Origin: Acidobacteriota bacterium
GTDB taxonomy: Bacteria; Acidobacteriota; Thermoanaerobaculia; UBA5066
Length of the DNA stretch: 64,000 bases
Assembly (NCBI GenBank): GCA_029781975.1
Contig: JAKOVQ010000033.1
Span: forward strand, 240,157 to 304,156
Reading direction: 5' to 3'
Below, piece after piece: positions 1-64,000 of the stretch; the stretch's first letter is position 1, and each line of letters starts with the position of its first letter. Below the pieces are notes generated by a model. That model had not been told where the DNA came from. It did not search any database and was given only the letters and a program-made list of their open reading frames with translations. The position numbers were made by a program, and so were the translations under genes.

Positions 1-674
1 GGTTCCGCCCCTCCGACCTGAAGAACCGCGCCTCCCTCACCGGGATGAACGGCGTCTACGTCCCGTTCTGGGCGTTCGACGCCGCGACCCACTCCCGCTG
101 GACCGCCGAGGCCGGCTTCACTTACCAGGTCCCCGTCCAGGCGATCGAGAACGGCCGCGCCGTCACGCGGATGGAGACGCGGGTCCGCTGGGAGCCCGCC
201 TCCGGCTTCCTCGAGAAGTTCTTCGACGACGTCCTCGTCCACGCCTCGAAGGGGCTGGAACGCGGCCTCGCGCAGTCCCTCGAGCCCTACCCGACGGCCG
301 ACCTCGTCCGGTACGACCCGTCGTACCTCTCGGGCTTCCTGGCGGAGGAGTACGCCGTGGACGTCCCCGAGGCGCTGCAGGTCGCCAGGGAGCGGATGCA
401 GCGCGAGATCGAGGCCGCCTGCGCGCGCGAGGTCCCCGGCGACACCCAGCGCAACCTCCGGGTCGTCTCGCAGTTCTCCGGCGTCGCCTGCAAGAACGCC
501 CTCCTCCCCATCTGGATCGCCGCCTACGCCTACGGCGGCAAGCCGTTCCGCTTCCTCGTGAACGGCGTGACGGGGAAGGTGGCGGGCCACGCCCCGCTCT
601 CGTGGGTGAAGGTCGCCCTCGCGGTCCTCGCCGTCGTCGCGGCGCTGGTCCTCTTCAGCATGGTCAAGAGCTGA
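1..674 (+). CDS. zinc-ribbon/helicase-PriA-like annotated protein, 5' truncated by window edge, C-terminal TM segment
   Basis: Frame is open to the window edge (RFRPSDLKNRASLTGMNGVYVPFWAFDA...); GVYVPFWAFDA and TAEAGFTY resemble the TFIIB-type zinc-ribbon membrane family; hydrophobic C-terminus ALAVLAVVAALVLFSMV. Confidence 0.6.
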   Translation, partial: FRPSDLKNRASLTGMNGVYVPFWAFDAATHSRWTAEAGFTYQVPVQAIENGRAVTRMETRVRWEPASGFLEKFFDDVLVHASKGLERGLAQSLEPYPTADLVRYDPSYLSGFLAEEYAVDVPEALQVARERMQREIEAACAREVPGDTQRNLRVVSQFSGVACKNALLPIWIAAYAYGGKPFRFLVNGVTGKVAGHAPLSWVKVALAVLAVVAALVLFSMVKS

Positions 675-1950
675 CGGTCTCCGCGGCTCCTTCCGGCCGG
701 GCCGCGAGTTCGTCCGCCCGAGCCGGGGGCCGCGGAACGCCCGACGCGCCTCCCCCCGCGTAGAGGCTGAGCCCGAGGAAGGCCCCCAGCGGGACGACGC
801 TGAGGAGCCCGAGAAGCGGCGTGGGAATCCCGCTCCAATCCTCGCTCCACGCCTTGCTGGACGAAACGACTGCGATTCCGAGGGCCACCAGGAGCGCGTT
901 CAGCAGAGCCCGTGCCCGGTCCGACGCGGGGCGGCGTAGCTCCGCGACGGCGCGGACGGCCGCTCCCGCCACGGCGAGGGCGGCGATCGAGAACGAGTGG
1001 TGCCAGACGCGGGAGAGCGCTGCGAGAGAGACGAAGGACGCGAGGAGGGCGAGCCGCAGCGGCGCGTAGGGACGGAGCCGGACGACGACCACGCCGATCC
1101 CGACGACGGCGGCGAAGACGATCGGCGCCGGGACGGTGAGACCGAACCCTTCGAGGAGGCGCTGGAGCGTCGCGTTCCCGACGGAGTCGTGCATCGTCGG
1201 ATAGCCCTTCTCCTGCCGCAGGAAGGCGAACGGCCACGGCGTAGACAGGACGAGGGCGCCGAGGAGCCCGCCCGCGACGCAGACGGCCCTGACGTGCCGC
1301 CTCGTCGGCGAGGTCGTTCGGTGGAGGAGGAGGAGAGGCGCCGCGGCGAGGCCCGAAGGCTTCAGCGCGAGCCCGAGCGCGAGGAGGATCCCCGCGCCGA
1401 CCGGCCGCCGCGGCCAGATCAGGAGCGGGACGATCGTGGCCGCGGCGGCGAGCGACGAGAGGTTGCCGTACTCGACGCTCCGTTGGAGGGGCGGGAGGAA
1501 GACGAGGAGGATCGCCGCCGCCGTCCTCGCCGGCTCCAATCGGAGGAACGCCGACGACGCGGCCCACGCGAGGGCGGCGATCGACGCCAGGTTCAGGAGA
1601 CGCTGGAGGAGGAGGACGTTCTCCTGGCCCAGCGAGCGGACCAGGAGCCCGCCACCGTAGAGGAACGTCGGGAGGTACGGGTGCGTCGCGTACTCGGAGA
1701 CCGCGGGGTCGTACGGGTCGACCCCGCGCGCAACGGAACGCCACACTTTCACCGATGGCACCTCGTCCTCCAGCAGCCGGCCCGGGTCACCGACCGGGTA
1801 GAACGCGAAGACGACTGCCAGGACCGCAAGGAAGGAGAGGGCCGAGAGAGTCCGGGCGCCGACGGCCCTGCGAAGCAGCGCGACGGCCCGGCTCCACCCG
1901 GGGGCCTCCCGGCTCGCCCTCGGCTCCGCCGCGTCGTCGCCCTCGACCAT
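664..1950 (-). CDS. glycosyltransferase 87 / DUF2029-like polytopic membrane protein
   Basis: Multiple TM segments, YGNLSSLAA and LALGLALKPSGLAAAPLLL motifs; start chosen at ATG 1950 (MVEGDD) rather than the longer ORF. Confidence 0.65.
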   Translation of the reverse strand: MVEGDDAAEPRASREAPGWSRAVALLRRAVGARTLSALSFLAVLAVVFAFYPVGDPGRLLEDEVPSVKVWRSVARGVDPYDPAVSEYATHPYLPTFLYGGGLLVRSLGQENVLLLQRLLNLASIAALAWAASSAFLRLEPARTAAAILLVFLPPLQRSVEYGNLSSLAAAATIVPLLIWPRRPVGAGILLALGLALKPSGLAAAPLLLLHRTTSPTRRHVRAVCVAGGLLGALVLSTPWPFAFLRQEKGYPTMHDSVGNATLQRLLEGFGLTVPAPIVFAAVVGIGVVVVRLRPYAPLRLALLASFVSLAALSRVWHHSFSIAALAVAGAAVRAVAELRRPASDRARALLNALLVALGIAVVSSSKAWSEDWSGIPTPLLGLLSVVPLGAFLGLSLYAGGGASGVPRPPARADELAARPEGAAETVSS

Positions 1951-1972
1951 CACGGTGGAGAATACCGATTCG

Positions 1973-3730
1973 ATGTCGACCTCCGCTCGGCGCGCGCTCG
2001 GCGGCGCGGCGCTCCTCGCCATCGCCCTTCTCGCCTGGGCCGGCTCCGACGCCGCGCGGCGGACCTTCTGGACGACCGTCGACGAGCCGTACCACGTGAC
2101 GGAGGCGCGAGGGCTCGTCCTCGGGCAGGGGCTCGCGAGCCACCCCGAGCAGGGGACCCTCTTCAAGCTCCTGACCGCAGCGCCCCTCGCTGACGAGGTC
2201 CCCGTGCGCTCGATCGACGACGTCCGCCGGGGCCGGGTCGGCTTCCCGCTCGTCTTCGCCGGCCTCGTCCTGGCCGCCGGTCTCTGGGTGATGGCGCGGA
2301 GCGGGGCGGCTCTCGGCCTCGCGACTGCCGCCCTCCTCGCCCTCGACCCGTCGCTCCGCGGTCACGGGGCCCTCGTCAAGAGCGACGTCCTGATCACCGC
2401 CACGCTCGTCGCCACCGCGGCGCTCCTCGACACCGGCCTCAGGGCCCGAGGGAAGGCGCGGGCGCCGCTTCTCCTGGCCGCAGGCCTTGCCTGCGGCCTC
2501 GCTCTCCTCTCGAAGGCCTCCGGCTTCGCGCTCCTTCCCCTCCTCCTCGCCGCAGGGCTCGTCCGCGGCGGAGGGGAGCGACGGCGCGAGCCGGTCACCC
2601 GGCGCGCCGCCCTCCTCGCCGCGCTCTTCGTCCTGCCGGCGCTCCTCACGTTCGCGGCCGTCCAGGAGACCGCGTGGAGGAGCGTCCCGCGCTCGGAGAT
2701 TGCCCGTTCGATCGAGACGCTCTACCGGGGCGTCCCGGCGGAGAAGGCCGTACGGCGCGCCGAAGACCTTCCGAAGGGGCTCGGCGCGTGGGTGGCCGGG
2801 GTGACCTACCTCTCGGAGCGGGGCGCGCCGGGAAAGTGGTGCAACTACCTCTTCGGCCGGGTCTCCGGCGGAGGGTTCCCCCTCTACTACGTCGTTGCCA
2901 TCGCTCTCAAGCTGACGACGGCGACCGTCCTGTACGTCGTCCTGGCTCCCGGGCTCCTGGCGCTCGCCCTGGCCAGGAGCGGTCCGCTCCGGCGGAGACG
3001 TCTGTCCCGCCTCGCCCGCTCCCGGGCGGGGCTGCCTCTCCTCCTCGGTGCCGGCTACCTTGGCCTCTTCTCCGCGGGCAACGTGGACACCGGCGTGAGG
3101 TACGTCTTCCCCGCGACCGCGTTCCTCCTCGTCGCGGCGGCAGGCGCCGTCCGTACGGTCCCCGCGGCTCGTGGACGGCGCGCCGCCGCCTTGCTGGCCG
3201 TCGTCCTCCTCTCCGGCGCCGAGGCGTGGGCGTACCGCGGCCGCGAGATCTCGTTCGGCAACCTCCTCGCGGGCGGCCCGCACGGCCTCCGCGCCGCCCT
3301 CTCCGACTCGAACGTCGAGTGGGGCCAGGAGCAGGGGAAGCTGTTCGACCGGGTGAGGAAGGGGGACCTGGGGCGGGTCGGCGTCGTCACCCTGGGGCTC
3401 GACTGGCCCGAGGCGCGACGCGCGGGCGTCGCGGCCTGGATGAGCCGCCCCGACGACGCCGCGGTGGACACCGTCTTCGTCTCGACCTTCTACCGCGACC
3501 TCGCCCACGCCCTCGCCCGCTACGACGAAGGGCTCCGGTACCCGTGGATCGCCTACGTCAGGAGCTGGCTCGTCCCCCTCGTCCTGACGCTCGAGAGCCG
3601 GGCCGCCTCCGTCGAGCCGTTCGGCGACGGGTACCTCCTGCTCCGGCTGAAGCCGCCCCCGGCCCGGCTCGTCCCGCCCGGGCCCGGACCGGCCGCGCCG
3701 CCCCGTGCACCGGAGAAGGCCACGCCATGA
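1973..3730 (+). CDS. GT39-like dolichyl-phosphate-mannose mannosyltransferase family membrane protein
   Basis: VDEPYHVTEARGLVLGQG near the N-terminus, many TM helices, SDSNVEWGQ C-terminal motif; divergent from the 664-1950 gene. Confidence 0.65.
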   Translation: MSTSARRALGGAALLAIALLAWAGSDAARRTFWTTVDEPYHVTEARGLVLGQGLASHPEQGTLFKLLTAAPLADEVPVRSIDDVRRGRVGFPLVFAGLVLAAGLWVMARSGAALGLATAALLALDPSLRGHGALVKSDVLITATLVATAALLDTGLRARGKARAPLLLAAGLACGLALLSKASGFALLPLLLAAGLVRGGGERRREPVTRRAALLAALFVLPALLTFAAVQETAWRSVPRSEIARSIETLYRGVPAEKAVRRAEDLPKGLGAWVAGVTYLSERGAPGKWCNYLFGRVSGGGFPLYYVVAIALKLTTATVLYVVLAPGLLALALARSGPLRRRRLSRLARSRAGLPLLLGAGYLGLFSAGNVDTGVRYVFPATAFLLVAAAGAVRTVPAARGRRAAALLAVVLLSGAEAWAYRGREISFGNLLAGGPHGLRAALSDSNVEWGQEQGKLFDRVRKGDLGRVGVVTLGLDWPEARRAGVAAWMSRPDDAAVDTVFVSTFYRDLAHALARYDEGLRYPWIAYVRSWLVPLVLTLESRAASVEPFGDGYLLLRLKPPPARLVPPGPGPAAPPRAPEKATP

Positions 3731-4101
3731 CCGACCAGCAGATCACCTCGACCTTCGTCGCCATCGCCGCCGGCGCCTCGTTCTTCGGCGCGGCCGCCAT
3801 CGCTCTCGGTCTCCTCTTCCGCTCCGCCGCGGGGCCGGCGTCCGCCCGGTCGCGCTCGTTCTTCGTCTTCCTCGTCCTCGCCATGGTCGCCGCCCTCGCG
3901 ACGATCCTCGCGGCGCTCGGCGCGTTCCCGTTCGCCGTCGCGGTGGTCCTCGGGGCGGGGAGCCTCTCGGGCTCGCTCGTCGCGTGGGGGGAGGCGCGCC
4001 GCGGGGGCGACCGGGTGGAGCGGGTCCTCCTCCTGGCCGCGGCGGCCTTCTCCCTCGCGGGGATCGGCTGCGCGGCCTGGCTCTACCTCGCCTCGCGGTG
4101 A
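3727..4101 (+). CDS. small 4-TM membrane protein
   Basis: ATG 3727 overlaps the stop of the upstream gene (ATGA); hydrophobic 124 aa product MTDQQITSTFVAIAAGASFFG... Confidence 0.6.
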   Translation: MTDQQITSTFVAIAAGASFFGAAAIALGLLFRSAAGPASARSRSFFVFLVLAMVAALATILAALGAFPFAVAVVLGAGSLSGSLVAWGEARRGGDRVERVLLLAAAAFSLAGIGCAAWLYLASR

Positions 4102-4123
4102 CGCGCGAGGCCCCGAAAAGGAA

Positions 4124-4153
4124 GGGCCCGCGGCCTCGAAGGACCGCGGGCCC
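4124..4153. terminator. perfect 10-bp inverted repeat between convergent genes
   Basis: GGGCCCGCGG (4124-4133) / CCGCGGGCCC (4144-4153), 10-nt loop. Confidence 0.6.
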
Positions 4154-4179
4154 CGCGACGTACCCGCTCGCGCCGGGGA

Positions 4180-6363
4180 CTACTCGATCCCCATCTCCTT
4201 CACGAGGTGCTGCGCACCGTCGACCTGGGTCATGACCCAGAGCATGTAGCGGCTGTCGACCTGGATCGACCGCGTCTTGACCGTGTCGAAGAGGAAGTCC
4301 GACGCGACGGTGTCGTACGTCCCGTCGAAGAGGAGCCCGCAGAGGTGCCCCTGCGCGTCGAGGACGGCCGAGCCCGAGTTCCCTCCCGTCGTGTCGACGT
4401 CGGAGAGGAAGTCGACCGGCACGTCGTTCAGCTTCGGGTCGAGGTAGGGGGTCTTCTTCCCGGCGCGGAGCGCCTGGATCGCCTCGAGCTCGCGGGCGGG
4501 GGCGTTGAACTCGCCCGTCCCGGTCGCCTTCTCGACGATCCCCTGGAGCGTCGTCTGCGGGAGGTAGAGGAGGCCGTCCCTCGGCGAGACGCCCTGGACC
4601 TTCCCGAAGGTGATCCTGAGGGTGGAGTTGGCGTCGGGGGCCACGAGCCCTCCCTTCCACGCGAGGAGCGCCCGCATGTAGGCGGGCCTCAGGCGCGACT
4701 CCTTCCCCTCGACCTCCTTCTCGCGGTTCTCGATCGCCTGGTTCAGGGGATAGAGCGCGACCGCGAGCCGGATGAACGAGTCCTTCGTCCCGACGACCTC
4801 GGCCGTCGACTTGTCGAGGAGGCCGAGGCGGAAGGCCTGCTCGCCCAGCTTCGTCCCGGCGTAGAGGGAGTCGAGCCAGGCGTCGGCCTTCTTCGCCGCC
4901 TCCTCCTTGGACATCCCGGGGGCGAAGCCGGCCGCCGCGTCGATCGCCTCGATCCGCTGGCCGGCCGGGAGGGCCGCCGCCTCGAGGAGCGAGTAGCGGA
5001 AGGTCGCCCGGTCGAGCCGCACGTCGTAGGTCCGCTGCATCCGCTCGAGCCGCTCTCTCAGCCGGCTCCAGTTCCGCTCCTGGTAGGCCGGGTCGCGGTC
5101 GATGTCCTTCCTCGGCCTCTCGAGCGAGAGGCGGTAGATCCCCTGGGCGGCCCCGAGGAGGGCCGAGTTGAACGACATCCCGCCGAGGACCGCGTCACGC
5201 TCGCGCGTCTTCTCGTTCTCGACCTGGAGGGCGTTCAGTGCCGGGAGGACGTTCCCGTACTCCTTCTGCCGCGCCGGATCGGCGGCGATCCAGGCCGTCA
5301 GCTCCTTCTCCTGGGCCTCCTTCTTCGCGAGGATCCCGCCCTTCAGCAGCCCCTCGAGGACCCCCTCGTTCTTCGTGAGCCCGTTGTTCAGGCCGCGCTT
5401 GCGGGTCTCGGCCTTGATCTGGAGCTCCTTGTTCCCCTTCGTCGTCTCCTCGAGGATCGCCAGCATCTCCTTGCTGCGGCGGACGTAGCGCGGGAGCGCC
5501 CAGTCGGTCCGCTCCTTCACCTGCGCGTAGGTCTCGTGCCGCTCGGTCCGGCCCGGGTAGCCGGCCACCAGGACGAAGTCGCCCGGGCTCGCTCCCTTCG
5601 GGGAGACCGGGAGCCAGTGCGCCGGCTTGTAGGGGACGTTCTCCTTCGAGTAGGGGACGGCCTTCCCGTCCTTCGCCACGTAGGCGCGGTAGAACGACCA
5701 GTCGCCCGTGTGGCGCGGCCACTGCCAGTTGTCGGTCTCGCCGCCGAAGTTCCCGATCCCCTGGGCGGGGGCGTAGACGAGGCGGACGTCCTGGATCTCG
5801 AGCTGGGCGATCTCGAAGTACTTCAGCCCCTCGAAGAACGACGCCACGCGGCAGCGGAGGCCGCCCTTCTCGCACGCCGCCGTCCGCTCCTTGACCCGCC
5901 GCTCGATCGTGTCGAACCGCTGCCGGTCGGTCAGCTTCGGGTCGAGCTTGCCGGTGATCTCGGGGGTGACCTCCCGGACGGAGACCGTGACGAGGACCCG
6001 CGAGCCGGGACCGGCCGAGAGCTCCTCGTCGCGCGTCTTCGCGAGGAAGCCGTCGACGATCAGGTTCCTCTCCGGGGTCGAGTTGAACTGCAGGGCCCCC
6101 TGGACGCAGTGGTGGTTCGTGACGATGAGCCCCTCGGGCGAGACGAACGAGGCGCTGCAGCCGCCGAGCGAGACGATGGCGCCCATCGGCTGACCGGTCA
6201 GGTCGGCGAAGCTCTTCGGGTCGCCCGCGAAGCCGAGCTCCTTCAGGCGGGGGGCGAGGTCGGGGATCTGCTGGGGCATCCACATCCCCTCGTCGGCGAC
6301 GAGGGGGAGCGCGGCGGCCAGGGCGCAGGCTGCCAGGAGCGGGAAGCGGAGACGAAGTTTCAA
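4180..6363 (-). CDS. S46 family dipeptidyl peptidase (DPP7/DPP11 type), secreted
   Basis: Signal peptide; DEGMWMPQQIPDL; SLGGCSASFVSPEGLIVTNHHCV; DTTGGNSGSAVLDAQGHLCGLLFDG. Confidence 0.93.
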   Translation of the reverse strand: MKLRLRFPLLAACALAAALPLVADEGMWMPQQIPDLAPRLKELGFAGDPKSFADLTGQPMGAIVSLGGCSASFVSPEGLIVTNHHCVQGALQFNSTPERNLIVDGFLAKTRDEELSAGPGSRVLVTVSVREVTPEITGKLDPKLTDRQRFDTIERRVKERTAACEKGGLRCRVASFFEGLKYFEIAQLEIQDVRLVYAPAQGIGNFGGETDNWQWPRHTGDWSFYRAYVAKDGKAVPYSKENVPYKPAHWLPVSPKGASPGDFVLVAGYPGRTERHETYAQVKERTDWALPRYVRRSKEMLAILEETTKGNKELQIKAETRKRGLNNGLTKNEGVLEGLLKGGILAKKEAQEKELTAWIAADPARQKEYGNVLPALNALQVENEKTRERDAVLGGMSFNSALLGAAQGIYRLSLERPRKDIDRDPAYQERNWSRLRERLERMQRTYDVRLDRATFRYSLLEAAALPAGQRIEAIDAAAGFAPGMSKEEAAKKADAWLDSLYAGTKLGEQAFRLGLLDKSTAEVVGTKDSFIRLAVALYPLNQAIENREKEVEGKESRLRPAYMRALLAWKGGLVAPDANSTLRITFGKVQGVSPRDGLLYLPQTTLQGIVEKATGTGEFNAPARELEAIQALRAGKKTPYLDPKLNDVPVDFLSDVDTTGGNSGSAVLDAQGHLCGLLFDGTYDTVASDFLFDTVKTRSIQVDSRYMLWVMTQVDGAQHLVKEMGIE

Positions 6364-6487
6364 GCGGAGTCCTCCTCAGAGAAAGGTGGGGCACGGATTA
6401 TCGGCCGACTTCGGTTTACGCGCCCGGGACGCGCCGGGTTTACGAGACGCCGTCTCGGGGGATCGGGACGGCGCCTATCATCGGCGC

Positions 6488-7597
6488 GTGCTCCCGGTCT
6501 CGCTGGCGCTGGCGATCGCGGCCCTCGTCTTCCGCCTCGTCTCCCCCGGCGAGATCCGGTCCCTCCTCGACCTCCACCTCCTCTCCCTCTTCCTCGTCCT
6601 GATCCTGGCGATCGAGTGCGCGAAGGTCTCGGGGCTCGTCGAGGCGGTCGTCGTCCGGGTCCTCTCCCGCGTCCGGTCCGAGAGGACCCTCGCCGTCGCG
6701 GCCATCCTGACGACCGGCGTCGCCTCGGCGCTCGTGACGAACGACGTCGCCCTCCTCCTCGTCGTCCCGTTCACGCTGGCGTTCGAGCGCGTCGCCCCGG
6801 AGTTCAACGCGGCGCGGACCGTCGTCCTCGAGATCCAGGCGGCCAACCTCCTCGGCTGCCTGACGCCGACCGGAAACCCCCAGAACCTCCTCCTCTTCAC
6901 CCGCGGCGGCTTCACGACCGGCTCGTTCCTCTCGGCCCAGCTCCCGTGGGTGGCGGGGATGGCGATCGCGACGCTCGCCCTCGTCCCGCTCCTCGTCCCG
7001 CGCCGGGCGCTGCCGGCGCCGCCCGCCCGCGACGTCCCGGTCGAGCGCCGCCTCGCCACCGCCGGCCTCTTCCTCCTGGCCCTCCAGCTCCTCGCCATCT
7101 CCCAGCTCGCCCCCCGGCTCGCCCCGCTCGTGGCCGCCCTCCCGGCTGCCGCGCTCCTCGGCCGGCGCCTCCTCAAGACGGACTTCACCCTCCTCGGCGT
7201 CTTCTCGGCCCTCTTCGTCGGCGTGGAGGGGCTCCGCCGCTCGGCCCTCTTCCCGCTCCTCGACCCGGTCCGCCTCTTCGACGCGACGCCGACTGGCTTC
7301 GTCCTCTCCGGCGCGCTCCTCTCGCAGGTCGTCTCGAACGTCCCGGCCGCGATCCTCCTCGCCCCCGCGGCCGCCGCCGCGGGCGGAGGCCGCCTCTTCA
7401 CGGCGCTCCTCTACGGGGTCAACTCGGGCGGGTGCGGGACGCCGATCGCCTCGCTCGCGAACCTGATCGGCGCCGATCTCTACCTGCGCCGCCGTGAGCA
7501 CCGCGCGCCGTTCTGGAGGGCCTTCCTCGAGGTGTCGGTCCTCCTCCTGGCGGTGGCGATCGGGCTGTCGGTGCTCCTCGTGACGCTCCGGTCCTGA
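6488..7597 (+). CDS. ArsB/NhaD (SLC13-like) anion/ion transporter family membrane protein
   Basis: TNDVALLLVVPFTLAFE, NLLGCLTPTGNPQNLLLF, VSNVPAAILLAP; GTG start 6488 preceded by TATCAT. Confidence 0.8.
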   Translation: MLPVSLALAIAALVFRLVSPGEIRSLLDLHLLSLFLVLILAIECAKVSGLVEAVVVRVLSRVRSERTLAVAAILTTGVASALVTNDVALLLVVPFTLAFERVAPEFNAARTVVLEIQAANLLGCLTPTGNPQNLLLFTRGGFTTGSFLSAQLPWVAGMAIATLALVPLLVPRRALPAPPARDVPVERRLATAGLFLLALQLLAISQLAPRLAPLVAALPAAALLGRRLLKTDFTLLGVFSALFVGVEGLRRSALFPLLDPVRLFDATPTGFVLSGALLSQVVSNVPAAILLAPAAAAAGGGRLFTALLYGVNSGGCGTPIASLANLIGADLYLRRREHRAPFWRAFLEVSVLLLAVAIGLSVLLVTLRS

Positions 7598-7630
7598 TCG
7601 GCCGGAGACCGTCCCCCTCCCCGGCCGGAC

Positions 7631-8473
7631 CTATTTCCCTCTTGTCCCTCTCCCCTCCCCCATCCGCGCGATCGCCTCCAGGAACCCCATGTTCGTCCCG
7701 GTCAGCCAGTGGCCTCCGTCGACGGGGAGGCAGGAGCCGGTGACGTAGCCCGCCTTCGTCTCGTCGGCGAGGAAGGCGATCGACTCGGCCACCTCCTCGG
7801 CGGTGGTGTAGCGCCGGAGCGGGATCGTCTCCTTGATCTCGGCCGCCAGCTCCTCGTCGAGCCAGAGGTTCCTGTCCGTCCCCTCCGAGCGGAAGGGGCC
7901 GGGCGAGACGGCGTTGGCGCGGATGCCGTAGCGCGCCCACTCGACGGCGAGCGTCCGCGTCAGCGCGAGGACTCCCGCCTTGGCGGAGGCGGAGTGGATG
8001 ACGCCGGGGCCCGCGCCCCAGGCGTAGTCGGCGACGATCGTGACGATCGACCGCATCCTCCCGTCCGCCGCGTGGGCCTCGATCATCTTCCGGCCGAAGG
8101 CCGAGCAGGTGAAGAAGGTGCCGTTGAGGACGATGTCGATGACGGCCTTCCAGCCGTTGGGAGAGAGCTTCTCGGCCGGGCAGACGAAGTTGCCGGCCGC
8201 GTTGGCGACGACGACGTCGAAGGCGCCCCAGCGCTCGTGAAAGGCCGCGGCCGCCTTCGCCACGTCGTCGTCGTACCGGACGTCGCAGGGGTGGACGGCG
8301 ACGTCGGCCGCGCCGGCCGCACGGACGTCCGCGGCCGCCGCCTCGAGGACGGCGACGCGCCGCCCGCAGAGCGCCACGCGGTCCCCCTCGCGCGCGAACC
8401 GGAGCGCCGTGGCCTTCCCCAGGCCCGTCCCTCCCCCCGTGACGAGGACGTTGCGGACGCGCTTCTCGTCCAT
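7631..8473 (-). CDS. SDR family oxidoreductase, 2,4-dienoyl-CoA reductase-like
   Basis: NVLVTGGGTGLGKATALRFA, NAAGNFVCPAEKLSPNGW, C-terminal SDR motifs PVDGGHWLTG; ATG at 8473. Confidence 0.8.
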   Translation of the reverse strand: MDEKRVRNVLVTGGGTGLGKATALRFAREGDRVALCGRRVAVLEAAAADVRAAGAADVAVHPCDVRYDDDVAKAAAAFHERWGAFDVVVANAAGNFVCPAEKLSPNGWKAVIDIVLNGTFFTCSAFGRKMIEAHAADGRMRSIVTIVADYAWGAGPGVIHSASAKAGVLALTRTLAVEWARYGIRANAVSPGPFRSEGTDRNLWLDEELAAEIKETIPLRRYTTAEEVAESIAFLADETKAGYVTGSCLPVDGGHWLTGTNMGFLEAIARMGEGRGTRGK

Positions 8474-8560
8474 GGAGCCTCCTGTGCGGCCCGCCCGGCG
8501 GGTCGGTCCCGGGATTCTAGGAGCGGCGGGGCGGCACTCCCCGCTCCCTATACTCGGCGC

Positions 8561-8896
8561 GTGGAGAGACCGGCGCTGACCCTCTGGACGAGCGCCCCGG
8601 CCGCGACGGAGGACGAGCTCCGCCTCCTGGCGGCGCTCGCCGCCGCCGGCCGCGGCCGGCGCGAGGAGGTGGCGGTCGAGGGCCCGCGCGGGCGCCGCCC
8701 CGTCGGGGTCCGCCTCTCCCTCGTCGTCGAGGAGCCGCTCGACGGCTCCGCGCAGGTGGGGAGCCGTCTCTCCTGGGCCGGGGAGCCGCCCGGGGACGAC
8801 GAGCGTCCCGCCGAGGACCTCTGGGACCTCGTCGACCGGTTCCTCCGCTCGTGCCAGGAGGAGGCGCGAGGCGCCGTTCCGCCTCCGTCCGCGTGA
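8561..8896 (+). CDS. hypothetical protein (112 codons)
   Basis: GTG 8561 with TATACT 6 nt upstream; stop 4 nt before the lhr start; no family recognised. Confidence 0.5.
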   Translation: MERPALTLWTSAPAATEDELRLLAALAAAGRGRREEVAVEGPRGRRPVGVRLSLVVEEPLDGSAQVGSRLSWAGEPPGDDERPAEDLWDLVDRFLRSCQEEARGAVPPPSA

Positions 8897-8900
8897 CGCG

Positions 8901-11900
8901 GTGAGGCGCCCCGGTCCCGCACCCTCCGCGCCCTCCTTAGCCTCCCCGCCCGAAGACCCCCTGGCGACGCTCCATCCGGCCGTCGCCGGCTGGTTCCGCG
9001 AGACCTTCCCCGGGGGGCCGACCGAGGCGCAGCGCCTCGCCTGGCCGCGGATCGCCGCGGGCGAGAACGTCCTCCTCGTCTCGCCGACCGGGACCGGGAA
9101 GACGCTGGCGGCCTTCCTCGTCGCGATCGACTCCGTCGTGAAGCGGCGGCTCGCCGGCGACGCGGCCCACCGGCTCGCCACCCTCTACGTCTCACCCCTG
9201 AAGGCGCTCGACAACGACGTCCACCGGAACCTCGAGGAGCCGCGCGCCGGGATTTCCGCGGCGCTCGGCGCGGGGCGCGTCCTCGTGGAGGCGGCCGTGA
9301 GGACCGGCGACACGCCGCCGTCCGCCCGGACGGCTCAGCTCCGCCGCCCGCCCGACCTCCTCATCACGACCCCCGAGTCGCTCTACATCCTCCTGACGGG
9401 GGCGGGGCGGCGCGTCCTGGCCACGGTCGAGACGGTGATCCTCGACGAGGTCCACTCCGTCGCCGGAACGAAGCGGGGCGCCCACCTCGCCCTCTCGCTC
9501 GAGCGGCTCGAGGCGCTCGTCGCGCGCGCCGGGGGACGCCCGCCGCAGCGGATCGCCCTCTCGGCGACGGTCGCCCCCGTCGAGGCGGTGGCGGAGTTCG
9601 CGGCCGGGACGGGCCGGAGGATGACGCCCCTCGTCGTGAACGCCCGGAAGGCGCTCGACCTCTCGGTCGTCTCCCCGGCGGCGGACTTCCGCGACCTCCC
9701 CGACGGATCGGCCTGGGGGCCGGCGCTGGAGGCGATCGTGGAGGAGACGAAGCGGCGGAGGACGACGCTCGTCTTCTGCAACAGCAGGCGGCTCGCCGAG
9801 CGGGTCGCGAGGAAGCTGGGCGACGCCCTCGGGCACGACGTCCCGACGCACCACGGCGCCGTGGCGCGGCGCGCCCGCGAGGAGATCGAGCGGGGGCTGA
9901 AGTCGGGGGCGGTCCCGGTCCTCGTCGCCACCGGCTCGCTCGAGCTGGGGATCGACGTCGGCCACGTCGACGCCGTGGTCCAGGTGGAGAGCCCGAAGGG
10001 GATCGCGCGCGGCCTGCAGCGTGTCGGGCGGTCGGGGCACCTCGTCGGCGAGACCGCGCGCGGTCTCCTCGTCCCGCTCTACGCGGACGACCTCTTCGAG
10101 GCGGCGGCGACGGTCGAGGGGATGCGCGAAGGGGCGGTGGAGGAGACGCGTCCCCCCGCCTTCCCGCTCGACGTCCTCGCGCAGCAGCTCGTCGCCGAGG
10201 CGGTCGCGCGCGCGGCCGACGGCGAGGCGCCGACGGCGCGCGAGCTCTTCGACCTCGTCCGCGGCGCCTCGTCGTACCGCGCGCTCCCCCGCTCGCTCTT
10301 CCACGAGACGCTCGCGATGCTCTCCGGGAAGTACCCGCGGGAGCGGTTCGCCGAGCTGGCGCCGAAGCTCGTCTGGGACCGCGCGACCGACCGCGTCACG
10401 CCGCTCCCCTCGGCGCGCCTCGCCGCCCTCCTCGACGGCGGGACGATCGGCGACCGCGGGACCTTCGCGGCGGTCCTCCCCGACCGGAAGACGCGCGTCG
10501 GCGAGCTGGACGAGGAGTTCGTCCACGAGACGAAGGAGGGCGACGTCTTCCTCCTCGGGTCGCGGACGTGGCGCGCCGTCGAGATCACGCACAGCCAGGT
10601 GGTCGTCGAGGACGCGACCGGCCTCCCCGCGCGGATGCCCTTCTGGCGGGGCGAGGGCCTCGGCCGGACCGGCGCCCTCGGCGAGCGGATCGGGAGGCTC
10701 AAGCGCCTGATCGCCGAGCACCTCGACGACCCGGCGCTCCCCGACCTCCTGGCCGCGCGCTACGCCGCGAGCGCGGACGCCGCGGCCGCGATGACGGCGA
10801 CGGTGAGGCGGGAGGTCCTCGAGTCGGGAGGGCTCGCGTCCGACACCACCGTCGTCTTCGAGGCGTTCCCGAACGACCTCGGCGACCCGTGCGTCGTCGT
10901 CCGGTCGCTCCTCGGGCGCGGCGTCAACCTCCCCTGGTCCCTCGTCCTCTCCGCCGTCCTCCGGGAAGAGACCGGGGTCGACGTCGAGACGATCGCCTCG
11001 GACGACGGCATCCTCCTCCGGACGCCGCGGGCCGAGCGCGAGCTGCCGCTCGACCGTCTCGCGCGGATCACGCCGGCGGAGGCCCGGGAGCGGCTCCTCG
11101 CGCTCCTCCCGAACTCGCCCCTCTTCGGCGCCCGCTTCCGCGAGAACGCGCAGCGGGCGCTCCTCCTGCCGCGCCTGAGGAACGGCCGCCGGACCCCCTT
11201 CTGGCTCCAGCGGCTCAAGGCGCGCGACCTCCTCCAGACGACGCGGTCGCTCCCCGACTTCCCCATCGTCGCCGAGACCTACCGCGACTGCCTGAACGAC
11301 CTCTGGGAGACCGAGCGGCTCCTCGCCCTCCTCGGGAGGCTCGGCGACGGCTCGGTCGATCGCCTCGTCGTGAGGCGCAAGACCCCGTCCCCCGCCGCCG
11401 CGGCGCTCCTCTTCAGGTTCGTCGCCGTCTACATGTACGAGTGGGACGCGCCGAAGGCCGAGACGCAGATCCACGCCCTCGCCGCGAACCGGACGCTCCT
11501 GGGCGAGGTCCTCGGCACGGGAGTCGACGACGGACTGAGGCCCGACGCCGCCGCCGAGGCGAGCGCCGAGGCGTCGCGGCTCCTGCCGCACCGGATGGCC
11601 CGGGACCCGGAGGAGCTCCTCCTCGCCTTCCAGGAGATGGGCGATCTGACCGCCGCAGAGGCGCGCGAGCGGTGCGCGGGGGATGGCGCGGCGTGGCTCG
11701 CGCAGCTCCTCGCGCGCGGCTCGCTCGCGCGCGTGACGGTCGGCGGCGAGGAGCGGCTCGTCCCCGCCGACGAGGGGGAGCGGTACCGCGCCCTCGACGC
11801 GATCGCACCCGAGGCGCTCGACCCCCTCGTCCTCCGGTTCGTCGCGACGCGCGGGCCGGTCCCCGCAGCCGGCGTCGCGTCCCGGTACGGGCTGCCCACC

Positions 11901-13361
11901 GCGGCCGCGGAGGAGGCCCTCGAGCGGCTGAGGCTCGAGGGCTTCGCCGTCTCGGGGCGGCTCGGCGGGACGGACGGCGAGGTCCGGTGGGCGGGAGCCC
12001 GGCTGGCGGAGTCGATCCGGCGGAAGACGCTCGCGTTCCTGAGGCGCGAGATCAGGCCCGTCCCGCTCGACGTCTGGCGCGCCTTCCTCGAGGGGCGCCA
12101 CGGCACCGCCGAGGGGCACCGCTTCGCCGGGCCCGACGCCGCCGAGCGGGCGGTCGGGCTCCTCCGCGCCCTGCCTCTCCCGCTCCTCGCCTGGGAGAGC
12201 GCGCTCCTCCCCGCCCGGCTCGCGGAGAGGGAGCCGGACGCCCTCGACGTCCTCTCGGCGCGCGGCCTCCTCGTCTGGCGGGTCGAGGGGGAGAAGGAGC
12301 TGCGCGCCTCCCGCCTCTCGCTCTTCTTCCGCGGCGAGGGACGTTTCGTCCTCCCGCCCGTCCCTCCCCCGCTCGACGCGCTCTCGCACGCGGCCCGCGC
12401 GCTCCACGAGGCGCTGGCGCTCTCGGGTGCTTCGTTCCTCCCCGACCTCGCGTCCCAGCTCGGCGTCGACGAGCAGCGCCTCGCGCCGGCCCTCCGCGAG
12501 CTCGTCCTCGCCGGCCTCGTCTCGGGCGACGGGCTCCACGGCCTCCGCGAGCTCCTCCGCGCCCGGAAGGCTGCCCCCCACTCCGGCGCCGCGACGCCTC
12601 CCCTTCCGCCCCCTCCGCTCGGCCGGAGGCCGTCGCGCTCGGGCCTCCGCGCGGCGGAGGGGCGGGTGCGCGAGCGGCTCGGCCCGGCTCCGGCGGGCCG
12701 TCTCTCCGGGCGCTTCGCGCTCCTGGCCTCCCCGGCCGTCCTCGGCCCCGATCTCGATCCGGGGGAGCGGGAGGAGGCGTGGGCGCGGCTCCTCCTCGCG
12801 CGGTGGGGCGTCGTGTCGCGGACGGTCGTCGAGGCCGAGGGGGCGGTGGGGTGGGGGGAGGTCGCCCCGACGTTCGCCCGGATGGAGCTCCGGTCGGACG
12901 TGCGGCGGGGGGAGTTCCTCGAGGGGCACGGCCCGCTGCAGTACGCCGAGCCGGAGACGGTCGAGGAGCTCCGCCGCGCGCGCGAGGAGGAGCGGACGCC
13001 TTTCGGGGACGAGCTCCCCGCGCTCTCCGCCGTCTGCGGCGCCGACCCCGTCCTCTTCGGGCTCGACCCCTCGCCCCAGCGCGATGCGCTCGTCGCGGTG
13101 GCTCGCGGGCGCGAGGTCGTCCGCCTCGGGCCCGACGGCGTCCTCGCCCCGGCTCGGGACGTCCCCGACCGTCTTCTCTCGGCCGGCGTGGCCGCGCTCC
13201 AGGCCCTCCTCCGCCGCGGGCGCGACCCGCTCGGGCGGCCGCGGCGCCTCTCGGTGACGGCCCTCGCCTCGGGCCCTCTCCCCGGGACGAAGGAGGCGCT
13301 CGTCCTCGAGCGGCTCGGCTTCGTGAGGGACGGGGCCGGGTACGTCTGGCGGGCGCTCTAG
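8901..13361 (+). CDS. lhr: Lhr-like large DEAD/DEAH superfamily II helicase
   Basis: SPTGTGKTLAAFL (motif I), DEVHSV (II), LSATVAPVEA (III), QRVGRSGH (VI), long Lhr C-terminal half; 1486 aa. Confidence 0.9.
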   Translation: MRRPGPAPSAPSLASPPEDPLATLHPAVAGWFRETFPGGPTEAQRLAWPRIAAGENVLLVSPTGTGKTLAAFLVAIDSVVKRRLAGDAAHRLATLYVSPLKALDNDVHRNLEEPRAGISAALGAGRVLVEAAVRTGDTPPSARTAQLRRPPDLLITTPESLYILLTGAGRRVLATVETVILDEVHSVAGTKRGAHLALSLERLEALVARAGGRPPQRIALSATVAPVEAVAEFAAGTGRRMTPLVVNARKALDLSVVSPAADFRDLPDGSAWGPALEAIVEETKRRRTTLVFCNSRRLAERVARKLGDALGHDVPTHHGAVARRAREEIERGLKSGAVPVLVATGSLELGIDVGHVDAVVQVESPKGIARGLQRVGRSGHLVGETARGLLVPLYADDLFEAAATVEGMREGAVEETRPPAFPLDVLAQQLVAEAVARAADGEAPTARELFDLVRGASSYRALPRSLFHETLAMLSGKYPRERFAELAPKLVWDRATDRVTPLPSARLAALLDGGTIGDRGTFAAVLPDRKTRVGELDEEFVHETKEGDVFLLGSRTWRAVEITHSQVVVEDATGLPARMPFWRGEGLGRTGALGERIGRLKRLIAEHLDDPALPDLLAARYAASADAAAAMTATVRREVLESGGLASDTTVVFEAFPNDLGDPCVVVRSLLGRGVNLPWSLVLSAVLREETGVDVETIASDDGILLRTPRAERELPLDRLARITPAEARERLLALLPNSPLFGARFRENAQRALLLPRLRNGRRTPFWLQRLKARDLLQTTRSLPDFPIVAETYRDCLNDLWETERLLALLGRLGDGSVDRLVVRRKTPSPAAAALLFRFVAVYMYEWDAPKAETQIHALAANRTLLGEVLGTGVDDGLRPDAAAEASAEASRLLPHRMARDPEELLLAFQEMGDLTAAEARERCAGDGAAWLAQLLARGSLARVTVGGEERLVPADEGERYRALDAIAPEALDPLVLRFVATRGPVPAAGVASRYGLPTAAAEEALERLRLEGFAVSGRLGGTDGEVRWAGARLAESIRRKTLAFLRREIRPVPLDVWRAFLEGRHGTAEGHRFAGPDAAERAVGLLRALPLPLLAWESALLPARLAEREPDALDVLSARGLLVWRVEGEKELRASRLSLFFRGEGRFVLPPVPPPLDALSHAARALHEALALSGASFLPDLASQLGVDEQRLAPALRELVLAGLVSGDGLHGLRELLRARKAAPHSGAATPPLPPPPLGRRPSRSGLRAAEGRVRERLGPAPAGRLSGRFALLASPAVLGPDLDPGEREEAWARLLLARWGVVSRTVVEAEGAVGWGEVAPTFARMELRSDVRRGEFLEGHGPLQYAEPETVEELRRAREEERTPFGDELPALSAVCGADPVLFGLDPSPQRDALVAVARGREVVRLGPDGVLAPARDVPDRLLSAGVAALQALLRRGRDPLGRPRRLSVTALASGPLPGTKEALVLERLGFVRDGAGYVWRAL

Positions 13362-13397
13362 ACGCAGGAAGGGCGGGCCGAGGCCCGCCCTTCGCGT
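13361..13397. terminator. hairpin between convergent lhr and sodB
   Basis: GAAGGGCGGGCC / GGCCCGCCCTTC with outer GACGC/GCGTC arms. Confidence 0.65.
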
Positions 13398-13418
13398 CAG
13401 CCGGAGAGGCCGGGGACC

Positions 13419-14021
13419 CTAGAGGGAGAGCGTCGCCGCCTTGTCGAAGCGCGAGGCCACGACCGACCAGTCGATCGCCTTGAAGAACGCCTCGATGTAG
13501 TCGGCGCGCTTCAAGCCGTAGTCGAGCATGAAGGCGTGCTCGAAGACGTCCATGATCAGGAGGAGCGTCCCGCCGGCCGGGTGCCCGCCATCGTGCTCGC
13601 CGATCCACATGTTCATCAGCTGTCCGGTGGCGGCGTCCTGGTAGAGAGCCGTCCAGCCGATGCCGCGCATCGCCCCGACGGCCCGGAACCGCTTCTCCCA
13701 CGCGTCGTGGGAGCCGAACTCGGCGGCGATCTTCTGGGCCAGCTTCGACCCCGCGTCGAGCGCCTTGCCCCCCTTCGCCATGTTGCCGAAGTAGTACTCG
13801 TGGAGGCGCATGCCGTTCCACTCCCAGCCGAGGCGCCGCGTCATCTCGGCGAAGGAGGGGGTGCCGGCCTTCCCGTCGGCCGCGAGGGCCGCGGTCTCGT
13901 CGAGCACCTTGTTCGTGTTGGTGACGTAGCCCTGGTAGAGGGTGAAGTGGTTCTTCAGGAGCGCGTCGGAGAAGCCCGGCGTGCCGAGCAGGTGATCGTA
14001 GTTTCTCGCCTGGTATGCCAT
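13419..14021 (-). CDS. sodB: superoxide dismutase (Fe/Mn type)
   Basis: MAYQARNYDHLLGTPGFSDALLKNHFTLYQGYV; HEYYFGNM; DVFEHAFMLDYGLKRADYIEAFF; ATG at 14021. Confidence 0.9.
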   Translation of the reverse strand: MAYQARNYDHLLGTPGFSDALLKNHFTLYQGYVTNTNKVLDETAALAADGKAGTPSFAEMTRRLGWEWNGMRLHEYYFGNMAKGGKALDAGSKLAQKIAAEFGSHDAWEKRFRAVGAMRGIGWTALYQDAATGQLMNMWIGEHDGGHPAGGTLLLIMDVFEHAFMLDYGLKRADYIEAFFKAIDWSVVASRFDKAATLSL

Positions 14022-14237
14022 GTCCTGTCCTTTCTCGAGTGGTGCGGACGGAGAGTCCACCTGATTCTACGTCGCACCTCGGGGACCGGACTGCGGTTGG
14101 CCCCCGGCGCCTTCGGCCCTCCGAATGGCCGAATCTCCATTTTTCTTCGGGCAGGGTGTCTGAATTTCGCCGCCTTCTCCCCACTTATAGGCAGGCCCAG
14201 GAGAACCGAGCCACGGGGGCCCTCTGCGGGAGGATGG

Positions 14238-14759
14238 GTGAGCGAACGACCCGGATGTCTTTCGAGCGAGGTCGGATCGGTCCCGGGACCTGGCCGTGGC
14301 GACGTGGGGGTGCAAGCCTTCCCGCCTGCCGCGGGAGGGGCTCGACCCGGGATCGGCGAGGAGGCGATCGTCACGCTGCTGCAGCTCGGGGCCGGCGCGG
14401 TGGCCCGGAGGCGCGGTCACTCGGTCAGGACGCTGCAACGGCGGCTCAAGGAGGCGGGCTACAGCGTCTCGGCGCTCGTGAGGGAGGCGAGAAGGCAGCT
14501 CGCGCTGCGGTGCCTGGCGGACGGGATGCCCCTGGCGCAGGTGGGGAGAGCTCTCGGCCTCTCGAGCGCCCAGTCCGCCGCCCGTTTCCTGCGCCGGGAG
14601 TTCGGCACCTCGTCGTCCAGCCTCCGGACGCTTCTCGCCGCGCAGCCGGCGATCCCCGCGCCGGCGGACCCTCTCGCCCCGGAACCGCGACCTTCAAACG
14701 TTTCCCCCGTCCGTTCTCGCCGCCCAGGGTCGAGGGACGCCGTTGGAGACGAACGGTAG
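14238..14759 (+). CDS. AraC-type HTH domain transcription regulator (short)
   Basis: RRGHSVRTLQRRLKEAGYSVSALVREARRQLALRCLADGMPLAQVGRALGLSSAQSAARFLRREFGTS matches AraC HTH layout; start codon uncertain (GTG 14238 proposed). Confidence 0.6.
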   Translation: MSERPGCLSSEVGSVPGPGRGDVGVQAFPPAAGGARPGIGEEAIVTLLQLGAGAVARRRGHSVRTLQRRLKEAGYSVSALVREARRQLALRCLADGMPLAQVGRALGLSSAQSAARFLRREFGTSSSSLRTLLAAQPAIPAPADPLAPEPRPSNVSPVRSRRPGSRDAVGDER

Positions 14760-14995
14760 CTCTTCTCGAGAAAGGGCCCGATTCTCGGCGAGGTTGGCCG
14801 AGGTCACCGCCGAGCTGACGTGAGGTGCGAGGTCGGCCTGCTGCCCCTGGCGACCGAACAGCGTCCGCTGCTCCCCTCGCCGAGGCTAAACTCCCCGCGC
14901 TCCGGGTTCGGGGCAGGGGAGTGTGTTCGTGCGGCGAGCGGCGATCCGGATGATCTCGAGGCAGGCCGGCCCGGCGGCTCGCATCGGCACGCCAC

Positions 14996-15946
14996 GTGCC
15001 TGAGTCGCCCCCGCGGCCGGCGGTCGTCGTCCCCGCCTTCGGGCGGCCGGAGTCGACGCGGCGGGCCTTGCGCTCTCTCCTCGAGGCCGGGGCCGGCAGG
15101 ATCGTCCTCGTGGACGACGAGGGGCGGGGGCACGGGGACGAGCTCCGGGGCGAGTTTCCCGGGGTCGAGGTCCTCCGCACCGAAGCGCCCGTCTTCTGGA
15201 CCGGAGCGATCCGCCTCGGGACGGAGCACGCCCTCGCGACCGGAGCGGCGTCCGTCCTCTTCTTCAACCAGGACGTGACCGCCGCTCCGGACTACTTCGC
15301 GCGTCTCGCCGCGACGACGGCGCGATACCCCGGGGCGATCGTCGGCTCCGCCGTGGTCTACGCGCAGGAGAGGGGGGTCGTCTGGTCGGCCGGGGCCCGC
15401 CTCGAGTGGCTCGGGAGGGGCTTCCGGGTCCTGTACCACGGGGCGCCGCTCCGGAAGCTTCCGGGGGAACCCTATCCCGTCGACTGGCTTCACGGGATGG
15501 GGACGTACGTTCCGGCGGGCGTCTTCGGGAAGACCGGGCTCCCCGACGCCGAACGCTTCCCGATGGCGTGGGGCGACGCGGACTTCACGCTCCGCGCCCG
15601 GGGCGCGGGGATTCCGATCCTCGTCGACCCGCGGCTCCGCCTCGCGCACGAGGTCGGACCGTACGACGCCCGGCTCGCCCGGGCGCCCACCTTCTCGCAG
15701 TACGTCTCGTGGCTCCGGAGCCCGACGCACAACGTCTCCCTCTCGGCGCAGCGCGAGATCTGGCGCCGGCACGGGCCGAGGGGCCTCTGGCGACTCTCCT
15801 TCGCCCTCCGGTGCCTGTTCCTCGCGGCCAACTTCGTCCGGATCCGCCTCCTCTTTCCGGCGGGGCCGGCGGGTGCCATGACTGACGTTGGCCTCGCTCG
15901 GGACGCAGGCCGCGGCCCCGGCCCGCCCGGTGGGCATGGTGGCTGA
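14996..15946 (+). CDS. glycosyltransferase family 2
   Basis: PAVVVPAFGRPESTRRALRSLL; FFNQDVTAAPDYF; HGMGTYVPAGVF; MAWGDADFTLRARGAG. Confidence 0.8.
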   Translation: MPESPPRPAVVVPAFGRPESTRRALRSLLEAGAGRIVLVDDEGRGHGDELRGEFPGVEVLRTEAPVFWTGAIRLGTEHALATGAASVLFFNQDVTAAPDYFARLAATTARYPGAIVGSAVVYAQERGVVWSAGARLEWLGRGFRVLYHGAPLRKLPGEPYPVDWLHGMGTYVPAGVFGKTGLPDAERFPMAWGDADFTLRARGAGIPILVDPRLRLAHEVGPYDARLARAPTFSQYVSWLRSPTHNVSLSAQREIWRRHGPRGLWRLSFALRCLFLAANFVRIRLLFPAGPAGAMTDVGLARDAGRGPGPPGGHGG

Positions 15947-15974
15947 CCGGCCGGTGCTAGCATCCCCCCCCTCG

Positions 15975-18176
15975 ATGCGGCAGACCTCCGAACGGGCGTC
16001 GTCGGGGCCTCGGCTCCGGCGCCGGCCTCCCTCGATCGCGAGCTCCCGGCTCGCGCTCGCCCCGGCCCTCGCAGTCTCCCTCTGCTCCCTTCCTGCGTTC
16101 CCCCAGGAGACGGCCCTCCCCGAGGCGCCCCCCGCCGCTGCGCCGAAGGCCGAGGGGCCGGTCGCGCCGGGCTCGCCTCCCGGACCCGGGCAGCCCCTCG
16201 TCCGGGTCGACCACGTCGTCGTGACCGCCACGAGGAGCGAGCGCTCGGCCGCGGACGTCCCGGCGAGCGTGACCGTCGTCCCCCGCACGGCGGTCGAGGA
16301 CGCGCCGTCCCGGACGCTCGACGACGCCCTCCGGACCGTGGTGGGGTTGAACCTCCCGCTCGGGAGCAGCAACACGATCCAGCCGACGACCAACCACGTC
16401 TCGATGCGCGGCCTGGGCGGCGACAGGGCCCTCGTCCTCCTCGACGGGATCCCGCTCAACGACGCGGTCAACGGCTACGTGCAGTGGAACAAGGCGCCTC
16501 TCGGGACCGTCGAGAAGGTCGAGGTCGTCCGCGGGTCGACCGCGAGCCTCTTCGGAAACTACGCGATGGGCGGCACGGTCAGCATCTTCACGCGCCCGCT
16601 CGACGGGAACCGGGTCGAGGCGGACGCGTCGTACGGCACCTTCGACACGCGCCGCCTGAGCGCGTCCGTCACGGAGAGCCTCGGAGGGAGCTGGCACGGA
16701 GGCGTCTTCCTCGACGCGGAGGACACGGACGGCTACACGCGGGCCCTTCCCCAGGAGCGCGGGACGATCGACGTCCCGAGCAGCTCCCGGAGCCTCAACC
16801 TCCAGGTCAAGGCCGAGACCCGGGGCTCCTCCGGGTCGCGGTTCTTCGTGAAGGGGAACGTCCTCGACCACGACCTCTCGCAGGGGACGAGGCTCGCGAC
16901 CACCCACCGCCGGATGTACGACCTCGCCGCCGGCGGCCGGTTCGACCTCGGGGAGGCCGAGGTCTCGGCCACGGGCTACTACCAGGACGCCGCGTACGAC
17001 GTCGACAACACGCAGCTCGTCCCGGGCGCAGGCCGGAACGCGGAGTACCTCGCGAACCAGGCCGAGAACCCCGGGCGGGACGTCGGCGGCTCCCTCCAGT
17101 GGTCGCGCGGCCTGTACGGGGTCCTGACGTTCCTCACGTTCGGACTCGACGCGCACCGGGCCTCCTCGCACGACAGCGTCGTCAGCTTCGACAGGTCCGG
17201 GAGGGAGACGGGGACCCGGACGAACGAGGGGCACCAGACCTTCGCGGGGCTCTTCGGCGAGGCGAGCTTCCTTCCCGTCGCCCGCCTGGAGGTCCTCGTG
17301 AGCGCGCGCCTCGACTCCTGGTGGAACGCGGGCGGCCGCGAGGAGTCGAGCGCGACGGGGCTGAAGACGTACGAAGACCGGAGCACGACCCAGCTGGACC
17401 CGCGCCTCTCGCTCCGGTACCAGCTCCGAGACGGCCTCGCGATCCGCGGGGCCGTCTACCGCGGCTTCCGAGCGCCGACCCTGAAGGAGCTCTACCGGAG
17501 CGCCGTCACGAAGACGACGGTGATCCTCTCGAACCCCCAGCTCGGCCCGGAGACGCTCGTCGGCGGAGACGTGGGAGCCGACTATTCCGCTGGGCGGTTC
17601 CACGGCGAGCTCAACCTCTTCCTCGACCGGATCGACGGCCTCATGTCCCGGGAGACGCTCTCCTCCTCGCCCAACCTCGTCGTCCAGCCGCGCAACGTCG
17701 GCGCGGCCCGGAGCCGGGGGATCGAGGTGATGGGGACCTTCGTCCTGGGGCGGGCGCTGTCGCTCGACGCGGGCTACGCCTTCACCGACTCCGTCATCAC
17801 CGACAACCCGGCCAACCCGGCGCTCGTCGGGAACCAGGTCCCCGACGTCTCCCGCCACGCCGGCTCGGCGGCGCTGAGCTTCTCGCCCGCGGCCGGGCCG
17901 GCCGTCGCGCTCCGGGCCCGGGCGCTGAGCCGGCGCTACGCGGACGACTCCAACAAGCTCGCGATGGATCCCCACCTCGTCCTCGACCTCTTCGCCTCGG
18001 TGCCGGTCACGAAGGCGTTCGAGGCGTTCGTCTCGTGCGAGAACCTCCTCGACCGCCAGTACGTCTCGGACGCGAACGTCGGCCGCAGGCTCGGGCCGCC
18101 GCTCCAGCTCTTCGTCGGCCTGAGGCTCCGGCAGCCCCCGCACCGCGCCGCATCCCCCGCCTCGAACACCCCATGA
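15975..18176 (+). CDS. TonB-dependent outer-membrane receptor (BtuB/FepA-like)
   Basis: Plug motifs VVVTATRSERSAADVPASVTVV, MRGLGGDRALVLLDGIPLND, VRGSTASLFGNYAMGGTVSIFT; barrel strands; start ATG 15975 downstream of TAGCAT. Confidence 0.88.
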   Translation: MRQTSERASSGPRLRRRPPSIASSRLALAPALAVSLCSLPAFPQETALPEAPPAAAPKAEGPVAPGSPPGPGQPLVRVDHVVVTATRSERSAADVPASVTVVPRTAVEDAPSRTLDDALRTVVGLNLPLGSSNTIQPTTNHVSMRGLGGDRALVLLDGIPLNDAVNGYVQWNKAPLGTVEKVEVVRGSTASLFGNYAMGGTVSIFTRPLDGNRVEADASYGTFDTRRLSASVTESLGGSWHGGVFLDAEDTDGYTRALPQERGTIDVPSSSRSLNLQVKAETRGSSGSRFFVKGNVLDHDLSQGTRLATTHRRMYDLAAGGRFDLGEAEVSATGYYQDAAYDVDNTQLVPGAGRNAEYLANQAENPGRDVGGSLQWSRGLYGVLTFLTFGLDAHRASSHDSVVSFDRSGRETGTRTNEGHQTFAGLFGEASFLPVARLEVLVSARLDSWWNAGGREESSATGLKTYEDRSTTQLDPRLSLRYQLRDGLAIRGAVYRGFRAPTLKELYRSAVTKTTVILSNPQLGPETLVGGDVGADYSAGRFHGELNLFLDRIDGLMSRETLSSSPNLVVQPRNVGAARSRGIEVMGTFVLGRALSLDAGYAFTDSVITDNPANPALVGNQVPDVSRHAGSAALSFSPAAGPAVALRARALSRRYADDSNKLAMDPHLVLDLFASVPVTKAFEAFVSCENLLDRQYVSDANVGRRLGPPLQLFVGLRLRQPPHRAASPASNTP

Positions 18177-19216
18177 AGCGCAGCGCCCGCCCGCTCCCTG
18201 TCCTTCCGCTCGTCGCCGCCGCCTCTCTCCTCCTGGCTCGGGGCCCGGGAGGGGCCAGCCCGCCCCGGCCTGCCGCCGCTCCTTCGGCCCCGGTCCACCT
18301 CAGGGTCCTCTCCCTCAGGTTCCTCTCCTTCGCGCCGCTCGCCATCGCCCGGGACGAGGGGTTCTTCCGCGCCCAGGGGCTGGACGTCGAGCTGGTCCCG
18401 CTCGTCAGCAGCGCCGACGCGACTCCCTCCCTGATCCGAGGCGATCTCGACGTCGCCTCCGGGGTGCTCAAGATCGCCGACTTCAACGCCATCGCCCGCG
18501 GCGCGACCCTCAAGTTCGTGGCCGACAAGGACCATTTCGAGCCCGGGGCCTGCGTCGGGTCCGCCTTCGTCACGCGACCGGGGTTCCTCGACGGGAAGGC
18601 CGGGGACGGCCCGGACCGGCTCCGCGGCGCCCGCGTGGCCACCGTACCCCTCCACTTCATCGAGTACGCGCTGGAGACGCTCCTCGGCCAAAAGGGGCTG
18701 TCGCTCGCCGACGTGAGGCTGGCGCGGCTGCCGGGGAGCATGGTCGCCGAGGCCTTCGGCGCCGGCTCGCTCGACCTCGGGGAGCTGTCGGAGCCGGACC
18801 TCTCCCGCGTCCTGAAGTCGGGCCGCGCCGTCCTCTGGAAGCCGGTTCGCGAGGTCCTGCCGGGGGCGCAGCACGCCGTCGTCGCGTTCGGGCCGCGGCT
18901 CCTCGGGCCGGACCGGGACGTCGGCCGACGCTTCCTGGTCGCCTACCTGCAAGGGGTGAGGCAGTACAACCGCGGCAAGACGCCGCGGAACCTCGACATC
19001 CTGGCGGCCGAGACCGGCGTCGACCGCGAGCTCCTCCGGGCGGCGTGCTGGCCGTCGATCCGCGGGGACGGGAAGATCGACGTTGCCAGCGTCCTCACCT
19101 TCGAGCGGTGGGCGGTGAAGCGCGGGGCGCTCGACGCCGTCGTCCCCCCCGAGCGCTTCTGGGACCCCTCCTTCGCGGACGAGGCCGGCAAGGTCCTCGG
19201 ACCGCCGGGTCCCTGA
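18173..19216 (+). CDS. NMT1/SsuA/TauA-like ABC transporter substrate-binding protein
   Basis: Signal peptide; FLSFAPLAIARDEGFFRAQGLDVELVPL; ATG 18173 overlaps the upstream TGA (ATGA). Confidence 0.82.
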   Translation: MKRSARPLPVLPLVAAASLLLARGPGGASPPRPAAAPSAPVHLRVLSLRFLSFAPLAIARDEGFFRAQGLDVELVPLVSSADATPSLIRGDLDVASGVLKIADFNAIARGATLKFVADKDHFEPGACVGSAFVTRPGFLDGKAGDGPDRLRGARVATVPLHFIEYALETLLGQKGLSLADVRLARLPGSMVAEAFGAGSLDLGELSEPDLSRVLKSGRAVLWKPVREVLPGAQHAVVAFGPRLLGPDRDVGRRFLVAYLQGVRQYNRGKTPRNLDILAAETGVDRELLRAACWPSIRGDGKIDVASVLTFERWAVKRGALDAVVPPERFWDPSFADEAGKVLGPPGP

Positions 19217-19223
19217 GGACGCG

Positions 19224-20036
19224 ATGTCGTTCCAGTGCGAGCACCTCTCCAAGTCCTTCGCGCTGCGCGGCGGCTTCGTTCAGGCGCTCGAGGACATCAC
19301 GTTCCGCGTGGGCGAGAGGGAGTTCGTCTCGATCGTGGGGCCGAGCGGCTGCGGGAAGTCGACCCTGCTGAAGCTGATCGCGGGGCTCCTCCGGCCCAGC
19401 GCCGGGTCGGTCGTCCTGACCGCGGCCTCCGACGACGAGCGGCCCGCCAGCGCGCTCGTCTTCCAGGAGCACGGGCTCTTCCCCTGGATGACCGTCCTCG
19501 AGAACGTCGCGTTCGGGCTGGAGGCCCGCGGCGTCGGGCGGGCCGAGCGGCACGAGCGCGCCATGGCCTTCATCGCCTCGGTCGGGCTCGCCCCGTTCGC
19601 CCACGCCTTCCCGCACCAGCTCTCCGTCGGGATGAGGCAGAGGGTCGGCATCGGGAGGGCGTTCGTCACGGACCCCCGGCTCCTGCTCCTGGACGAGCCT
19701 CTCGGGTCGCTCGACGCGCAGACGCGCTTCCTCCTGCAGGAGGAGCTGCTGAAGCTCTGGACGCGGTCGCGGAGCGCGGTGGTCTACGTGACGCACGACA
19801 TCGAGGAGGCCGTCCTCCTCGGCGACCGGGTGCTCGTCCTCACGGGGAGACCCGGGCGGATCCAGGGAGAGATCACCGTCCCCCTGGGCCGCCCGAGGAA
19901 GCTCGAGTACGCCGTCGACGAGCGGGTCTCCGCCATCAAGTGGCAGATCTGGGGAATGCTCGAGGAGGAGGCCCGCAGGAGCCTCGCCCTCGCCTCCCGG
20001 GAGCCGCTGCCGGCGGAGGAGGGAGCCGTCCCGTGA
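19224..20036 (+). CDS. ABC transporter ATP-binding protein (SsuB/NrtD/ThiZ type)
   Basis: Walker A GPSGCGKSTLL, DEPLGSLDAQTR, THDIEEAVLLGDRVLVL. Confidence 0.88.
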   Translation: MSFQCEHLSKSFALRGGFVQALEDITFRVGEREFVSIVGPSGCGKSTLLKLIAGLLRPSAGSVVLTAASDDERPASALVFQEHGLFPWMTVLENVAFGLEARGVGRAERHERAMAFIASVGLAPFAHAFPHQLSVGMRQRVGIGRAFVTDPRLLLLDEPLGSLDAQTRFLLQEELLKLWTRSRSAVVYVTHDIEEAVLLGDRVLVLTGRPGRIQGEITVPLGRPRKLEYAVDERVSAIKWQIWGMLEEEARRSLALASREPLPAEEGAVP

Positions 20037-20818
20037 GCGCCCCGCCCGACCGCCGCCGGCTCGGGGCGGGGGTCTGGCCCGCCGTCTTCGTTGTCGCCGT
20101 CCTCCTCGCGCTCTGGGAGCTCTGGGCGCGCGCGGCGGCCTCGGCCTCGATCCTCTTCCCGGCCCCTTCCGTCGTCGGAGCGGTGATCCTCCGGCAGGGG
20201 AGGAACGGCGAGCTCTTCCGGACGACGGGCGCGACGCTCCTGAGGCTCGCTTCCGGGTTCGTCCTCGGGGGGGTGCCCGCCCTGCTGCTCGGCCTGGCGA
20301 TGGGGTTCTCGCCCCGCGTCCGCGCCGCCGTCGACCCGCTCGTCGCCGCGGCGCACGCCATCCCGAAGATCGCCGTCCTGCCGATCCTGATGATCCTCCT
20401 CGGCCTCGGCGAGGCCCCGAAGATCGCCGTCGTGGCCGCCGCGGCCTTCTTCCCCCTCCTCATCAGCACGATGGCAGGGGTCCGGCAGATCAGCCCGCTC
20501 CACTTCGAGGTGGCCCACGCCTACGGGGCGAGCGCCCCGCGCGTCTTCTGGCGGGTCCTCGTCCCCGGGAGCCTCCCGCAGATCCTCTCCGGCGTCCGGC
20601 TCGCGTTCAACGCCGCGCTCCTGATCACCGTCGCCCTGGAGATCGTCGCGGCCCGGAACGGGCTCGGAGCGACGATCTGGCTGGCGTGGCAGACGATGCG
20701 CGTCGAGGAGCTCTACGCGTCCCTCGCCGTCACGTCCCTCCTCGGCGTCGGCTTCAACGGGGTCCTCGCGCTCGTCGGACGGCGCCTCGTCCCGTGGCAC
20801 GCGACACCCGAGATCTGA
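20033..20818 (+). CDS. ABC transporter permease (SsuC/TauC type)
   Basis: EAA-like region EVAHAYGASAPRVFWRVLVPGSLPQILSGVRLAF; GTGA overlap with upstream gene. Confidence 0.88.
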   Translation: MSAPPDRRRLGAGVWPAVFVVAVLLALWELWARAAASASILFPAPSVVGAVILRQGRNGELFRTTGATLLRLASGFVLGGVPALLLGLAMGFSPRVRAAVDPLVAAAHAIPKIAVLPILMILLGLGEAPKIAVVAAAAFFPLLISTMAGVRQISPLHFEVAHAYGASAPRVFWRVLVPGSLPQILSGVRLAFNAALLITVALEIVAARNGLGATIWLAWQTMRVEELYASLAVTSLLGVGFNGVLALVGRRLVPWHATPEI

Positions 20819-23475
20819 TGGAGCCGTCGACCTCTCCCGTCTCGCCCCGGGCCGAGGAGGAGCCTTCGCTCTCGGTCGCGGCATCCTTCGAGCAGCAGGT
20901 CGACCGGGACCCCGGTCGCCTCGCGCTCCGGACGCCCGATCGGTCCTTCACCTTCGACGCCCTCGACCGCTGGGCCAACCGGGTCGCCCGGAGCGCGCTC
21001 GAGGTCCGGGGCGAGAGGCTCGAGCCGATGGCGCTCCTCGTGGGGAGGGGCCCTTCGGCCATCGCCGGGATCCTGGCGGCGTTCAAGGCGGGGAAGATCA
21101 GCCTCTTCCTCGACGCCTCGCTCCCGGAGGCGCGTCTTCGCTTCCTCCTCGAGGATGCCGGCGCGGGCCTCCTCGTCGGCGGCGGCGAGTCCCTTCCGCT
21201 CGCCCGGACGCTGGCCGCGGCGACGGGGATCCCGCTGGTCGACGTCGAGGCGGCCGGCCCGGTCTGCGAGACGCGCCCCGCCCTCCACGTCCCGCCCGAC
21301 GCGCCCGCGTACATCCTCTACACGTCCGGGTCGACCGGCGTCCCGAAGGGGGTCGTCAACAGCCACCGGAACCTCCTCTGGAACGCGAGGGTGGGCGCGG
21401 GCTTCACCGGGATGACCTCCTCCGACATGGCCCTCCTCGTCTCCTCGCCGGGCGCCGGCCAGGGTCTCGCGCTCTTCCAGGCCCTCCTTTCGGGAGCCGC
21501 GGTCTATCCGTTCGACGTGAGGTCGGCGGGGCTCCCGGCCCTGCGCGACTTCCTCGCTGCCGAGGAGATCACCCTCTACCAGTCGGTGCCCGCGGTCTTC
21601 CGCTCGCTCGTGAAGACGTTCCGCGACGGAGAGCGGCTCCCCGCCCTGCGGGTCGTCCGCCTCGGGGGCGACACGGTCCGGCGCGAGGACGTCCTCCTCT
21701 TCCAGCGCCACTTCTCCGGGCCGTGCCGCCTGCGCGTCAGCTACGGCAGCTCCGAGACCGGGCCGATCGCCAGCCATTTCATCGACGCCGCGGCCCCCCT
21801 GCCGAGCGGCCCCGTCCCGGTGGGCCGGCCCTACGAAGGGGTCGAGGTCCGCCTCCTCGACGAGGACGGCCGCGACGTGGCGCCGGGAGAGGTCGGGGAG
21901 ATCACCGTGAGGAGCCGGCACCTCGCGCTGGGCTACTGGCGGCAGGAGGCGATGACGCGCGAGCGGTTCCTCCCCGACCCGGCGGGAGGAGCGGAACGGA
22001 TCGTCAGGACGGGGGACCTAGGCCAGCTCCGGCCCGACGGCCTCCTCGTCCACCGGGGCCGGAAGGACTTCCAGGTGAAGGTCCGGGGCCATCGGGTCGA
22101 GGTCGGCGAGGTCGAGGAGGCCCTTCGCGCACTGCCCGGGGTCGAGGACGCGGCGGTCGCCGCGAGCGCGGGGAGCGACGGAGAGAACCGCCTCGTCGGC
22201 TACGTGGTGTGGAAGGGGAGGCCCGGCTCCACCCGGGCGCTCCGCGGCGGGCTCTCGAGGACGCTGCCCGCGCACATGGTGCCGGCGCTCTTCGTCTCGC
22301 TGCCGAGCCTCCCCCTGACGGCGCGCGGCAAGGTCGACCGCGCCGCCCTGAAGCCGCCGAAGGCGGAATTCACGGCGCCTGAAGGAGAGGTCGTCGGCCC
22401 GCGGGACGATGTCGAGGCGACGCTCGTCGCCCTCTGGGAGGAGCTCCTGGGGACCCGGCCCGTCGGGGTCCGTCACGACTTCTTCGAGCTGGGCGGGGAC
22501 TCCCTCCTCGCCGTCGAGCTGTTCGCCCTGATCGAGCAGCGGACGGGGAGGTATCTGCCTCTCTCCGAATTCGTCGGCGCCTCGACGATCGAGCTCCTGG
22601 CCCGCAAGCTCCGCGAGCCCGCCCCGGCGCGGTGGCCCTGCCTCGTCCCCCTGCAGCCCCTCGGATCGAGGCTCCCCTTCTATTGCATGAGCTGGGCCGA
22701 GGGCGAGGTGCTCGCCTACGCATCGCTGGCGACGCGGCTGGGGCCCGATCGTCCGGTCTACGGCCTCCGTCGCGACCGGCTCGAGGACCACCGGCCGCGC
22801 TACACCCGCGTGGAGCAGATGGCCGCCCAGTACGTCGAGGAGATCCGGGCGCTCCAGCCCGAGGGACCCTACCTGATCGGGGGCCTGTCGGGAGGGGCCT
22901 TCGTCGCCTTCGAGATGGCGCAGCAGCTGCGCGAGGCGGGGCACGAGGTGGGCGCGCTCCTCCTGCTGGAGCCGCCGAGGCTCGGACGCCGGGCCGGGCG
23001 TTCGTTCGCGGCTCCGGATCCGGGCAGCCTCCGCAACACCGGAGGGCTCGTCAGGAAGGTCCGCCTGTTCTGGGCGAAGTGGCGGCTGTGGGACGAAGAG
23101 GAGCGAGGCGTCGAGCTCGGCCGGAGCGTCGCGCGGCTCCGGCGGCGAATCGCCCCGATCGGGGCCGTTCGCCCGGCGCGCACGGACGCGTCGCCGGCGG
23201 GCGCGCCCCGGTCCGCCGCCGCGTCGCCCGACGACGTCCTGAACGACGTGGAGCCCTACGCGCCGCGGACGTACCCCGGGCGGGCGACGCTCGTCCTGGC
23301 GCGGCACGAGCGCTATCGTCGCGAGCGCCTCCGCGAGTGGCGGGCCCTCGTCGCCGGCGGGCTCGACGTCCGCGTCGTCCCCGGCATCCACGCGGCCATC
23401 GTCCAGGAGCCCTTCGTGAGGGTCCTGGCGCGCGAGGTGGAGGCGTGCCTCTCGGCCGGGGCGGGCGAGAGGTGA
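20818..23475 (+). CDS. NRPS-like protein: adenylation - thiolation (PCP) - thioesterase, no condensation domain
   Basis: A3 YILYTSGSTGVPKG, YGSSETG, A10 LPLTARGKVDR, PCP FFELGGDSLLAVEL, TE GGLSGGAFVAFEMA and PGIHAAIVQEP; TGATG overlap with permease. Confidence 0.87.
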   Translation: MEPSTSPVSPRAEEEPSLSVAASFEQQVDRDPGRLALRTPDRSFTFDALDRWANRVARSALEVRGERLEPMALLVGRGPSAIAGILAAFKAGKISLFLDASLPEARLRFLLEDAGAGLLVGGGESLPLARTLAAATGIPLVDVEAAGPVCETRPALHVPPDAPAYILYTSGSTGVPKGVVNSHRNLLWNARVGAGFTGMTSSDMALLVSSPGAGQGLALFQALLSGAAVYPFDVRSAGLPALRDFLAAEEITLYQSVPAVFRSLVKTFRDGERLPALRVVRLGGDTVRREDVLLFQRHFSGPCRLRVSYGSSETGPIASHFIDAAAPLPSGPVPVGRPYEGVEVRLLDEDGRDVAPGEVGEITVRSRHLALGYWRQEAMTRERFLPDPAGGAERIVRTGDLGQLRPDGLLVHRGRKDFQVKVRGHRVEVGEVEEALRALPGVEDAAVAASAGSDGENRLVGYVVWKGRPGSTRALRGGLSRTLPAHMVPALFVSLPSLPLTARGKVDRAALKPPKAEFTAPEGEVVGPRDDVEATLVALWEELLGTRPVGVRHDFFELGGDSLLAVELFALIEQRTGRYLPLSEFVGASTIELLARKLREPAPARWPCLVPLQPLGSRLPFYCMSWAEGEVLAYASLATRLGPDRPVYGLRRDRLEDHRPRYTRVEQMAAQYVEEIRALQPEGPYLIGGLSGGAFVAFEMAQQLREAGHEVGALLLLEPPRLGRRAGRSFAAPDPGSLRNTGGLVRKVRLFWAKWRLWDEEERGVELGRSVARLRRRIAPIGAVRPARTDASPAGAPRSAAASPDDVLNDVEPYAPRTYPGRATLVLARHERYRRERLREWRALVAGGLDVRVVPGIHAAIVQEPFVRVLAREVEACLSAGAGER

Positions 23476-25355
23476 CAGCGAACCGGCCGGACGGCGGCCC
23501 GGTGCCGGCGACCGGCGGCGGATGGGGCGCCGGGCCGCCGGGTCCGCTCCCCGACGAGCGCGCGCCGGTTCCCCTGCGAAAGGTCCTCGCCGACGGAAGG
23601 TGGGCGCTCCGTTTCACGTGGCGGACCGCCCCCGCCCAGACCGGACTCCTCGTCGGGGCCGAGCTGGTGAAGAGCCTCGTCCCCGCCGGCCTCACCCTCG
23701 TCTTCGGCGGCCTCGTGGACGCGGCGACCGCGGCTGTCGCGAGCGGTCCGGGGGCGGACCCGCGCCGTCTCCTCGCGTGGGTCGGCGCCGCCTTCGGCCT
23801 CGCGGTCGTCGGCGGGCTGACGAAGATCGCGGAACGGCACGCCGGAAGGCGCCTCCTCGACGAGCTCGAGGTCCGCCTGACGGGAGTCGTCCTCGAGCAC
23901 GCGGCCTCGCTCGACGTCGTCTCCTTCGAGGACCCAGCCACGCTCGACCTCCTCGAGCGCGCGCGGCGCGACCCGGCGGCGAGCTTCCACCTCTTCCTCC
24001 TCAACGCCCTGCACGTCCTCGGGGACGGCCTCCAGGGCCTCACCCTCGCCGCCGTCCTGGCGGCCGTCGAGCCCTGGTTGCTCGTCCCGCTCGTCGTCCT
24101 CGCCGTCCCGTACGGCCTCTTCCAGTGGAGGGCCGCCTCGAGCCGCTACGGGCAGGAGACCCGGTACACGACGCGCCGCCGCTGGAGCCAGTACTTCGTC
24201 CAGCTCCTCACGAGGGCCCCCGCGGTGACGGAGATCAAGCTGCTCGACCTGGGGCCGCTCCTCCTCGAGAGGTTCCGGAGCGTAGCGTCGCAGTTCCGCG
24301 ACGAGAGCGCCCTCCTCCTCCGGCGGAGCGCGCTCGTCGGCGCGCTCTTCGTCGTCCTCTCGTCGGCCGCCCTCTTCGCGGTTCTCGCGCACCTGGGGCT
24401 GCGGGTGGTGGCGGGTCAGGCCTCGGTCGGCAGCCTGGTCGTCTTCGCGGGGGCCGCGGCGCGCCTCCGGGCGGTCGTGGAGGAGACGCTGGCGTACCTC
24501 GGCTCGGCGCTCGAGCGGGGCCTCTTCGTCCAGAACCTCCGCGCCTTCCTCGCGCTCGGGCCCGGGCTGCTGCCGGGCCGGGGGCTCGCCGTCGCGGAGG
24601 GGGACGCGACGGAGGTGGAGCTCGAGAGAGTCACCTTCACCTACCCGGGGGGCGACCGGCCGGCCCTGCGGGACATCTCCCTCCGGATCCGGCTGGGCGA
24701 GACCGTCGCGCTGGTGGGGGAGAACGGCGCCGGGAAGACGACGCTCGTCCGCCTGATCGCGAGGATCTACGACCCGGACTCCGGGAGCGTCAGGTTCGGG
24801 GGATCCGACGTGAGGGAGCTCGACCCCGCGAGCCTCAGGGAGCGGATCGCCTGGGTCCTGCAGGACTTCACCCGGTTCGAGGCGACCGCCGCGGAGAACC
24901 TGGCCTTCGGCGACTGGCGGAGGCTCATCGGGAACCGGCGGGAGATCGAGGAGCTCGCACGGCGCACCGGGGTGGCACCTCTCGTCGAGTCGCTGCCATC
25001 GGGCTACGACACCTGGCTGGGGACCCAGTTCGGCCGGCAGCAGCTCTCGGCCGGCCAGTGGCAGCGGCTCGCGATCGCCCGTGCGTTCGCCCGGCGGGCC
25101 CCGCTCCTCGTCCTCGACGAGCCGACCGCCAGCCTCGACGTGAGGGCCGAGGAGGAACTCTTCCGGCGGTTCCGGGAGGTGGCGGCAGGTCGCACCGCGA
25201 TCCTCGTTTCCCATCGGTTCTCCACGGTCGCGATGGCCGACCGGATCGTCGTCCTCGCCGAGGGACGGGTCGCCGAGGCCGGCTCCCACGCGGAGCTCCT
25301 CCGCCGCGGGGGGATCTACGCCGAGCTCTTCCGGCTCCACGACCGGATGCGGTGA
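23472..25355 (+). CDS. ABC exporter (fused TM and NBD domains)
   Basis: GENGAGKTTLVRLI Walker A, LSAGQWQRLAIARAF signature, LLVLDEPTASLD; 5-6 TM N-terminus; GTGA overlap with the NRPS-like gene. Confidence 0.88.
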   Translation: MTANRPDGGPVPATGGGWGAGPPGPLPDERAPVPLRKVLADGRWALRFTWRTAPAQTGLLVGAELVKSLVPAGLTLVFGGLVDAATAAVASGPGADPRRLLAWVGAAFGLAVVGGLTKIAERHAGRRLLDELEVRLTGVVLEHAASLDVVSFEDPATLDLLERARRDPAASFHLFLLNALHVLGDGLQGLTLAAVLAAVEPWLLVPLVVLAVPYGLFQWRAASSRYGQETRYTTRRRWSQYFVQLLTRAPAVTEIKLLDLGPLLLERFRSVASQFRDESALLLRRSALVGALFVVLSSAALFAVLAHLGLRVVAGQASVGSLVVFAGAAARLRAVVEETLAYLGSALERGLFVQNLRAFLALGPGLLPGRGLAVAEGDATEVELERVTFTYPGGDRPALRDISLRIRLGETVALVGENGAGKTTLVRLIARIYDPDSGSVRFGGSDVRELDPASLRERIAWVLQDFTRFEATAAENLAFGDWRRLIGNRREIEELARRTGVAPLVESLPSGYDTWLGTQFGRQQLSAGQWQRLAIARAFARRAPLLVLDEPTASLDVRAEEELFRRFREVAAGRTAILVSHRFSTVAMADRIVVLAEGRVAEAGSHAELLRRGGIYAELFRLHDRMR

Positions 25356-25408
25356 CGTCCCCCTCCCCCCGGGCCCCGAGGCGAGGCCGGGCGCGGCCTC
25401 CTTCCCGC

Positions 25409-27085
25409 TCAGGTGAGGCCGGGGGCCTCCAGCTCGGGCGCGAAGAGGCGGTCGCGGCGCGCGAGGCGGGCGAGCTGCCTGCCGTCGGAAGGCGTCCTCC
25501 GGCCCCGCCGGCGCGCGAGGGCCGCGAGCGTCGCGAGGGCTCCCGCGTGGCGCGCGATCCGCCGCTGCGCGTAGTCGGCCGCCGAGCCGTTCTCCACGAG
25601 GAAGGGCCAGTCGGACGCCTGGAGGAGGAGGAGCTGGCGCGCGGCGGCGGGCGCGAGCTCCGGGTCGAGCGCGAGGACCTCTGCCAGCCGCCGTTCGCCC
25701 CGCTCGACCTCGCGCCAGTAGGGGACCGTCGCCCCGCTCGACCAGACGCGGAAGTCTCCCCCGCGCCCCCACGAGCCGGCCGGAAGGTCGATCGGCTCCG
25801 GCTCCCCGGCCGCGACGACCGCCTCGGCGGAAGTTGCCGGGACCACGTCGCGGGCCCCGGAGGCGAGCCTCCGGAAGACGGCCTCGAGGAAGGCGACCCC
25901 CTCGAACCACCAGTGGCCGAAGAGCTCGAAGTCGAACATCGCGGCGACGACGGCCGGACGCTCCTCCTCCGCCGCCACCTCCTCGACGAGGGAGACGAAG
26001 TGCGCCGCGTGCGCGGCGACCCGTTCCGCAGCGCGGGCGGGGTCCCACGGCTCCTTCCCGTCGAGCGGCCCCCCGCTGTCGGTCACCCGCCAGTAGCGGA
26101 GCCCGCCCGGCGCGTGCTTGCGGTGGAACTCGAGGTACCAGGGGTCCCCCGGGTAGCCGACCATTCCCGACCAGACCCGCTCCGAGGTGGCAGGGTCGCG
26201 CGCCAGGACTGCGAGGCTTCCGCCCGCCGCCGTTACCGACCAGACCCGGTGAGGCGAGCGGCCGGTCCCGCTCGCGGGGTCGCGCGCACCGGCACCGTCC
26301 GCTTCCTCGCCCCGGGCTTCCCCGCTCGCCCCTTCCGCGCCCGCCGGGCCTGCGTGGAGCCCGTCGGACGCCCCGTAGGCGTGCGACGAGCGCCGCCCCG
26401 TGACGAGGTGGGTCTCGACGAACGTGTGCCCGATCCCTCGCTCGACGAGGAAGTCGGCGATCCCCCGCCGCTCCTCGCTCCTTCCGTCCGCGGGGGAGAG
26501 CCAGGGGCCGGCCGGGCGGTAGGCGCACTCGGGGAGCCAGAGCCCTCGCGGCCGGCGGCCGAAGTGGCGCTCGTGGCAGGCGAGGCCCACGTCGAGCTGG
26601 CGAGAGATCGCCGCGTCGGTCGGGAGGAGGGGGAGGAAGCCGTGCGTGGCCGCGGACGAGATCAGCTCGATGGCGCCCTTCTCCTCGAGCGCGGCGAAGC
26701 CGGAAAGGAGGTCGCCCCCGAGCGCGTCGAACGCCCTCCGCGCCTCCTCGTAGAACGCGATCCAGTGCAGGGCCAAGCCCGCAGGGGGTCCGTCGCTCGC
26801 GCCCAGGTCCCTCCGCGCGGCGGCGACGCGGTGGGCGGCGTAGCGGCGGAAGCTGGCGGGGAAGCGCGGGTCGCGGAGCTGCTCGCAGAGGACCGGCGTC
26901 AGGCCGACCGTGGCCTTCAGCGGGACGCCGTCCGCCGCGAGGCGGCGGGCGGCCGCGAGGAACGGCAGGTAGCTCTCGGCCACCGCCTCGTGCAGCCAGT
27001 CCGCCCCGTGGGGCCAGACGCCGTGGCCCAGGACCCCGGGGAGATGGCCGTGGAGGACGAGGACGAGCTGGGCGTTCGGCGCCGT
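25409..27085 (-). CDS. GH57/DUF1957 family (1,4-alpha-glucan branching enzyme-like)
   Basis: LHGHLPGVLGHG N-terminal motif, GLWLPECAY (nucleophile region), FDFELFGHWWFEG; the full conserved N-terminus requires an ACG start at 27085 (GGAGG 5 nt upstream); first canonical start is GTG 26983. Confidence 0.75.
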   Translation of the reverse strand, partial: TAPNAQLVLVLHGHLPGVLGHGVWPHGADWLHEAVAESYLPFLAAARRLAADGVPLKATVGLTPVLCEQLRDPRFPASFRRYAAHRVAAARRDLGASDGPPAGLALHWIAFYEEARRAFDALGGDLLSGFAALEEKGAIELISSAATHGFLPLLPTDAAISRQLDVGLACHERHFGRRPRGLWLPECAYRPAGPWLSPADGRSEERRGIADFLVERGIGHTFVETHLVTGRRSSHAYGASDGLHAGPAGAEGASGEARGEEADGAGARDPASGTGRSPHRVWSVTAAGGSLAVLARDPATSERVWSGMVGYPGDPWYLEFHRKHAPGGLRYWRVTDSGGPLDGKEPWDPARAAERVAAHAAHFVSLVEEVAAEEERPAVVAAMFDFELFGHWWFEGVAFLEAVFRRLASGARDVVPATSAEAVVAAGEPEPIDLPAGSWGRGGDFRVWSSGATVPYWREVERGERRLAEVLALDPELAPAAARQLLLLQASDWPFLVENGSAADYAQRRIARHAGALATLAALARRRGRRTPSDGRQLARLARRDRLFAPELEAPGLT

Positions 27086-27135
27086 GGCGGCCTCCGGCCG
27101 GCGATTCTACGGGCCGGGCCGGGCGGACGGGGCGG

Positions 27136-28428
27136 TCAGACCTTCGTGCCGGGCGGGAGGACCGCGCCCTTCGGGACGATGACGATCCCGTCGCGGAGGA
27201 ACCAGCCGGCGCCGTCCTCGTCCGGCCGGGACGGGTCGCCGCGCAGGACGCACCCGGCGCCGATCCGGGCGTTCTTGTCGACGATCGCCCGCTCGATCGC
27301 GCAGTCGGGCCCGATCCCCATCGGCGGGAGCCCCTTCGTCGCCGCCGCGACGCGCTCGTCCTCCTCCTCGAAGTCGTCGGCGCCCATCAGGATCGACTGG
27401 GAGATGCGCGTCCCCGCGTCGATCCGCGACCTCAGGCCGATGACGCTGCGGGACAGCTCCGCCCCGAAGACCCGGATGCCGTCCGCGAGGCGGCAGTGGT
27501 CGATCCGCGCGTCGCGGATGGTCGAGGCGGGGAGGAACCGGGGCCGCGTGTAGATCGGGGCGTCGGGGAGGAAGAAGCGGAAGGGGGGGTCCTCCTCGGT
27601 CAGGGCGAGGTTCGCCTCGTAGAAGCTCGAGATCGTCCCGATGTCCCGCCAGTAGCCGCGGAAGAGGAACGAGTAGACGGCGTGCGTGTCGATCAGGCGC
27701 GGGAGGATGTCCTTGCCGAAGTCGAGCGTCTCCGGGGCCTCGAGGGCCTCCCGGAGGGTCTCGATCCGGAAGAGGTAGACCCCCATGCTGGCGATCCACT
27801 GCCCCGCGGAGAGCCCCCACCGCTCGCGCAGGCTCGCCGGCGGCGCCAGGGGGAGGAGCTCGTCGTCCGTCCGCGGCTTCTCCCGGAAGGTCCGGATCCG
27901 CCCGTCCGAGCCGGCGGAGAGGATCCCGAACCCGGCGCACTCCTCCTTCCCCACCGGGATGACGCTGACGGTGACGTCCGCCCCCGTCTCCAGGTGGCGC
28001 TCGAACATCTCGCCGTAGTCCATCCGGTAGAGGTGGTCGCCCGAGAGGATGAGGACGTGGTCGTACCGCGAGGCGTGGCCGAGCCGGCGGAGGTGCTTGC
28101 GGACGGCGTCCGCCGTCCCCTCGAACCACTCCCCGCCGACGTCGGTCTGCTGGGCCGCGAAGACCTCGACCCCGCCGTGGCCGAAGTTGTCGAACCGGTA
28201 GGTGAGGGTGATGTGGTTGTTGAGGGAGGCGGAGTTGAACTGGGTCAGGACGGCGATGCTCCGGAACCCCGAGTTGATCGCGTTGGAGAGCGGCACGTCG
28301 ATCAGCCGGTACTTCCCTCCCAGGGGCACCGCCGGCTTCGCCCGGTCGCGGGTGAGGGGGTAGAGGCGCTTCCCCTGCCCTCCGCCGAGGATGACGGTGT
28401 GGACCCGGCGCTGCGAGCTGTCTCCCAT
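27136..28428 (-). CDS. glgC: glucose-1-phosphate adenylyltransferase
   Basis: LGGGQGKRLYPLTRDRAKPAVPLGGKYRLIDVPLSNAINSG; LSGDHLYRMDY; ATG at 28428. Confidence 0.92.
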   Translation of the reverse strand: MGDSSQRRVHTVILGGGQGKRLYPLTRDRAKPAVPLGGKYRLIDVPLSNAINSGFRSIAVLTQFNSASLNNHITLTYRFDNFGHGGVEVFAAQQTDVGGEWFEGTADAVRKHLRRLGHASRYDHVLILSGDHLYRMDYGEMFERHLETGADVTVSVIPVGKEECAGFGILSAGSDGRIRTFREKPRTDDELLPLAPPASLRERWGLSAGQWIASMGVYLFRIETLREALEAPETLDFGKDILPRLIDTHAVYSFLFRGYWRDIGTISSFYEANLALTEEDPPFRFFLPDAPIYTRPRFLPASTIRDARIDHCRLADGIRVFGAELSRSVIGLRSRIDAGTRISQSILMGADDFEEEDERVAAATKGLPPMGIGPDCAIERAIVDKNARIGAGCVLRGDPSRPDEDGAGWFLRDGIVIVPKGAVLPPGTKV

Positions 28429-28448
28429 GGCGACGATTGTAGACACCC

Positions 28449-28477
28449 GTCCACCGGAAATCGGCCGATTGGTGGAC
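28449..28477. promoter_or_regulatory. nested inverted repeat in glgC/amylase divergent region, candidate operator
   Basis: GTCCACC-GGA-AATCGGCCGATT-GGTGGAC: 7-bp outer arms and a perfect 12-bp inner palindrome. Confidence 0.5.
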
Positions 28478-28582
28478 CCGATTCCGGGAAAGGACGACGT
28501 GAGGGGGACAGGAAGAGGATCTAGAATCACGTGAAGCTAGGAGGCCGGAGCCATCTCTCCCCCGCCCCGTGGAACCTCCCGA

Positions 28583-30139
28583 ATGCCGACGCCACTTCGA
28601 AACGTGACGCTCTGGGCCGCGATCGCGGGGGTCGCGGCCTGCCTCGCCTCCTGCGCGACGCCCCCCCGCCCCGCCCCTCCCGCGGCGGCCCCGGCCGCAT
28701 CTTCGGCCGGGGCTTCGGCCCCGGCGGCGGTCTCCCCTCCCCTCCTCGACGACTGGCGCGACGCCGTCCTCTACTTCGCCCTCGTCGACCGGTTCGCCGA
28801 CGGCGACCCGTCGAACGACGCGGACGTCGACGTGAGGCAGAAGGGGACCTTCCACGGCGGGGACTTCGTGGGGCTGACCGAGCACCTCGACGAGATCGCC
28901 TCCCTCGGGGTGAACGCCCTCTGGATCACCCCCGTCGTCACCAACATCCCGGGCTTCGTGACCGGCGCCGGCTTCCCCGACTGGGCCTACCACGGCTACT
29001 GGGCGGACGACTTCCACTCCCTCGACCGGCGGTTCGGGACCGAGGCCCAGCTGAAGGCCCTCGTCGACGCCTGCCACCGGAAGGGGATCCGCGTCCTCCT
29101 CGACGTGGTCTACAACCACGCCGGGTACGGGTCGCGGTACACCACCGACCCGAGGACGCGCGGGTGGCTCCGGACGACGGAGAAGGGGGACTGCGGGCAG
29201 GACGACGTGACCTCGTGCGTCGCCGGGCTCCCCGACTTCAAGACCGAGGTCCCCGAGGTGGCGGACTACCTGCTGAAGGCGCAGATCGGCTGGGCGAAGG
29301 AGCTCGGCGTCGACGGGTTCCGCCTCGACACGGTCAAGCACGTCTCCCACGACTTCTGGAAGGAGCACCGGAAGCGGACCCGGGCCGAGCTCGGGCCGAG
29401 GTTCTTCCTGCTCGGAGAGGTCTGGGGGGGCGACCCGCAGGTCCTCGACCCCTGGTTCGAGGGGGACGAGCTCGACGCCGGCTTCGACTTCGCCTTCCAG
29501 GGGAGCGCGATCGCGTTCGTCCAGGGGCGCGGGCGGACCGTCGCCTTCGACCGTTACCTGAAGTCCCGCGAGAAGGTCCGGCCGGGCTACCTGATGGCCG
29601 ACTTCCTCTCCTCCCACGACGTCCCGGGCGCCCTCTTCCAGCTCGGGGGCGACGTGAGCCTCTTCCGCCTCGCGGCCGTCCTCCAGATGACGGCCGCCGG
29701 CATCCCCGTCGTCTACTACGGCGAGGAGGTGGGGCGGAAGGGGGGGGACTGGCCCGACAACCGGAGCGACATGCCGTGGGGCGACCGGAGGATCGCGCCC
29801 GGCGCCGGCGTCCCGCGCGACGAGGGGCTCCGCGCCGACTACGTGAAGCTGATCGCGATCCGCGAGGCCCACCCCGCCCTGAGGCGGGGGACGCACGAGG
29901 GGCTCGTCACCGACGGGGACGGCTACGTCTTCGTCCGGCGCGACCCCGCGTCGAAGGACGCCGTGGTCGTCTGCGTGAACCGGGGCGCCGCGCCCGTCGG
30001 CGTCACCTTCCCCGCCCCCGCCGAGTGGGGCGGCGCCAAGCCGGTGGAGCTCTTCTCCGGCGCTCCCGTCCCGGCCGCGGCCGGGACGGTCACGCTCGAG
30101 CTGCCCGCTCACGGCTTCCGGATCCTGGCGGCCCGCTGA
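28583..30139 (+). CDS. GH13 alpha-amylase family lipoprotein
   Basis: Lipobox-like LASC; YFALVDRFADGDPSND; LLDVVYNHAGYGS; GVDGFRLDTVKH; LLGEVWGGD; FLSSHDVPG. Confidence 0.9.
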   Translation: MPTPLRNVTLWAAIAGVAACLASCATPPRPAPPAAAPAASSAGASAPAAVSPPLLDDWRDAVLYFALVDRFADGDPSNDADVDVRQKGTFHGGDFVGLTEHLDEIASLGVNALWITPVVTNIPGFVTGAGFPDWAYHGYWADDFHSLDRRFGTEAQLKALVDACHRKGIRVLLDVVYNHAGYGSRYTTDPRTRGWLRTTEKGDCGQDDVTSCVAGLPDFKTEVPEVADYLLKAQIGWAKELGVDGFRLDTVKHVSHDFWKEHRKRTRAELGPRFFLLGEVWGGDPQVLDPWFEGDELDAGFDFAFQGSAIAFVQGRGRTVAFDRYLKSREKVRPGYLMADFLSSHDVPGALFQLGGDVSLFRLAAVLQMTAAGIPVVYYGEEVGRKGGDWPDNRSDMPWGDRRIAPGAGVPRDEGLRADYVKLIAIREAHPALRRGTHEGLVTDGDGYVFVRRDPASKDAVVVCVNRGAAPVGVTFPAPAEWGGAKPVELFSGAPVPAAAGTVTLELPAHGFRILAAR

Positions 30140-30156
30140 ACGGAGGGACCAGAGAG

Positions 30157-31254
<1,098 letters not shown>

Positions 31255-31273
31255 ACCCGAACCGGAGGCACCG

Positions 31274-32500
31274 ATGAAGCTCACGCCCCGTCTCTCCCTC
31301 GCGGCGGTCGCCGCGCTCGCCGCCTCGCTCGCCGCCCCGGCCCTCGCCCAGAAGGAGATCGTCGTCTGGCACGCGTACCGCGCCGAGGAGAAGGCCGCGC
31401 TGGAGAAGGTCGTCGCGGCCTACAACCAGGCGAACGCCGCCAAGGGGATCAAGGTCACGACGCTGGCCGTCCCCTACGACGCCTTCGCCGACAAGATCAC
31501 CGCCGCCGTCCCCCGCGGCAAGGGGCCCGACGTCTTCATCTACGCCCAGGACCGCCTCGGAGGCTGGATCGAGGCGGGGAACACGGTCGAGCCGATCGAC
31601 TTCTTCCTCGACAAGGCGACGAAGGACCGCTTCATCCCGACGACGATGGAGGCGATGACCTACCGCGGGACGGTCTGGGGCCTGCCGCTCGACTACAAGG
31701 TCATCACGATGATCTACAACAAGAAGCTGGTCCCGGTCCCGCCGAAGACCTCGAAGGAGCTCGTGGCGGTCGCCCGGAAGCTGACGGACAAGAAGGCCGG
31801 GCGCTTCGGGCTGGCCTACTCGTACTCCGACTACTACTACCACGCGGCGCTCCAGAACGGCTTCGGCGGACGGGTCTTCGACCCGGGCCCCAAGCCCGTC
31901 CTGAACGCGCCGGAGAACGTCAAGGCGATGGAGCTCCTGATGCGCTGGCTCGACACGGACGGGATCCTCCCGGCCGAGCCGTCGACGGCGCTCATCACCT
32001 CGCTCTTCAACGACGGGAGGGCGGCGATCGTCTTCTCGGGGCCCTGGTTCCTGGGGGAGATCGCCAAGGGGATCGACTACGCCCTCGCCCCGCTCCCGAC
32101 GCTCGACGAGGCGGGCGGCAAGCCGATGCGTCCCTGGATGACCGTCGAGGGCGTCTTCGTGACCGCGCAGTCGAAGAACAAGGACGCCGCGTACGACTTC
32201 GCCAAGGTCCTCACCGACACCCCGGCGGCGCGGGTGATGGCGCTCGAGGGACGGCAGACCCCCGCGAACAAGGCGGTCTACGACGACCCGGCGGTCGCGA
32301 AGGACCCGATCCTCTCGGCCTTCCGCAAGCAGGTCGAGGTGGCGATCCCGATGCCGAACCTGCCGGAGATGACGATGGTCTGGTCGCCGGCCACGACGGC
32401 GATGAACACGATCGTCAAGAAATCGGCCACGCCCAAGGCGGCCCTCGACGCCGCCGAGAAGGCGGTCCTCCGGGACGTGGCGGGCCTGAGGAAGAGGTAA
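31274..32500 (+). CDS. malE: maltose/maltodextrin ABC substrate-binding protein
   Basis: Signal peptide; EIVVWHAYRAEEKAALEKVV; FSGPWFLGEI; ARVMALEGRQTPANKAVYDD. Confidence 0.85.
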   Translation: MKLTPRLSLAAVAALAASLAAPALAQKEIVVWHAYRAEEKAALEKVVAAYNQANAAKGIKVTTLAVPYDAFADKITAAVPRGKGPDVFIYAQDRLGGWIEAGNTVEPIDFFLDKATKDRFIPTTMEAMTYRGTVWGLPLDYKVITMIYNKKLVPVPPKTSKELVAVARKLTDKKAGRFGLAYSYSDYYYHAALQNGFGGRVFDPGPKPVLNAPENVKAMELLMRWLDTDGILPAEPSTALITSLFNDGRAAIVFSGPWFLGEIAKGIDYALAPLPTLDEAGGKPMRPWMTVEGVFVTAQSKNKDAAYDFAKVLTDTPAARVMALEGRQTPANKAVYDDPAVAKDPILSAFRKQVEVAIPMPNLPEMTMVWSPATTAMNTIVKKSATPKAALDAAEKAVLRDVAGLRKR

Positions 32501-32501
32501 C

Positions 32502-34475
32502 GTGAGCGCCCGGGCCGGCGACGCCCCGGAGCGGCCCCCCTCGCATCGCCTGCGGTTCGCGGTCGGCCTCCTCGTCGCGTCGGCGCTCGCCGTGGGCGTG
32601 GGGTACCGCCTCCTCGACGGGGCCCTCGCCCAGGGCGCCCGGAGCGCCGAGGACCGGCGGGCGAACGTCGCCATCCGGGCCCTCGCCGAGGTCGTCGATC
32701 GCGCCGGCGTCACCGGCGACGCCGTCCGCGCGGCCGTCGCGGCGTGGGCGAAGGACCACCCCCAGCAGGCGGCGATCAAGGTCGTCGCCTTCGACGGCCT
32801 CTCGCTCGAGGCCTCGACCGACCCCGCCGACACCGGCGACGAGGCCGCGCCGCGGCGCCTCCGGCGGGAGGAGAAGGACCTCTACGACCGGGGCCAGCGC
32901 CTGCGGGCGGCCGTCGAGACCAACCGGGCCGAGGGGGCCTCCCGCAAGGACGAGGTCGAGCGGGCCCGCCTCGCCGACGGGAGCCTCTCGATCGCGGCGC
33001 CCCTGGAGAAGGACGGCGCGGTCGTCGGCCTCGTCCAGGTGCAGCGGCGGCCCCCGCCGCCCGTGAAGCCCCCCTCCTGGCTGACGGCGCTCAGCTACGT
33101 CGCCGTCCCGGTCGCCGTCTTCCTCCTGGCCGGCCTCGTCGTCGGGGAGCGCCGGGCCGTCCTCGGGGTCCTCGCCGTCGTCCTCCTCGCCGGCACCGTC
33201 TGGGGCTACGGCGCACAGTCCGCCGCGAAGCTCGAGCGGGGCCGCCGCGCGGTGGAGGAGGGGATCGCCGGGATCGTCCGGGACGAGGGGGCGAAGGCCT
33301 CCGCGATCCTCGCCAGCCTCTCTCTCCCGGCCGAGCCCCCGCTCGACCCGGCCCGCTGGGACGCCGACGCGTTCCGCAGGCCCTACGGCGTGGTCCGCTC
33401 CGACGGGAGCGTCGACGAGGCGAAGGTCGCCGCCTCGGCGGCCCGGGACCGGACGGCCGTCCGCAACGCCCTCCTCCTCGTCGGCGGCGTCTCCCTCGCC
33501 GTCCTCCTCTTCGTCGGCCTCGGCGGGGCGTCCGCCTTCGTCCGGACGGTCCGGACGAACCGCGTGGCCTACACCTACGTCCTCCCGGCGATGGCCGGAA
33601 TGGTCGTCCTCGTCTTCTTCCCGTTCCTCTACGGGATCGCCATCTCGTTCACCGACTCGACGATCTACAACACGAACGCGCCCCTCACCGACATCTGGGT
33701 CGGGTTCAAGAACTACGTCTCGATCCTCTCGGACTTCCACGTCGCCACCCGCGACGCCGACGGCACCCTCGTCTTCAACTACCTGAACTTCTACTGGACG
33801 CTCTGGGTGACGGTCGCCTGGACCGTCACCAACGTCACGATCGGCGTGACCGTGGGGCTCTTCCTCGCGCTCGTCCTGAACACCAAGGGCCTCGCCCTGA
33901 AGCCGGTCTACCGGGTCCTCCTCATCCTCCCCTGGGCCATGCCGAACTACATCACGGCGCTCATCTGGAAGGGGATGTTCCACCAGCAGTTCGGGGTCGT
34001 GAACCAGGTGATCCAGATCTTCGGGGGCTCGCCGGTCTCGTGGTTCGAGACCCCCTTCACGTCGTTCCTGACCGCCCTCGCGACGAACGGCTGGCTCAGC
34101 TTCCCGTTCATGATGGTCGTCTCCCTGGGCGCCCTCCAGTCGATCCCGTCCGACCTCTACGAGGCGGCGCGCGTGGACGGGGCGTCGCGCTGGCAGCAGT
34201 TCACCGGCATCACGCTCCCGTCGCTCAAGCCCGCCCTCGTCCCGGCGATCATCCTGTCGGTCGTCTGGACCTTCAACATGTTCAACATCATCTACCTCGT
34301 CACGCAGGGCGAGCCCGGGGGGTCGACAGAGATCCTGATCACCCAGGCGTACAAGTTCGCGTTCGAGAAGTACCGCTACGGCTACGCGGCGGCCTACTCG
34401 ACGGTCATCTTCGGCATCCTGGTCGTCTACGGGACGTTCCAGAACCGGGTCACCAGGGCCACGGAGGGCATCTGA
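32502..34475 (+). CDS. malF: maltose ABC permease MalF-like with ~350-aa N-terminal extension (TM plus Cache-like segments)
   Basis: C-terminal half typical MalF (EAARVDGASRWQQFTGITLPSLKPALVPA); N-terminal half has additional TM helices and soluble segments. Confidence 0.85.
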   Translation: MSARAGDAPERPPSHRLRFAVGLLVASALAVGVGYRLLDGALAQGARSAEDRRANVAIRALAEVVDRAGVTGDAVRAAVAAWAKDHPQQAAIKVVAFDGLSLEASTDPADTGDEAAPRRLRREEKDLYDRGQRLRAAVETNRAEGASRKDEVERARLADGSLSIAAPLEKDGAVVGLVQVQRRPPPPVKPPSWLTALSYVAVPVAVFLLAGLVVGERRAVLGVLAVVLLAGTVWGYGAQSAAKLERGRRAVEEGIAGIVRDEGAKASAILASLSLPAEPPLDPARWDADAFRRPYGVVRSDGSVDEAKVAASAARDRTAVRNALLLVGGVSLAVLLFVGLGGASAFVRTVRTNRVAYTYVLPAMAGMVVLVFFPFLYGIAISFTDSTIYNTNAPLTDIWVGFKNYVSILSDFHVATRDADGTLVFNYLNFYWTLWVTVAWTVTNVTIGVTVGLFLALVLNTKGLALKPVYRVLLILPWAMPNYITALIWKGMFHQQFGVVNQVIQIFGGSPVSWFETPFTSFLTALATNGWLSFPFMMVVSLGALQSIPSDLYEAARVDGASRWQQFTGITLPSLKPALVPAIILSVVWTFNMFNIIYLVTQGEPGGSTEILITQAYKFAFEKYRYGYAAAYSTVIFGILVVYGTFQNRVTRATEGI

Positions 34476-35359
34476 TGAGGAGCCGCGCGGGCGAGGACGA
34501 GTTCCCCCACCTCCCCCTCCACCTCGTGCTGGTCCTCGCGACCCTGGTGGCCGTCTACCCGGTCCTCTGGGTCTTCACGATCGCCCTCTCCGGGCAGCAG
34601 AGCCTCGCCATCGCGGACCTCCCCTCCGACCCGACCGTGTGGGACCGGCTGCGCGCCATCGTCCCCTGGCCCAAGACGGTCACCCTGTCCAACTTCACCT
34701 CGGTCGTCACGGACCAGCCGTTCGCGCAGTGGATGCTCAACAGCGCGATCGTCGCGATCCTCACGACGATCGTCGGGGTCTTCCTGGCGTGCACGGCGGC
34801 CTACGCCTTCGCCCGCTTCCGCTTCCCGGGCCGCCAGGCCGGGATGATGTCCTTCCTCGTCTCCCAGATGTTCCCCGGGACCCTGATGCTCATCCCGCTC
34901 TACATCATCCTCGTCAAGTGGCTGAACCTCGGGAGCTCGCGGATCGGGCTGATCCTCGTCTACGCCACGACCGCCATCCCCTTCTGCGTCTGGATGCTGA
35001 AGGGCTACTTCGACACGATCCCGAAGGAGCTCGAGGAGGCCGCCGTCATCGACGGCGCCACCCCGAGCACGATCTTCTGGCGGATCGTCCTGCCGCTCGC
35101 CAAGCCCGCCGTCGCGGTCACCGCGCTCTTCTCGTTCATGACCGGGTGGAACGAGTTCATCATCGCCGCCACCGTCATGGACAAGGAGACGATGTACACG
35201 GCGCCGGTCGGCCTCCGCTTCTTCGTGGGCGGCTTCTCCCAGCAGTGGGGCTACTTCGCCGCCGGCGCGATCATCGTCTCGATCCCCGTCGTCGCCCTCT
35301 TCCTCTTCCTGCAGAAGTACCTGGTTTCCGGCCTGACGGCCGGGAGCGTCAAGGGCTGA
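34475..35359 (+). CDS. malG: maltose ABC permease MalG
   Basis: EEAAVIDGATPSTIFWRIVLPLAKPAVAV; TGATG overlap with malF. Confidence 0.88.
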   Translation: MRSRAGEDEFPHLPLHLVLVLATLVAVYPVLWVFTIALSGQQSLAIADLPSDPTVWDRLRAIVPWPKTVTLSNFTSVVTDQPFAQWMLNSAIVAILTTIVGVFLACTAAYAFARFRFPGRQAGMMSFLVSQMFPGTLMLIPLYIILVKWLNLGSSRIGLILVYATTAIPFCVWMLKGYFDTIPKELEEAAVIDGATPSTIFWRIVLPLAKPAVAVTALFSFMTGWNEFIIAATVMDKETMYTAPVGLRFFVGGFSQQWGYFAAGAIIVSIPVVALFLFLQKYLVSGLTAGSVKG

Positions 35360-35385
35360 CAACCTCGACAAGAAGGAGGTATTCG

Positions 35386-36198
35386 ATGATGAGATTCTTC
35401 CGTCACGCCGTCCTCGGCCTCGTCGCCGCGGCGGTCCTCGCCGGCCCCGTCCTCGCCCAGGAGGTCAGCTTCAAGGACCCGACGGGCGACGACAAGGGGA
35501 ACGGCAAGTACGTCTACCCGACCGACAAGGTCTACACCGCCGGCTCGTTCGACCTCACGGGCTTCCGGATGAAGGTCTCGGGCGACAAGGCCGAGTTCTC
35601 GGTCGACGTCAACTCGAGGCTCGAGGACCCGTGGGGGATGGGCGTCGGCTTCTCCGTCCAGATGGTCTTCATCTTCATCCAGACGGGCGACACCGAGGAC
35701 CGCTTCACGAAGGGGCTTCCCGGCCTGAACGTCGAGTTCGCGCCCGCGGACGCCTGGAACAAGTGCGTCATCCTCTCGCCGCAGCCCCAGAACCGGGTCG
35801 TGACGGAGGTCGAGTCGAAGGCCCCCTGGGCCAAGGGCGCCGTCGTCGTCCCGGTGAGGACCCGCGGCGCCGGCCGGACGATCTCCGGCACGGTCCCCCT
35901 CAAGGACCTCGGCACCGGCGACCCGACCAAGTGGGGCTTCCAGGTCCTGATGCAGTCGAACGAGGGCTTCCCCGACAAGGGCGACCTCCTGACCCGGAAG
36001 GTCAACGAGTACGAGGGGCAGCACCGCTTCGGCGGCGGCACCGACACCGACTGCGACCCGCACGTCATGGACCTCCTCGCCGGCAAGGGGACCGGGGACA
36101 AGAGCGAGATCGAAGAGCAGTACAAGATGCTCTCCTACGAGTGCAACCCCGACGGGACGGCCAAGAAGATGGCCACCCTCACGATGGTCCGCAAGTGA
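35386..36198 (+). CDS. secreted glucodextranase-type DOMON-like domain protein
   Basis: Signal peptide; VSFKDPTGDDKGNGKYVYPTDKVYTAGSFDLTGF; AWNKCVILSPQP; preceded by AAGGAGG RBS. Confidence 0.75.
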   Translation: MMRFFRHAVLGLVAAAVLAGPVLAQEVSFKDPTGDDKGNGKYVYPTDKVYTAGSFDLTGFRMKVSGDKAEFSVDVNSRLEDPWGMGVGFSVQMVFIFIQTGDTEDRFTKGLPGLNVEFAPADAWNKCVILSPQPQNRVVTEVESKAPWAKGAVVVPVRTRGAGRTISGTVPLKDLGTGDPTKWGFQVLMQSNEGFPDKGDLLTRKVNEYEGQHRFGGGTDTDCDPHVMDLLAGKGTGDKSEIEEQYKMLSYECNPDGTAKKMATLTMVRK

Positions 36199-36243
36199 CG
36201 CGGCCCGTCCGAATCTGAATCCGTTTCATTTGGAGGAACCTGC

Positions 36244-38448
36244 ATGCGCGCCAAGCACACCATCGCCCTCCTGGCGGTCGCCGCGCTCCTGATCCCGGCC
36301 GCGGCGCTCGCCCAGCAGGGCCCACAGTTCACCCTCGGAGGGACGACCTACACGAAGTGGCTCTGGGGCAACCAGCGCTACCAGGGCGCCCTCTACAACT
36401 TCAAGGACGCCCCCGGGGAGGGGTACGGCGACAACGGCCAGGGGACCGAGATCGAGCTCCTCCTCAACGCCAAGGTCTCGAAGGCCGTCGAGGTGAAGGC
36501 CCGCCTCCACAGCCGCTTCTACCAGAACTTCTGGACGAACGGCGGCGGCTGGGGCAACCCGTCGGGCGGCACCGACTGCTCCGGGTCCGGCGACTCCGTC
36601 GGCTGCGGCGAGTTCGACCCGCGGTCCAACCAGTACGTGAAGCTCCGCGGCGTCACGGTGACGCTGACCCCCGGCTACAAGTGGATCGACTCGGCGACGA
36701 TCGGCTCCAACGACTGGGGGATGTTCGATCCCTTCGTCGTCGGCCGGATGCGCTACATCGACCGGGACAACGTCTCCGGGCTCCTGTTCCAGGGCTCGGC
36801 GCTCGACCGGACCCTGACCTGGGACGCCGCCCGGATCTCGCTCTACCGGCTCTTCGCCGGCCCGAGCTACACCACCGGCAACTTCCACGCGGCCGACGGC
36901 GGCTACGTGGGCCAGCTCCACTACACGCCGAGCTCGACGTGGGACGCCGGCGCCCTCGTCGAGTGGACGAACGACATCGAGGTCGATCCGAACGACAACA
37001 ACTGGGACAACGGCCGGAACACCACGACGCGGTTCCGCAACACGGTCGCCGGGATCAAGCTCGGGGTCCACCCGAGCGCCGGCTTCGACGCCCGCGCCGC
37101 CTGGTACTACTCGACCTACGACTCGGTCCCGATCGCCGGGGCCCCGGCCAACTTCGGGATCAACGGCTACTCGCCGGTCCCGGCCGGCCAGCACTCCGAC
37201 TGGAGCGGGAAGGTCGACGTCGACCTCCTCAACCTGGGCGGGGGCGGCTTCTCGGTCAACCTCGAGGGGTTCCACATCGGGGCCGAGTACGCCTCCATCC
37301 TGGCGGCCCGCCGCGAGTCCGACGTCCTCCTCACCGAGGGGCACGACTCGACGTGGGCCCTGCCCGGGCCGAACAACGCCGCCTACGGCGTCTTCGGCGG
37401 CAGCGGCAACCGGTCGATCATCGGCTACGGCGGCTGGGAGGGGAACGCCCAGCAGCTCGCGACCGTCAACATCGACAACCAGTTCACCGACTTCAACGAG
37501 CCGATGGCCGAGACGGCGATCGGGTGGGAAGGGATCACGATCGTCCCGACCTTCCAGTCGGGCGCGCTCGACATGTCGGCCGAGTACAGCTACATCACCT
37601 ACGACACGAACTGGCAGGCGTGGGGCGACGACAGCCGGTCGATCACGAACAGCCTCTACCCCGCGATGGACACCCAGACCGGGCTCGGGAGCTACCGCTC
37701 CGCCTACGCTCCCTTCCAGGACAAGACGACCCACATCGCCCTCGTCAAGGGGAAGTACGTCATCGACGCCGGGAAGGGGATCGACGTCTTCGGGAAGATC
37801 AAGTACATCAAGGAGACCGACAACCGCCTCAACGAGGCGCGCTACCTCCCCTACGCGGCGGGCGACTGCTCGACCTCGGGGACCCTCGAGTGCAAGGGGG
37901 TCAAGAACTACTACTCGCCCGGCAACTCCACGGCCGACTACTACTCGAACCCGCCCGTCATCACGGTGAACGGCGTCACCGGCTACAAGTGGAAGCCGTT
38001 CGACAGCGTCTCCGACGACGACCGCGACCTGAAGTACTGGATGGTCAACCTCGGCCTCGGCTACCAGCTGACGAGCGACCTCTACGCCTCGGCCGAGTAC
38101 GTCCACTTCGACGCCGACCTGCAGGACGGCAACACGGCCTTCCAGGCCTACAACCTGATGGAGATGGCGTCGGGCAAGCACCTGAAGAACCAGGTCATCG
38201 TCAAGGCCCGCTACACGCTCGGCGGCCTCTCCGAGTGCGGCATCGTCTACGAGTACAACTACGGCACGTTCGACCCGGACTTCGGCGGCGGCTTCGTCGT
38301 CCAGTACGCCGACCAGGACACCGCCAACAACGTGAAGGTGCCGGTCGGCTCGCCGGGCTTCGCCGGCCGCTACGGGAACTGGAACAGCCTCCTGAAGCGC
38401 GACTTCGACCAGCAGCGCCTCAAGGCCTACCTCAAGATCCTCTTCTAG
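36244..38448 (+). CDS. outer-membrane beta-barrel/porin-like protein
   Basis: Signal peptide, alternating aromatic beta-strands throughout, terminal phenylalanine (LKAYLKILF) typical of OMP beta-signal. Confidence 0.78.
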   Translation: MRAKHTIALLAVAALLIPAAALAQQGPQFTLGGTTYTKWLWGNQRYQGALYNFKDAPGEGYGDNGQGTEIELLLNAKVSKAVEVKARLHSRFYQNFWTNGGGWGNPSGGTDCSGSGDSVGCGEFDPRSNQYVKLRGVTVTLTPGYKWIDSATIGSNDWGMFDPFVVGRMRYIDRDNVSGLLFQGSALDRTLTWDAARISLYRLFAGPSYTTGNFHAADGGYVGQLHYTPSSTWDAGALVEWTNDIEVDPNDNNWDNGRNTTTRFRNTVAGIKLGVHPSAGFDARAAWYYSTYDSVPIAGAPANFGINGYSPVPAGQHSDWSGKVDVDLLNLGGGGFSVNLEGFHIGAEYASILAARRESDVLLTEGHDSTWALPGPNNAAYGVFGGSGNRSIIGYGGWEGNAQQLATVNIDNQFTDFNEPMAETAIGWEGITIVPTFQSGALDMSAEYSYITYDTNWQAWGDDSRSITNSLYPAMDTQTGLGSYRSAYAPFQDKTTHIALVKGKYVIDAGKGIDVFGKIKYIKETDNRLNEARYLPYAAGDCSTSGTLECKGVKNYYSPGNSTADYYSNPPVITVNGVTGYKWKPFDSVSDDDRDLKYWMVNLGLGYQLTSDLYASAEYVHFDADLQDGNTAFQAYNLMEMASGKHLKNQVIVKARYTLGGLSECGIVYEYNYGTFDPDFGGGFVVQYADQDTANNVKVPVGSPGFAGRYGNWNSLLKRDFDQQRLKAYLKILF

Positions 38449-38479
38449 GCCGTCCCGCCCCGCGAGGGGCTTCCGCGAG

Positions 38480-38505
38480 GGCCCGGCGGCGTCCGCCGCC
38501 GGGCC
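38480..38505. terminator. hairpin downstream of barrel gene
   Basis: GGCCCGGCGGC (38480-38490) / GCCGCCGGGCC (38495-38505) followed by TTCCCCTTTC. Confidence 0.6.
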
Positions 38506-38546
38506 TTCCCCTTTCGCCCCGCCCCGGGGACGAGGAGAATCGCCCC

Positions 38547-39584
38547 ATGACCGACGCCCGCCGCGCCCCGAGCCTCCGCCCGCTCCACGCCGCCCTCCTC
38601 GCGGCCGTCGCGCTCCTCGCCGTCGCGGCGCCCGCCGCGGCCCGGGCCGCCGACGACCGGGTGATCTTCCGGCTGACGGACCCCCTCGGGGACGACCACG
38701 GCGACGGCTCGCTCCGCTACCCCCGGAGCAACGACCTGAAGCGCGGCGACCTCGACATCGCCTCCTTCTCCGCCCGCGAGGAGAAGGGGGGGACCTTCTT
38801 CGAGGTGACCTTCGCGCGGCGGATCCGCAGGACGGAGCCGCGCGCGATCGACGAGGGGGCGACGCTCCTGACCGACGTCGCCCGCCTCGGCTTCTACACC
38901 TTCAACGTCGACGTCTACGTCGACACCGACCGCAAGCCGGGCTCGGGGAACGTCCAGCTCCTGCCCGGCCGCCTCGCCGAGCTCCAGCCGGAGTACGCCT
39001 GGGAGAAGTGCATCGCGCTCACGCCCCGGCCCTGGGACGCAGGCGACGAGACGAAGCGGATCCTGACCCGCCGCCAGCGGATGGAGGAGCTGAAGGCGCG
39101 CGGCGGCAAGGAGAAGCTCCCGAGGGAGACCGCCCAGGAGATCTCGGCCGAGGTCAACCGCCTCGTCGACGAGAAGGTCTTCTTCCCGACCGTCGTCCAG
39201 GTCAACGGGCCGACGGTCCGCTTCTTCGTCCCGGCCTCGTTCCTCGGCGGGCCCGCGAGGCCCGAGTGGGCCTACGTGGTCTTCGTCACCGGGGCCGACA
39301 TCCTCCAGAAGCTCGACCTCGCCAGCCTCCTGGGGATCGACAAGAAGGCCGCGCTGCCGGGCCCCTACCTGATCCCCGTCGCCTACGGCTCCTGGGAGAA
39401 CAAGTTCGGCACCGACACGATCGACGAGCTCCTCCCGCCGATCGTCGACCTCGTCGTCCCGCCGGGGGCGTCGCAGGAGAAGCTCCTCGGGAGCTCGGAC
39501 CCGGAGACGGACACCCCCGTGCGCCTCCCCGGGGTGGTCCCGGCCGACCTCCCGCCGGCGGGCGCGGCGGGGAAGGCTAGGTAG
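38547..39584 (+). CDS. second secreted glucodextranase-type DOMON-like protein, paralogue of 35386-36198
   Basis: FRLTDPLGDDHGDGSLRYPRSNDLKRGDLDIASF; AWEKCIALTPRP; same layout as the upstream protein. Confidence 0.72.
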   Translation: MTDARRAPSLRPLHAALLAAVALLAVAAPAAARAADDRVIFRLTDPLGDDHGDGSLRYPRSNDLKRGDLDIASFSAREEKGGTFFEVTFARRIRRTEPRAIDEGATLLTDVARLGFYTFNVDVYVDTDRKPGSGNVQLLPGRLAELQPEYAWEKCIALTPRPWDAGDETKRILTRRQRMEELKARGGKEKLPRETAQEISAEVNRLVDEKVFFPTVVQVNGPTVRFFVPASFLGGPARPEWAYVVFVTGADILQKLDLASLLGIDKKAALPGPYLIPVAYGSWENKFGTDTIDELLPPIVDLVVPPGASQEKLLGSSDPETDTPVRLPGVVPADLPPAGAAGKAR

Positions 39585-41097
39585 CGCCCCCGTTCGCCAG
39601 GCGGCTCCGCCGCGCCCCGTAGGCGAAGTAGATCGCCAGGCCGACGAGGAGCCAGAGGACGAACCGGACCCACGTCAGGAGCGGGAGCCCCGCCATCAGG
39701 GCGAGGCACATGGCGATCCCGAGGAGGGGCGTGAACGGGGAGAGGGGGACCCGGAACTTCCGCGGCCGTCCCGGCTCCCGTACCCGGAGGACGAGGATCC
39801 CGATGCAGACGAGGACGAAGGCGAAGAGCGTCCCGATGTTCGTCAGCTGGACGATCTCGTCGATGTTCGCCACCGCCGAGAAGAACGCCACGAACAGTCC
39901 CGTCAGGATCGTCGCGGCGTGCGGGGTCCGGTACCGGGCGTGGATCTTCCCGAACCAGGGGCCCAGCAGGCCGTCGCGCGACATCGCCATCAGGATGCGG
40001 GGCTGGCCGAGCTGGAAGACGAGGAGGACCGACGTCATCGCGACGACGGCCCCGAAGGCGAGGATCCCCGCCGCCCACCCCTGCTTCGCGTAGCTGAGGG
40101 CCGCGGCGAGCGGGTCGGCCACCCCCTTCAGCTGCGCGAACGGGATGATCCCCGTCAGGACGAGCGCCGCCCCCACGTAGAGGACCGTGCAGACGAGGAG
40201 CGAGCCGAGGATGCCGCGCGGCATGTCGCGCCCCGGGTCCTTGCACTCCTCGGCCGCCGTCGAGATGGCGTCGAACCCGATGTAGGCGAAGAAGATGAGG
40301 GAGGCGCCGGTCCAGACCCCATGCAGGCCGCCCGGGAAGAACGGGTGCCAGTTGGCCGGCTTCACCCAGAAGGCGCCGACGACGACGAAGAAGACGAGCG
40401 TCGCCACCTTCAGGACGACGATCACGTCGTTCACCCGGGCGGACTCCTTGACGCCGATGACGAGGATCCACGTGATGAGCGCCGTGATCGAGGCCGCCAG
40501 GAGGTTGAAGACGAGGGGGACGCCGAGGAGGGTCGGGTGCTGGAGGAAGGCCTCGTACCCCACGCGCTGCTCCGGGCCGAGCGAGGCGAGGCCGGAGTCG
40601 GCGACGGCCTTCGCGGCCATCGCGGCCGAGCGCCAGTCGGTGGCCATCCAGGCCGGGATGTGGACGCCGAACCCCGCGACGAGCTGCCGGAAGTAGGCCG
40701 CCCACGAGATCGCCACCGCGACGTTCCCGACGGCGTACTCGAGGATCAGGTCCCAGCCGATGATCCAGGCCACCAGCTCGCCGAGCGTGGCGTAGCTGTA
40801 CGTGTACGCCGAGCCGGCCACCGGGACGAGGCTCGCGAACTCGGCGTAGCAGAGGCCGCAGAAGCCGCAGGCCACCGCCGTGATGAGGATGGAGACGACG
40901 ACTCCCGGGCCGGCCGGGGGGAGCCCCGTCCCGCCCGACGTGGCGCTCCCGAGGGTGGCGAAGATCCCGGCGCCGATGATGGCGCCGATCCCGAGGGCGA
41001 GGAGGTCCCCCGCCGTCAGCGCCTTCTTGAGGCCGTGGGCCTCGTCTCCACCCTCGGCGATCAGGACGTCGAGCGGCTTCCGGCGGAACAGGTTCAT
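39577..41097 (-). CDS. APC family amino acid permease
   Basis: GIGAIIGAGIFATLGSATSGGTGLPPAGPGVVVS; 12-14 TM helices. Confidence 0.88.
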   Translation of the reverse strand: MNLFRRKPLDVLIAEGGDEAHGLKKALTAGDLLALGIGAIIGAGIFATLGSATSGGTGLPPAGPGVVVSILITAVACGFCGLCYAEFASLVPVAGSAYTYSYATLGELVAWIIGWDLILEYAVGNVAVAISWAAYFRQLVAGFGVHIPAWMATDWRSAAMAAKAVADSGLASLGPEQRVGYEAFLQHPTLLGVPLVFNLLAASITALITWILVIGVKESARVNDVIVVLKVATLVFFVVVGAFWVKPANWHPFFPGGLHGVWTGASLIFFAYIGFDAISTAAEECKDPGRDMPRGILGSLLVCTVLYVGAALVLTGIIPFAQLKGVADPLAAALSYAKQGWAAGILAFGAVVAMTSVLLVFQLGQPRILMAMSRDGLLGPWFGKIHARYRTPHAATILTGLFVAFFSAVANIDEIVQLTNIGTLFAFVLVCIGILVLRVREPGRPRKFRVPLSPFTPLLGIAMCLALMAGLPLLTWVRFVLWLLVGLAIYFAYGARRSRLANGGAT

Positions 41098-41164
41098 CGG
41101 TTGGTGCTCCTCCTTCGGGGGGGCGGGGAAGGCCCGCGGATCATCCGGCCCCGCCCCGGCGCGG

Positions 41165-41869
41165 TCAAGGGACGAGGAGCGGGACGAGCGCCTCGAGCGA
41201 GCGGATCGTGTCGAAGCCGTCGGGAGCGATCCCGGAGCGGTCGAGGAGGAGCGCCTCGAGCCCCGCGCGGCGGGCGCCGTCGTAGTCCTCCGAGGGCGAG
41301 TCCCCGACGTGGAGCGCCTCCGCGGCGGCGACGCCCGCCGTCTTCAGCGCGGCGTCGAAGATCTCGCGGGCCGGCTTCGAGACGCCGACGATCGCGCTGA
41401 CGACGACCGCGTCGAACCGTCGCGTCAGGTCGAGCCTGTCGAGGAGCCCCGGCAGCGTCGAGTCCCAGTTGCTGACGACGAGCAGCCTGTAGCCGGCGTC
41501 CCTCAGGGCCGCGAGGACGGCCTCGACCTCGGGGTAGACGCGCCAGTGGCCCTGGTCGCGGAAGTGCTCCACCAGCTCGTCGAGGAGCCCTTCCGGGAGC
41601 GGCCCGCCGCCGACGCCCGAGTAGACCCGCTGGACGAACGCGCGCCAGAACCCCGTCTCGCCCTCCGGCCCGCCCCACCGCTCGGCTCCCGCCGCCTGGC
41701 GAGAAGCCACCTCGCCCCACGTGGCGCGGACCGCCCGGCCGACGTCCTCGGGGGACGCCTCGACTCCCCACCGGGCGAACGCCTCCCCGTAGGCGATCTC
41801 CACCGGGGGGTCCGCCGCCAGGAGGGTGTTCCCGGCGTCGAGGAAGACCGCCCGGACCCGTCGCCTCAG
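41165..41869 (-). CDS. HAD-superfamily hydrolase
   Basis: RAVFLDAGNTLLA, VVSNWDSTL, SKPAREIFDAAL, HVGDSPSEDYDGARRAG; start inferred as CTG 41869 overlapping the SDR stop (CTGA). Confidence 0.8.
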   Translation of the reverse strand: MRRRVRAVFLDAGNTLLAADPPVEIAYGEAFARWGVEASPEDVGRAVRATWGEVASRQAAGAERWGGPEGETGFWRAFVQRVYSGVGGGPLPEGLLDELVEHFRDQGHWRVYPEVEAVLAALRDAGYRLLVVSNWDSTLPGLLDRLDLTRRFDAVVVSAIVGVSKPAREIFDAALKTAGVAAAEALHVGDSPSEDYDGARRAGLEALLLDRSGIAPDGFDTIRSLEALVPLLVP

Positions 41870-42657
41870 GGCATCACCTGGCCGCCGTCGATGACGAGGG
41901 CCTGTCCGGTGACGTTGCGCGCGTCGGCCGACGCGAGGTAGGCGACCATCCCGGCGATCTCCTCCGGGGCGAGGACCCGCCCGAGCGGGGCCATCCGCGC
42001 CGCGGCCTCGAAGGCCGCGTCCTCCGTCACGCCGTTGCTCTTCGCGATCCGGCGGATCCCCTCCCAGGCCAGCTCGGTGTCGACCCAGCCGGGGCAGATG
42101 GCGTTGACGGTCATCTTGCGGGGGGCGAGCTCGAGGGCGAGGGTCCGCGTCAGGCCGATGATGGCGTGCTTGGAGGCGCTGTACGCGCCCTGACCGGCCA
42201 CGCCGAACCGTCCCACGACGGACGAGAGGTTGACGATGCGCGCGCCGTCGGGGAGGAACGGGAGGGCCGCGCGGAGGACCCGCCAGGTGCCGGTGAGGTT
42301 GACGTCGAGGATCCGGCTCCAGTTCACGTCCGACCGCTCGTCGCCCCCGACGGGGGTCGGCCCCCCGGTCCCGGCGTTGTTCACGAGGACGTCGATGCGG
42401 CGGTCGGGGCGCGCCGCCCTCTCCACCCCCGTGGCGACGGACGCGGGGTCGGCCACGTCGAGGAGGACCGCCACCGCCTGCCCCCCGGCCGCCTCGATCT
42501 CGGCGACCAGGGCGGCCCCGTCGGCCTCCTTGCGGACCCCGACGGCCACCGTGGCCCCCTCGGCGGCCAGCCGGCGGGCGATCGCCCGCCCGATTCCCCG
42601 GGAGGCGCCGGTCACGAGCGCCTTCTTCCCCCTGAGGCTCCCGTTCGCTCCTGCCAT
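41866..42657 (-). CDS. SDR oxidoreductase (FabG-like)
   Basis: ALVTGASRGIGRAIARRLA, NNAG, YSASKHAIIGLTRTLA, IDGGQVMP. Confidence 0.87.
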   Translation of the reverse strand: MAGANGSLRGKKALVTGASRGIGRAIARRLAAEGATVAVGVRKEADGAALVAEIEAAGGQAVAVLLDVADPASVATGVERAARPDRRIDVLVNNAGTGGPTPVGGDERSDVNWSRILDVNLTGTWRVLRAALPFLPDGARIVNLSSVVGRFGVAGQGAYSASKHAIIGLTRTLALELAPRKMTVNAICPGWVDTELAWEGIRRIAKSNGVTEDAAFEAAARMAPLGRVLAPEEIAGMVAYLASADARNVTGQALVIDGGQVMP

Positions 42658-42714
42658 GGCCGTCTCTCCTTCCGCAGGGCGATTCTACGGGGCGCGGCGC
42701 TAACATCCGGCGCC

Positions 42715-42966
42715 ATGCGGATCGAGCTCTCGCTCTACGCGTCGCTGAGGGACGAGCTGGGCCCGTCCTTCGCCGTCGACCTCCCCGACGGGCCGGAGCC
42801 GGCCTCCGTCGCCGACCTCCGCCGGGCCCTCGCCACCGCTCACCCCCTCTTCGAACGGTTCGGCAGGCGCCTTCTCGTGGCCGTCAACGAGGCCTACGCC
42901 CGCGACGGCGACCCCGTCCGTCCCGGGGACGACGTGGCGCTCCTCCCGCCCGTCGCCGGAGGGTGA
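42715..42966 (+). CDS. moaD: molybdopterin synthase small subunit MoaD/ThiS family
   Basis: 84-codon ubiquitin-like protein ending PPVAGG; adjacent to moaE. Confidence 0.87.
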   Translation: MRIELSLYASLRDELGPSFAVDLPDGPEPASVADLRRALATAHPLFERFGRRLLVAVNEAYARDGDPVRPGDDVALLPPVAGG

Positions 42967-43406
42967 GTCCCGTGCCGTACCTGACGCGGGAGCCGCTCGA
43001 TCCCCTCGAGCTCCTCGCCCTGGCGCGGCGGGACGGCGACGGGGGGCTGGCGCTCTTCGCCGGCGCGGTTCGCAACCGCGATTCAGGAAGAGAAGTTGCT
43101 ACCCTGGAGTATGTTGCGTACGAATCGATGGCCGAGAAGGAGCTGGGGGCGCTGGAGGCGGAGCTCTCCGCCCGCTTCCCGGACGCCCGGATCGTCTTCC
43201 GCCACCGGCTGGGCCTCCTCCGGGTCGGGGAGCTCGCCGTCGTGATCGTCGCGGCTGCGCCTCACCGCGAGGAAGCCTTCGCGGCCTGCCGGGAGGCGAT
43301 CGAGGCGATCAAGGCCCGCGCGCCCATCTGGAAGCGCGAGCTCGGGCCCGACGGGACCCGCTGGGTCGATCCGTGCGAGGCTCGTTCGGCTCACGAAAGT
43401 TGTTGA
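42963..43406 (+). CDS. moaE: molybdopterin synthase catalytic subunit
   Basis: GGLALFAGAVRNRDSGREVATLEYVAYESMAEKEL; HRLGLLRVGELAVVI; IKARAPIWKREL; GTGA overlap with moaD. Confidence 0.9.
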   Translation: MSPVPYLTREPLDPLELLALARRDGDGGLALFAGAVRNRDSGREVATLEYVAYESMAEKELGALEAELSARFPDARIVFRHRLGLLRVGELAVVIVAAAPHREEAFAACREAIEAIKARAPIWKRELGPDGTRWVDPCEARSAHESC

Positions 43407-43431
43407 AAACTCAGCCACTTTCTGCTAAGAA
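43403..43431 (+). promoter_or_regulatory. sigma70-like promoter
   Basis: TTGAAA (43403-43408), 17-nt spacer, TAAGAA (43426-43431) preceded by TGC; local A/T-rich island. Confidence 0.55.
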
Positions 43432-43527
43432 ACCCACACCGGGGCGGCGTCCCCCCCAAGTTCGGCAGGCTCTCGGGACCGGAAGGGCGAGACCGGTGCT
43501 CTTCCGAGCGCGTATCTGGAGGTCTGA

Positions 43528-44205
43528 ATGTTCATTTCCTTGCGGCGCGTCCACATCGCCGTCAGCGACTTCGCCCGGTCGCGTCGCTTTTACGGCGAGA
43601 CTCTCGGGCTGCCGGAGATCGGGGGCTTCGAGAGGGACTGGGTCGAGTTCGGGCTCGGCCCGGTCGTGCTGAACGTCACGCCCCTTCGGGCCGGAGAGGT
43701 CCCCTCCCGCAACCAGGTCGCCATCATCCTCTCCGTGCAGGAGATAGACGGCGTTCTGACGACCCTCAAGGAACGGGGCGTCACCGTCACCCGCGGGCCC
43801 GCGGACGAGTTCACCGGACGTTATGCCGAGATCCTCGACCCGGACGGCTACCGGATCATCGTCTACCAGGCGGGCGAGCTCCACCCCGAGGAGGAGTGGG
43901 TCCAGGTGTCGCGTGTGGACGAGCTCGTGAAGGCCCGGCTCGACGAGGCCAGACAGAGGGAGAAGGCCCGCGCCGCCAAGGCGGCCTCCAGGGCTCCGGC
44001 GCCCCGCCCCGCCCCGCGGCCGAAGCCGAAGCCGGCCGCGAGGAAGCCGGCCCGCCCGGCCCCGAAGTCGAAGCCGAAGCCCGCGCACAAGCCGGCCCCC
44101 AAGCCGGCTCACAAGGCGCCCCCCAGGCCGGCCGCGAAGCCGAGGCCCGGCGCGAAGCCCAGGCCGAAGCCGGCCGCGAAGAAGCCGGCCCAGAAGAAGA
44201 AGTAG
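43528..44205 (+). CDS. VOC/glyoxalase-fold protein with ~75-aa Pro-Ala-Lys basic tail
   Basis: RRVHIAVSDFARSRRFYGETLGLPEI, GRYAEILDPDGYRIIVYQ, then PRPKPKPAARKPARPAPKSKPKPAHKPAPKPAHK... Confidence 0.8.
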   Translation: MFISLRRVHIAVSDFARSRRFYGETLGLPEIGGFERDWVEFGLGPVVLNVTPLRAGEVPSRNQVAIILSVQEIDGVLTTLKERGVTVTRGPADEFTGRYAEILDPDGYRIIVYQAGELHPEEEWVQVSRVDELVKARLDEARQREKARAAKAASRAPAPRPAPRPKPKPAARKPARPAPKSKPKPAHKPAPKPAHKAPPRPAAKPRPGAKPRPKPAAKKPAQKKK

Positions 44206-44286
44206 CCGCCGGCGCCCCGCCCGCCGCACGCGGGCGGACCGTCGAACCCCGCCGCGCGCGGGGCGCGGCTTGCTACTCTTCGCCGC

Positions 44287-45471
44287 ATGAGCACCGCTCT
44301 CGTCGACTACTGCCGGTCCGAGCTGGAGGCCCTGAGGAGCGCCCGCACGTTCAAGAAGGAACGGGTCCTCGAGGGTCCCACCGGGGCCCGCGTCCGCGTG
44401 GACGGCCGCGACGTCCTGATGCTGACCTCGAACAACTACCTCGGCTTCGCCAACCATCCCCGCATCGTCGAGGCCGCCCGGAAGGCCCTCGGGCGCTGGG
44501 GCAACGGCCTGGGCTCCGTCCGGTTCATCTGCGGGACGCAGGAGCTGCACAAGGAGCTGGAGCGGACGATCTCCGCCTTCTTCGGGACCGAGGACACCAT
44601 CCTCTACATGTCGTGCTGGAACGCGAACGAGGGGCTCTTCCAGCCCCTCCTCTCCGAGGAGGACGCGATCCTCACCGACGGCCTCAACCACGCGTCGATC
44701 ATCGACGGGATCCGCCTCTGCAAGGCGAAGCGGTTCGTCCTGCCGCACGGCGACCTCGCCGCCTCGGAGAAGGCGCTCCAGGAGGCGCAGGCGTGCCGCC
44801 GAAGGCTCTACATGACCGACGGCGTCTTCTCGATGGAGGGGGAGGTGGGGCCGATCCCCCAGCTGGTCGAGCTCTGCGCGCGCTACGACGCCACGCTCGT
44901 CGTCGACGACTCGCACGCCACCGGCGTCCTGGGGGCCACGGGACGGGGCTCCGCCGAGGAGCTGGGGGCGATGGGGAAGGTCCCCGTCTTCACGTCGACC
45001 CTCGGGAAGGCGATGGGCTCGGCGGCCGGCGGCTTCACCACCGGCCCGGGACCGCTCGTCGAGCTCCTCCGCCAGCGCTCGAGGACGACCCTCTTCTCCA
45101 ACGCCCTCCCGCCGGCCGTGACGGCCTCCTCGCTCGAGGCGTTCCGGATGCTGATGGAGGACCCGTCGCCGGTCCGGAAGCTCCGCGAGAACGCGCGCTA
45201 CTTCCGCGAGAGGATGGCCGCCGAGGGCTTCGACATCCCGAAGGGGGTCCACCCGATCGTCCCCGTCATCGTGGGCGACACCGCCAGGGCGCTCGCGATG
45301 TCGGCGGCCCTCTTCGAGAAGGGCGTCTACGTCTCCGGCTTCGGCTTCCCGGTCGTCCCCCAGGGGCACGCCCGGCTCCGCTGCCAGATCTCCGCGGTCC
45401 ACTCCACCGCCGACCTCGACGAGGCGGTCGACGCCTTCCGGGCGGTGGGGAAGGAGTTCGGGGCGATCTGA
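44287..45471 (+). CDS. kbl: glycine C-acetyltransferase / 2-amino-3-ketobutyrate CoA ligase
   Basis: LTSNNYLGFANHPRI, SVRFICGTQELHKELE, DDSHATGVLG, FTSTLGKAMG; PLP alpha-oxoamine synthase family. Confidence 0.9.
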   Translation: MSTALVDYCRSELEALRSARTFKKERVLEGPTGARVRVDGRDVLMLTSNNYLGFANHPRIVEAARKALGRWGNGLGSVRFICGTQELHKELERTISAFFGTEDTILYMSCWNANEGLFQPLLSEEDAILTDGLNHASIIDGIRLCKAKRFVLPHGDLAASEKALQEAQACRRRLYMTDGVFSMEGEVGPIPQLVELCARYDATLVVDDSHATGVLGATGRGSAEELGAMGKVPVFTSTLGKAMGSAAGGFTTGPGPLVELLRQRSRTTLFSNALPPAVTASSLEAFRMLMEDPSPVRKLRENARYFRERMAAEGFDIPKGVHPIVPVIVGDTARALAMSAALFEKGVYVSGFGFPVVPQGHARLRCQISAVHSTADLDEAVDAFRAVGKEFGAI

Positions 45472-45580
45472 CGCGGTCTGCGAGCCTCGGCGCTGCGGCG
45501 GCGCCGCGCCGAGGCCCAGGCGCGGCACCTTGGGCGCCGCGGCCCGCTTCGAAGAGAATCCGGGGGCAAGGAGAGCCCGC

Positions 45581-45913
45581 GTGGAGAGCTACTACAAGCC
45601 CGAGCACCTCGCCCGCTTCCCCTCGATCTCCGAGGGGAACCCCGAGCTCGCGAAGAAGTTCTTCGCCTACTACCAGGCCGTCTTCGCCGACGGAGCGCTC
45701 TCGGCGCGCGAGAAGGCGCTCATCGCCCTCGCGGTCGCCCACGTCGTCCAGTGCCCCTACTGCATCGACGCCTACTCCCAGGAGTGCCTCAAGAGCGGGG
45801 CCGACCTCGAGCAGATGACCGAGGCGCTCCACGTCGGCGTCGCCATCCGGGGCGGGGCCTCGCTCGTCCACGGGATGCAGATGGTGGAGCACGTCCACAA
45901 GGCCTCGATGTAG
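45581..45913 (+). CDS. arsenosugar biosynthesis-associated peroxidase-like protein (CMD family)
   Basis: LIALAVAHVVQCPYCIDAYSQECLKSG; immediately upstream of arsS; AAGGAG RBS before GTG 45581. Confidence 0.82.
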   Translation: MESYYKPEHLARFPSISEGNPELAKKFFAYYQAVFADGALSAREKALIALAVAHVVQCPYCIDAYSQECLKSGADLEQMTEALHVGVAIRGGASLVHGMQMVEHVHKASM

Positions 45914-47059
<1,146 letters not shown>

Positions 47060-47103
47060 GCCCCGGCCCCCGCGGCCGGCTCTGCTGGCCGGCCTGAAAG
47101 GAA

Positions 47104-47130
47104 ACGGGCCGCGGCGTCGCCGCGGCCCGT
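47104..47130. terminator. bidirectional hairpin between convergent arsS and OPT gene
   Basis: ACGGGCCGCGGCG / CGCCGCGGCCCGT. Confidence 0.6.
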
Positions 47131-47163
47131 CGTCCGTGGAGCGGGTGAGGGCGCGCTCGCCCC

Positions 47164-49209
47164 CTACATCACCGCGGTCGGCGGGGCCGGCTCGTCGGCC
47201 GCGCCCGCCTTCGAGATCGGGACGTAGATCAGGTAGAGGGCGAGGAGGACCACCACCGGGATCGCCAGCCACGGGGCGAGGTCGCCGGTGAACGTCAGCT
47301 GCGGGAACTTGTTGTCGGAGCGGAACGCAACGACCCCGGCGACGAGGAGCCCCATCAGCGCCTCGCCCGCGATCAGCCCCGAGGCCGCGAGGACCCCGGC
47401 GTTCTCCACGCGCGCCTTCTGCGCCGCGTTGAAGTCCTTCTTCCCGGCGAGCTTGTCGACGAAGCCGCGGATCAGGCCGCCGATGAAGATGGCGAACGTC
47501 GTCTCGAGCGGGAGGTACATCCCGACCGAGAAGAGCATCGGGCTCTTGACCCTCACGAGGATCAGCGCGATCCCCATCGCGATCCCCACGACGACGAGCG
47601 GCCAGGCCATCTCGCCGCCGACGATCCCCTGCGAGAGCGCCGCCATGAGGCCGGCCTGGGGGGCCGGGAGGTTCTTGCCGCCGAAGCCGCCGACGCCGGG
47701 GTTGGAGGCGAGGTCGGAGGTGTGGAGGAGGTAGAGCGGGAAGAACATGACGAGGCCGGCGACGATGACGCCGAAGACGTCGCCCACCTGCATCTTCCAC
47801 GGCGTGCCGCCGAGGATGTGCCCCACCTTGAGGTCCTGGAGCATCTCGCCGGCGACGGCCGACGAGACGCAGACGACGGCCGCGACGCCGAGGACGGCCG
47901 CGACCCCCTGCGCCCCCTTCACGCCGACGATCACCATCGTCAGCGCGGCGACGATCGTCGTGGCGAGGGTGAGGCCGGAGATCGGGTTGTTCGAGGAGCC
48001 GATCATCCCGACGAGGTTCCCCGAGACCGCGGCGAAGAAGAAGCCGGTGACGAGCATGACGATCGCCGCCAGGAGCGCCCCGCCGACGACGCCCGTGAAG
48101 TAGAAGTAGAGGCCGACCATCAGGACGAAGACGGCCGCGATCCCCATCAGGACGACCCGGAACGAGAGGTCCTTCTCGGTCCGCTCGGTCGCCGCGGCGA
48201 CGTGGGCCGACTTCTGGACGTCGGCGATGCCGCGCTTGATGCCGGCGATCAGGTTCTTCCTCATCTTCCAGAGGGTGAAGCAGGCTCCGACGAGCATGCC
48301 GCCGACGGCGATCGGCCGGACGATGTTGAAGTAGACCGCCCCCGTGAGGGCCGGCCAGTTCTGCGTCCCGTCCGCCGCCGTGTACTTGTCGATCATCGTC
48401 GGCCCGAGGAAGAAGACGAGGAGCGGGACGAAGAGGCCCCACGCCAGGAGGCCTCCCGCGAAGTTGAGGGCCCCCAGCTCGGGGCCGATGATGTAGCCGA
48501 CGCCGAGGTAGGCCGGGGTCGCCGCGGGAGCCGAGATCGTCGTGACCCCGCCGGCGGCGATCCGGTTCGCGTCCTTGGCGAGGCCGAGCTTCACGAAGCT
48601 CTCCTTGAACTTCCCGACGGAGAGCTGGAAGTCGTTCGAGGCCCGGAAGATCCCGCCGTCGCCCATCAGCTTGATCAGCGCCCCGAGGCCCATCGCCTTG
48701 AAGAGCTGGACGGCGGCGTCCGCCCCGCGCTGCCCGGCCTTGTGGATCTCGCTGGCCGCGACCGACTCGGGGAACGGAAGGGTCGGGTCCTCCACCATCA
48801 CGCGTCGCAGGACCGTGACGAAGAGGATCCCGAGGAGCCCCCCGAGGATCATCAGCGCCGTCGCGACGCCGTACTCGTGCATGTCGAAGCCCTTGAACTT
48901 CCACATGCCGAGGATGACGAACGCGGGGATGGTGAAGATCGCCCCCGCCGCCACCGACTCGCCGATGGAGCCGACGGTCCGGGCGAAGTTCTCCTCGAGG
49001 AGGGAGCCCTTCATGACCCGGAGGACCGCCATGCCGATGACGGCGGCCGGGTAGGTGGCGGCGATCGTCATCCCGGCCTTCAGGCCGAGGTAGGCGTTGG
49101 CGGCCCCGAGGACGACGGCCATCAGGAGCCCCAGGACGAGAGCCCGGCCGGTGAACTCGGTCATGTTCGAGCTCGCCGGCACGTACGGCTGGAACGGTTT
49201 CTCACTCAT
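47164..49209 (-). CDS. OPT family oligopeptide transporter
   Basis: LMAVVLGAANAYLGLKAGMTIAATYPAAVIGMAVLR; many TM helices; IGSSNNPISGLT. Confidence 0.88.
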   Translation of the reverse strand: MSEKPFQPYVPASSNMTEFTGRALVLGLLMAVVLGAANAYLGLKAGMTIAATYPAAVIGMAVLRVMKGSLLEENFARTVGSIGESVAAGAIFTIPAFVILGMWKFKGFDMHEYGVATALMILGGLLGILFVTVLRRVMVEDPTLPFPESVAASEIHKAGQRGADAAVQLFKAMGLGALIKLMGDGGIFRASNDFQLSVGKFKESFVKLGLAKDANRIAAGGVTTISAPAATPAYLGVGYIIGPELGALNFAGGLLAWGLFVPLLVFFLGPTMIDKYTAADGTQNWPALTGAVYFNIVRPIAVGGMLVGACFTLWKMRKNLIAGIKRGIADVQKSAHVAAATERTEKDLSFRVVLMGIAAVFVLMVGLYFYFTGVVGGALLAAIVMLVTGFFFAAVSGNLVGMIGSSNNPISGLTLATTIVAALTMVIVGVKGAQGVAAVLGVAAVVCVSSAVAGEMLQDLKVGHILGGTPWKMQVGDVFGVIVAGLVMFFPLYLLHTSDLASNPGVGGFGGKNLPAPQAGLMAALSQGIVGGEMAWPLVVVGIAMGIALILVRVKSPMLFSVGMYLPLETTFAIFIGGLIRGFVDKLAGKKDFNAAQKARVENAGVLAASGLIAGEALMGLLVAGVVAFRSDNKFPQLTFTGDLAPWLAIPVVVLLALYLIYVPISKAGAADEPAPPTAVM

Positions 49210-49324
49210 TCAGGAAGATCCTCCCTCCCGGTCTGCTCTCGGCTTGTACGGACGGAAGCGGAAGCCGCACGAACGCGGATTCTACATGGGGGGAGCGCCC
49301 CGGACCGCCGGGAAGACCGGTTCT

Positions 49325-49738
49325 CTACGGCACGACGGCGAAGTGGAAGTGCGCCTCCAGCGTCTTCTGCCCGAGGCTCGCGGGGAGGGGCGGGAACGGG
49401 GCCGCCTTGTGGACGGCGGCGAGGCCCGCCACGTCCCACGCCTTGACCCCCGACTCCATCGAGACGAAGGCCGACTGGATGCGCCCGTCCTTGCCGATGA
49501 CCGCCTGGACGACGCACTTCCTGCCGACCGCGGGGAACGAGGAGGGGCCCTTCCAGGCCCCGGCGACCTTCTGGAAGACCTCCTTCTGGTAGGCGGGGTC
49601 CTTCAGCGTCGACTGGAAGTAGACGTTGAGGGACGGCCGCGCCGCCAGGGCGGCGAAGGCGAAGAGGGCCGCGGCGGCGAGAGCTGCGCGGCCCGCGGAC
49701 CGGAGGGAGGGAATGGGGAGGGCCCGGGAGCTCGTCAC
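49325..49738 (-). CDS. short TonB C-terminal domain protein
   Basis: Signal/TM segment then VGRKCVVQAVIGKDGRIQSAFVSMESGVKAWDVAGLAAVHKAAPFPPLP. Confidence 0.65.
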   Translation of the reverse strand: MTSSRALPIPSLRSAGRAALAAAALFAFAALAARPSLNVYFQSTLKDPAYQKEVFQKVAGAWKGPSSFPAVGRKCVVQAVIGKDGRIQSAFVSMESGVKAWDVAGLAAVHKAAPFPPLPASLGQKTLEAHFHFAVVP

Positions 49739-49872
49739 GCGTCGTCCTCCTTCACGGGAAGGGACCCCGGGGGCCCGCGGCGACCGGGAGGAGGGCGCGC
49801 GGGGTCCGGGGCGCTGGGCGGTCAGGATAGCGCCGTCCGCACGCGCGCGCCCCGATCGGGCAGACTTCGCCC

Positions 49873-51696
49873 ATGCGTCCGGCCCTCCTCGCCGCCCTCC
49901 TCCTCTCGTCCCCCCTCCTCGCCCGGGAGCGCCCGAAGGTCCCGATCCCGCCCGACCACTACACGATGGCCGAGCTGACGGCCTTCAGGAAGACGCCCTC
50001 CTACGACGAGACCCTCGCCTTCGTGAGGCGGCTCGAGACGACGTCGCCGTTCCTGAAGCTCGCCTTCTTCGGGACGTCGGCCGAGGGGCGGCCGCTGCCG
50101 GTCGTGATCGCCTCGAAGGAGAAGGCGTTCTCCCCCGACGCCGCGGCCAAGGCCGGCAAGCCCGTGGTCCTCGTCCTGAACGGCATCCACGCCGGGGAGA
50201 TCGACGGCAAGGACGCCTGCCTGATCCTCCTCCGCGACATGGCGCTCGGGAACCGGCCCGACCTCCTCGACCGCCTGACGCTCCTCGTCGTCCCGATCTA
50301 CAACGTCGACGGCCACGAGAGGGTCTCGCGGTTCAACCGCCCGAACCAGGACGGCCCCGCCGACGGGATGGGCTTCCGGACGACGACCGACGGCCTCGAC
50401 CTGAACCGCGACTTCCTCAAGGCCGACGCCCCGGAGACGCGCGCCCTCCTCTCGCTCGTCGAGGCGTGGAGCCCCGACCTCTTCGTCGACGACCACGTCA
50501 CCGACGGCTCCGACTTCCAGGCGACTCTCACGGTGGCGGCCGGCGGCGAGCCTGCGACGGCGGCGCCGCTCCGGGCGTGGCTCGACTCGGTGGTGAAGCC
50601 CTCGCTCGCCGAGGTCGAGGAGGCGGGGTGGAAGACGGCCCCGTACGTCGAGTGGGTCGACCCGCTCGACCCGGCGAAGGGGATCGACCTCGGCCCGTCG
50701 ACCCCGCGCTACGGCACCGGCTACATGCCGCTCCGCGGGATCCCGTCGATCCTCGTCGAGAACCACGCGATCAAGCCCTACCGGGAGCGGGTCCGCGCGA
50801 ACGAGGCGTTCCTCTCGGCCCTCCTGTCGCGGGTCGGCGCCGCTCCGGAGGCGCTGAGGGCGGCCCGGGCGGCGGCGGCGACGGAGGCCCGGACGGCGCC
50901 TCCGGGCTCCCCCTTCGTCCTCGACGCCGAGACCGACACGACCCGCCCCGAGCCGATCGACTTCCCCGCCTTCGCCTGGCGGGAGGAGACCTCCCTCGTC
51001 ACCGGCCGGCCCGTCCTGAGGTACGACCCGACGCAGCCGCTCACCGTCCCCCTCCCCGTCTTCCGCCACGCGAGGCCGAAGGTGACGGTCCCGCGCCCCG
51101 CCGCGTACCTCGTCCCGGCCGGCTGGCCGGCCGTCGAGGAGCGGCTCGTCGCCCACGGGATCCGGTTCACGAGGCTGAAGGAGGCGCGGACCCTCGCGGT
51201 CGGCACCTACCGCGCGAGCGACCCCGTCTTCCAGACGCCGACGTACCAGGGGCGGGTCCGCGTCAGCGCCCGGATCTCGAAGGCGACCGAGACGCGGACG
51301 GTCCCCGCCGGCTCTCTCTACGTCCCGCTCGACGACCCCCTCGCCCCCGTGGCGATCCAGCTCCTCGAGCCCGAGGGCCCCGACTCGCTCTTCTCCTGGG
51401 GCCTCCTCTCCTCGGCGCTCGAGCAGAAGGAGTACATCGACACGCGGGTCCTCGACCCGCTCGCGCGGAAGATGCTCGCGTCCGACCCGAAGCTCGCCGC
51501 CGCGTGGGAGGAGCGGCTGAAGGACCCGAAGTTCGCGGCGAACGGCCGCGAGCGGTACCTCTTCTTCTACCGCCGGTCCCCGTTCTGGGACGAGAGCGTC
51601 GGGCTCCTCCCGGTCTACCGGCTCGACGCCCCGCTGAAGGACCTCAGCCCCGCGGCTGCCGCCCCGTCCGGCGCGGGGGCCTCCTCACCAGGATGA
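49873..51696 (+). CDS. M14 family zinc carboxypeptidase, secreted
   Basis: Signal peptide; LVLNGIHAGEIDGKDACLILLRD; YNVDGHERVSRFNRPNQDGP; DLNRDFLKADAPETRALL. Confidence 0.87.
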   Translation: MRPALLAALLLSSPLLARERPKVPIPPDHYTMAELTAFRKTPSYDETLAFVRRLETTSPFLKLAFFGTSAEGRPLPVVIASKEKAFSPDAAAKAGKPVVLVLNGIHAGEIDGKDACLILLRDMALGNRPDLLDRLTLLVVPIYNVDGHERVSRFNRPNQDGPADGMGFRTTTDGLDLNRDFLKADAPETRALLSLVEAWSPDLFVDDHVTDGSDFQATLTVAAGGEPATAAPLRAWLDSVVKPSLAEVEEAGWKTAPYVEWVDPLDPAKGIDLGPSTPRYGTGYMPLRGIPSILVENHAIKPYRERVRANEAFLSALLSRVGAAPEALRAARAAAATEARTAPPGSPFVLDAETDTTRPEPIDFPAFAWREETSLVTGRPVLRYDPTQPLTVPLPVFRHARPKVTVPRPAAYLVPAGWPAVEERLVAHGIRFTRLKEARTLAVGTYRASDPVFQTPTYQGRVRVSARISKATETRTVPAGSLYVPLDDPLAPVAIQLLEPEGPDSLFSWGLLSSALEQKEYIDTRVLDPLARKMLASDPKLAAAWEERLKDPKFAANGRERYLFFYRRSPFWDESVGLLPVYRLDAPLKDLSPAAAAPSGAGASSPG

Positions 51697-52219
51697 GGCG
51701 CGACGGCCGTCCCTTCCGCTCGCAGGCGGCGCAGAGGCGCGCGCGGCCGAACGGGGCGCGCCGGCTCCACTCGTTCGTGCAGCCGACGCAGCGGTAGGTG
51801 TAGCGGGCGTTCGCGGCACGGACCTCCCGGAGGCGCTCGGTCTCCGGGGCGGCGCGGCGCTCCACCCCGAGGGAGCGGGCGATCGCCCAGAAGCGGGGGG
51901 AATGCCCCTCGTCCACCCCGTACCGCTGGAAGCAGACCGCGTGGGCGGTCTCGTGGAGGAGGGTCTGGTCGCGGTCCTCCGGCGCCATGTGGAGGGAGAT
52001 CCGGATGACGTGGGGCGGCCCGTACTGGATGACGCCCCCCGTGGCGCGCCGTCCCGACAGGACGATCCGCGCGGGGGGGAGGCCGAGGAGGACCGACAGC
52101 TCGTCGTAGCGGTCCTGCAGCCGCCTCTCCTCGGCCCGCACCTGCGCGCGCGTCGGCGGCTCGGCGGCGAAGAGGTCCAGCTGCCGCGGGACCGCCGTCC
52201 GCTCGTCGCGCGGCTTCAC
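51644..52219 (-). CDS. SprT-like zinc metallopeptidase domain protein
   Basis: TLLHETAHAVCFQRYGVDEGHSPRFW; C-terminal YRCVGCTNEW ... RLCAACERKG zinc ribbon. Confidence 0.78.
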   Translation of the reverse strand: MKPRDERTAVPRQLDLFAAEPPTRAQVRAEERRLQDRYDELSVLLGLPPARIVLSGRRATGGVIQYGPPHVIRISLHMAPEDRDQTLLHETAHAVCFQRYGVDEGHSPRFWAIARSLGVERRAAPETERLREVRAANARYTYRCVGCTNEWSRRAPFGRARLCAACERKGRPSRLILVRRPPRRTGRQPRG

Positions 52220-52800
52220 GAGAGCCCCTCCAGAGCCTCGCGGTGCGGGGCGAGCGGACGGTGGAGGACGGCCGCAACGGCGGCCGCGGCGACGGCGGCC
52301 GCGACGACCTCGAGGAGAGGGAGCGAGGCGCCGTGGTACGTCGGGACCAGGAGGAGGCGGCCGGCCCAGAGGAGGGCGAGGGCGGCCGCGCCCGCGGTCC
52401 ACCGCCCGGTCCCCAGCGCCATCCACGTCAGGCCGAACGAGAGCGGCAGCTCGACGAAGAACCCCTGCCCGGCCACGAGCCAGGCCGGGACCGACGGGAC
52501 GGGGAGGAGGACGAGCCGCGCCGCGAGCGGCGCGAGGCAGCCCGCGAGGGAGACGGCGACCGCGGCGAACCCCGCCGGGAGGCGTCCCCGCACCGCGCCG
52601 TAGAGGGCGCCGCGGACGGCGGCCTCGTGCGCGAAGGCCGCGAGGAGGGCGAGGGGGAGGGCCAGCGCCGTCCCTGGCCGCCCCCCGAACGCCACCGTCG
52701 CGTACCGGAGCGCGTAGCCGGCGGGGAGGTACGCCAGCCCCGACCCGGCGAAGACCGCCACGGCGGCGGCGGCCAGGAGCGCGCTCGCCCGGGACGTCAC
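52216..52800 (-). CDS. polytopic membrane protein, possibly degenerate CPBP-type
   Basis: Hydrophobic throughout; FAHEAAVRGALYGAVRGRL resembles CPBP motif 1 but lacks the EE pair. Confidence 0.5.
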   Translation of the reverse strand: MTSRASALLAAAAVAVFAGSGLAYLPAGYALRYATVAFGGRPGTALALPLALLAAFAHEAAVRGALYGAVRGRLPAGFAAVAVSLAGCLAPLAARLVLLPVPSVPAWLVAGQGFFVELPLSFGLTWMALGTGRWTAGAAALALLWAGRLLLVPTYHGASLPLLEVVAAAVAAAAVAAVLHRPLAPHREALEGLS

Positions 52801-52856
52801 GAGCGAATGGTAGCGCGACGTTGACCCGCGGGGCGACCCGGAGAAGACTCCGCGCG

Positions 52857-53783
52857 ATGAGCAGCATCCCCTCCCTTCGCGTCGCCTTCGTCGGCCTCGG
52901 GACGATGGGGGTCGGCATGGCCCGCAACCTCGCCCGCGCCGGCTTCCCGCTCACCCTCGCCTCGCGCACCTTCGAGAAGGCCGAGGCCCTCGCCCGCGAG
53001 CTCGGGACCGTGTCGGCCGTGACGTCCGCGTCGGCCGCGGTCACCGCCGTCCGCACCGCCGCCGAGGCGGCGGCGACGGCCGACGTCGTCGTCTCGTGCG
53101 TCCCCGACGGTCCCGACGTCGAGGCCGTCCACCTCGGCCCGGACGGCACGGCGGAGACGGCCGCGGCCGGCACCGTCGCCGTGGACTGCTCCACGATCCC
53201 CCCCGCCACCGCGCGCGCGGTGGCCCGGGCCCTCGCCGCGAAGGGGGTCGCGTTCCTCGACGCCCCCGTCTCGGGGGGGCAGAAGGGAGCGGTCGAGGGG
53301 ACCCTCACCTTCTTCGTCGGGGGGGACGCGGACGCGCTCGAGAAGGCCCGGCCCGTCCTCGACGCGATGGGGAAGCGGATCACCCACCTGGGACCGTCCG
53401 GAAGCGGCCAGCTCGGAAAGGCGACGAACCAGGTGATCGTGGCCGGCACGCTGATGGCGGTCGCCGAGGGGGTCGCCTTCGCCGAGTCGGCGGGCCTCCC
53501 GCTCGACGCGCTCCACCGCGCCCTGACCGGGGGAGCCGCGAACTCCTGGGCCCTCGAGGTCCTCGGCCGCAAGATGCTCGACCGCGACTTCAAGCCCGCC
53601 TTCGCCGTCAAGCACCAGCAGAAGGACCTCGCGATCGTCCTGCGCGCCGCCCGCGAGAACGGCGTCCCGCTGCCGGGGGCCGCGCTCGCCCACCAGCTCC
53701 TCTCCTCGCTCGAGGCGCAGGGGATGGGGGAGGAGGGGACGCAGGCGCTGCTCCGGGTGTACGAGTCGCTCTCGCGCCGCTAG
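52857..53783 (+). CDS. NAD(P)-dependent oxidoreductase, 3-hydroxyisobutyrate dehydrogenase family
   Basis: RVAFVGLGTMGVGMARNLARAGF; DAPVSGGQKGAVEGTLTFFVGG; GKATNQVIVAGTL. Confidence 0.88.
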   Translation: MSSIPSLRVAFVGLGTMGVGMARNLARAGFPLTLASRTFEKAEALARELGTVSAVTSASAAVTAVRTAAEAAATADVVVSCVPDGPDVEAVHLGPDGTAETAAAGTVAVDCSTIPPATARAVARALAAKGVAFLDAPVSGGQKGAVEGTLTFFVGGDADALEKARPVLDAMGKRITHLGPSGSGQLGKATNQVIVAGTLMAVAEGVAFAESAGLPLDALHRALTGGAANSWALEVLGRKMLDRDFKPAFAVKHQQKDLAIVLRAARENGVPLPGAALAHQLLSSLEAQGMGEEGTQALLRVYESLSRR

Positions 53784-53812
53784 AATCGCCGCCCTCGAAA
53801 GTCGGAGGTCCC

Positions 53813-54301
53813 ATGAATCGACGCGCCGCCCTCCCGGTCGTCCTCCTCCTCCCGCTCCTCCTCCTGGCCTCCGCCCTCCCGGCGGCGGCGGCCCCCGTCG
53901 CCGCGGGGGAGAAGAAGACCTTCACCAAGACGCTCCCGTTCGCCGGGGACAGGGACGTCAAGATCGGCATCCGGTACGGGGACGTGACGATCGACTCCGT
54001 CCGGATCCGGAACTGGCCCGACGCCGACGACCTCGAGAAGGCCGAGAAGGACCGGAACGACACGACGACGATGGTCGTCGAGTTCACCTACTCGAACCGC
54101 GACGACGCCCACGACTACAAGTGCAAGTACACCGTGACGATCCCCGGAAAGGACGGGACGCCCTACGGCGAGAACGACCGGACCGCCACCCTCGACGCCG
54201 GGAAGATCGAGGACACGAACAAGATGTTCGTGAAGATGAAGACCCGCCTCTACCCGACGGTGAAGTCCTTCAAGGTGACCTTCGAGATCTGGCGGAAGTA
54301 G
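53813..54301 (+). CDS. secreted hypothetical protein
   Basis: Signal peptide ending AAAAP; TAGAATCGCC upstream; no family recognised. Confidence 0.55.
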   Translation: MNRRAALPVVLLLPLLLLASALPAAAAPVAAGEKKTFTKTLPFAGDRDVKIGIRYGDVTIDSVRIRNWPDADDLEKAEKDRNDTTTMVVEFTYSNRDDAHDYKCKYTVTIPGKDGTPYGENDRTATLDAGKIEDTNKMFVKMKTRLYPTVKSFKVTFEIWRK

Positions 54302-54335
54302 CGCCCCCCGGCGCCGAGCCCGCTCGGAGGGGGGT

Positions 54336-54381
54336 TCGGGGGGAACCGGCGGCCGGCCCGGAGGGCCAGGGTTCCCCCCGA
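54336..54381. terminator. perfect 12-bp inverted repeat between convergent genes
   Basis: TCGGGGGGAACC (54336-54347) / GGTTCCCCCCGA (54370-54381). Confidence 0.6.
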
Positions 54382-54387
54382 CTCACG

Positions 54388-54957
54388 TCAGCCGGCCTCG
54401 GGGAAGAGGAGCTCCTGGGGCTGGAGGACGGGAAGGAGCCTGCCCAGGACGGCCGCGGACCACCCGTCGCGGTCCCGGGGATCGAGGTCGACGTGCCCGA
54501 TCCCCCAGTCGGAGAGGGTCGCCACGAGCATCTCGTCGATCTCCCTCTGGAACGCGACGTCCGTGTCCCTCACGCCGTCGAAGCGCGGGTCGGCGACCAC
54601 CGGGACCTTGAAGAGGAGGTCGTAGGTCGGCGTCCAGGACCTCACGAGGGCCTCGAGCACCTTCTCGGCCGCCTCCCCGGTCGCGGCGCGCTTGAGGTAG
54701 CAGAAGTTGTCGACGACGGCGCGGTCGCAGACGACCACCTCGGCCTTCGCCTCGGCCTGGAGCTCCCAGGCGATCTGCGTGTGGAGGATCCACGCCTGCG
54801 CCTTCAGCGTCGTGTCGCGGTTGATCGGCAGGGGGCACTCGCGCGCCACCTCGCGGACCAGCTCGACGGTGAGGTCCCTCCGCTTCAGGGACGCCGCCAG
54901 GTCGTAGCAGAGGGTGGTCTTCCCGACGCCGTGGGTCCCGACGAACGCGACCTTCAT
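54388..54957 (-). CDS. P-loop ATPase/kinase (NadR-like AAA family)
   Basis: MKVAFVGTHGVGKTTLCYDLA Walker A; EVVVCDRAVVDNFCYLKR. Confidence 0.72.
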   Translation of the reverse strand: MKVAFVGTHGVGKTTLCYDLAASLKRRDLTVELVREVARECPLPINRDTTLKAQAWILHTQIAWELQAEAKAEVVVCDRAVVDNFCYLKRAATGEAAEKVLEALVRSWTPTYDLLFKVPVVADPRFDGVRDTDVAFQREIDEMLVATLSDWGIGHVDLDPRDRDGWSAAVLGRLLPVLQPQELLFPEAG

Positions 54958-55052
54958 CCGCCGATCGTGCCACGGATCGCGCGCCCGCGTCCCCGGTCGA
55001 GGCCGCCGCGGCGCTCCCCCCGTCGGCGCGCCGGCGCGAAGTCCCTGAACGG

Positions 55053-57419
55053 TCAGGAGTAGATGATGCGCCGGACCACGACGAGCGTCGTGTCGTCGGC
55101 CGGCGACCCCTCGCCGACGTGGCCGCGCCAGTCCGCGAGGAGCGCCTCGAGGATCGACTCGGCCGGCCGCCGCCAGAGGCCGATCCGCTCGAGGACCGCG
55201 CGGGGCCTCTCGTAGCCGTACGGCTCGTCGAACCGGTCGGGTCCCTCGAAGAGACCGTCGGAGGCGAAGACCACTGTCGCCCCTCCGGGCAGGTCCATCG
55301 GCAGGTCCTGGTACGAGCGCTTCGGGCCCTGCCCCAGCGGAAGCCCCGGAGCCGCCACCTCGCGCGCCCGCCCCTCGACGACGAGGAGGGGGAAGGGGTG
55401 GCCGGCGTTGGCCAGGACGCCCCGCCCGCTCCTCGGGTCGAGGCGCCAGAGCGCGAGCGACGTGAAGAGCCTCGTCCCCTTCGTCGCCCGGAGGACCCGG
55501 TCGACCTCTCCCAGGATGGCGGCCGGGCTCCCGCCGGCCCGGACGAGGCTCATCAGGCACGCCTTGACCATCGCGCCCTGGATGCCGCACGAGAAGCCGT
55601 GTCCGGACACGTCCCCCGCCGCCACCCAGAGGTGCCCCTCCTCGTCGACGACGAACTCGTAGAGGTCCCCTCCCGCCTCCGTCGCCAGGATCGTCCGCGC
55701 CGCGATCGCCAGGCCCGGCACCTCCGGCGGCTGGTCCGGCAGGAGCGCGAGCTGCATCCGAGAGAGGAGGTCCATCTCGTACTTCACCCGCCGCTCCGAC
55801 TCGAGCCGCTTGACGTACTCGGGCGCGTCGATCCGCGCCTCGTCCTCTCGTTCCGGGAGGCGCGCGGCGGTCAGGCCCACCCAGGCCAGGGCGCCCAGGA
55901 AGACGACGCACATCAGGAGGGGGACCCAGAGCTCCCCCGGGAACCGCGCGGCGACCAGGACGTCCCGCCAGAGCGCCGTGGAGAGGGCCGCGAAGAGGAG
56001 CGCGGTCAGGCCGTACCTGCGGTAGGCGTAGAGGAGGACGCAGGTCTCCCCCAGGAAGTAGACGAGCGTCACGCCCCAGGGGGCGAAGAGCGCGGCCGTG
56101 GAGTAGACGAGGGCGAAGACGGCGGCCCCCGCGGGGTCGGCCTTCTCCCGCGCGACGACGAACCGGAAGAGGGCGAAGAAGAGGATCAGGAGCCCGGCGG
56201 TCATCGGCCCCTCGACGAAGGGGTTCGCGACGCCCCCGAAGAGGGGGAGGTAGTAGGACGGCGCCCCGGGGTGGACCCCGCGGATCCCGAGCGAGGCGGC
56301 CGCGGACGCGAAGAGGAGCCGGTACCCGGCGATCGCCGCCCCGAGCCCCAGGCCGGCGAGGAGCGCGTTCCCCAGTCGCGGCCCGACCCGCCAGGAGAGG
56401 AGCCCGTCGAGGCTGGTCGTGAATCCGGGGACGGTCTCTCGGAGGAGGGACTCGGCGACGGCCCACGTCGCGACGAGGGCGACGACGACGAGGAGGCGCC
56501 CTGCGACGACGTAGGCCCCCACCCCGGCGCCGCTCCCCCCCGTCTCGAAGAGCGAGCCCGAAAGGACCATCGTCCCCGCCGCCAGGCCTCCGAGCCAGAG
56601 GGCGAGACGGAAGCTGAGCCGGCGCTGGAAGAGGAGACGGCCGAGGAACCCGAGGACGACGAGGCCGAGGAGGACCAGGATCGGGATCACCACCGTCAGG
56701 CTCCGGAAGGCCTTGTCGCGCACCAGGTCCTCGGCGGCGGGGTCGGCGAGCTGGCGGGAGACGATGACGTAGGCGTTCCCCGGGAGGACCCTCACGACGG
56801 CCTCCGGCGGCCGCCCGGCCTCGGGGGGGAGGTCCCAGATCTTGACGAGCGCGTTCCCCCGTTGCGAGACCGTCGGCTCGGCGGGGAGGGGCCGTCCCCC
56901 CGCCAGCCGGCGGAGGACGCGGTCCGCGAAGCGCTGGAGCCCCTCCTCCGCCTCGCGGCTCATCCGGTTCACGAAGAAGAGGCTCCCGAAGGCCCACTCC
57001 ACGCGGCGGAGGCGCCCGTCGCGGGCGATCGTCACCTCCACGTTCCCGCTCCCGAGCCCGGGGACGGTGAGGAGGCCGGTGACCGTCCACGAGGCCGCCC
57101 CGCCGAACTTCGCCAGGGCGCGCGGCGCGTCGGCCCCGAGGAGGCGATAAGCGGTCTCGTACTCGGAGCTCTCGACCGAGTTCCTCAGCCGGGCCCGAGC
57201 GTCCTTGAGCCTCCCCCCCATGGCCGAAAGCTCGCGCGTCGCGGTGGCCACCGCCTCGTCGCGGTCGACCTCGAGCGGCTGCCACTCGGGGAGGATTCGG
57301 AGGGCCGCCACCAGGCCCGCGGCGAGGAGGAGCGCCCCGACCGCGAGCGTCCGCCAGGGGAGGCGGCGCAGACGCGCCGGCGGGGGATCGGCCGGAGCGT
57401 CGTCGGCCGCCGGGCTCAA
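55053..57419 (-). CDS. membrane SpoIIE/PP2C-type serine phosphatase (RsbU-like)
   Basis: MQLALLPDQPPEVPGLAIAARTILATEAGGDLYEF; AAGDVSGHGFSCGIQGAMVKA; NAGHPFPLLV; VVFASDGLFE; start TTG 57419 overlaps nadA stop (TTGA). Confidence 0.85.
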   Translation of the reverse strand: MSPAADDAPADPPPARLRRLPWRTLAVGALLLAAGLVAALRILPEWQPLEVDRDEAVATATRELSAMGGRLKDARARLRNSVESSEYETAYRLLGADAPRALAKFGGAASWTVTGLLTVPGLGSGNVEVTIARDGRLRRVEWAFGSLFFVNRMSREAEEGLQRFADRVLRRLAGGRPLPAEPTVSQRGNALVKIWDLPPEAGRPPEAVVRVLPGNAYVIVSRQLADPAAEDLVRDKAFRSLTVVIPILVLLGLVVLGFLGRLLFQRRLSFRLALWLGGLAAGTMVLSGSLFETGGSGAGVGAYVVAGRLLVVVALVATWAVAESLLRETVPGFTTSLDGLLSWRVGPRLGNALLAGLGLGAAIAGYRLLFASAAASLGIRGVHPGAPSYYLPLFGGVANPFVEGPMTAGLLILFFALFRFVVAREKADPAGAAVFALVYSTAALFAPWGVTLVYFLGETCVLLYAYRRYGLTALLFAALSTALWRDVLVAARFPGELWVPLLMCVVFLGALAWVGLTAARLPEREDEARIDAPEYVKRLESERRVKYEMDLLSRMQLALLPDQPPEVPGLAIAARTILATEAGGDLYEFVVDEEGHLWVAAGDVSGHGFSCGIQGAMVKACLMSLVRAGGSPAAILGEVDRVLRATKGTRLFTSLALWRLDPRSGRGVLANAGHPFPLLVVEGRAREVAAPGLPLGQGPKRSYQDLPMDLPGGATVVFASDGLFEGPDRFDEPYGYERPRAVLERIGLWRRPAESILEALLADWRGHVGEGSPADDTTLVVVRRIIYS

Positions 57420-58411
57420 CTTCTTCCGCCGACCGGCGTCAGGCTCAGCCCCGCGGTCATCTCGAGCATCCGGTCGATCGAACGCTTCGCCCTCAGCCTC
57501 AGGGCGTCGGGGACCTCGAGGGCCGGCGAGAGGTCGCGGAGCGCGAGGTAGAGCTTCTCCAGCGTGTTCCGCTTCATGTGGGGGCAGGTGTTGCAGGAGC
57601 AGCCGTCCTCGGGCGGGGCGGCGATCAGCTCCTTGCCGGGAGCCGCGCGCTTCATCTGGTGGAGGATCCCCTCCTCGGTGGCCACGACGAAGGCGGGGTG
57701 GTCCGAGGTGACGACGTGCTTGAGGAGCGCCGACGTGGACCCGACGAACGAGGCGTGCCGGAGGACGACCTCGTCGCACTCGGGGTGGGCGATCAGGCGG
57801 GCCCCCGGGTGCGCGGCCAGGAGCTCGAGGATCCGCCGCTCGGAGAAGGTCTCGTGGACGACGCACGTCCCCGGCCAGACGACGAAGGTCCTCTGGAGCC
57901 GCTTCTCCAGCCAGGCCGCCAGGTTCCGGTCGGGCGCGAAGACGACCGGGTCGGGGATCTGGCGGAGGATCACCTCCGCCGAGGAGGAGGTGACGATCAC
58001 GTCCGAGAGGGCCTTCACCCCCGCCGAGCAGTTGATGTAGCTGACGACGGTGTGCCCGGGGTACCTCTTCAGCCACTCCGCGAAGAGGGGGGCCGGGCAG
58101 CCGTCGGCGAGGGAGCAGCCCGCCTCGAGGTCCGGGACGACGACGGTCTTCTCGGGGGAGAGGATCTTGGCCGTCTCGGCCATGAAGTGGACGCCGCAGA
58201 AGGCGATCACCGGCTTCGGCGACTCCTTCCCGCGCCGGGCCAGCTCGAGGGAGTCGCCCACGAAGTCGGCGAGGTCCTGGACCTCCGACTCCTGGTAGTA
58301 GTGGGCGAGGATCAGGGCGTCCCGCTCGGCCTTGAGGCGAAGGATCGCCTCCTCCAGGTCGAGGGGGATCGGCCCGGTGCGTGCACCGGCGGGGGAAAGC
58401 GCGCTACCCAC
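57416..58411 (-). CDS. nadA: quinolinate synthase
   Basis: LILAHYYQESEVQDLADFVGDSLELAR; FCGVHFMAETAKIL; PPEDGCSCNTCPHMKRNTLEKLY. Confidence 0.93.
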   Translation of the reverse strand: MGSALSPAGARTGPIPLDLEEAILRLKAERDALILAHYYQESEVQDLADFVGDSLELARRGKESPKPVIAFCGVHFMAETAKILSPEKTVVVPDLEAGCSLADGCPAPLFAEWLKRYPGHTVVSYINCSAGVKALSDVIVTSSSAEVILRQIPDPVVFAPDRNLAAWLEKRLQRTFVVWPGTCVVHETFSERRILELLAAHPGARLIAHPECDEVVLRHASFVGSTSALLKHVVTSDHPAFVVATEEGILHQMKRAAPGKELIAAPPEDGCSCNTCPHMKRNTLEKLYLALRDLSPALEVPDALRLRAKRSIDRMLEMTAGLSLTPVGGRS

Positions 58412-58490
58412 GCTGGAATCTTACCCCCGGCCGGGGCAGGGTTTGCTTTTGCTAGACTGGAAGGTTTAGGGAACGAGACGGAGACCGACC

Positions 58491-59573
58491 ATGAAAGGCA
58501 ATGCCCTCGCCGCCGCCCCCCGAGTCGCCCCAGGTGCCCCCGCCGCTGACCCCGCCCCCGCTCCCTCGCCGTGGGTCGCCAGCGCCCGGTGGGACCTGAC
58601 CTGGCTCCTGATGTCCGCCCTCCTCGTCCCCCTCCCGGTGCTCCTCCACTCGTGGAAGCTGGGCTCGCTCGGGATCGACCTCCTGGTGACCCTCCTCATC
58701 GGCGGACCCCACATGTACGCGACGTTCCTCCGGACGACCTTCGACGGCGGCTTCCGCCGGCGTCACCCCGCCCTCACCTGGGGGCCCGTGGTGATGGTCC
58801 CGCTGTTCGTCCTGAGCCTCGGCCTGACGCGGTTCGAGTGGCTCCTCTCGCTCTTCTTCACCTGGGCGTCGCTCCACATCTGCGACCAGGCCTCGTACAT
58901 CGCCCAGCTCTACCGCGAGCGGACCGGGACCGCCGCGACGCGGTTCGACCGCGGGCTCGACTTCGCGGTCATCCTCTCGTCTCTCTACCTCTTCGCGATC
59001 TTCCGGTTCGTCGACGGCACCTTCCACATCGAAGGGGTCAACATCTTCTTCCCCGAGTTCCTGAAGGTGGACTGGGTCCCCAGGGCGTTCGCCGTCGGGA
59101 CGGCCGCGCTCGTCTCCTTCTGGGCGGTGAAGACCCTCAACCAGCTCCGCGCCCGGCAGGTCTCGAGGCAGTACGTGGGGTTCATGCTGCTGACGATGGG
59201 GATCAGCGTGATGGTCCCCTCCTACCTCTTCCGGAACGAGCTCTCGGTCACCTTCCAGGGCTTCAACGCCTGGCACTCGTTCCAGTACCTCGGCCTGACG
59301 TTCCTCGCCCTCAACCGCTCGGAAGGGGCGGGGAAGGTGACGCTGGGCTTCCTCGGGCAGCTCGCCGCGCCCGGGAAGTTCTTCCGCTTCTACGGCTGGA
59401 ACGTCCTCCTGACCTTCGGCGCCGGGATCCTCGTCGCCCTCCTCACCTACGGGATCGGCCTCCCGGCCCAGCAGTGCTACTACATCGTCGTCCTCTCGGT
59501 CCTGCTCGTGCACTACTTCCACGACAGCGTCCTCTTCAACGCGACGACGGAGATGAAGCTCGCGGAGGCGTGA
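58491..59573 (+). CDS. polytopic membrane protein with conserved-looking His motifs, family unknown
   Basis: GGPHMYATFLRT, LHICDQASYIAQLY, NAWHSFQYLGLTFLALN, VHYFHDSVLF spread over ~8 TM helices. Confidence 0.7.
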   Translation: MKGNALAAAPRVAPGAPAADPAPAPSPWVASARWDLTWLLMSALLVPLPVLLHSWKLGSLGIDLLVTLLIGGPHMYATFLRTTFDGGFRRRHPALTWGPVVMVPLFVLSLGLTRFEWLLSLFFTWASLHICDQASYIAQLYRERTGTAATRFDRGLDFAVILSSLYLFAIFRFVDGTFHIEGVNIFFPEFLKVDWVPRAFAVGTAALVSFWAVKTLNQLRARQVSRQYVGFMLLTMGISVMVPSYLFRNELSVTFQGFNAWHSFQYLGLTFLALNRSEGAGKVTLGFLGQLAAPGKFFRFYGWNVLLTFGAGILVALLTYGIGLPAQQCYYIVVLSVLLVHYFHDSVLFNATTEMKLAEA

Positions 59574-60466
59574 TTCTCCGGGCCACGCGTCGTCTCCGTT
59601 TCGCGGCGGTCCTCGGTGCCGTCGTCCTCCTGGCGGGAAGCTCGGCCCTCCCGGCCGACGCGGCGACCCCGACCAGGAAGGGGAAGGGGAAGGGGAAGCG
59701 GAGACCTTCGCACCCGACCTTCACCGCCCCGCCGGCCGTCCCGAGGCCGCCCGACCCGTTCCGGGTGACCCTCGCCACCGCGGACGGCGTCGAGCTCGTC
59801 GGGTCGTTCCGTCCCGTCCCGGGCCAGCCCGACGCCCCCGCCGTCCTCCTCCTCCACGCCTTCTCGCGCGACCGCCGCGAGCTCGACGAGCGGGCGGGGG
59901 ACCTGACCGCCCGCGGCCTGGCGACGCTCGCCCTCGACCTCCGCGGGCACGGGGAGTCGACCCGCCGGCGGGACGGGCGCAAGGTCTCGCTCGTCCCGTC
60001 CCTGCAGAGCGACCCCAACGCCTTCCCGCGCGACGTGGAGGCCGCCTGTGCGTGGCTGAGGCAGCGCTCGCCCCGCGTCGGCGTCCTCGGGCTCTCCCTC
60101 TCGGCAGACCTCGCCATCCTCGCCACCGCCTCCGGGTGGGCCGACGCGGCCGTCGCCGTCTCGGCGAACGCCGCCCAGCTCCCGGCCCTCGCCGGCTCGC
60201 GCCCCACGGTCCCGCGAGGCACCCTCGTCCTCGCCTCGGAGAGCGACCCGGGCCGGGCGGAGTCCGCGCGGGCCCTCGACCGGGCGGGGCTTCCGCCGAA
60301 GAGCCTCTCCCTCTACCCCGGCGCCGCCCACGCGCTCGACCTCCTCATCCAGAGGCCGGAGGCGTGGAAGGCCGCCGTTGGCTGGCTCGGGGAGCTCCTC
60401 GGGGCAGTTCCGCCCCCCGCCCCCGTCGCCCCGGTCCCCTCGCCCACGCCCGGAGGACCTCCATGA
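59570..60466 (+). CDS. alpha/beta hydrolase, secreted
   Basis: PAVLLLHAFSRDRREL, LDLRGHGES, LGLSLSADLAI, PGAAHALDLL; GTGA overlap. Confidence 0.75.
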   Translation: MILRATRRLRFAAVLGAVVLLAGSSALPADAATPTRKGKGKGKRRPSHPTFTAPPAVPRPPDPFRVTLATADGVELVGSFRPVPGQPDAPAVLLLHAFSRDRRELDERAGDLTARGLATLALDLRGHGESTRRRDGRKVSLVPSLQSDPNAFPRDVEAACAWLRQRSPRVGVLGLSLSADLAILATASGWADAAVAVSANAAQLPALAGSRPTVPRGTLVLASESDPGRAESARALDRAGLPPKSLSLYPGAAHALDLLIQRPEAWKAAVGWLGELLGAVPPPAPVAPVPSPTPGGPP

Positions 60467-61146
60467 CCGTCTGCGTCTTCGACATCGAGACCGTCGGCCT
60501 TCCCTGGCTCGACCTCGATCCCCTCCTGAGGGAAGGGATCACCCGCGGGGCGAAGAGCGGCGACGAGTACCGTTCGAAGAAGGAGTGGCGGACCCTCTCC
60601 CCTTACGCCGCGAAGGCCGTCGTCGTGGCCGTCCAGAACCCCGAGACCCGCCAGGGGAAGGTCTGGTACGAGAGCTCCGTCCCCGTCGAGGGCCGCTCCG
60701 GGGACGGCCTCTTCGAGCTGGTGGGCTGCCCCGAGGCGCAGATGCTCGGCGAGTTCTGGGCTGCCGTTGCACGCTTCGACCGACTCGTCTCGTTCAACGG
60801 CAGGTCCTTCGACGGTCCCTTCCTCTCCGTCCGCAGCGCCCTCCACGGCGTCCCCCCCAGCCGGAACCTCTCCGGCTACCGCTACTCCGTGTCCGACCAC
60901 GTGGACCTCATGGAGGTCCTCACCTTCCAGGGCGCCGCCGGCGTCCGGCCCACCCTCCACGCGGCGTGCGTCGCGTTCGGGATCCCGTCGCCGAAGAGCG
61001 CGGAGATGCACGGCTACGCCGTCCCGCAGGCCTACAGGGACGGGCGGCTCGCGGAGATCGCGGAGTACTGCCGGCGCGACGTCGAGGCGACCGCCGAGCT
61101 CTTCCGCCGGCTGGAGCCGACCCTCCTCCCCCTCTGCCGGCGCTGA
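60463..61146 (+). CDS. DEDD-type 3'-5' exonuclease domain protein (PolB-exonuclease-like)
   Basis: VCVFDIETVGLP, LVSFNGRSFDGPFL, HAACVAFGIPSPK, EYCRRDVEATAELF. Confidence 0.8.
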   Translation: MTVCVFDIETVGLPWLDLDPLLREGITRGAKSGDEYRSKKEWRTLSPYAAKAVVVAVQNPETRQGKVWYESSVPVEGRSGDGLFELVGCPEAQMLGEFWAAVARFDRLVSFNGRSFDGPFLSVRSALHGVPPSRNLSGYRYSVSDHVDLMEVLTFQGAAGVRPTLHAACVAFGIPSPKSAEMHGYAVPQAYRDGRLAEIAEYCRRDVEATAELFRRLEPTLLPLCRR

Positions 61147-61236
61147 CCTCCGGACCCGGGGTCGTATACTCGACGTGCTATCCCGTGCGGGTCCCCGGCG
61201 CCCGTGCTCGGTCTCGGCAACGGAGGAGGTCCCCCG

Positions 61237-61644
61237 ATGAAGCGAACCGTCATCGCCCTGGTCGACGACCTGTTCTGGAGGACGAAGATCGACCACGCGG
61301 TTCAGTCGGCCGGGGCCACCACCACGTTCATCTCCGACCCTGCCGCCCTCGTCTCGGTCGACCCGGAGAGGACCCCGCTCATTCTCGTCGACCTGTCGCT
61401 CAGGCAGCCCCCCTTCGAAGGGATCGCCGCGCTCAAGAAGCTGGAGAAGGCCGGGAAGATCCCCGTCGTCGGGTACTACGAGCACGTGAGGAAGGACCTC
61501 CGGGACAAGGCCGTCGCGGCGGGGTGCGACGTCGTCCTGTCGCGCTCGAGCTTCTCGGAGCGCTTCGCCGACATCCTGATGAAGTACGCCCTGCCGGGCG
61601 GGGTCAAGACGGAGTCGGACGAGACGGAGCTGCCGGAGGAGTAG
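61237..61644 (+). CDS. receiver-like (pseudo-receiver) domain protein
   Basis: VIALVDDLFWRTKI, TPLILVDLSLRQPP, VVGYYEHVRKDLRDKAVAAGCDVVLSRSSF; REC fold with conserved beta5 Lys replaced. Confidence 0.6.
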   Translation: MKRTVIALVDDLFWRTKIDHAVQSAGATTTFISDPAALVSVDPERTPLILVDLSLRQPPFEGIAALKKLEKAGKIPVVGYYEHVRKDLRDKAVAAGCDVVLSRSSFSERFADILMKYALPGGVKTESDETELPEE

Positions 61645-62168
61645 GCGACCGCCCGAGCCCGCCTTCGGAAGCCGCGGCATCCGGTCGGCAGGGTCCGGTC
61701 GCGTCTCACGACGGGCGCGTGAGACGGCGAGAGACGCCCCGATCTCACTCTACCTGAGACGAGCCTCGCGCGAAGAGGCGCCTTCCAGCCGGTCCTGATC
61801 CCCAAGCACCTCGTTGCGAAGGGGATGGAGTGCCGCTCCCTCTCATGGCAGGCGGCTTGCTCGGCCGCTGCCTGCGATGACGAGAAGCGGTGCCAGAGGT
61901 CGAGGACCGACTCCGCCGGCCCCCGCCGCCCCACCCGGCGGACGGCGCGCCCGGAACGGCGGCTCCGTACGGTCCGTCAGCTCCCCGGCTGCAGGCGACG
62001 TCCGGCACGAGAAGGAGAAAGCGGCAGAGCGGGAACGCTCACGAATCGATGGGGTCGGCGGGGCCGCAGCCGCCGCATCCCGCCCCTGACGCCGACCACG
62101 TTCCGGAGGCCGCGTGGATCGGCGACCGAATGCGTGCCTCACACGACCACTCGCAAGGAGGAAGGGAC

Positions 62169-62537
62169 ATGGCTCTGGAGAATCACCTGGCTGACATCAA
62201 GGCGGTCAAAGGCTACCAGGCCTGCGGCATCATGCACTACACGGGCGAGCTGCTCGCGTCCGACTCCGCGGTCGCGAACATCGACCTCGGGCTCGTCGGC
62301 GCCACGTTCAACGACGTCTTCAGGACCGCTCACGAGGTCTGCGAGAAGATCGGCCTCGAGGCCGCGCGCGAGATGGTCCTCATCACGCCGCGAGGGCTCA
62401 TCGTCATGCTCTGCAGCGGGACGAAGTCGAAGGCCCACTTCCACATGATCTCGATCCTGTCGGGGGACGGGAACCAGGCGCTCGCCAAGCTGCAGATGGA
62501 GAAGGCGGTGCCAGCGATCGTCGGGGAACTGGCGTGA
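62169..62537 (+). CDS. roadblock/LC7 domain protein
   Basis: YQACGIMHYTGELLASDS ... REMVLITPRGLIVMLCSG, 122 aa; typical Roadblock length and pattern. Confidence 0.68.
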   Translation: MALENHLADIKAVKGYQACGIMHYTGELLASDSAVANIDLGLVGATFNDVFRTAHEVCEKIGLEAAREMVLITPRGLIVMLCSGTKSKAHFHMISILSGDGNQALAKLQMEKAVPAIVGELA

Positions 62538-62538
62538 G

Positions 62539-63486
62539 GTGATCACCGAGACCGGATCGTCGAGCCGGCTCGACGGAATCGGCGCGAGCGAGGGCCAGAG
62601 GCAGCTGCTTCTGGCCCTCCTCGAGGCCGTGGAGTCCCCCACCGGGGGCGAGGTCATCGTCCGCGGGGGACGGGAGTCGGGGCGGATCCGGGTCAGCTCC
62701 GGCCGCATCGCCTGGGCGAACGTGTCGACGGTGCCGGAGACGTTCGGAGCGCGCCTGGCGCGCCGGGGGCTGATGGCGCCGAGCGACGTCGCCGAGGTCG
62801 TCGAGGAGTGCCGAAAGACCGGAGCGAACTTCGCGGAGCTCGCCGTCAGGTGGGGCCTCGTCTCCGCCGAGACGATGCGGGCCGAGTTCCTCGACCAGAC
62901 CGCGACGTCGCTGGCACACGCCTTCCGGCTCCCCGGCCTCCAGTGCATCTTCGCGCCGATCCAGCGGAGCTACGGGGGGACGCTCCTGCTTCCCCTGGAG
63001 GAGCTCCTCGACGAGATGGCCGCCCGAGGGATCGCGCCGCCGCCGCTCCTCTCGGAACGTCGGCCGGGAGAGGGGCTCCCCGACCTGCTGGACCGGATCG
63101 CGACGCCGGGCTCCGGGGCGCGGCGCGCCCCGGGGGGTGGGTCGCTCGACCTGGACGCCCTTCGCTCGCTGAAAGGGCTTCTCGCGGCGTCTGTCACGAG
63201 CCGGCAGGGAGGGGTCAGCTTCCTCGGCGGGGTGGGCGGGCTCGCGGCCCAGGACGCCACGCCCCCCCTCGAACGGGTCTTCGCCGCCGCGAACCAGGCG
63301 TCGGCGCAGGCCGGCCTGGGCAGCGTGCTGGGCCTCTGGATCTCCTCACCGGGCGGGACCGCGGTCGTTCAGGAGTTCTCCGGCGGGGAGGGGCTGGTTC
63401 GCTGCATCTTCGGCCCCGGGACGAACGCGCCCCTCGTTCGGATCCGGATGGAGTCGATCCTCTCGGCGCTGGACGGCCCGGGCTGA
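62539..63486 (+). CDS. DUF4388-like protein, possible C-terminal roadblock-like segment
   Basis: GGEVIVRGGRESGRIRVSSGRIAWANVS; near-overlap with LC7 gene; GTG start 62539. Confidence 0.5.
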   Translation: MITETGSSSRLDGIGASEGQRQLLLALLEAVESPTGGEVIVRGGRESGRIRVSSGRIAWANVSTVPETFGARLARRGLMAPSDVAEVVEECRKTGANFAELAVRWGLVSAETMRAEFLDQTATSLAHAFRLPGLQCIFAPIQRSYGGTLLLPLEELLDEMAARGIAPPPLLSERRPGEGLPDLLDRIATPGSGARRAPGGGSLDLDALRSLKGLLAASVTSRQGGVSFLGGVGGLAAQDATPPLERVFAAANQASAQAGLGSVLGLWISSPGGTAVVQEFSGGEGLVRCIFGPGTNAPLVRIRMESILSALDGPG

Positions 63487-63846
63487 GCCGGGACGGGCGC
63501 GCTGGAGCGGACGCGTGCGTCGGAAAGGGATGTCAGGGCCCTCCGGACTCTGGTCCCCATCCGCTCGCCGGGAGCGGCCGGCGACGCCTCCCCGCCCCCT
63601 GCTTCACGGGCGGCGGGACCGGGGCCGCCCGGGAGATCCGAGGCTCCCCTGGTGAGGCCCTCCCCGCCACCAGCCGGTCCCATCCGCGGCGAGCTGCGGC
63701 TCGATGTCGTCGGAGGCCAGGCGTCGATCCGCTTCGTCGAGGAGGAGAGGTCGATCCTCGTCGAGACGGTCTTCGTGCCCGCCGGCGGCCGCCAGGCGGA
63801 GTAGCGTCCGCTCTCGTGGTGTATGAACCAGCCTCGGCCGCAGCCG

Positions 63847-63899
63847 GCCCTGTGGGACCAGAGGGGAACGCGAAGCGTTCTCCGCGGGTTCCACAGGGC
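63847..63899. repeat. long near-perfect hairpin with GCGAAGC apex
   Basis: 13-bp outer stem GCCCTGTGGGACC/GGTTCCACAGGGC (one G-U) and 9-bp inner stem GGGGAACGC/GCGTTCTCC (one G-U) closing GAA. Confidence 0.6.
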
Positions 63900-64000
63900 A
63901 CCCCTCGGCGCGGGTTCGCGGTGTCCCTTTACGAGCGAAGGGCCACGACCCCGGTTCTTGGTAGGTTTGGAGTGCCGACTTCAAACGCCAAGGAGACCGA

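Follow-up and report, generated by a model that had tools for sequence, protein, structure and literature searches.

Within a window of 64,000 nucleotides from an Acidobacteriota bacterium (the whole stretch of DNA analysed here), we identified a gene cluster that probably acts as one operon for the degradation and import of alpha-glucans, most likely maltodextrins. This would be a LamB-MalEFGK-like system whose porin is uncharacterised and whose DOMON proteins are linked to that porin (Table 1). This reading of the sequence is based on the conserved gene order, the co-occurrence of barrel and PF09985 genes, an exchange with LamB and CBM41 proteins in related operons and natural fusions of DOMON1 to the barrel, on the nearest relatives of MalE (maltodextrin-binding proteins) and of the GH13 protein (alpha-amylases), and on the occurrence of PF09985 at the end of GH13 amylases in Myxococcota, one of them within a barrel cluster. 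It would be the first functional assignment for a porin family that has no model in Pfam or NCBIfam and that ranges over Acidobacteriota, Myxococcota and a few Proteobacteria, and it suggests a route of starch-fragment uptake in bacteria without SusC/D and LamB. The original prediction had two secreted glucodextranase-DOMON proteins bracketing a 734-aa barrel that ends in Phe, next to malKEFG and a GH13 lipoprotein; this arrangement was recovered in full, with the trio spanning exactly 35386-39584 and the GH13 gene followed by malKEFG directly upstream.

Table 1. Features of the putative alpha-glucan operon and their positions in the window.
Feature	Position	Strand	Evidence
GH13 alpha-amylase-type lipoprotein, 518 aa, operon gene 1	28583..30139	+	PF00128, Malt_amylase_C, lipobox LASC
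malK, ABC ATPase	30157..31254	+	ABC_tran, OB_MalK, TOBE (Pfam)
malE, sugar-binding protein	31274..32500	+	SBP_bac_1 (Pfam)
malF, permease, 657 aa, long N-terminal region	32502..34475	+	BPD_transp_1 at 448-650
malG, permease	34475..35359	+	BPD_transp_1 (Pfam)
DOMON1, Sec-exported stand-alone PF09985 protein, 270 aa	35386..36198	+	PF09985 E 8e-59
Uncharacterised outer-membrane beta-barrel, 734 aa, proposed maltodextrin channel	36244..38448	+	Signal peptide, terminal Phe, AlphaFold2/Foldseek
Terminator-like GC hairpin, barrel/DOMON2 interval	38449..38546	+	Local folding energy
DOMON2, exported stand-alone PF09985 protein, 345 aa	38547..39584	+	PF09985 E 4e-32

Since the intergenic gaps from the GH13 gene through the barrel gene are each below 50 bp, these genes likely form a single operon. 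Local folding of the hairpin between barrel and DOMON2 gave -35.7 kcal/mol (z -2.9), and a comparable hairpin follows the barrel with z < -2 in 26 of 28 loci; a search against Rfam resulted in no matches. In the pathway we propose, the GH13 lipoprotein would cut glucans shorter, and the barrel would pass the products across the outer membrane, which is the job of LamB in enteric bacteria. DOMON1, a putatively periplasmic protein of carbohydrate-binding type, may sit where the channel opens into the periplasm, either holding the sugar or handing it over to MalE, while DOMON2 would be a second protein of this type accompanying the barrel, presumably membrane-anchored in most myxobacteria. MalE, MalF, MalG, and MalK would then carry the sugar through the inner membrane.

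A species-wide scan revealed 31 barrel loci in Acidobacteriota, Myxococcota, and one alphaproteobacterium. The order GH13-malK-malE-malF-malG-DOMON1-barrel-DOMON2 was complete in 21 of them, with GH13 as the conserved first gene; nine others are cut by contig ends, none contradicting this order, and one has DOMON2 elsewhere. The original prediction had named barrel homologues consistently in unrelated contexts as evidence against it, and the check gave the opposite: DOMON1 adjoins the barrel in all 31 loci, and malG precedes it wherever the contig extends. Nearly all genomes with either a barrel or a PF09985 gene have both: they occurred in the same nine of 61 related genomes, and in 46 (barrel) and 54 (PF09985) of 145 Myxococcota with 46 sharing both. 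Among 297 Acidobacteriota, all 8 genomes with a barrel were among the 10 with PF09985. The system is also carried by the cultured myxobacteria Corallococcus, Archangium, and Hyalangium and is therefore testable.

Regarding substrate, the catalytic domain of the GH13 protein (PF00128, E 3e-51) has the catalytic Asp, Glu, and Asp in DGFRLDTVKH, LLGEVWG, and FLSSHD, respectively, and among proteins of solved structure it comes closest to alpha-amylases and maltogenic amylases. For MalE, the best natural PDB matches were binding proteins for maltodextrin and maltose (1elj, E 3e-55). According to Pfam domains and gene order, the operon encodes a MalEFGK-type importer consisting of a binding protein, a pair of permeases, and an ATPase of the MalK type that has OB and TOBE domains. 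With NCBIfam, MalK scored above the cut-off of the UgpC-type subfamily and below that of the MalK equivalog, and MalF and MalG were the top matches of the two permeases, both below cut-off, as was MalE for its own equivalog. The values for MalE, MalF, and MalG count against our reading.

Pfam returned nothing above cut-off for the barrel, and searches of NCBIfam and of PDB sequences gave no match either; its assignment as a beta-barrel is based on its signal peptide, the Phe as last residue, and the AlphaFold2/Foldseek results. The model has about 22 strands at moderate confidence (pLDDT 63.7), the first starting about 10 residues past the signal peptide; a barrel of this size is otherwise typical of TonB-dependent transporters. 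Pfam detected no plug domain in 24 barrels, and the protein does not match PF02264, which places it outside the LamB family. Foldseek gave its top E-value to a LamB, but at TM-scores of 0.26/0.38, and also listed AlgE and the Mtr complex barrel; as only generic barrels at low TM-scores were obtained for the barrel and fusion models, a family assignment from Foldseek was rejected. Both the unrecognised family and the moderate model speak against our reading. We nevertheless propose from the sequence context that the barrel is an outer-membrane channel in maltodextrin uptake, representing an uncharacterised porin family.

In five Myxococcota genomes, a LamB maltoporin occupies the slot of the barrel after DOMON1, and in all four genomes checked it is followed by a starch-binding PUD/CBM41 protein, which in these LamB operons takes the place of DOMON2. 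This alternation supports the view that the barrel may work like LamB; membership in that family is not implied. It is limited to the operon slot, and the idea that the barrel excludes LamB from the whole genome was rejected, as many barrel-bearing myxobacteria have LamB-family genes elsewhere. Neither LamB (PF02264) nor SusD (PF07980 model) was found in the source genome or 60 relatives, and Pfam gave neither a plug domain nor SusD for the operon proteins, none of which thus classes as SusC or SusD.

Both DOMON proteins belong to PF09985 (Glucodextran_C, DOMON-like) with 199 bits for DOMON1 and 112 bits for DOMON2 at a curated cut-off of 22 bits, and they are the only PF09985 genes in the source genome. 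They align with each other at 28% over 123 aa (E 3e-10), in line with the predicted paralogy. Two of the motifs quoted for them are present in both, namely DPxGDDxGxGxxxYP (DPTGDDKGNGKYVYP / DPLGDDHGDGSLRYP) and AWxKCxxLxPxP (AWNKCVILSPQP / AWEKCIALTPRP), while for the third, GxxDLxxF, DOMON2 departs with GDLDIASF. The DOMON1 profile matched glucodextranase 1ug9 with E 3e-21. Three loci from two separate lineages (L028 at 9071-12085, L074, and L075) carry a natural fusion of DOMON1 to the N-terminus of the barrel, which points to a periplasmic location. These fusions are a ready target for how a sugar-binding protein and a porin work together. The fusion model (pTM 0.56) gave no settled docking of DOMON1. 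We regard it as rather unlikely that the barrel is a wide plug-less sugar channel with separate DOMON1 as gate or relay at its periplasmic mouth, letting large glucans enter without TonB; if so, the fusions would represent this complex in covalent form. DOMON1 does not strictly require the barrel: in genomes G103 and G160 it is retained together with the transporter while the slot contains no barrel and no LamB, and in G075 its gene context is unrelated; these cases also count against our reading. DOMON2 orthologues lie downstream of the barrel; of the two DOMON proteins only DOMON2 has a lipobox, and only in most myxobacterial loci, the DOMON2 of the window having an ordinary signal peptide.

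An unlikely alternative is a Sus-like surface apparatus, in which DOMON1 and DOMON2, both on the cell surface, would catch starch and supply it to the barrel, a role that SusD, SusE, and SusF play for SusC. The SusC/SusD system of Bacteroidota likewise combines an outer-membrane barrel with a GH13 lipoprotein and small proteins that bind glucans, and this view is favoured by the lipoboxes of DOMON2 and GH13 in most myxobacterial loci, as in surface Sus proteins, by the replacement of DOMON2 by CBM41, and by a predicted barrel width equal to that of TonB-dependent barrels. However, DOMON1 has no lipobox and its fusions point to the periplasm, DOMON2 of the window has an ordinary signal peptide, and Pfam detects neither a plug domain nor SusD in the operon (PF07980 is absent from all 61 genomes). 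As a further difference from Sus, the inner-membrane step here is a MalEFGK ABC importer. The predicted SusC/D-independent uptake of alpha-glucans is supported, whereas capture by two surface proteins is not, and the layout is closer to LamB plus MalEFGK than to Sus.

That the same architecture serves a different sugar containing glucose (isomalto-oligosaccharides from dextran, trehalose, or cyclodextrins, for example) appears quite unlikely: the name of PF09985 derives from an alpha-1,6-acting glucodextranase, the GH13 protein also resembles cyclomaltodextrinases and neopullulanase, and MalE stays below its equivalog cut-off, but the LamB and CBM41 replacement and the pullulanase and amylase genes present in sister clusters point to starch-type glucans. 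Very improbable is a separate function of barrel and DOMON proteins (export, adhesion, or haem/electron transfer) on a merely common transcript. Some other DOMON domains do bind haem, and AlgE and the Mtr barrel were among the structural matches; against this stand the order with malKEFG conserved across phyla, the swap with LamB/CBM41, and the invariant His of DOMON1 (H213), which is absent from DOMON2 and glucodextranase, so that a haem-type DOMON is disfavoured for want of a shared His ligand.

Among known systems, the enteric maltose/maltodextrin system (LamB, MalE, MalF, MalG, MalK, MalS, MalM) shares with the operon the MalEFGK importer as well as a GH13 amylase acting outside the cytoplasm; both also have a dedicated channel in the outer membrane and, beside the porin gene, a gene for a small exported protein (malM after lamB there, DOMON2 here). 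In contrast to it, the porin here has about 730 aa and no Pfam family (LamB about 420 aa), the small proteins are PF09985 members, and all genes lie in one operon. In the Cym gene cluster, CymA is coupled to a MalEFGK-type importer, as proposed here. CymA of the Klebsiella oxytoca cyclodextrin system is also a passive outer-membrane channel for large alpha-glucans, whereas its barrel is far smaller and has a pore constricted by an N-terminal segment (PMC11186346). No DOMON proteins are known from that system. Glucodextranase (1ug9/1ulv) and the myxococcal GH13 amylases of L069, L070, and L072, with L070 inside a barrel cluster, carry the same PF09985 domain as an enzyme module, C-terminal in the amylases, while in the present system it forms a protein of its own or part of a barrel fusion.

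Our literature search found no paper on stand-alone Glucodextran_C proteins together with a porin, and no established ligand of PF09985 domains in the literature found, which also counts against our reading; loss of the Glucodextran_C domain is reported for Vibrio campbellii in one study (PMC5286417). With 2 of 369 sampled genomes, PF09985 is rare in Gammaproteobacteria. Searching a plasmid collection resulted in haloarchaeal matches only. On pNVE414 of Natrinema versiforme, a stand-alone PF09985-type gene adjoins alpha-glucosidase, GH97, and ABC transporter genes, so that there too an ABC importer is part of a cluster for sugar utilisation, though in an archaeon without outer membrane and porin.

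The original prediction had placed two small exported proteins, each a stand-alone glucodextranase C-terminal/DOMON domain (PF09985), on either side of a 734-aa outer-membrane barrel, and these positions were borne out by the coordinates. Both proteins, here DOMON1 and DOMON2, matched PF09985 far over the cut-off, and the genome revealed no further PF09985 genes. With 28% over 123 aa, they are distant paralogues, DOMON1 being closer to the glucodextranase domain (profile comparison with 1ug9, E 3e-21; DOMON2, 2e-9). Genes for a GH13 lipoprotein, malK, malE, malF, and malG are located 5' of DOMON1 on the same strand, separated by short gaps. MalF (32502-34475) carries about 350-440 residues N-terminal of its permease domain (Pfam match 448-650). 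Further downstream, ARAGORN called a tRNA-Cys (44670-44754, minus strand) antisense within a long coding frame (44287-45471), which is probably a false call.

Coordinates of the DOMON and barrel genes and of the genes flanking the operon
Feature	Position	Strand or orientation	Family or remark
DOMON1	35386-36198	+	PF09985
barrel	36244-38448	+	beta-barrel gene between DOMON1 and DOMON2
DOMON2	38547-39584	+	PF09985
glgC	27136-28530	divergent from operon	upstream neighbour
amino-acid permease gene	39577-41097	convergent	downstream neighbour

With each species represented by one genome, a scan found 31 barrel loci, a number in which divergent barrels are under-counted since short conserved peptides served as queries. 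These loci belonged to Acidobacteriota including Thermoanaerobaculia, to the myxobacteria Corallococcus, Archangium, Hyalangium, Vitiosangium, and Citreicoccus, and to one gammaproteobacterial and one Rhodospirillaceae MAG. The order GH13-malK-malE-malF-malG-DOMON1-barrel-DOMON2 was complete in 21 of the 31; nine ended at contig ends, none at odds with this order, and in one (L024, genome G003) DOMON2 was found on a different contig, so that it is separable from the barrel. There, its orthologue (L016, G003:C17) adjoins a second GH13 gene. Gene order outlasts barrel similarity, since in the proteobacterial loci L048 and L050 barrel identity was only 36% while that of MalG was 72-74%. Among the window genome and 60 relatives, barrel and PF09985 occurred in the identical nine of 61 genomes. 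All 46 barrel-positive genomes of the Myxococcota class (n = 145) were within the 54 carrying PF09985, as were all eight among the ten in Acidobacteriota (n = 297), giving Fisher p values of 7e-30 and 3e-14, respectively, with shared ancestry ignored. Two divergent myxobacterial clusters (L067 and L068, in G130 and G168) have DOMON1-barrel oriented opposite to malKEFG and extra genes between barrel and DOMON2, some of which start lipobox-like in L068.

The strongest functional evidence is a swap in myxobacterial genomes having PF09985 without the barrel, in which we examined the porin position after DOMON1. In G072, G088, G189, and G190, the gene after GH13-malKEFG-DOMON1 encodes the porin LamB (PF02264 at E 9e-100 to 3e-105), and the frame after it, scanned in G072, G189, and G190, encodes a small PUD/CBM41 protein (PF03714). 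G099 is a fifth case (PF02264, E 2e-113; PUD found by tblastn). A maltoporin and a starch-binding module occupy the places of barrel and DOMON2. One replacement event is enough, since the five DOMON1 proteins form a single clade (quick tree, SH-aLRT 99). G103 and G160 kept DOMON1 with neither barrel nor LamB in this position, and in G075 DOMON1 stands in an unrelated gene context.

The closest natural solved relatives of MalE are maltodextrin- and maltose-binding proteins, and those of GH13 are alpha-amylases, maltogenic amylases, and cyclomaltodextrinases. In related genomes, PF09985 also occurs as the C-terminal domain of GH13 amylases, one of which adjoins DOMON2 inside a barrel cluster (L070), while the L067 cluster includes a CBM41-bearing pullulanase. 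A haloarchaeal plasmid carries a DOMON gene of the stand-alone type whose neighbours encode an alpha-glucosidase, GH97, a sugar regulator of the TrmB type, and ABC transporter proteins. Judged from these relatives and neighbours, the imported sugar is very probably an alpha-glucan, with maltodextrin the likeliest, not proven, substrate. The alpha-glucan reading of the original prediction is well supported by context; its 'Sus-like' part is unsupported.

An AlphaFold2 model of the barrel, built on 24 sequences, was of moderate confidence (pLDDT 63.7, pTM 0.65); 22 long strands were counted in it, as in the barrel portion of a fusion model. Foldseek with the models matched maltoporin, TonB-dependent barrels, AlgE, and others, all with low TM-scores. 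Based on models and matches, the protein is a beta-barrel, probably bigger than LamB, that could be placed in no known family. In L028, a single 1005-aa reading frame encodes both DOMON1 and the barrel; it has only one signal peptide, the barrel's own having been lost, and its Ala/Pro/Glu-rich linker is about 45 residues long. G285 and G467, from another Acidobacteriota family, carry a similar fusion and linker (fused barrel c. 30% identical to that of Hyalangium, L031), with no DOMON2 found nearby; the tree requires two separate origins. Both ends of such barrels normally lie on the periplasmic side, so that DOMON1 should be periplasmic. By motif calls, not a trained predictor, GH13 has a lipobox in most loci (some starts uncertain), and DOMON2 has one in most myxobacterial loci, whereas its signal peptide in the window, as in other Acidobacteriota, is of the ordinary kind. 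DOMON1 had none in the loci checked; the sole flagged case, L048, was dismissed because this MAG gene is frame-shifted and its motif lies distant from a typical site. Corallococcus DOMON1 ends in a Pro/Ala/Thr-rich tail.

We propose that the GH13 lipoprotein would cleave glucan and that oligomers would pass through the barrel, at whose periplasmic mouth DOMON1 may bind them and then hold them or hand them over to MalE for import by MalFGK. The overall plan is that of the LamB-Mal system, and every part except the barrel comes from known families. No description of the porin family, its tie to two DOMON proteins, or the DOMON1-barrel fusions was found in the searchable literature (few subscription journals).

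The DOMON2 gene tracks barrel presence, none having been seen in the operon of barrel-less genomes, and its product is therefore probably active at one or the other face of the outer membrane. A strong, terminator-like GC hairpin, frequently with a T-run after it, lies in the barrel-DOMON2 gap of the window (38449-38546) and of L021-L051 (z below -2 in 26 of 28 loci). It may act as a partial terminator or stabilise the mRNA, and its position before DOMON2 suggests that this protein is made in a different amount. Strong folding is also seen in many of the myxobacterial DOMON1-barrel gaps, so such hairpins are not limited to the gap before DOMON2. DOMON2 of the proteobacterial MAGs (L048:4121-5371, L050:12244-13545) carries a SHOCT-like C-terminal stretch, odd for an exported protein (PF09851 confirmed in L048; L050 alike by eye).
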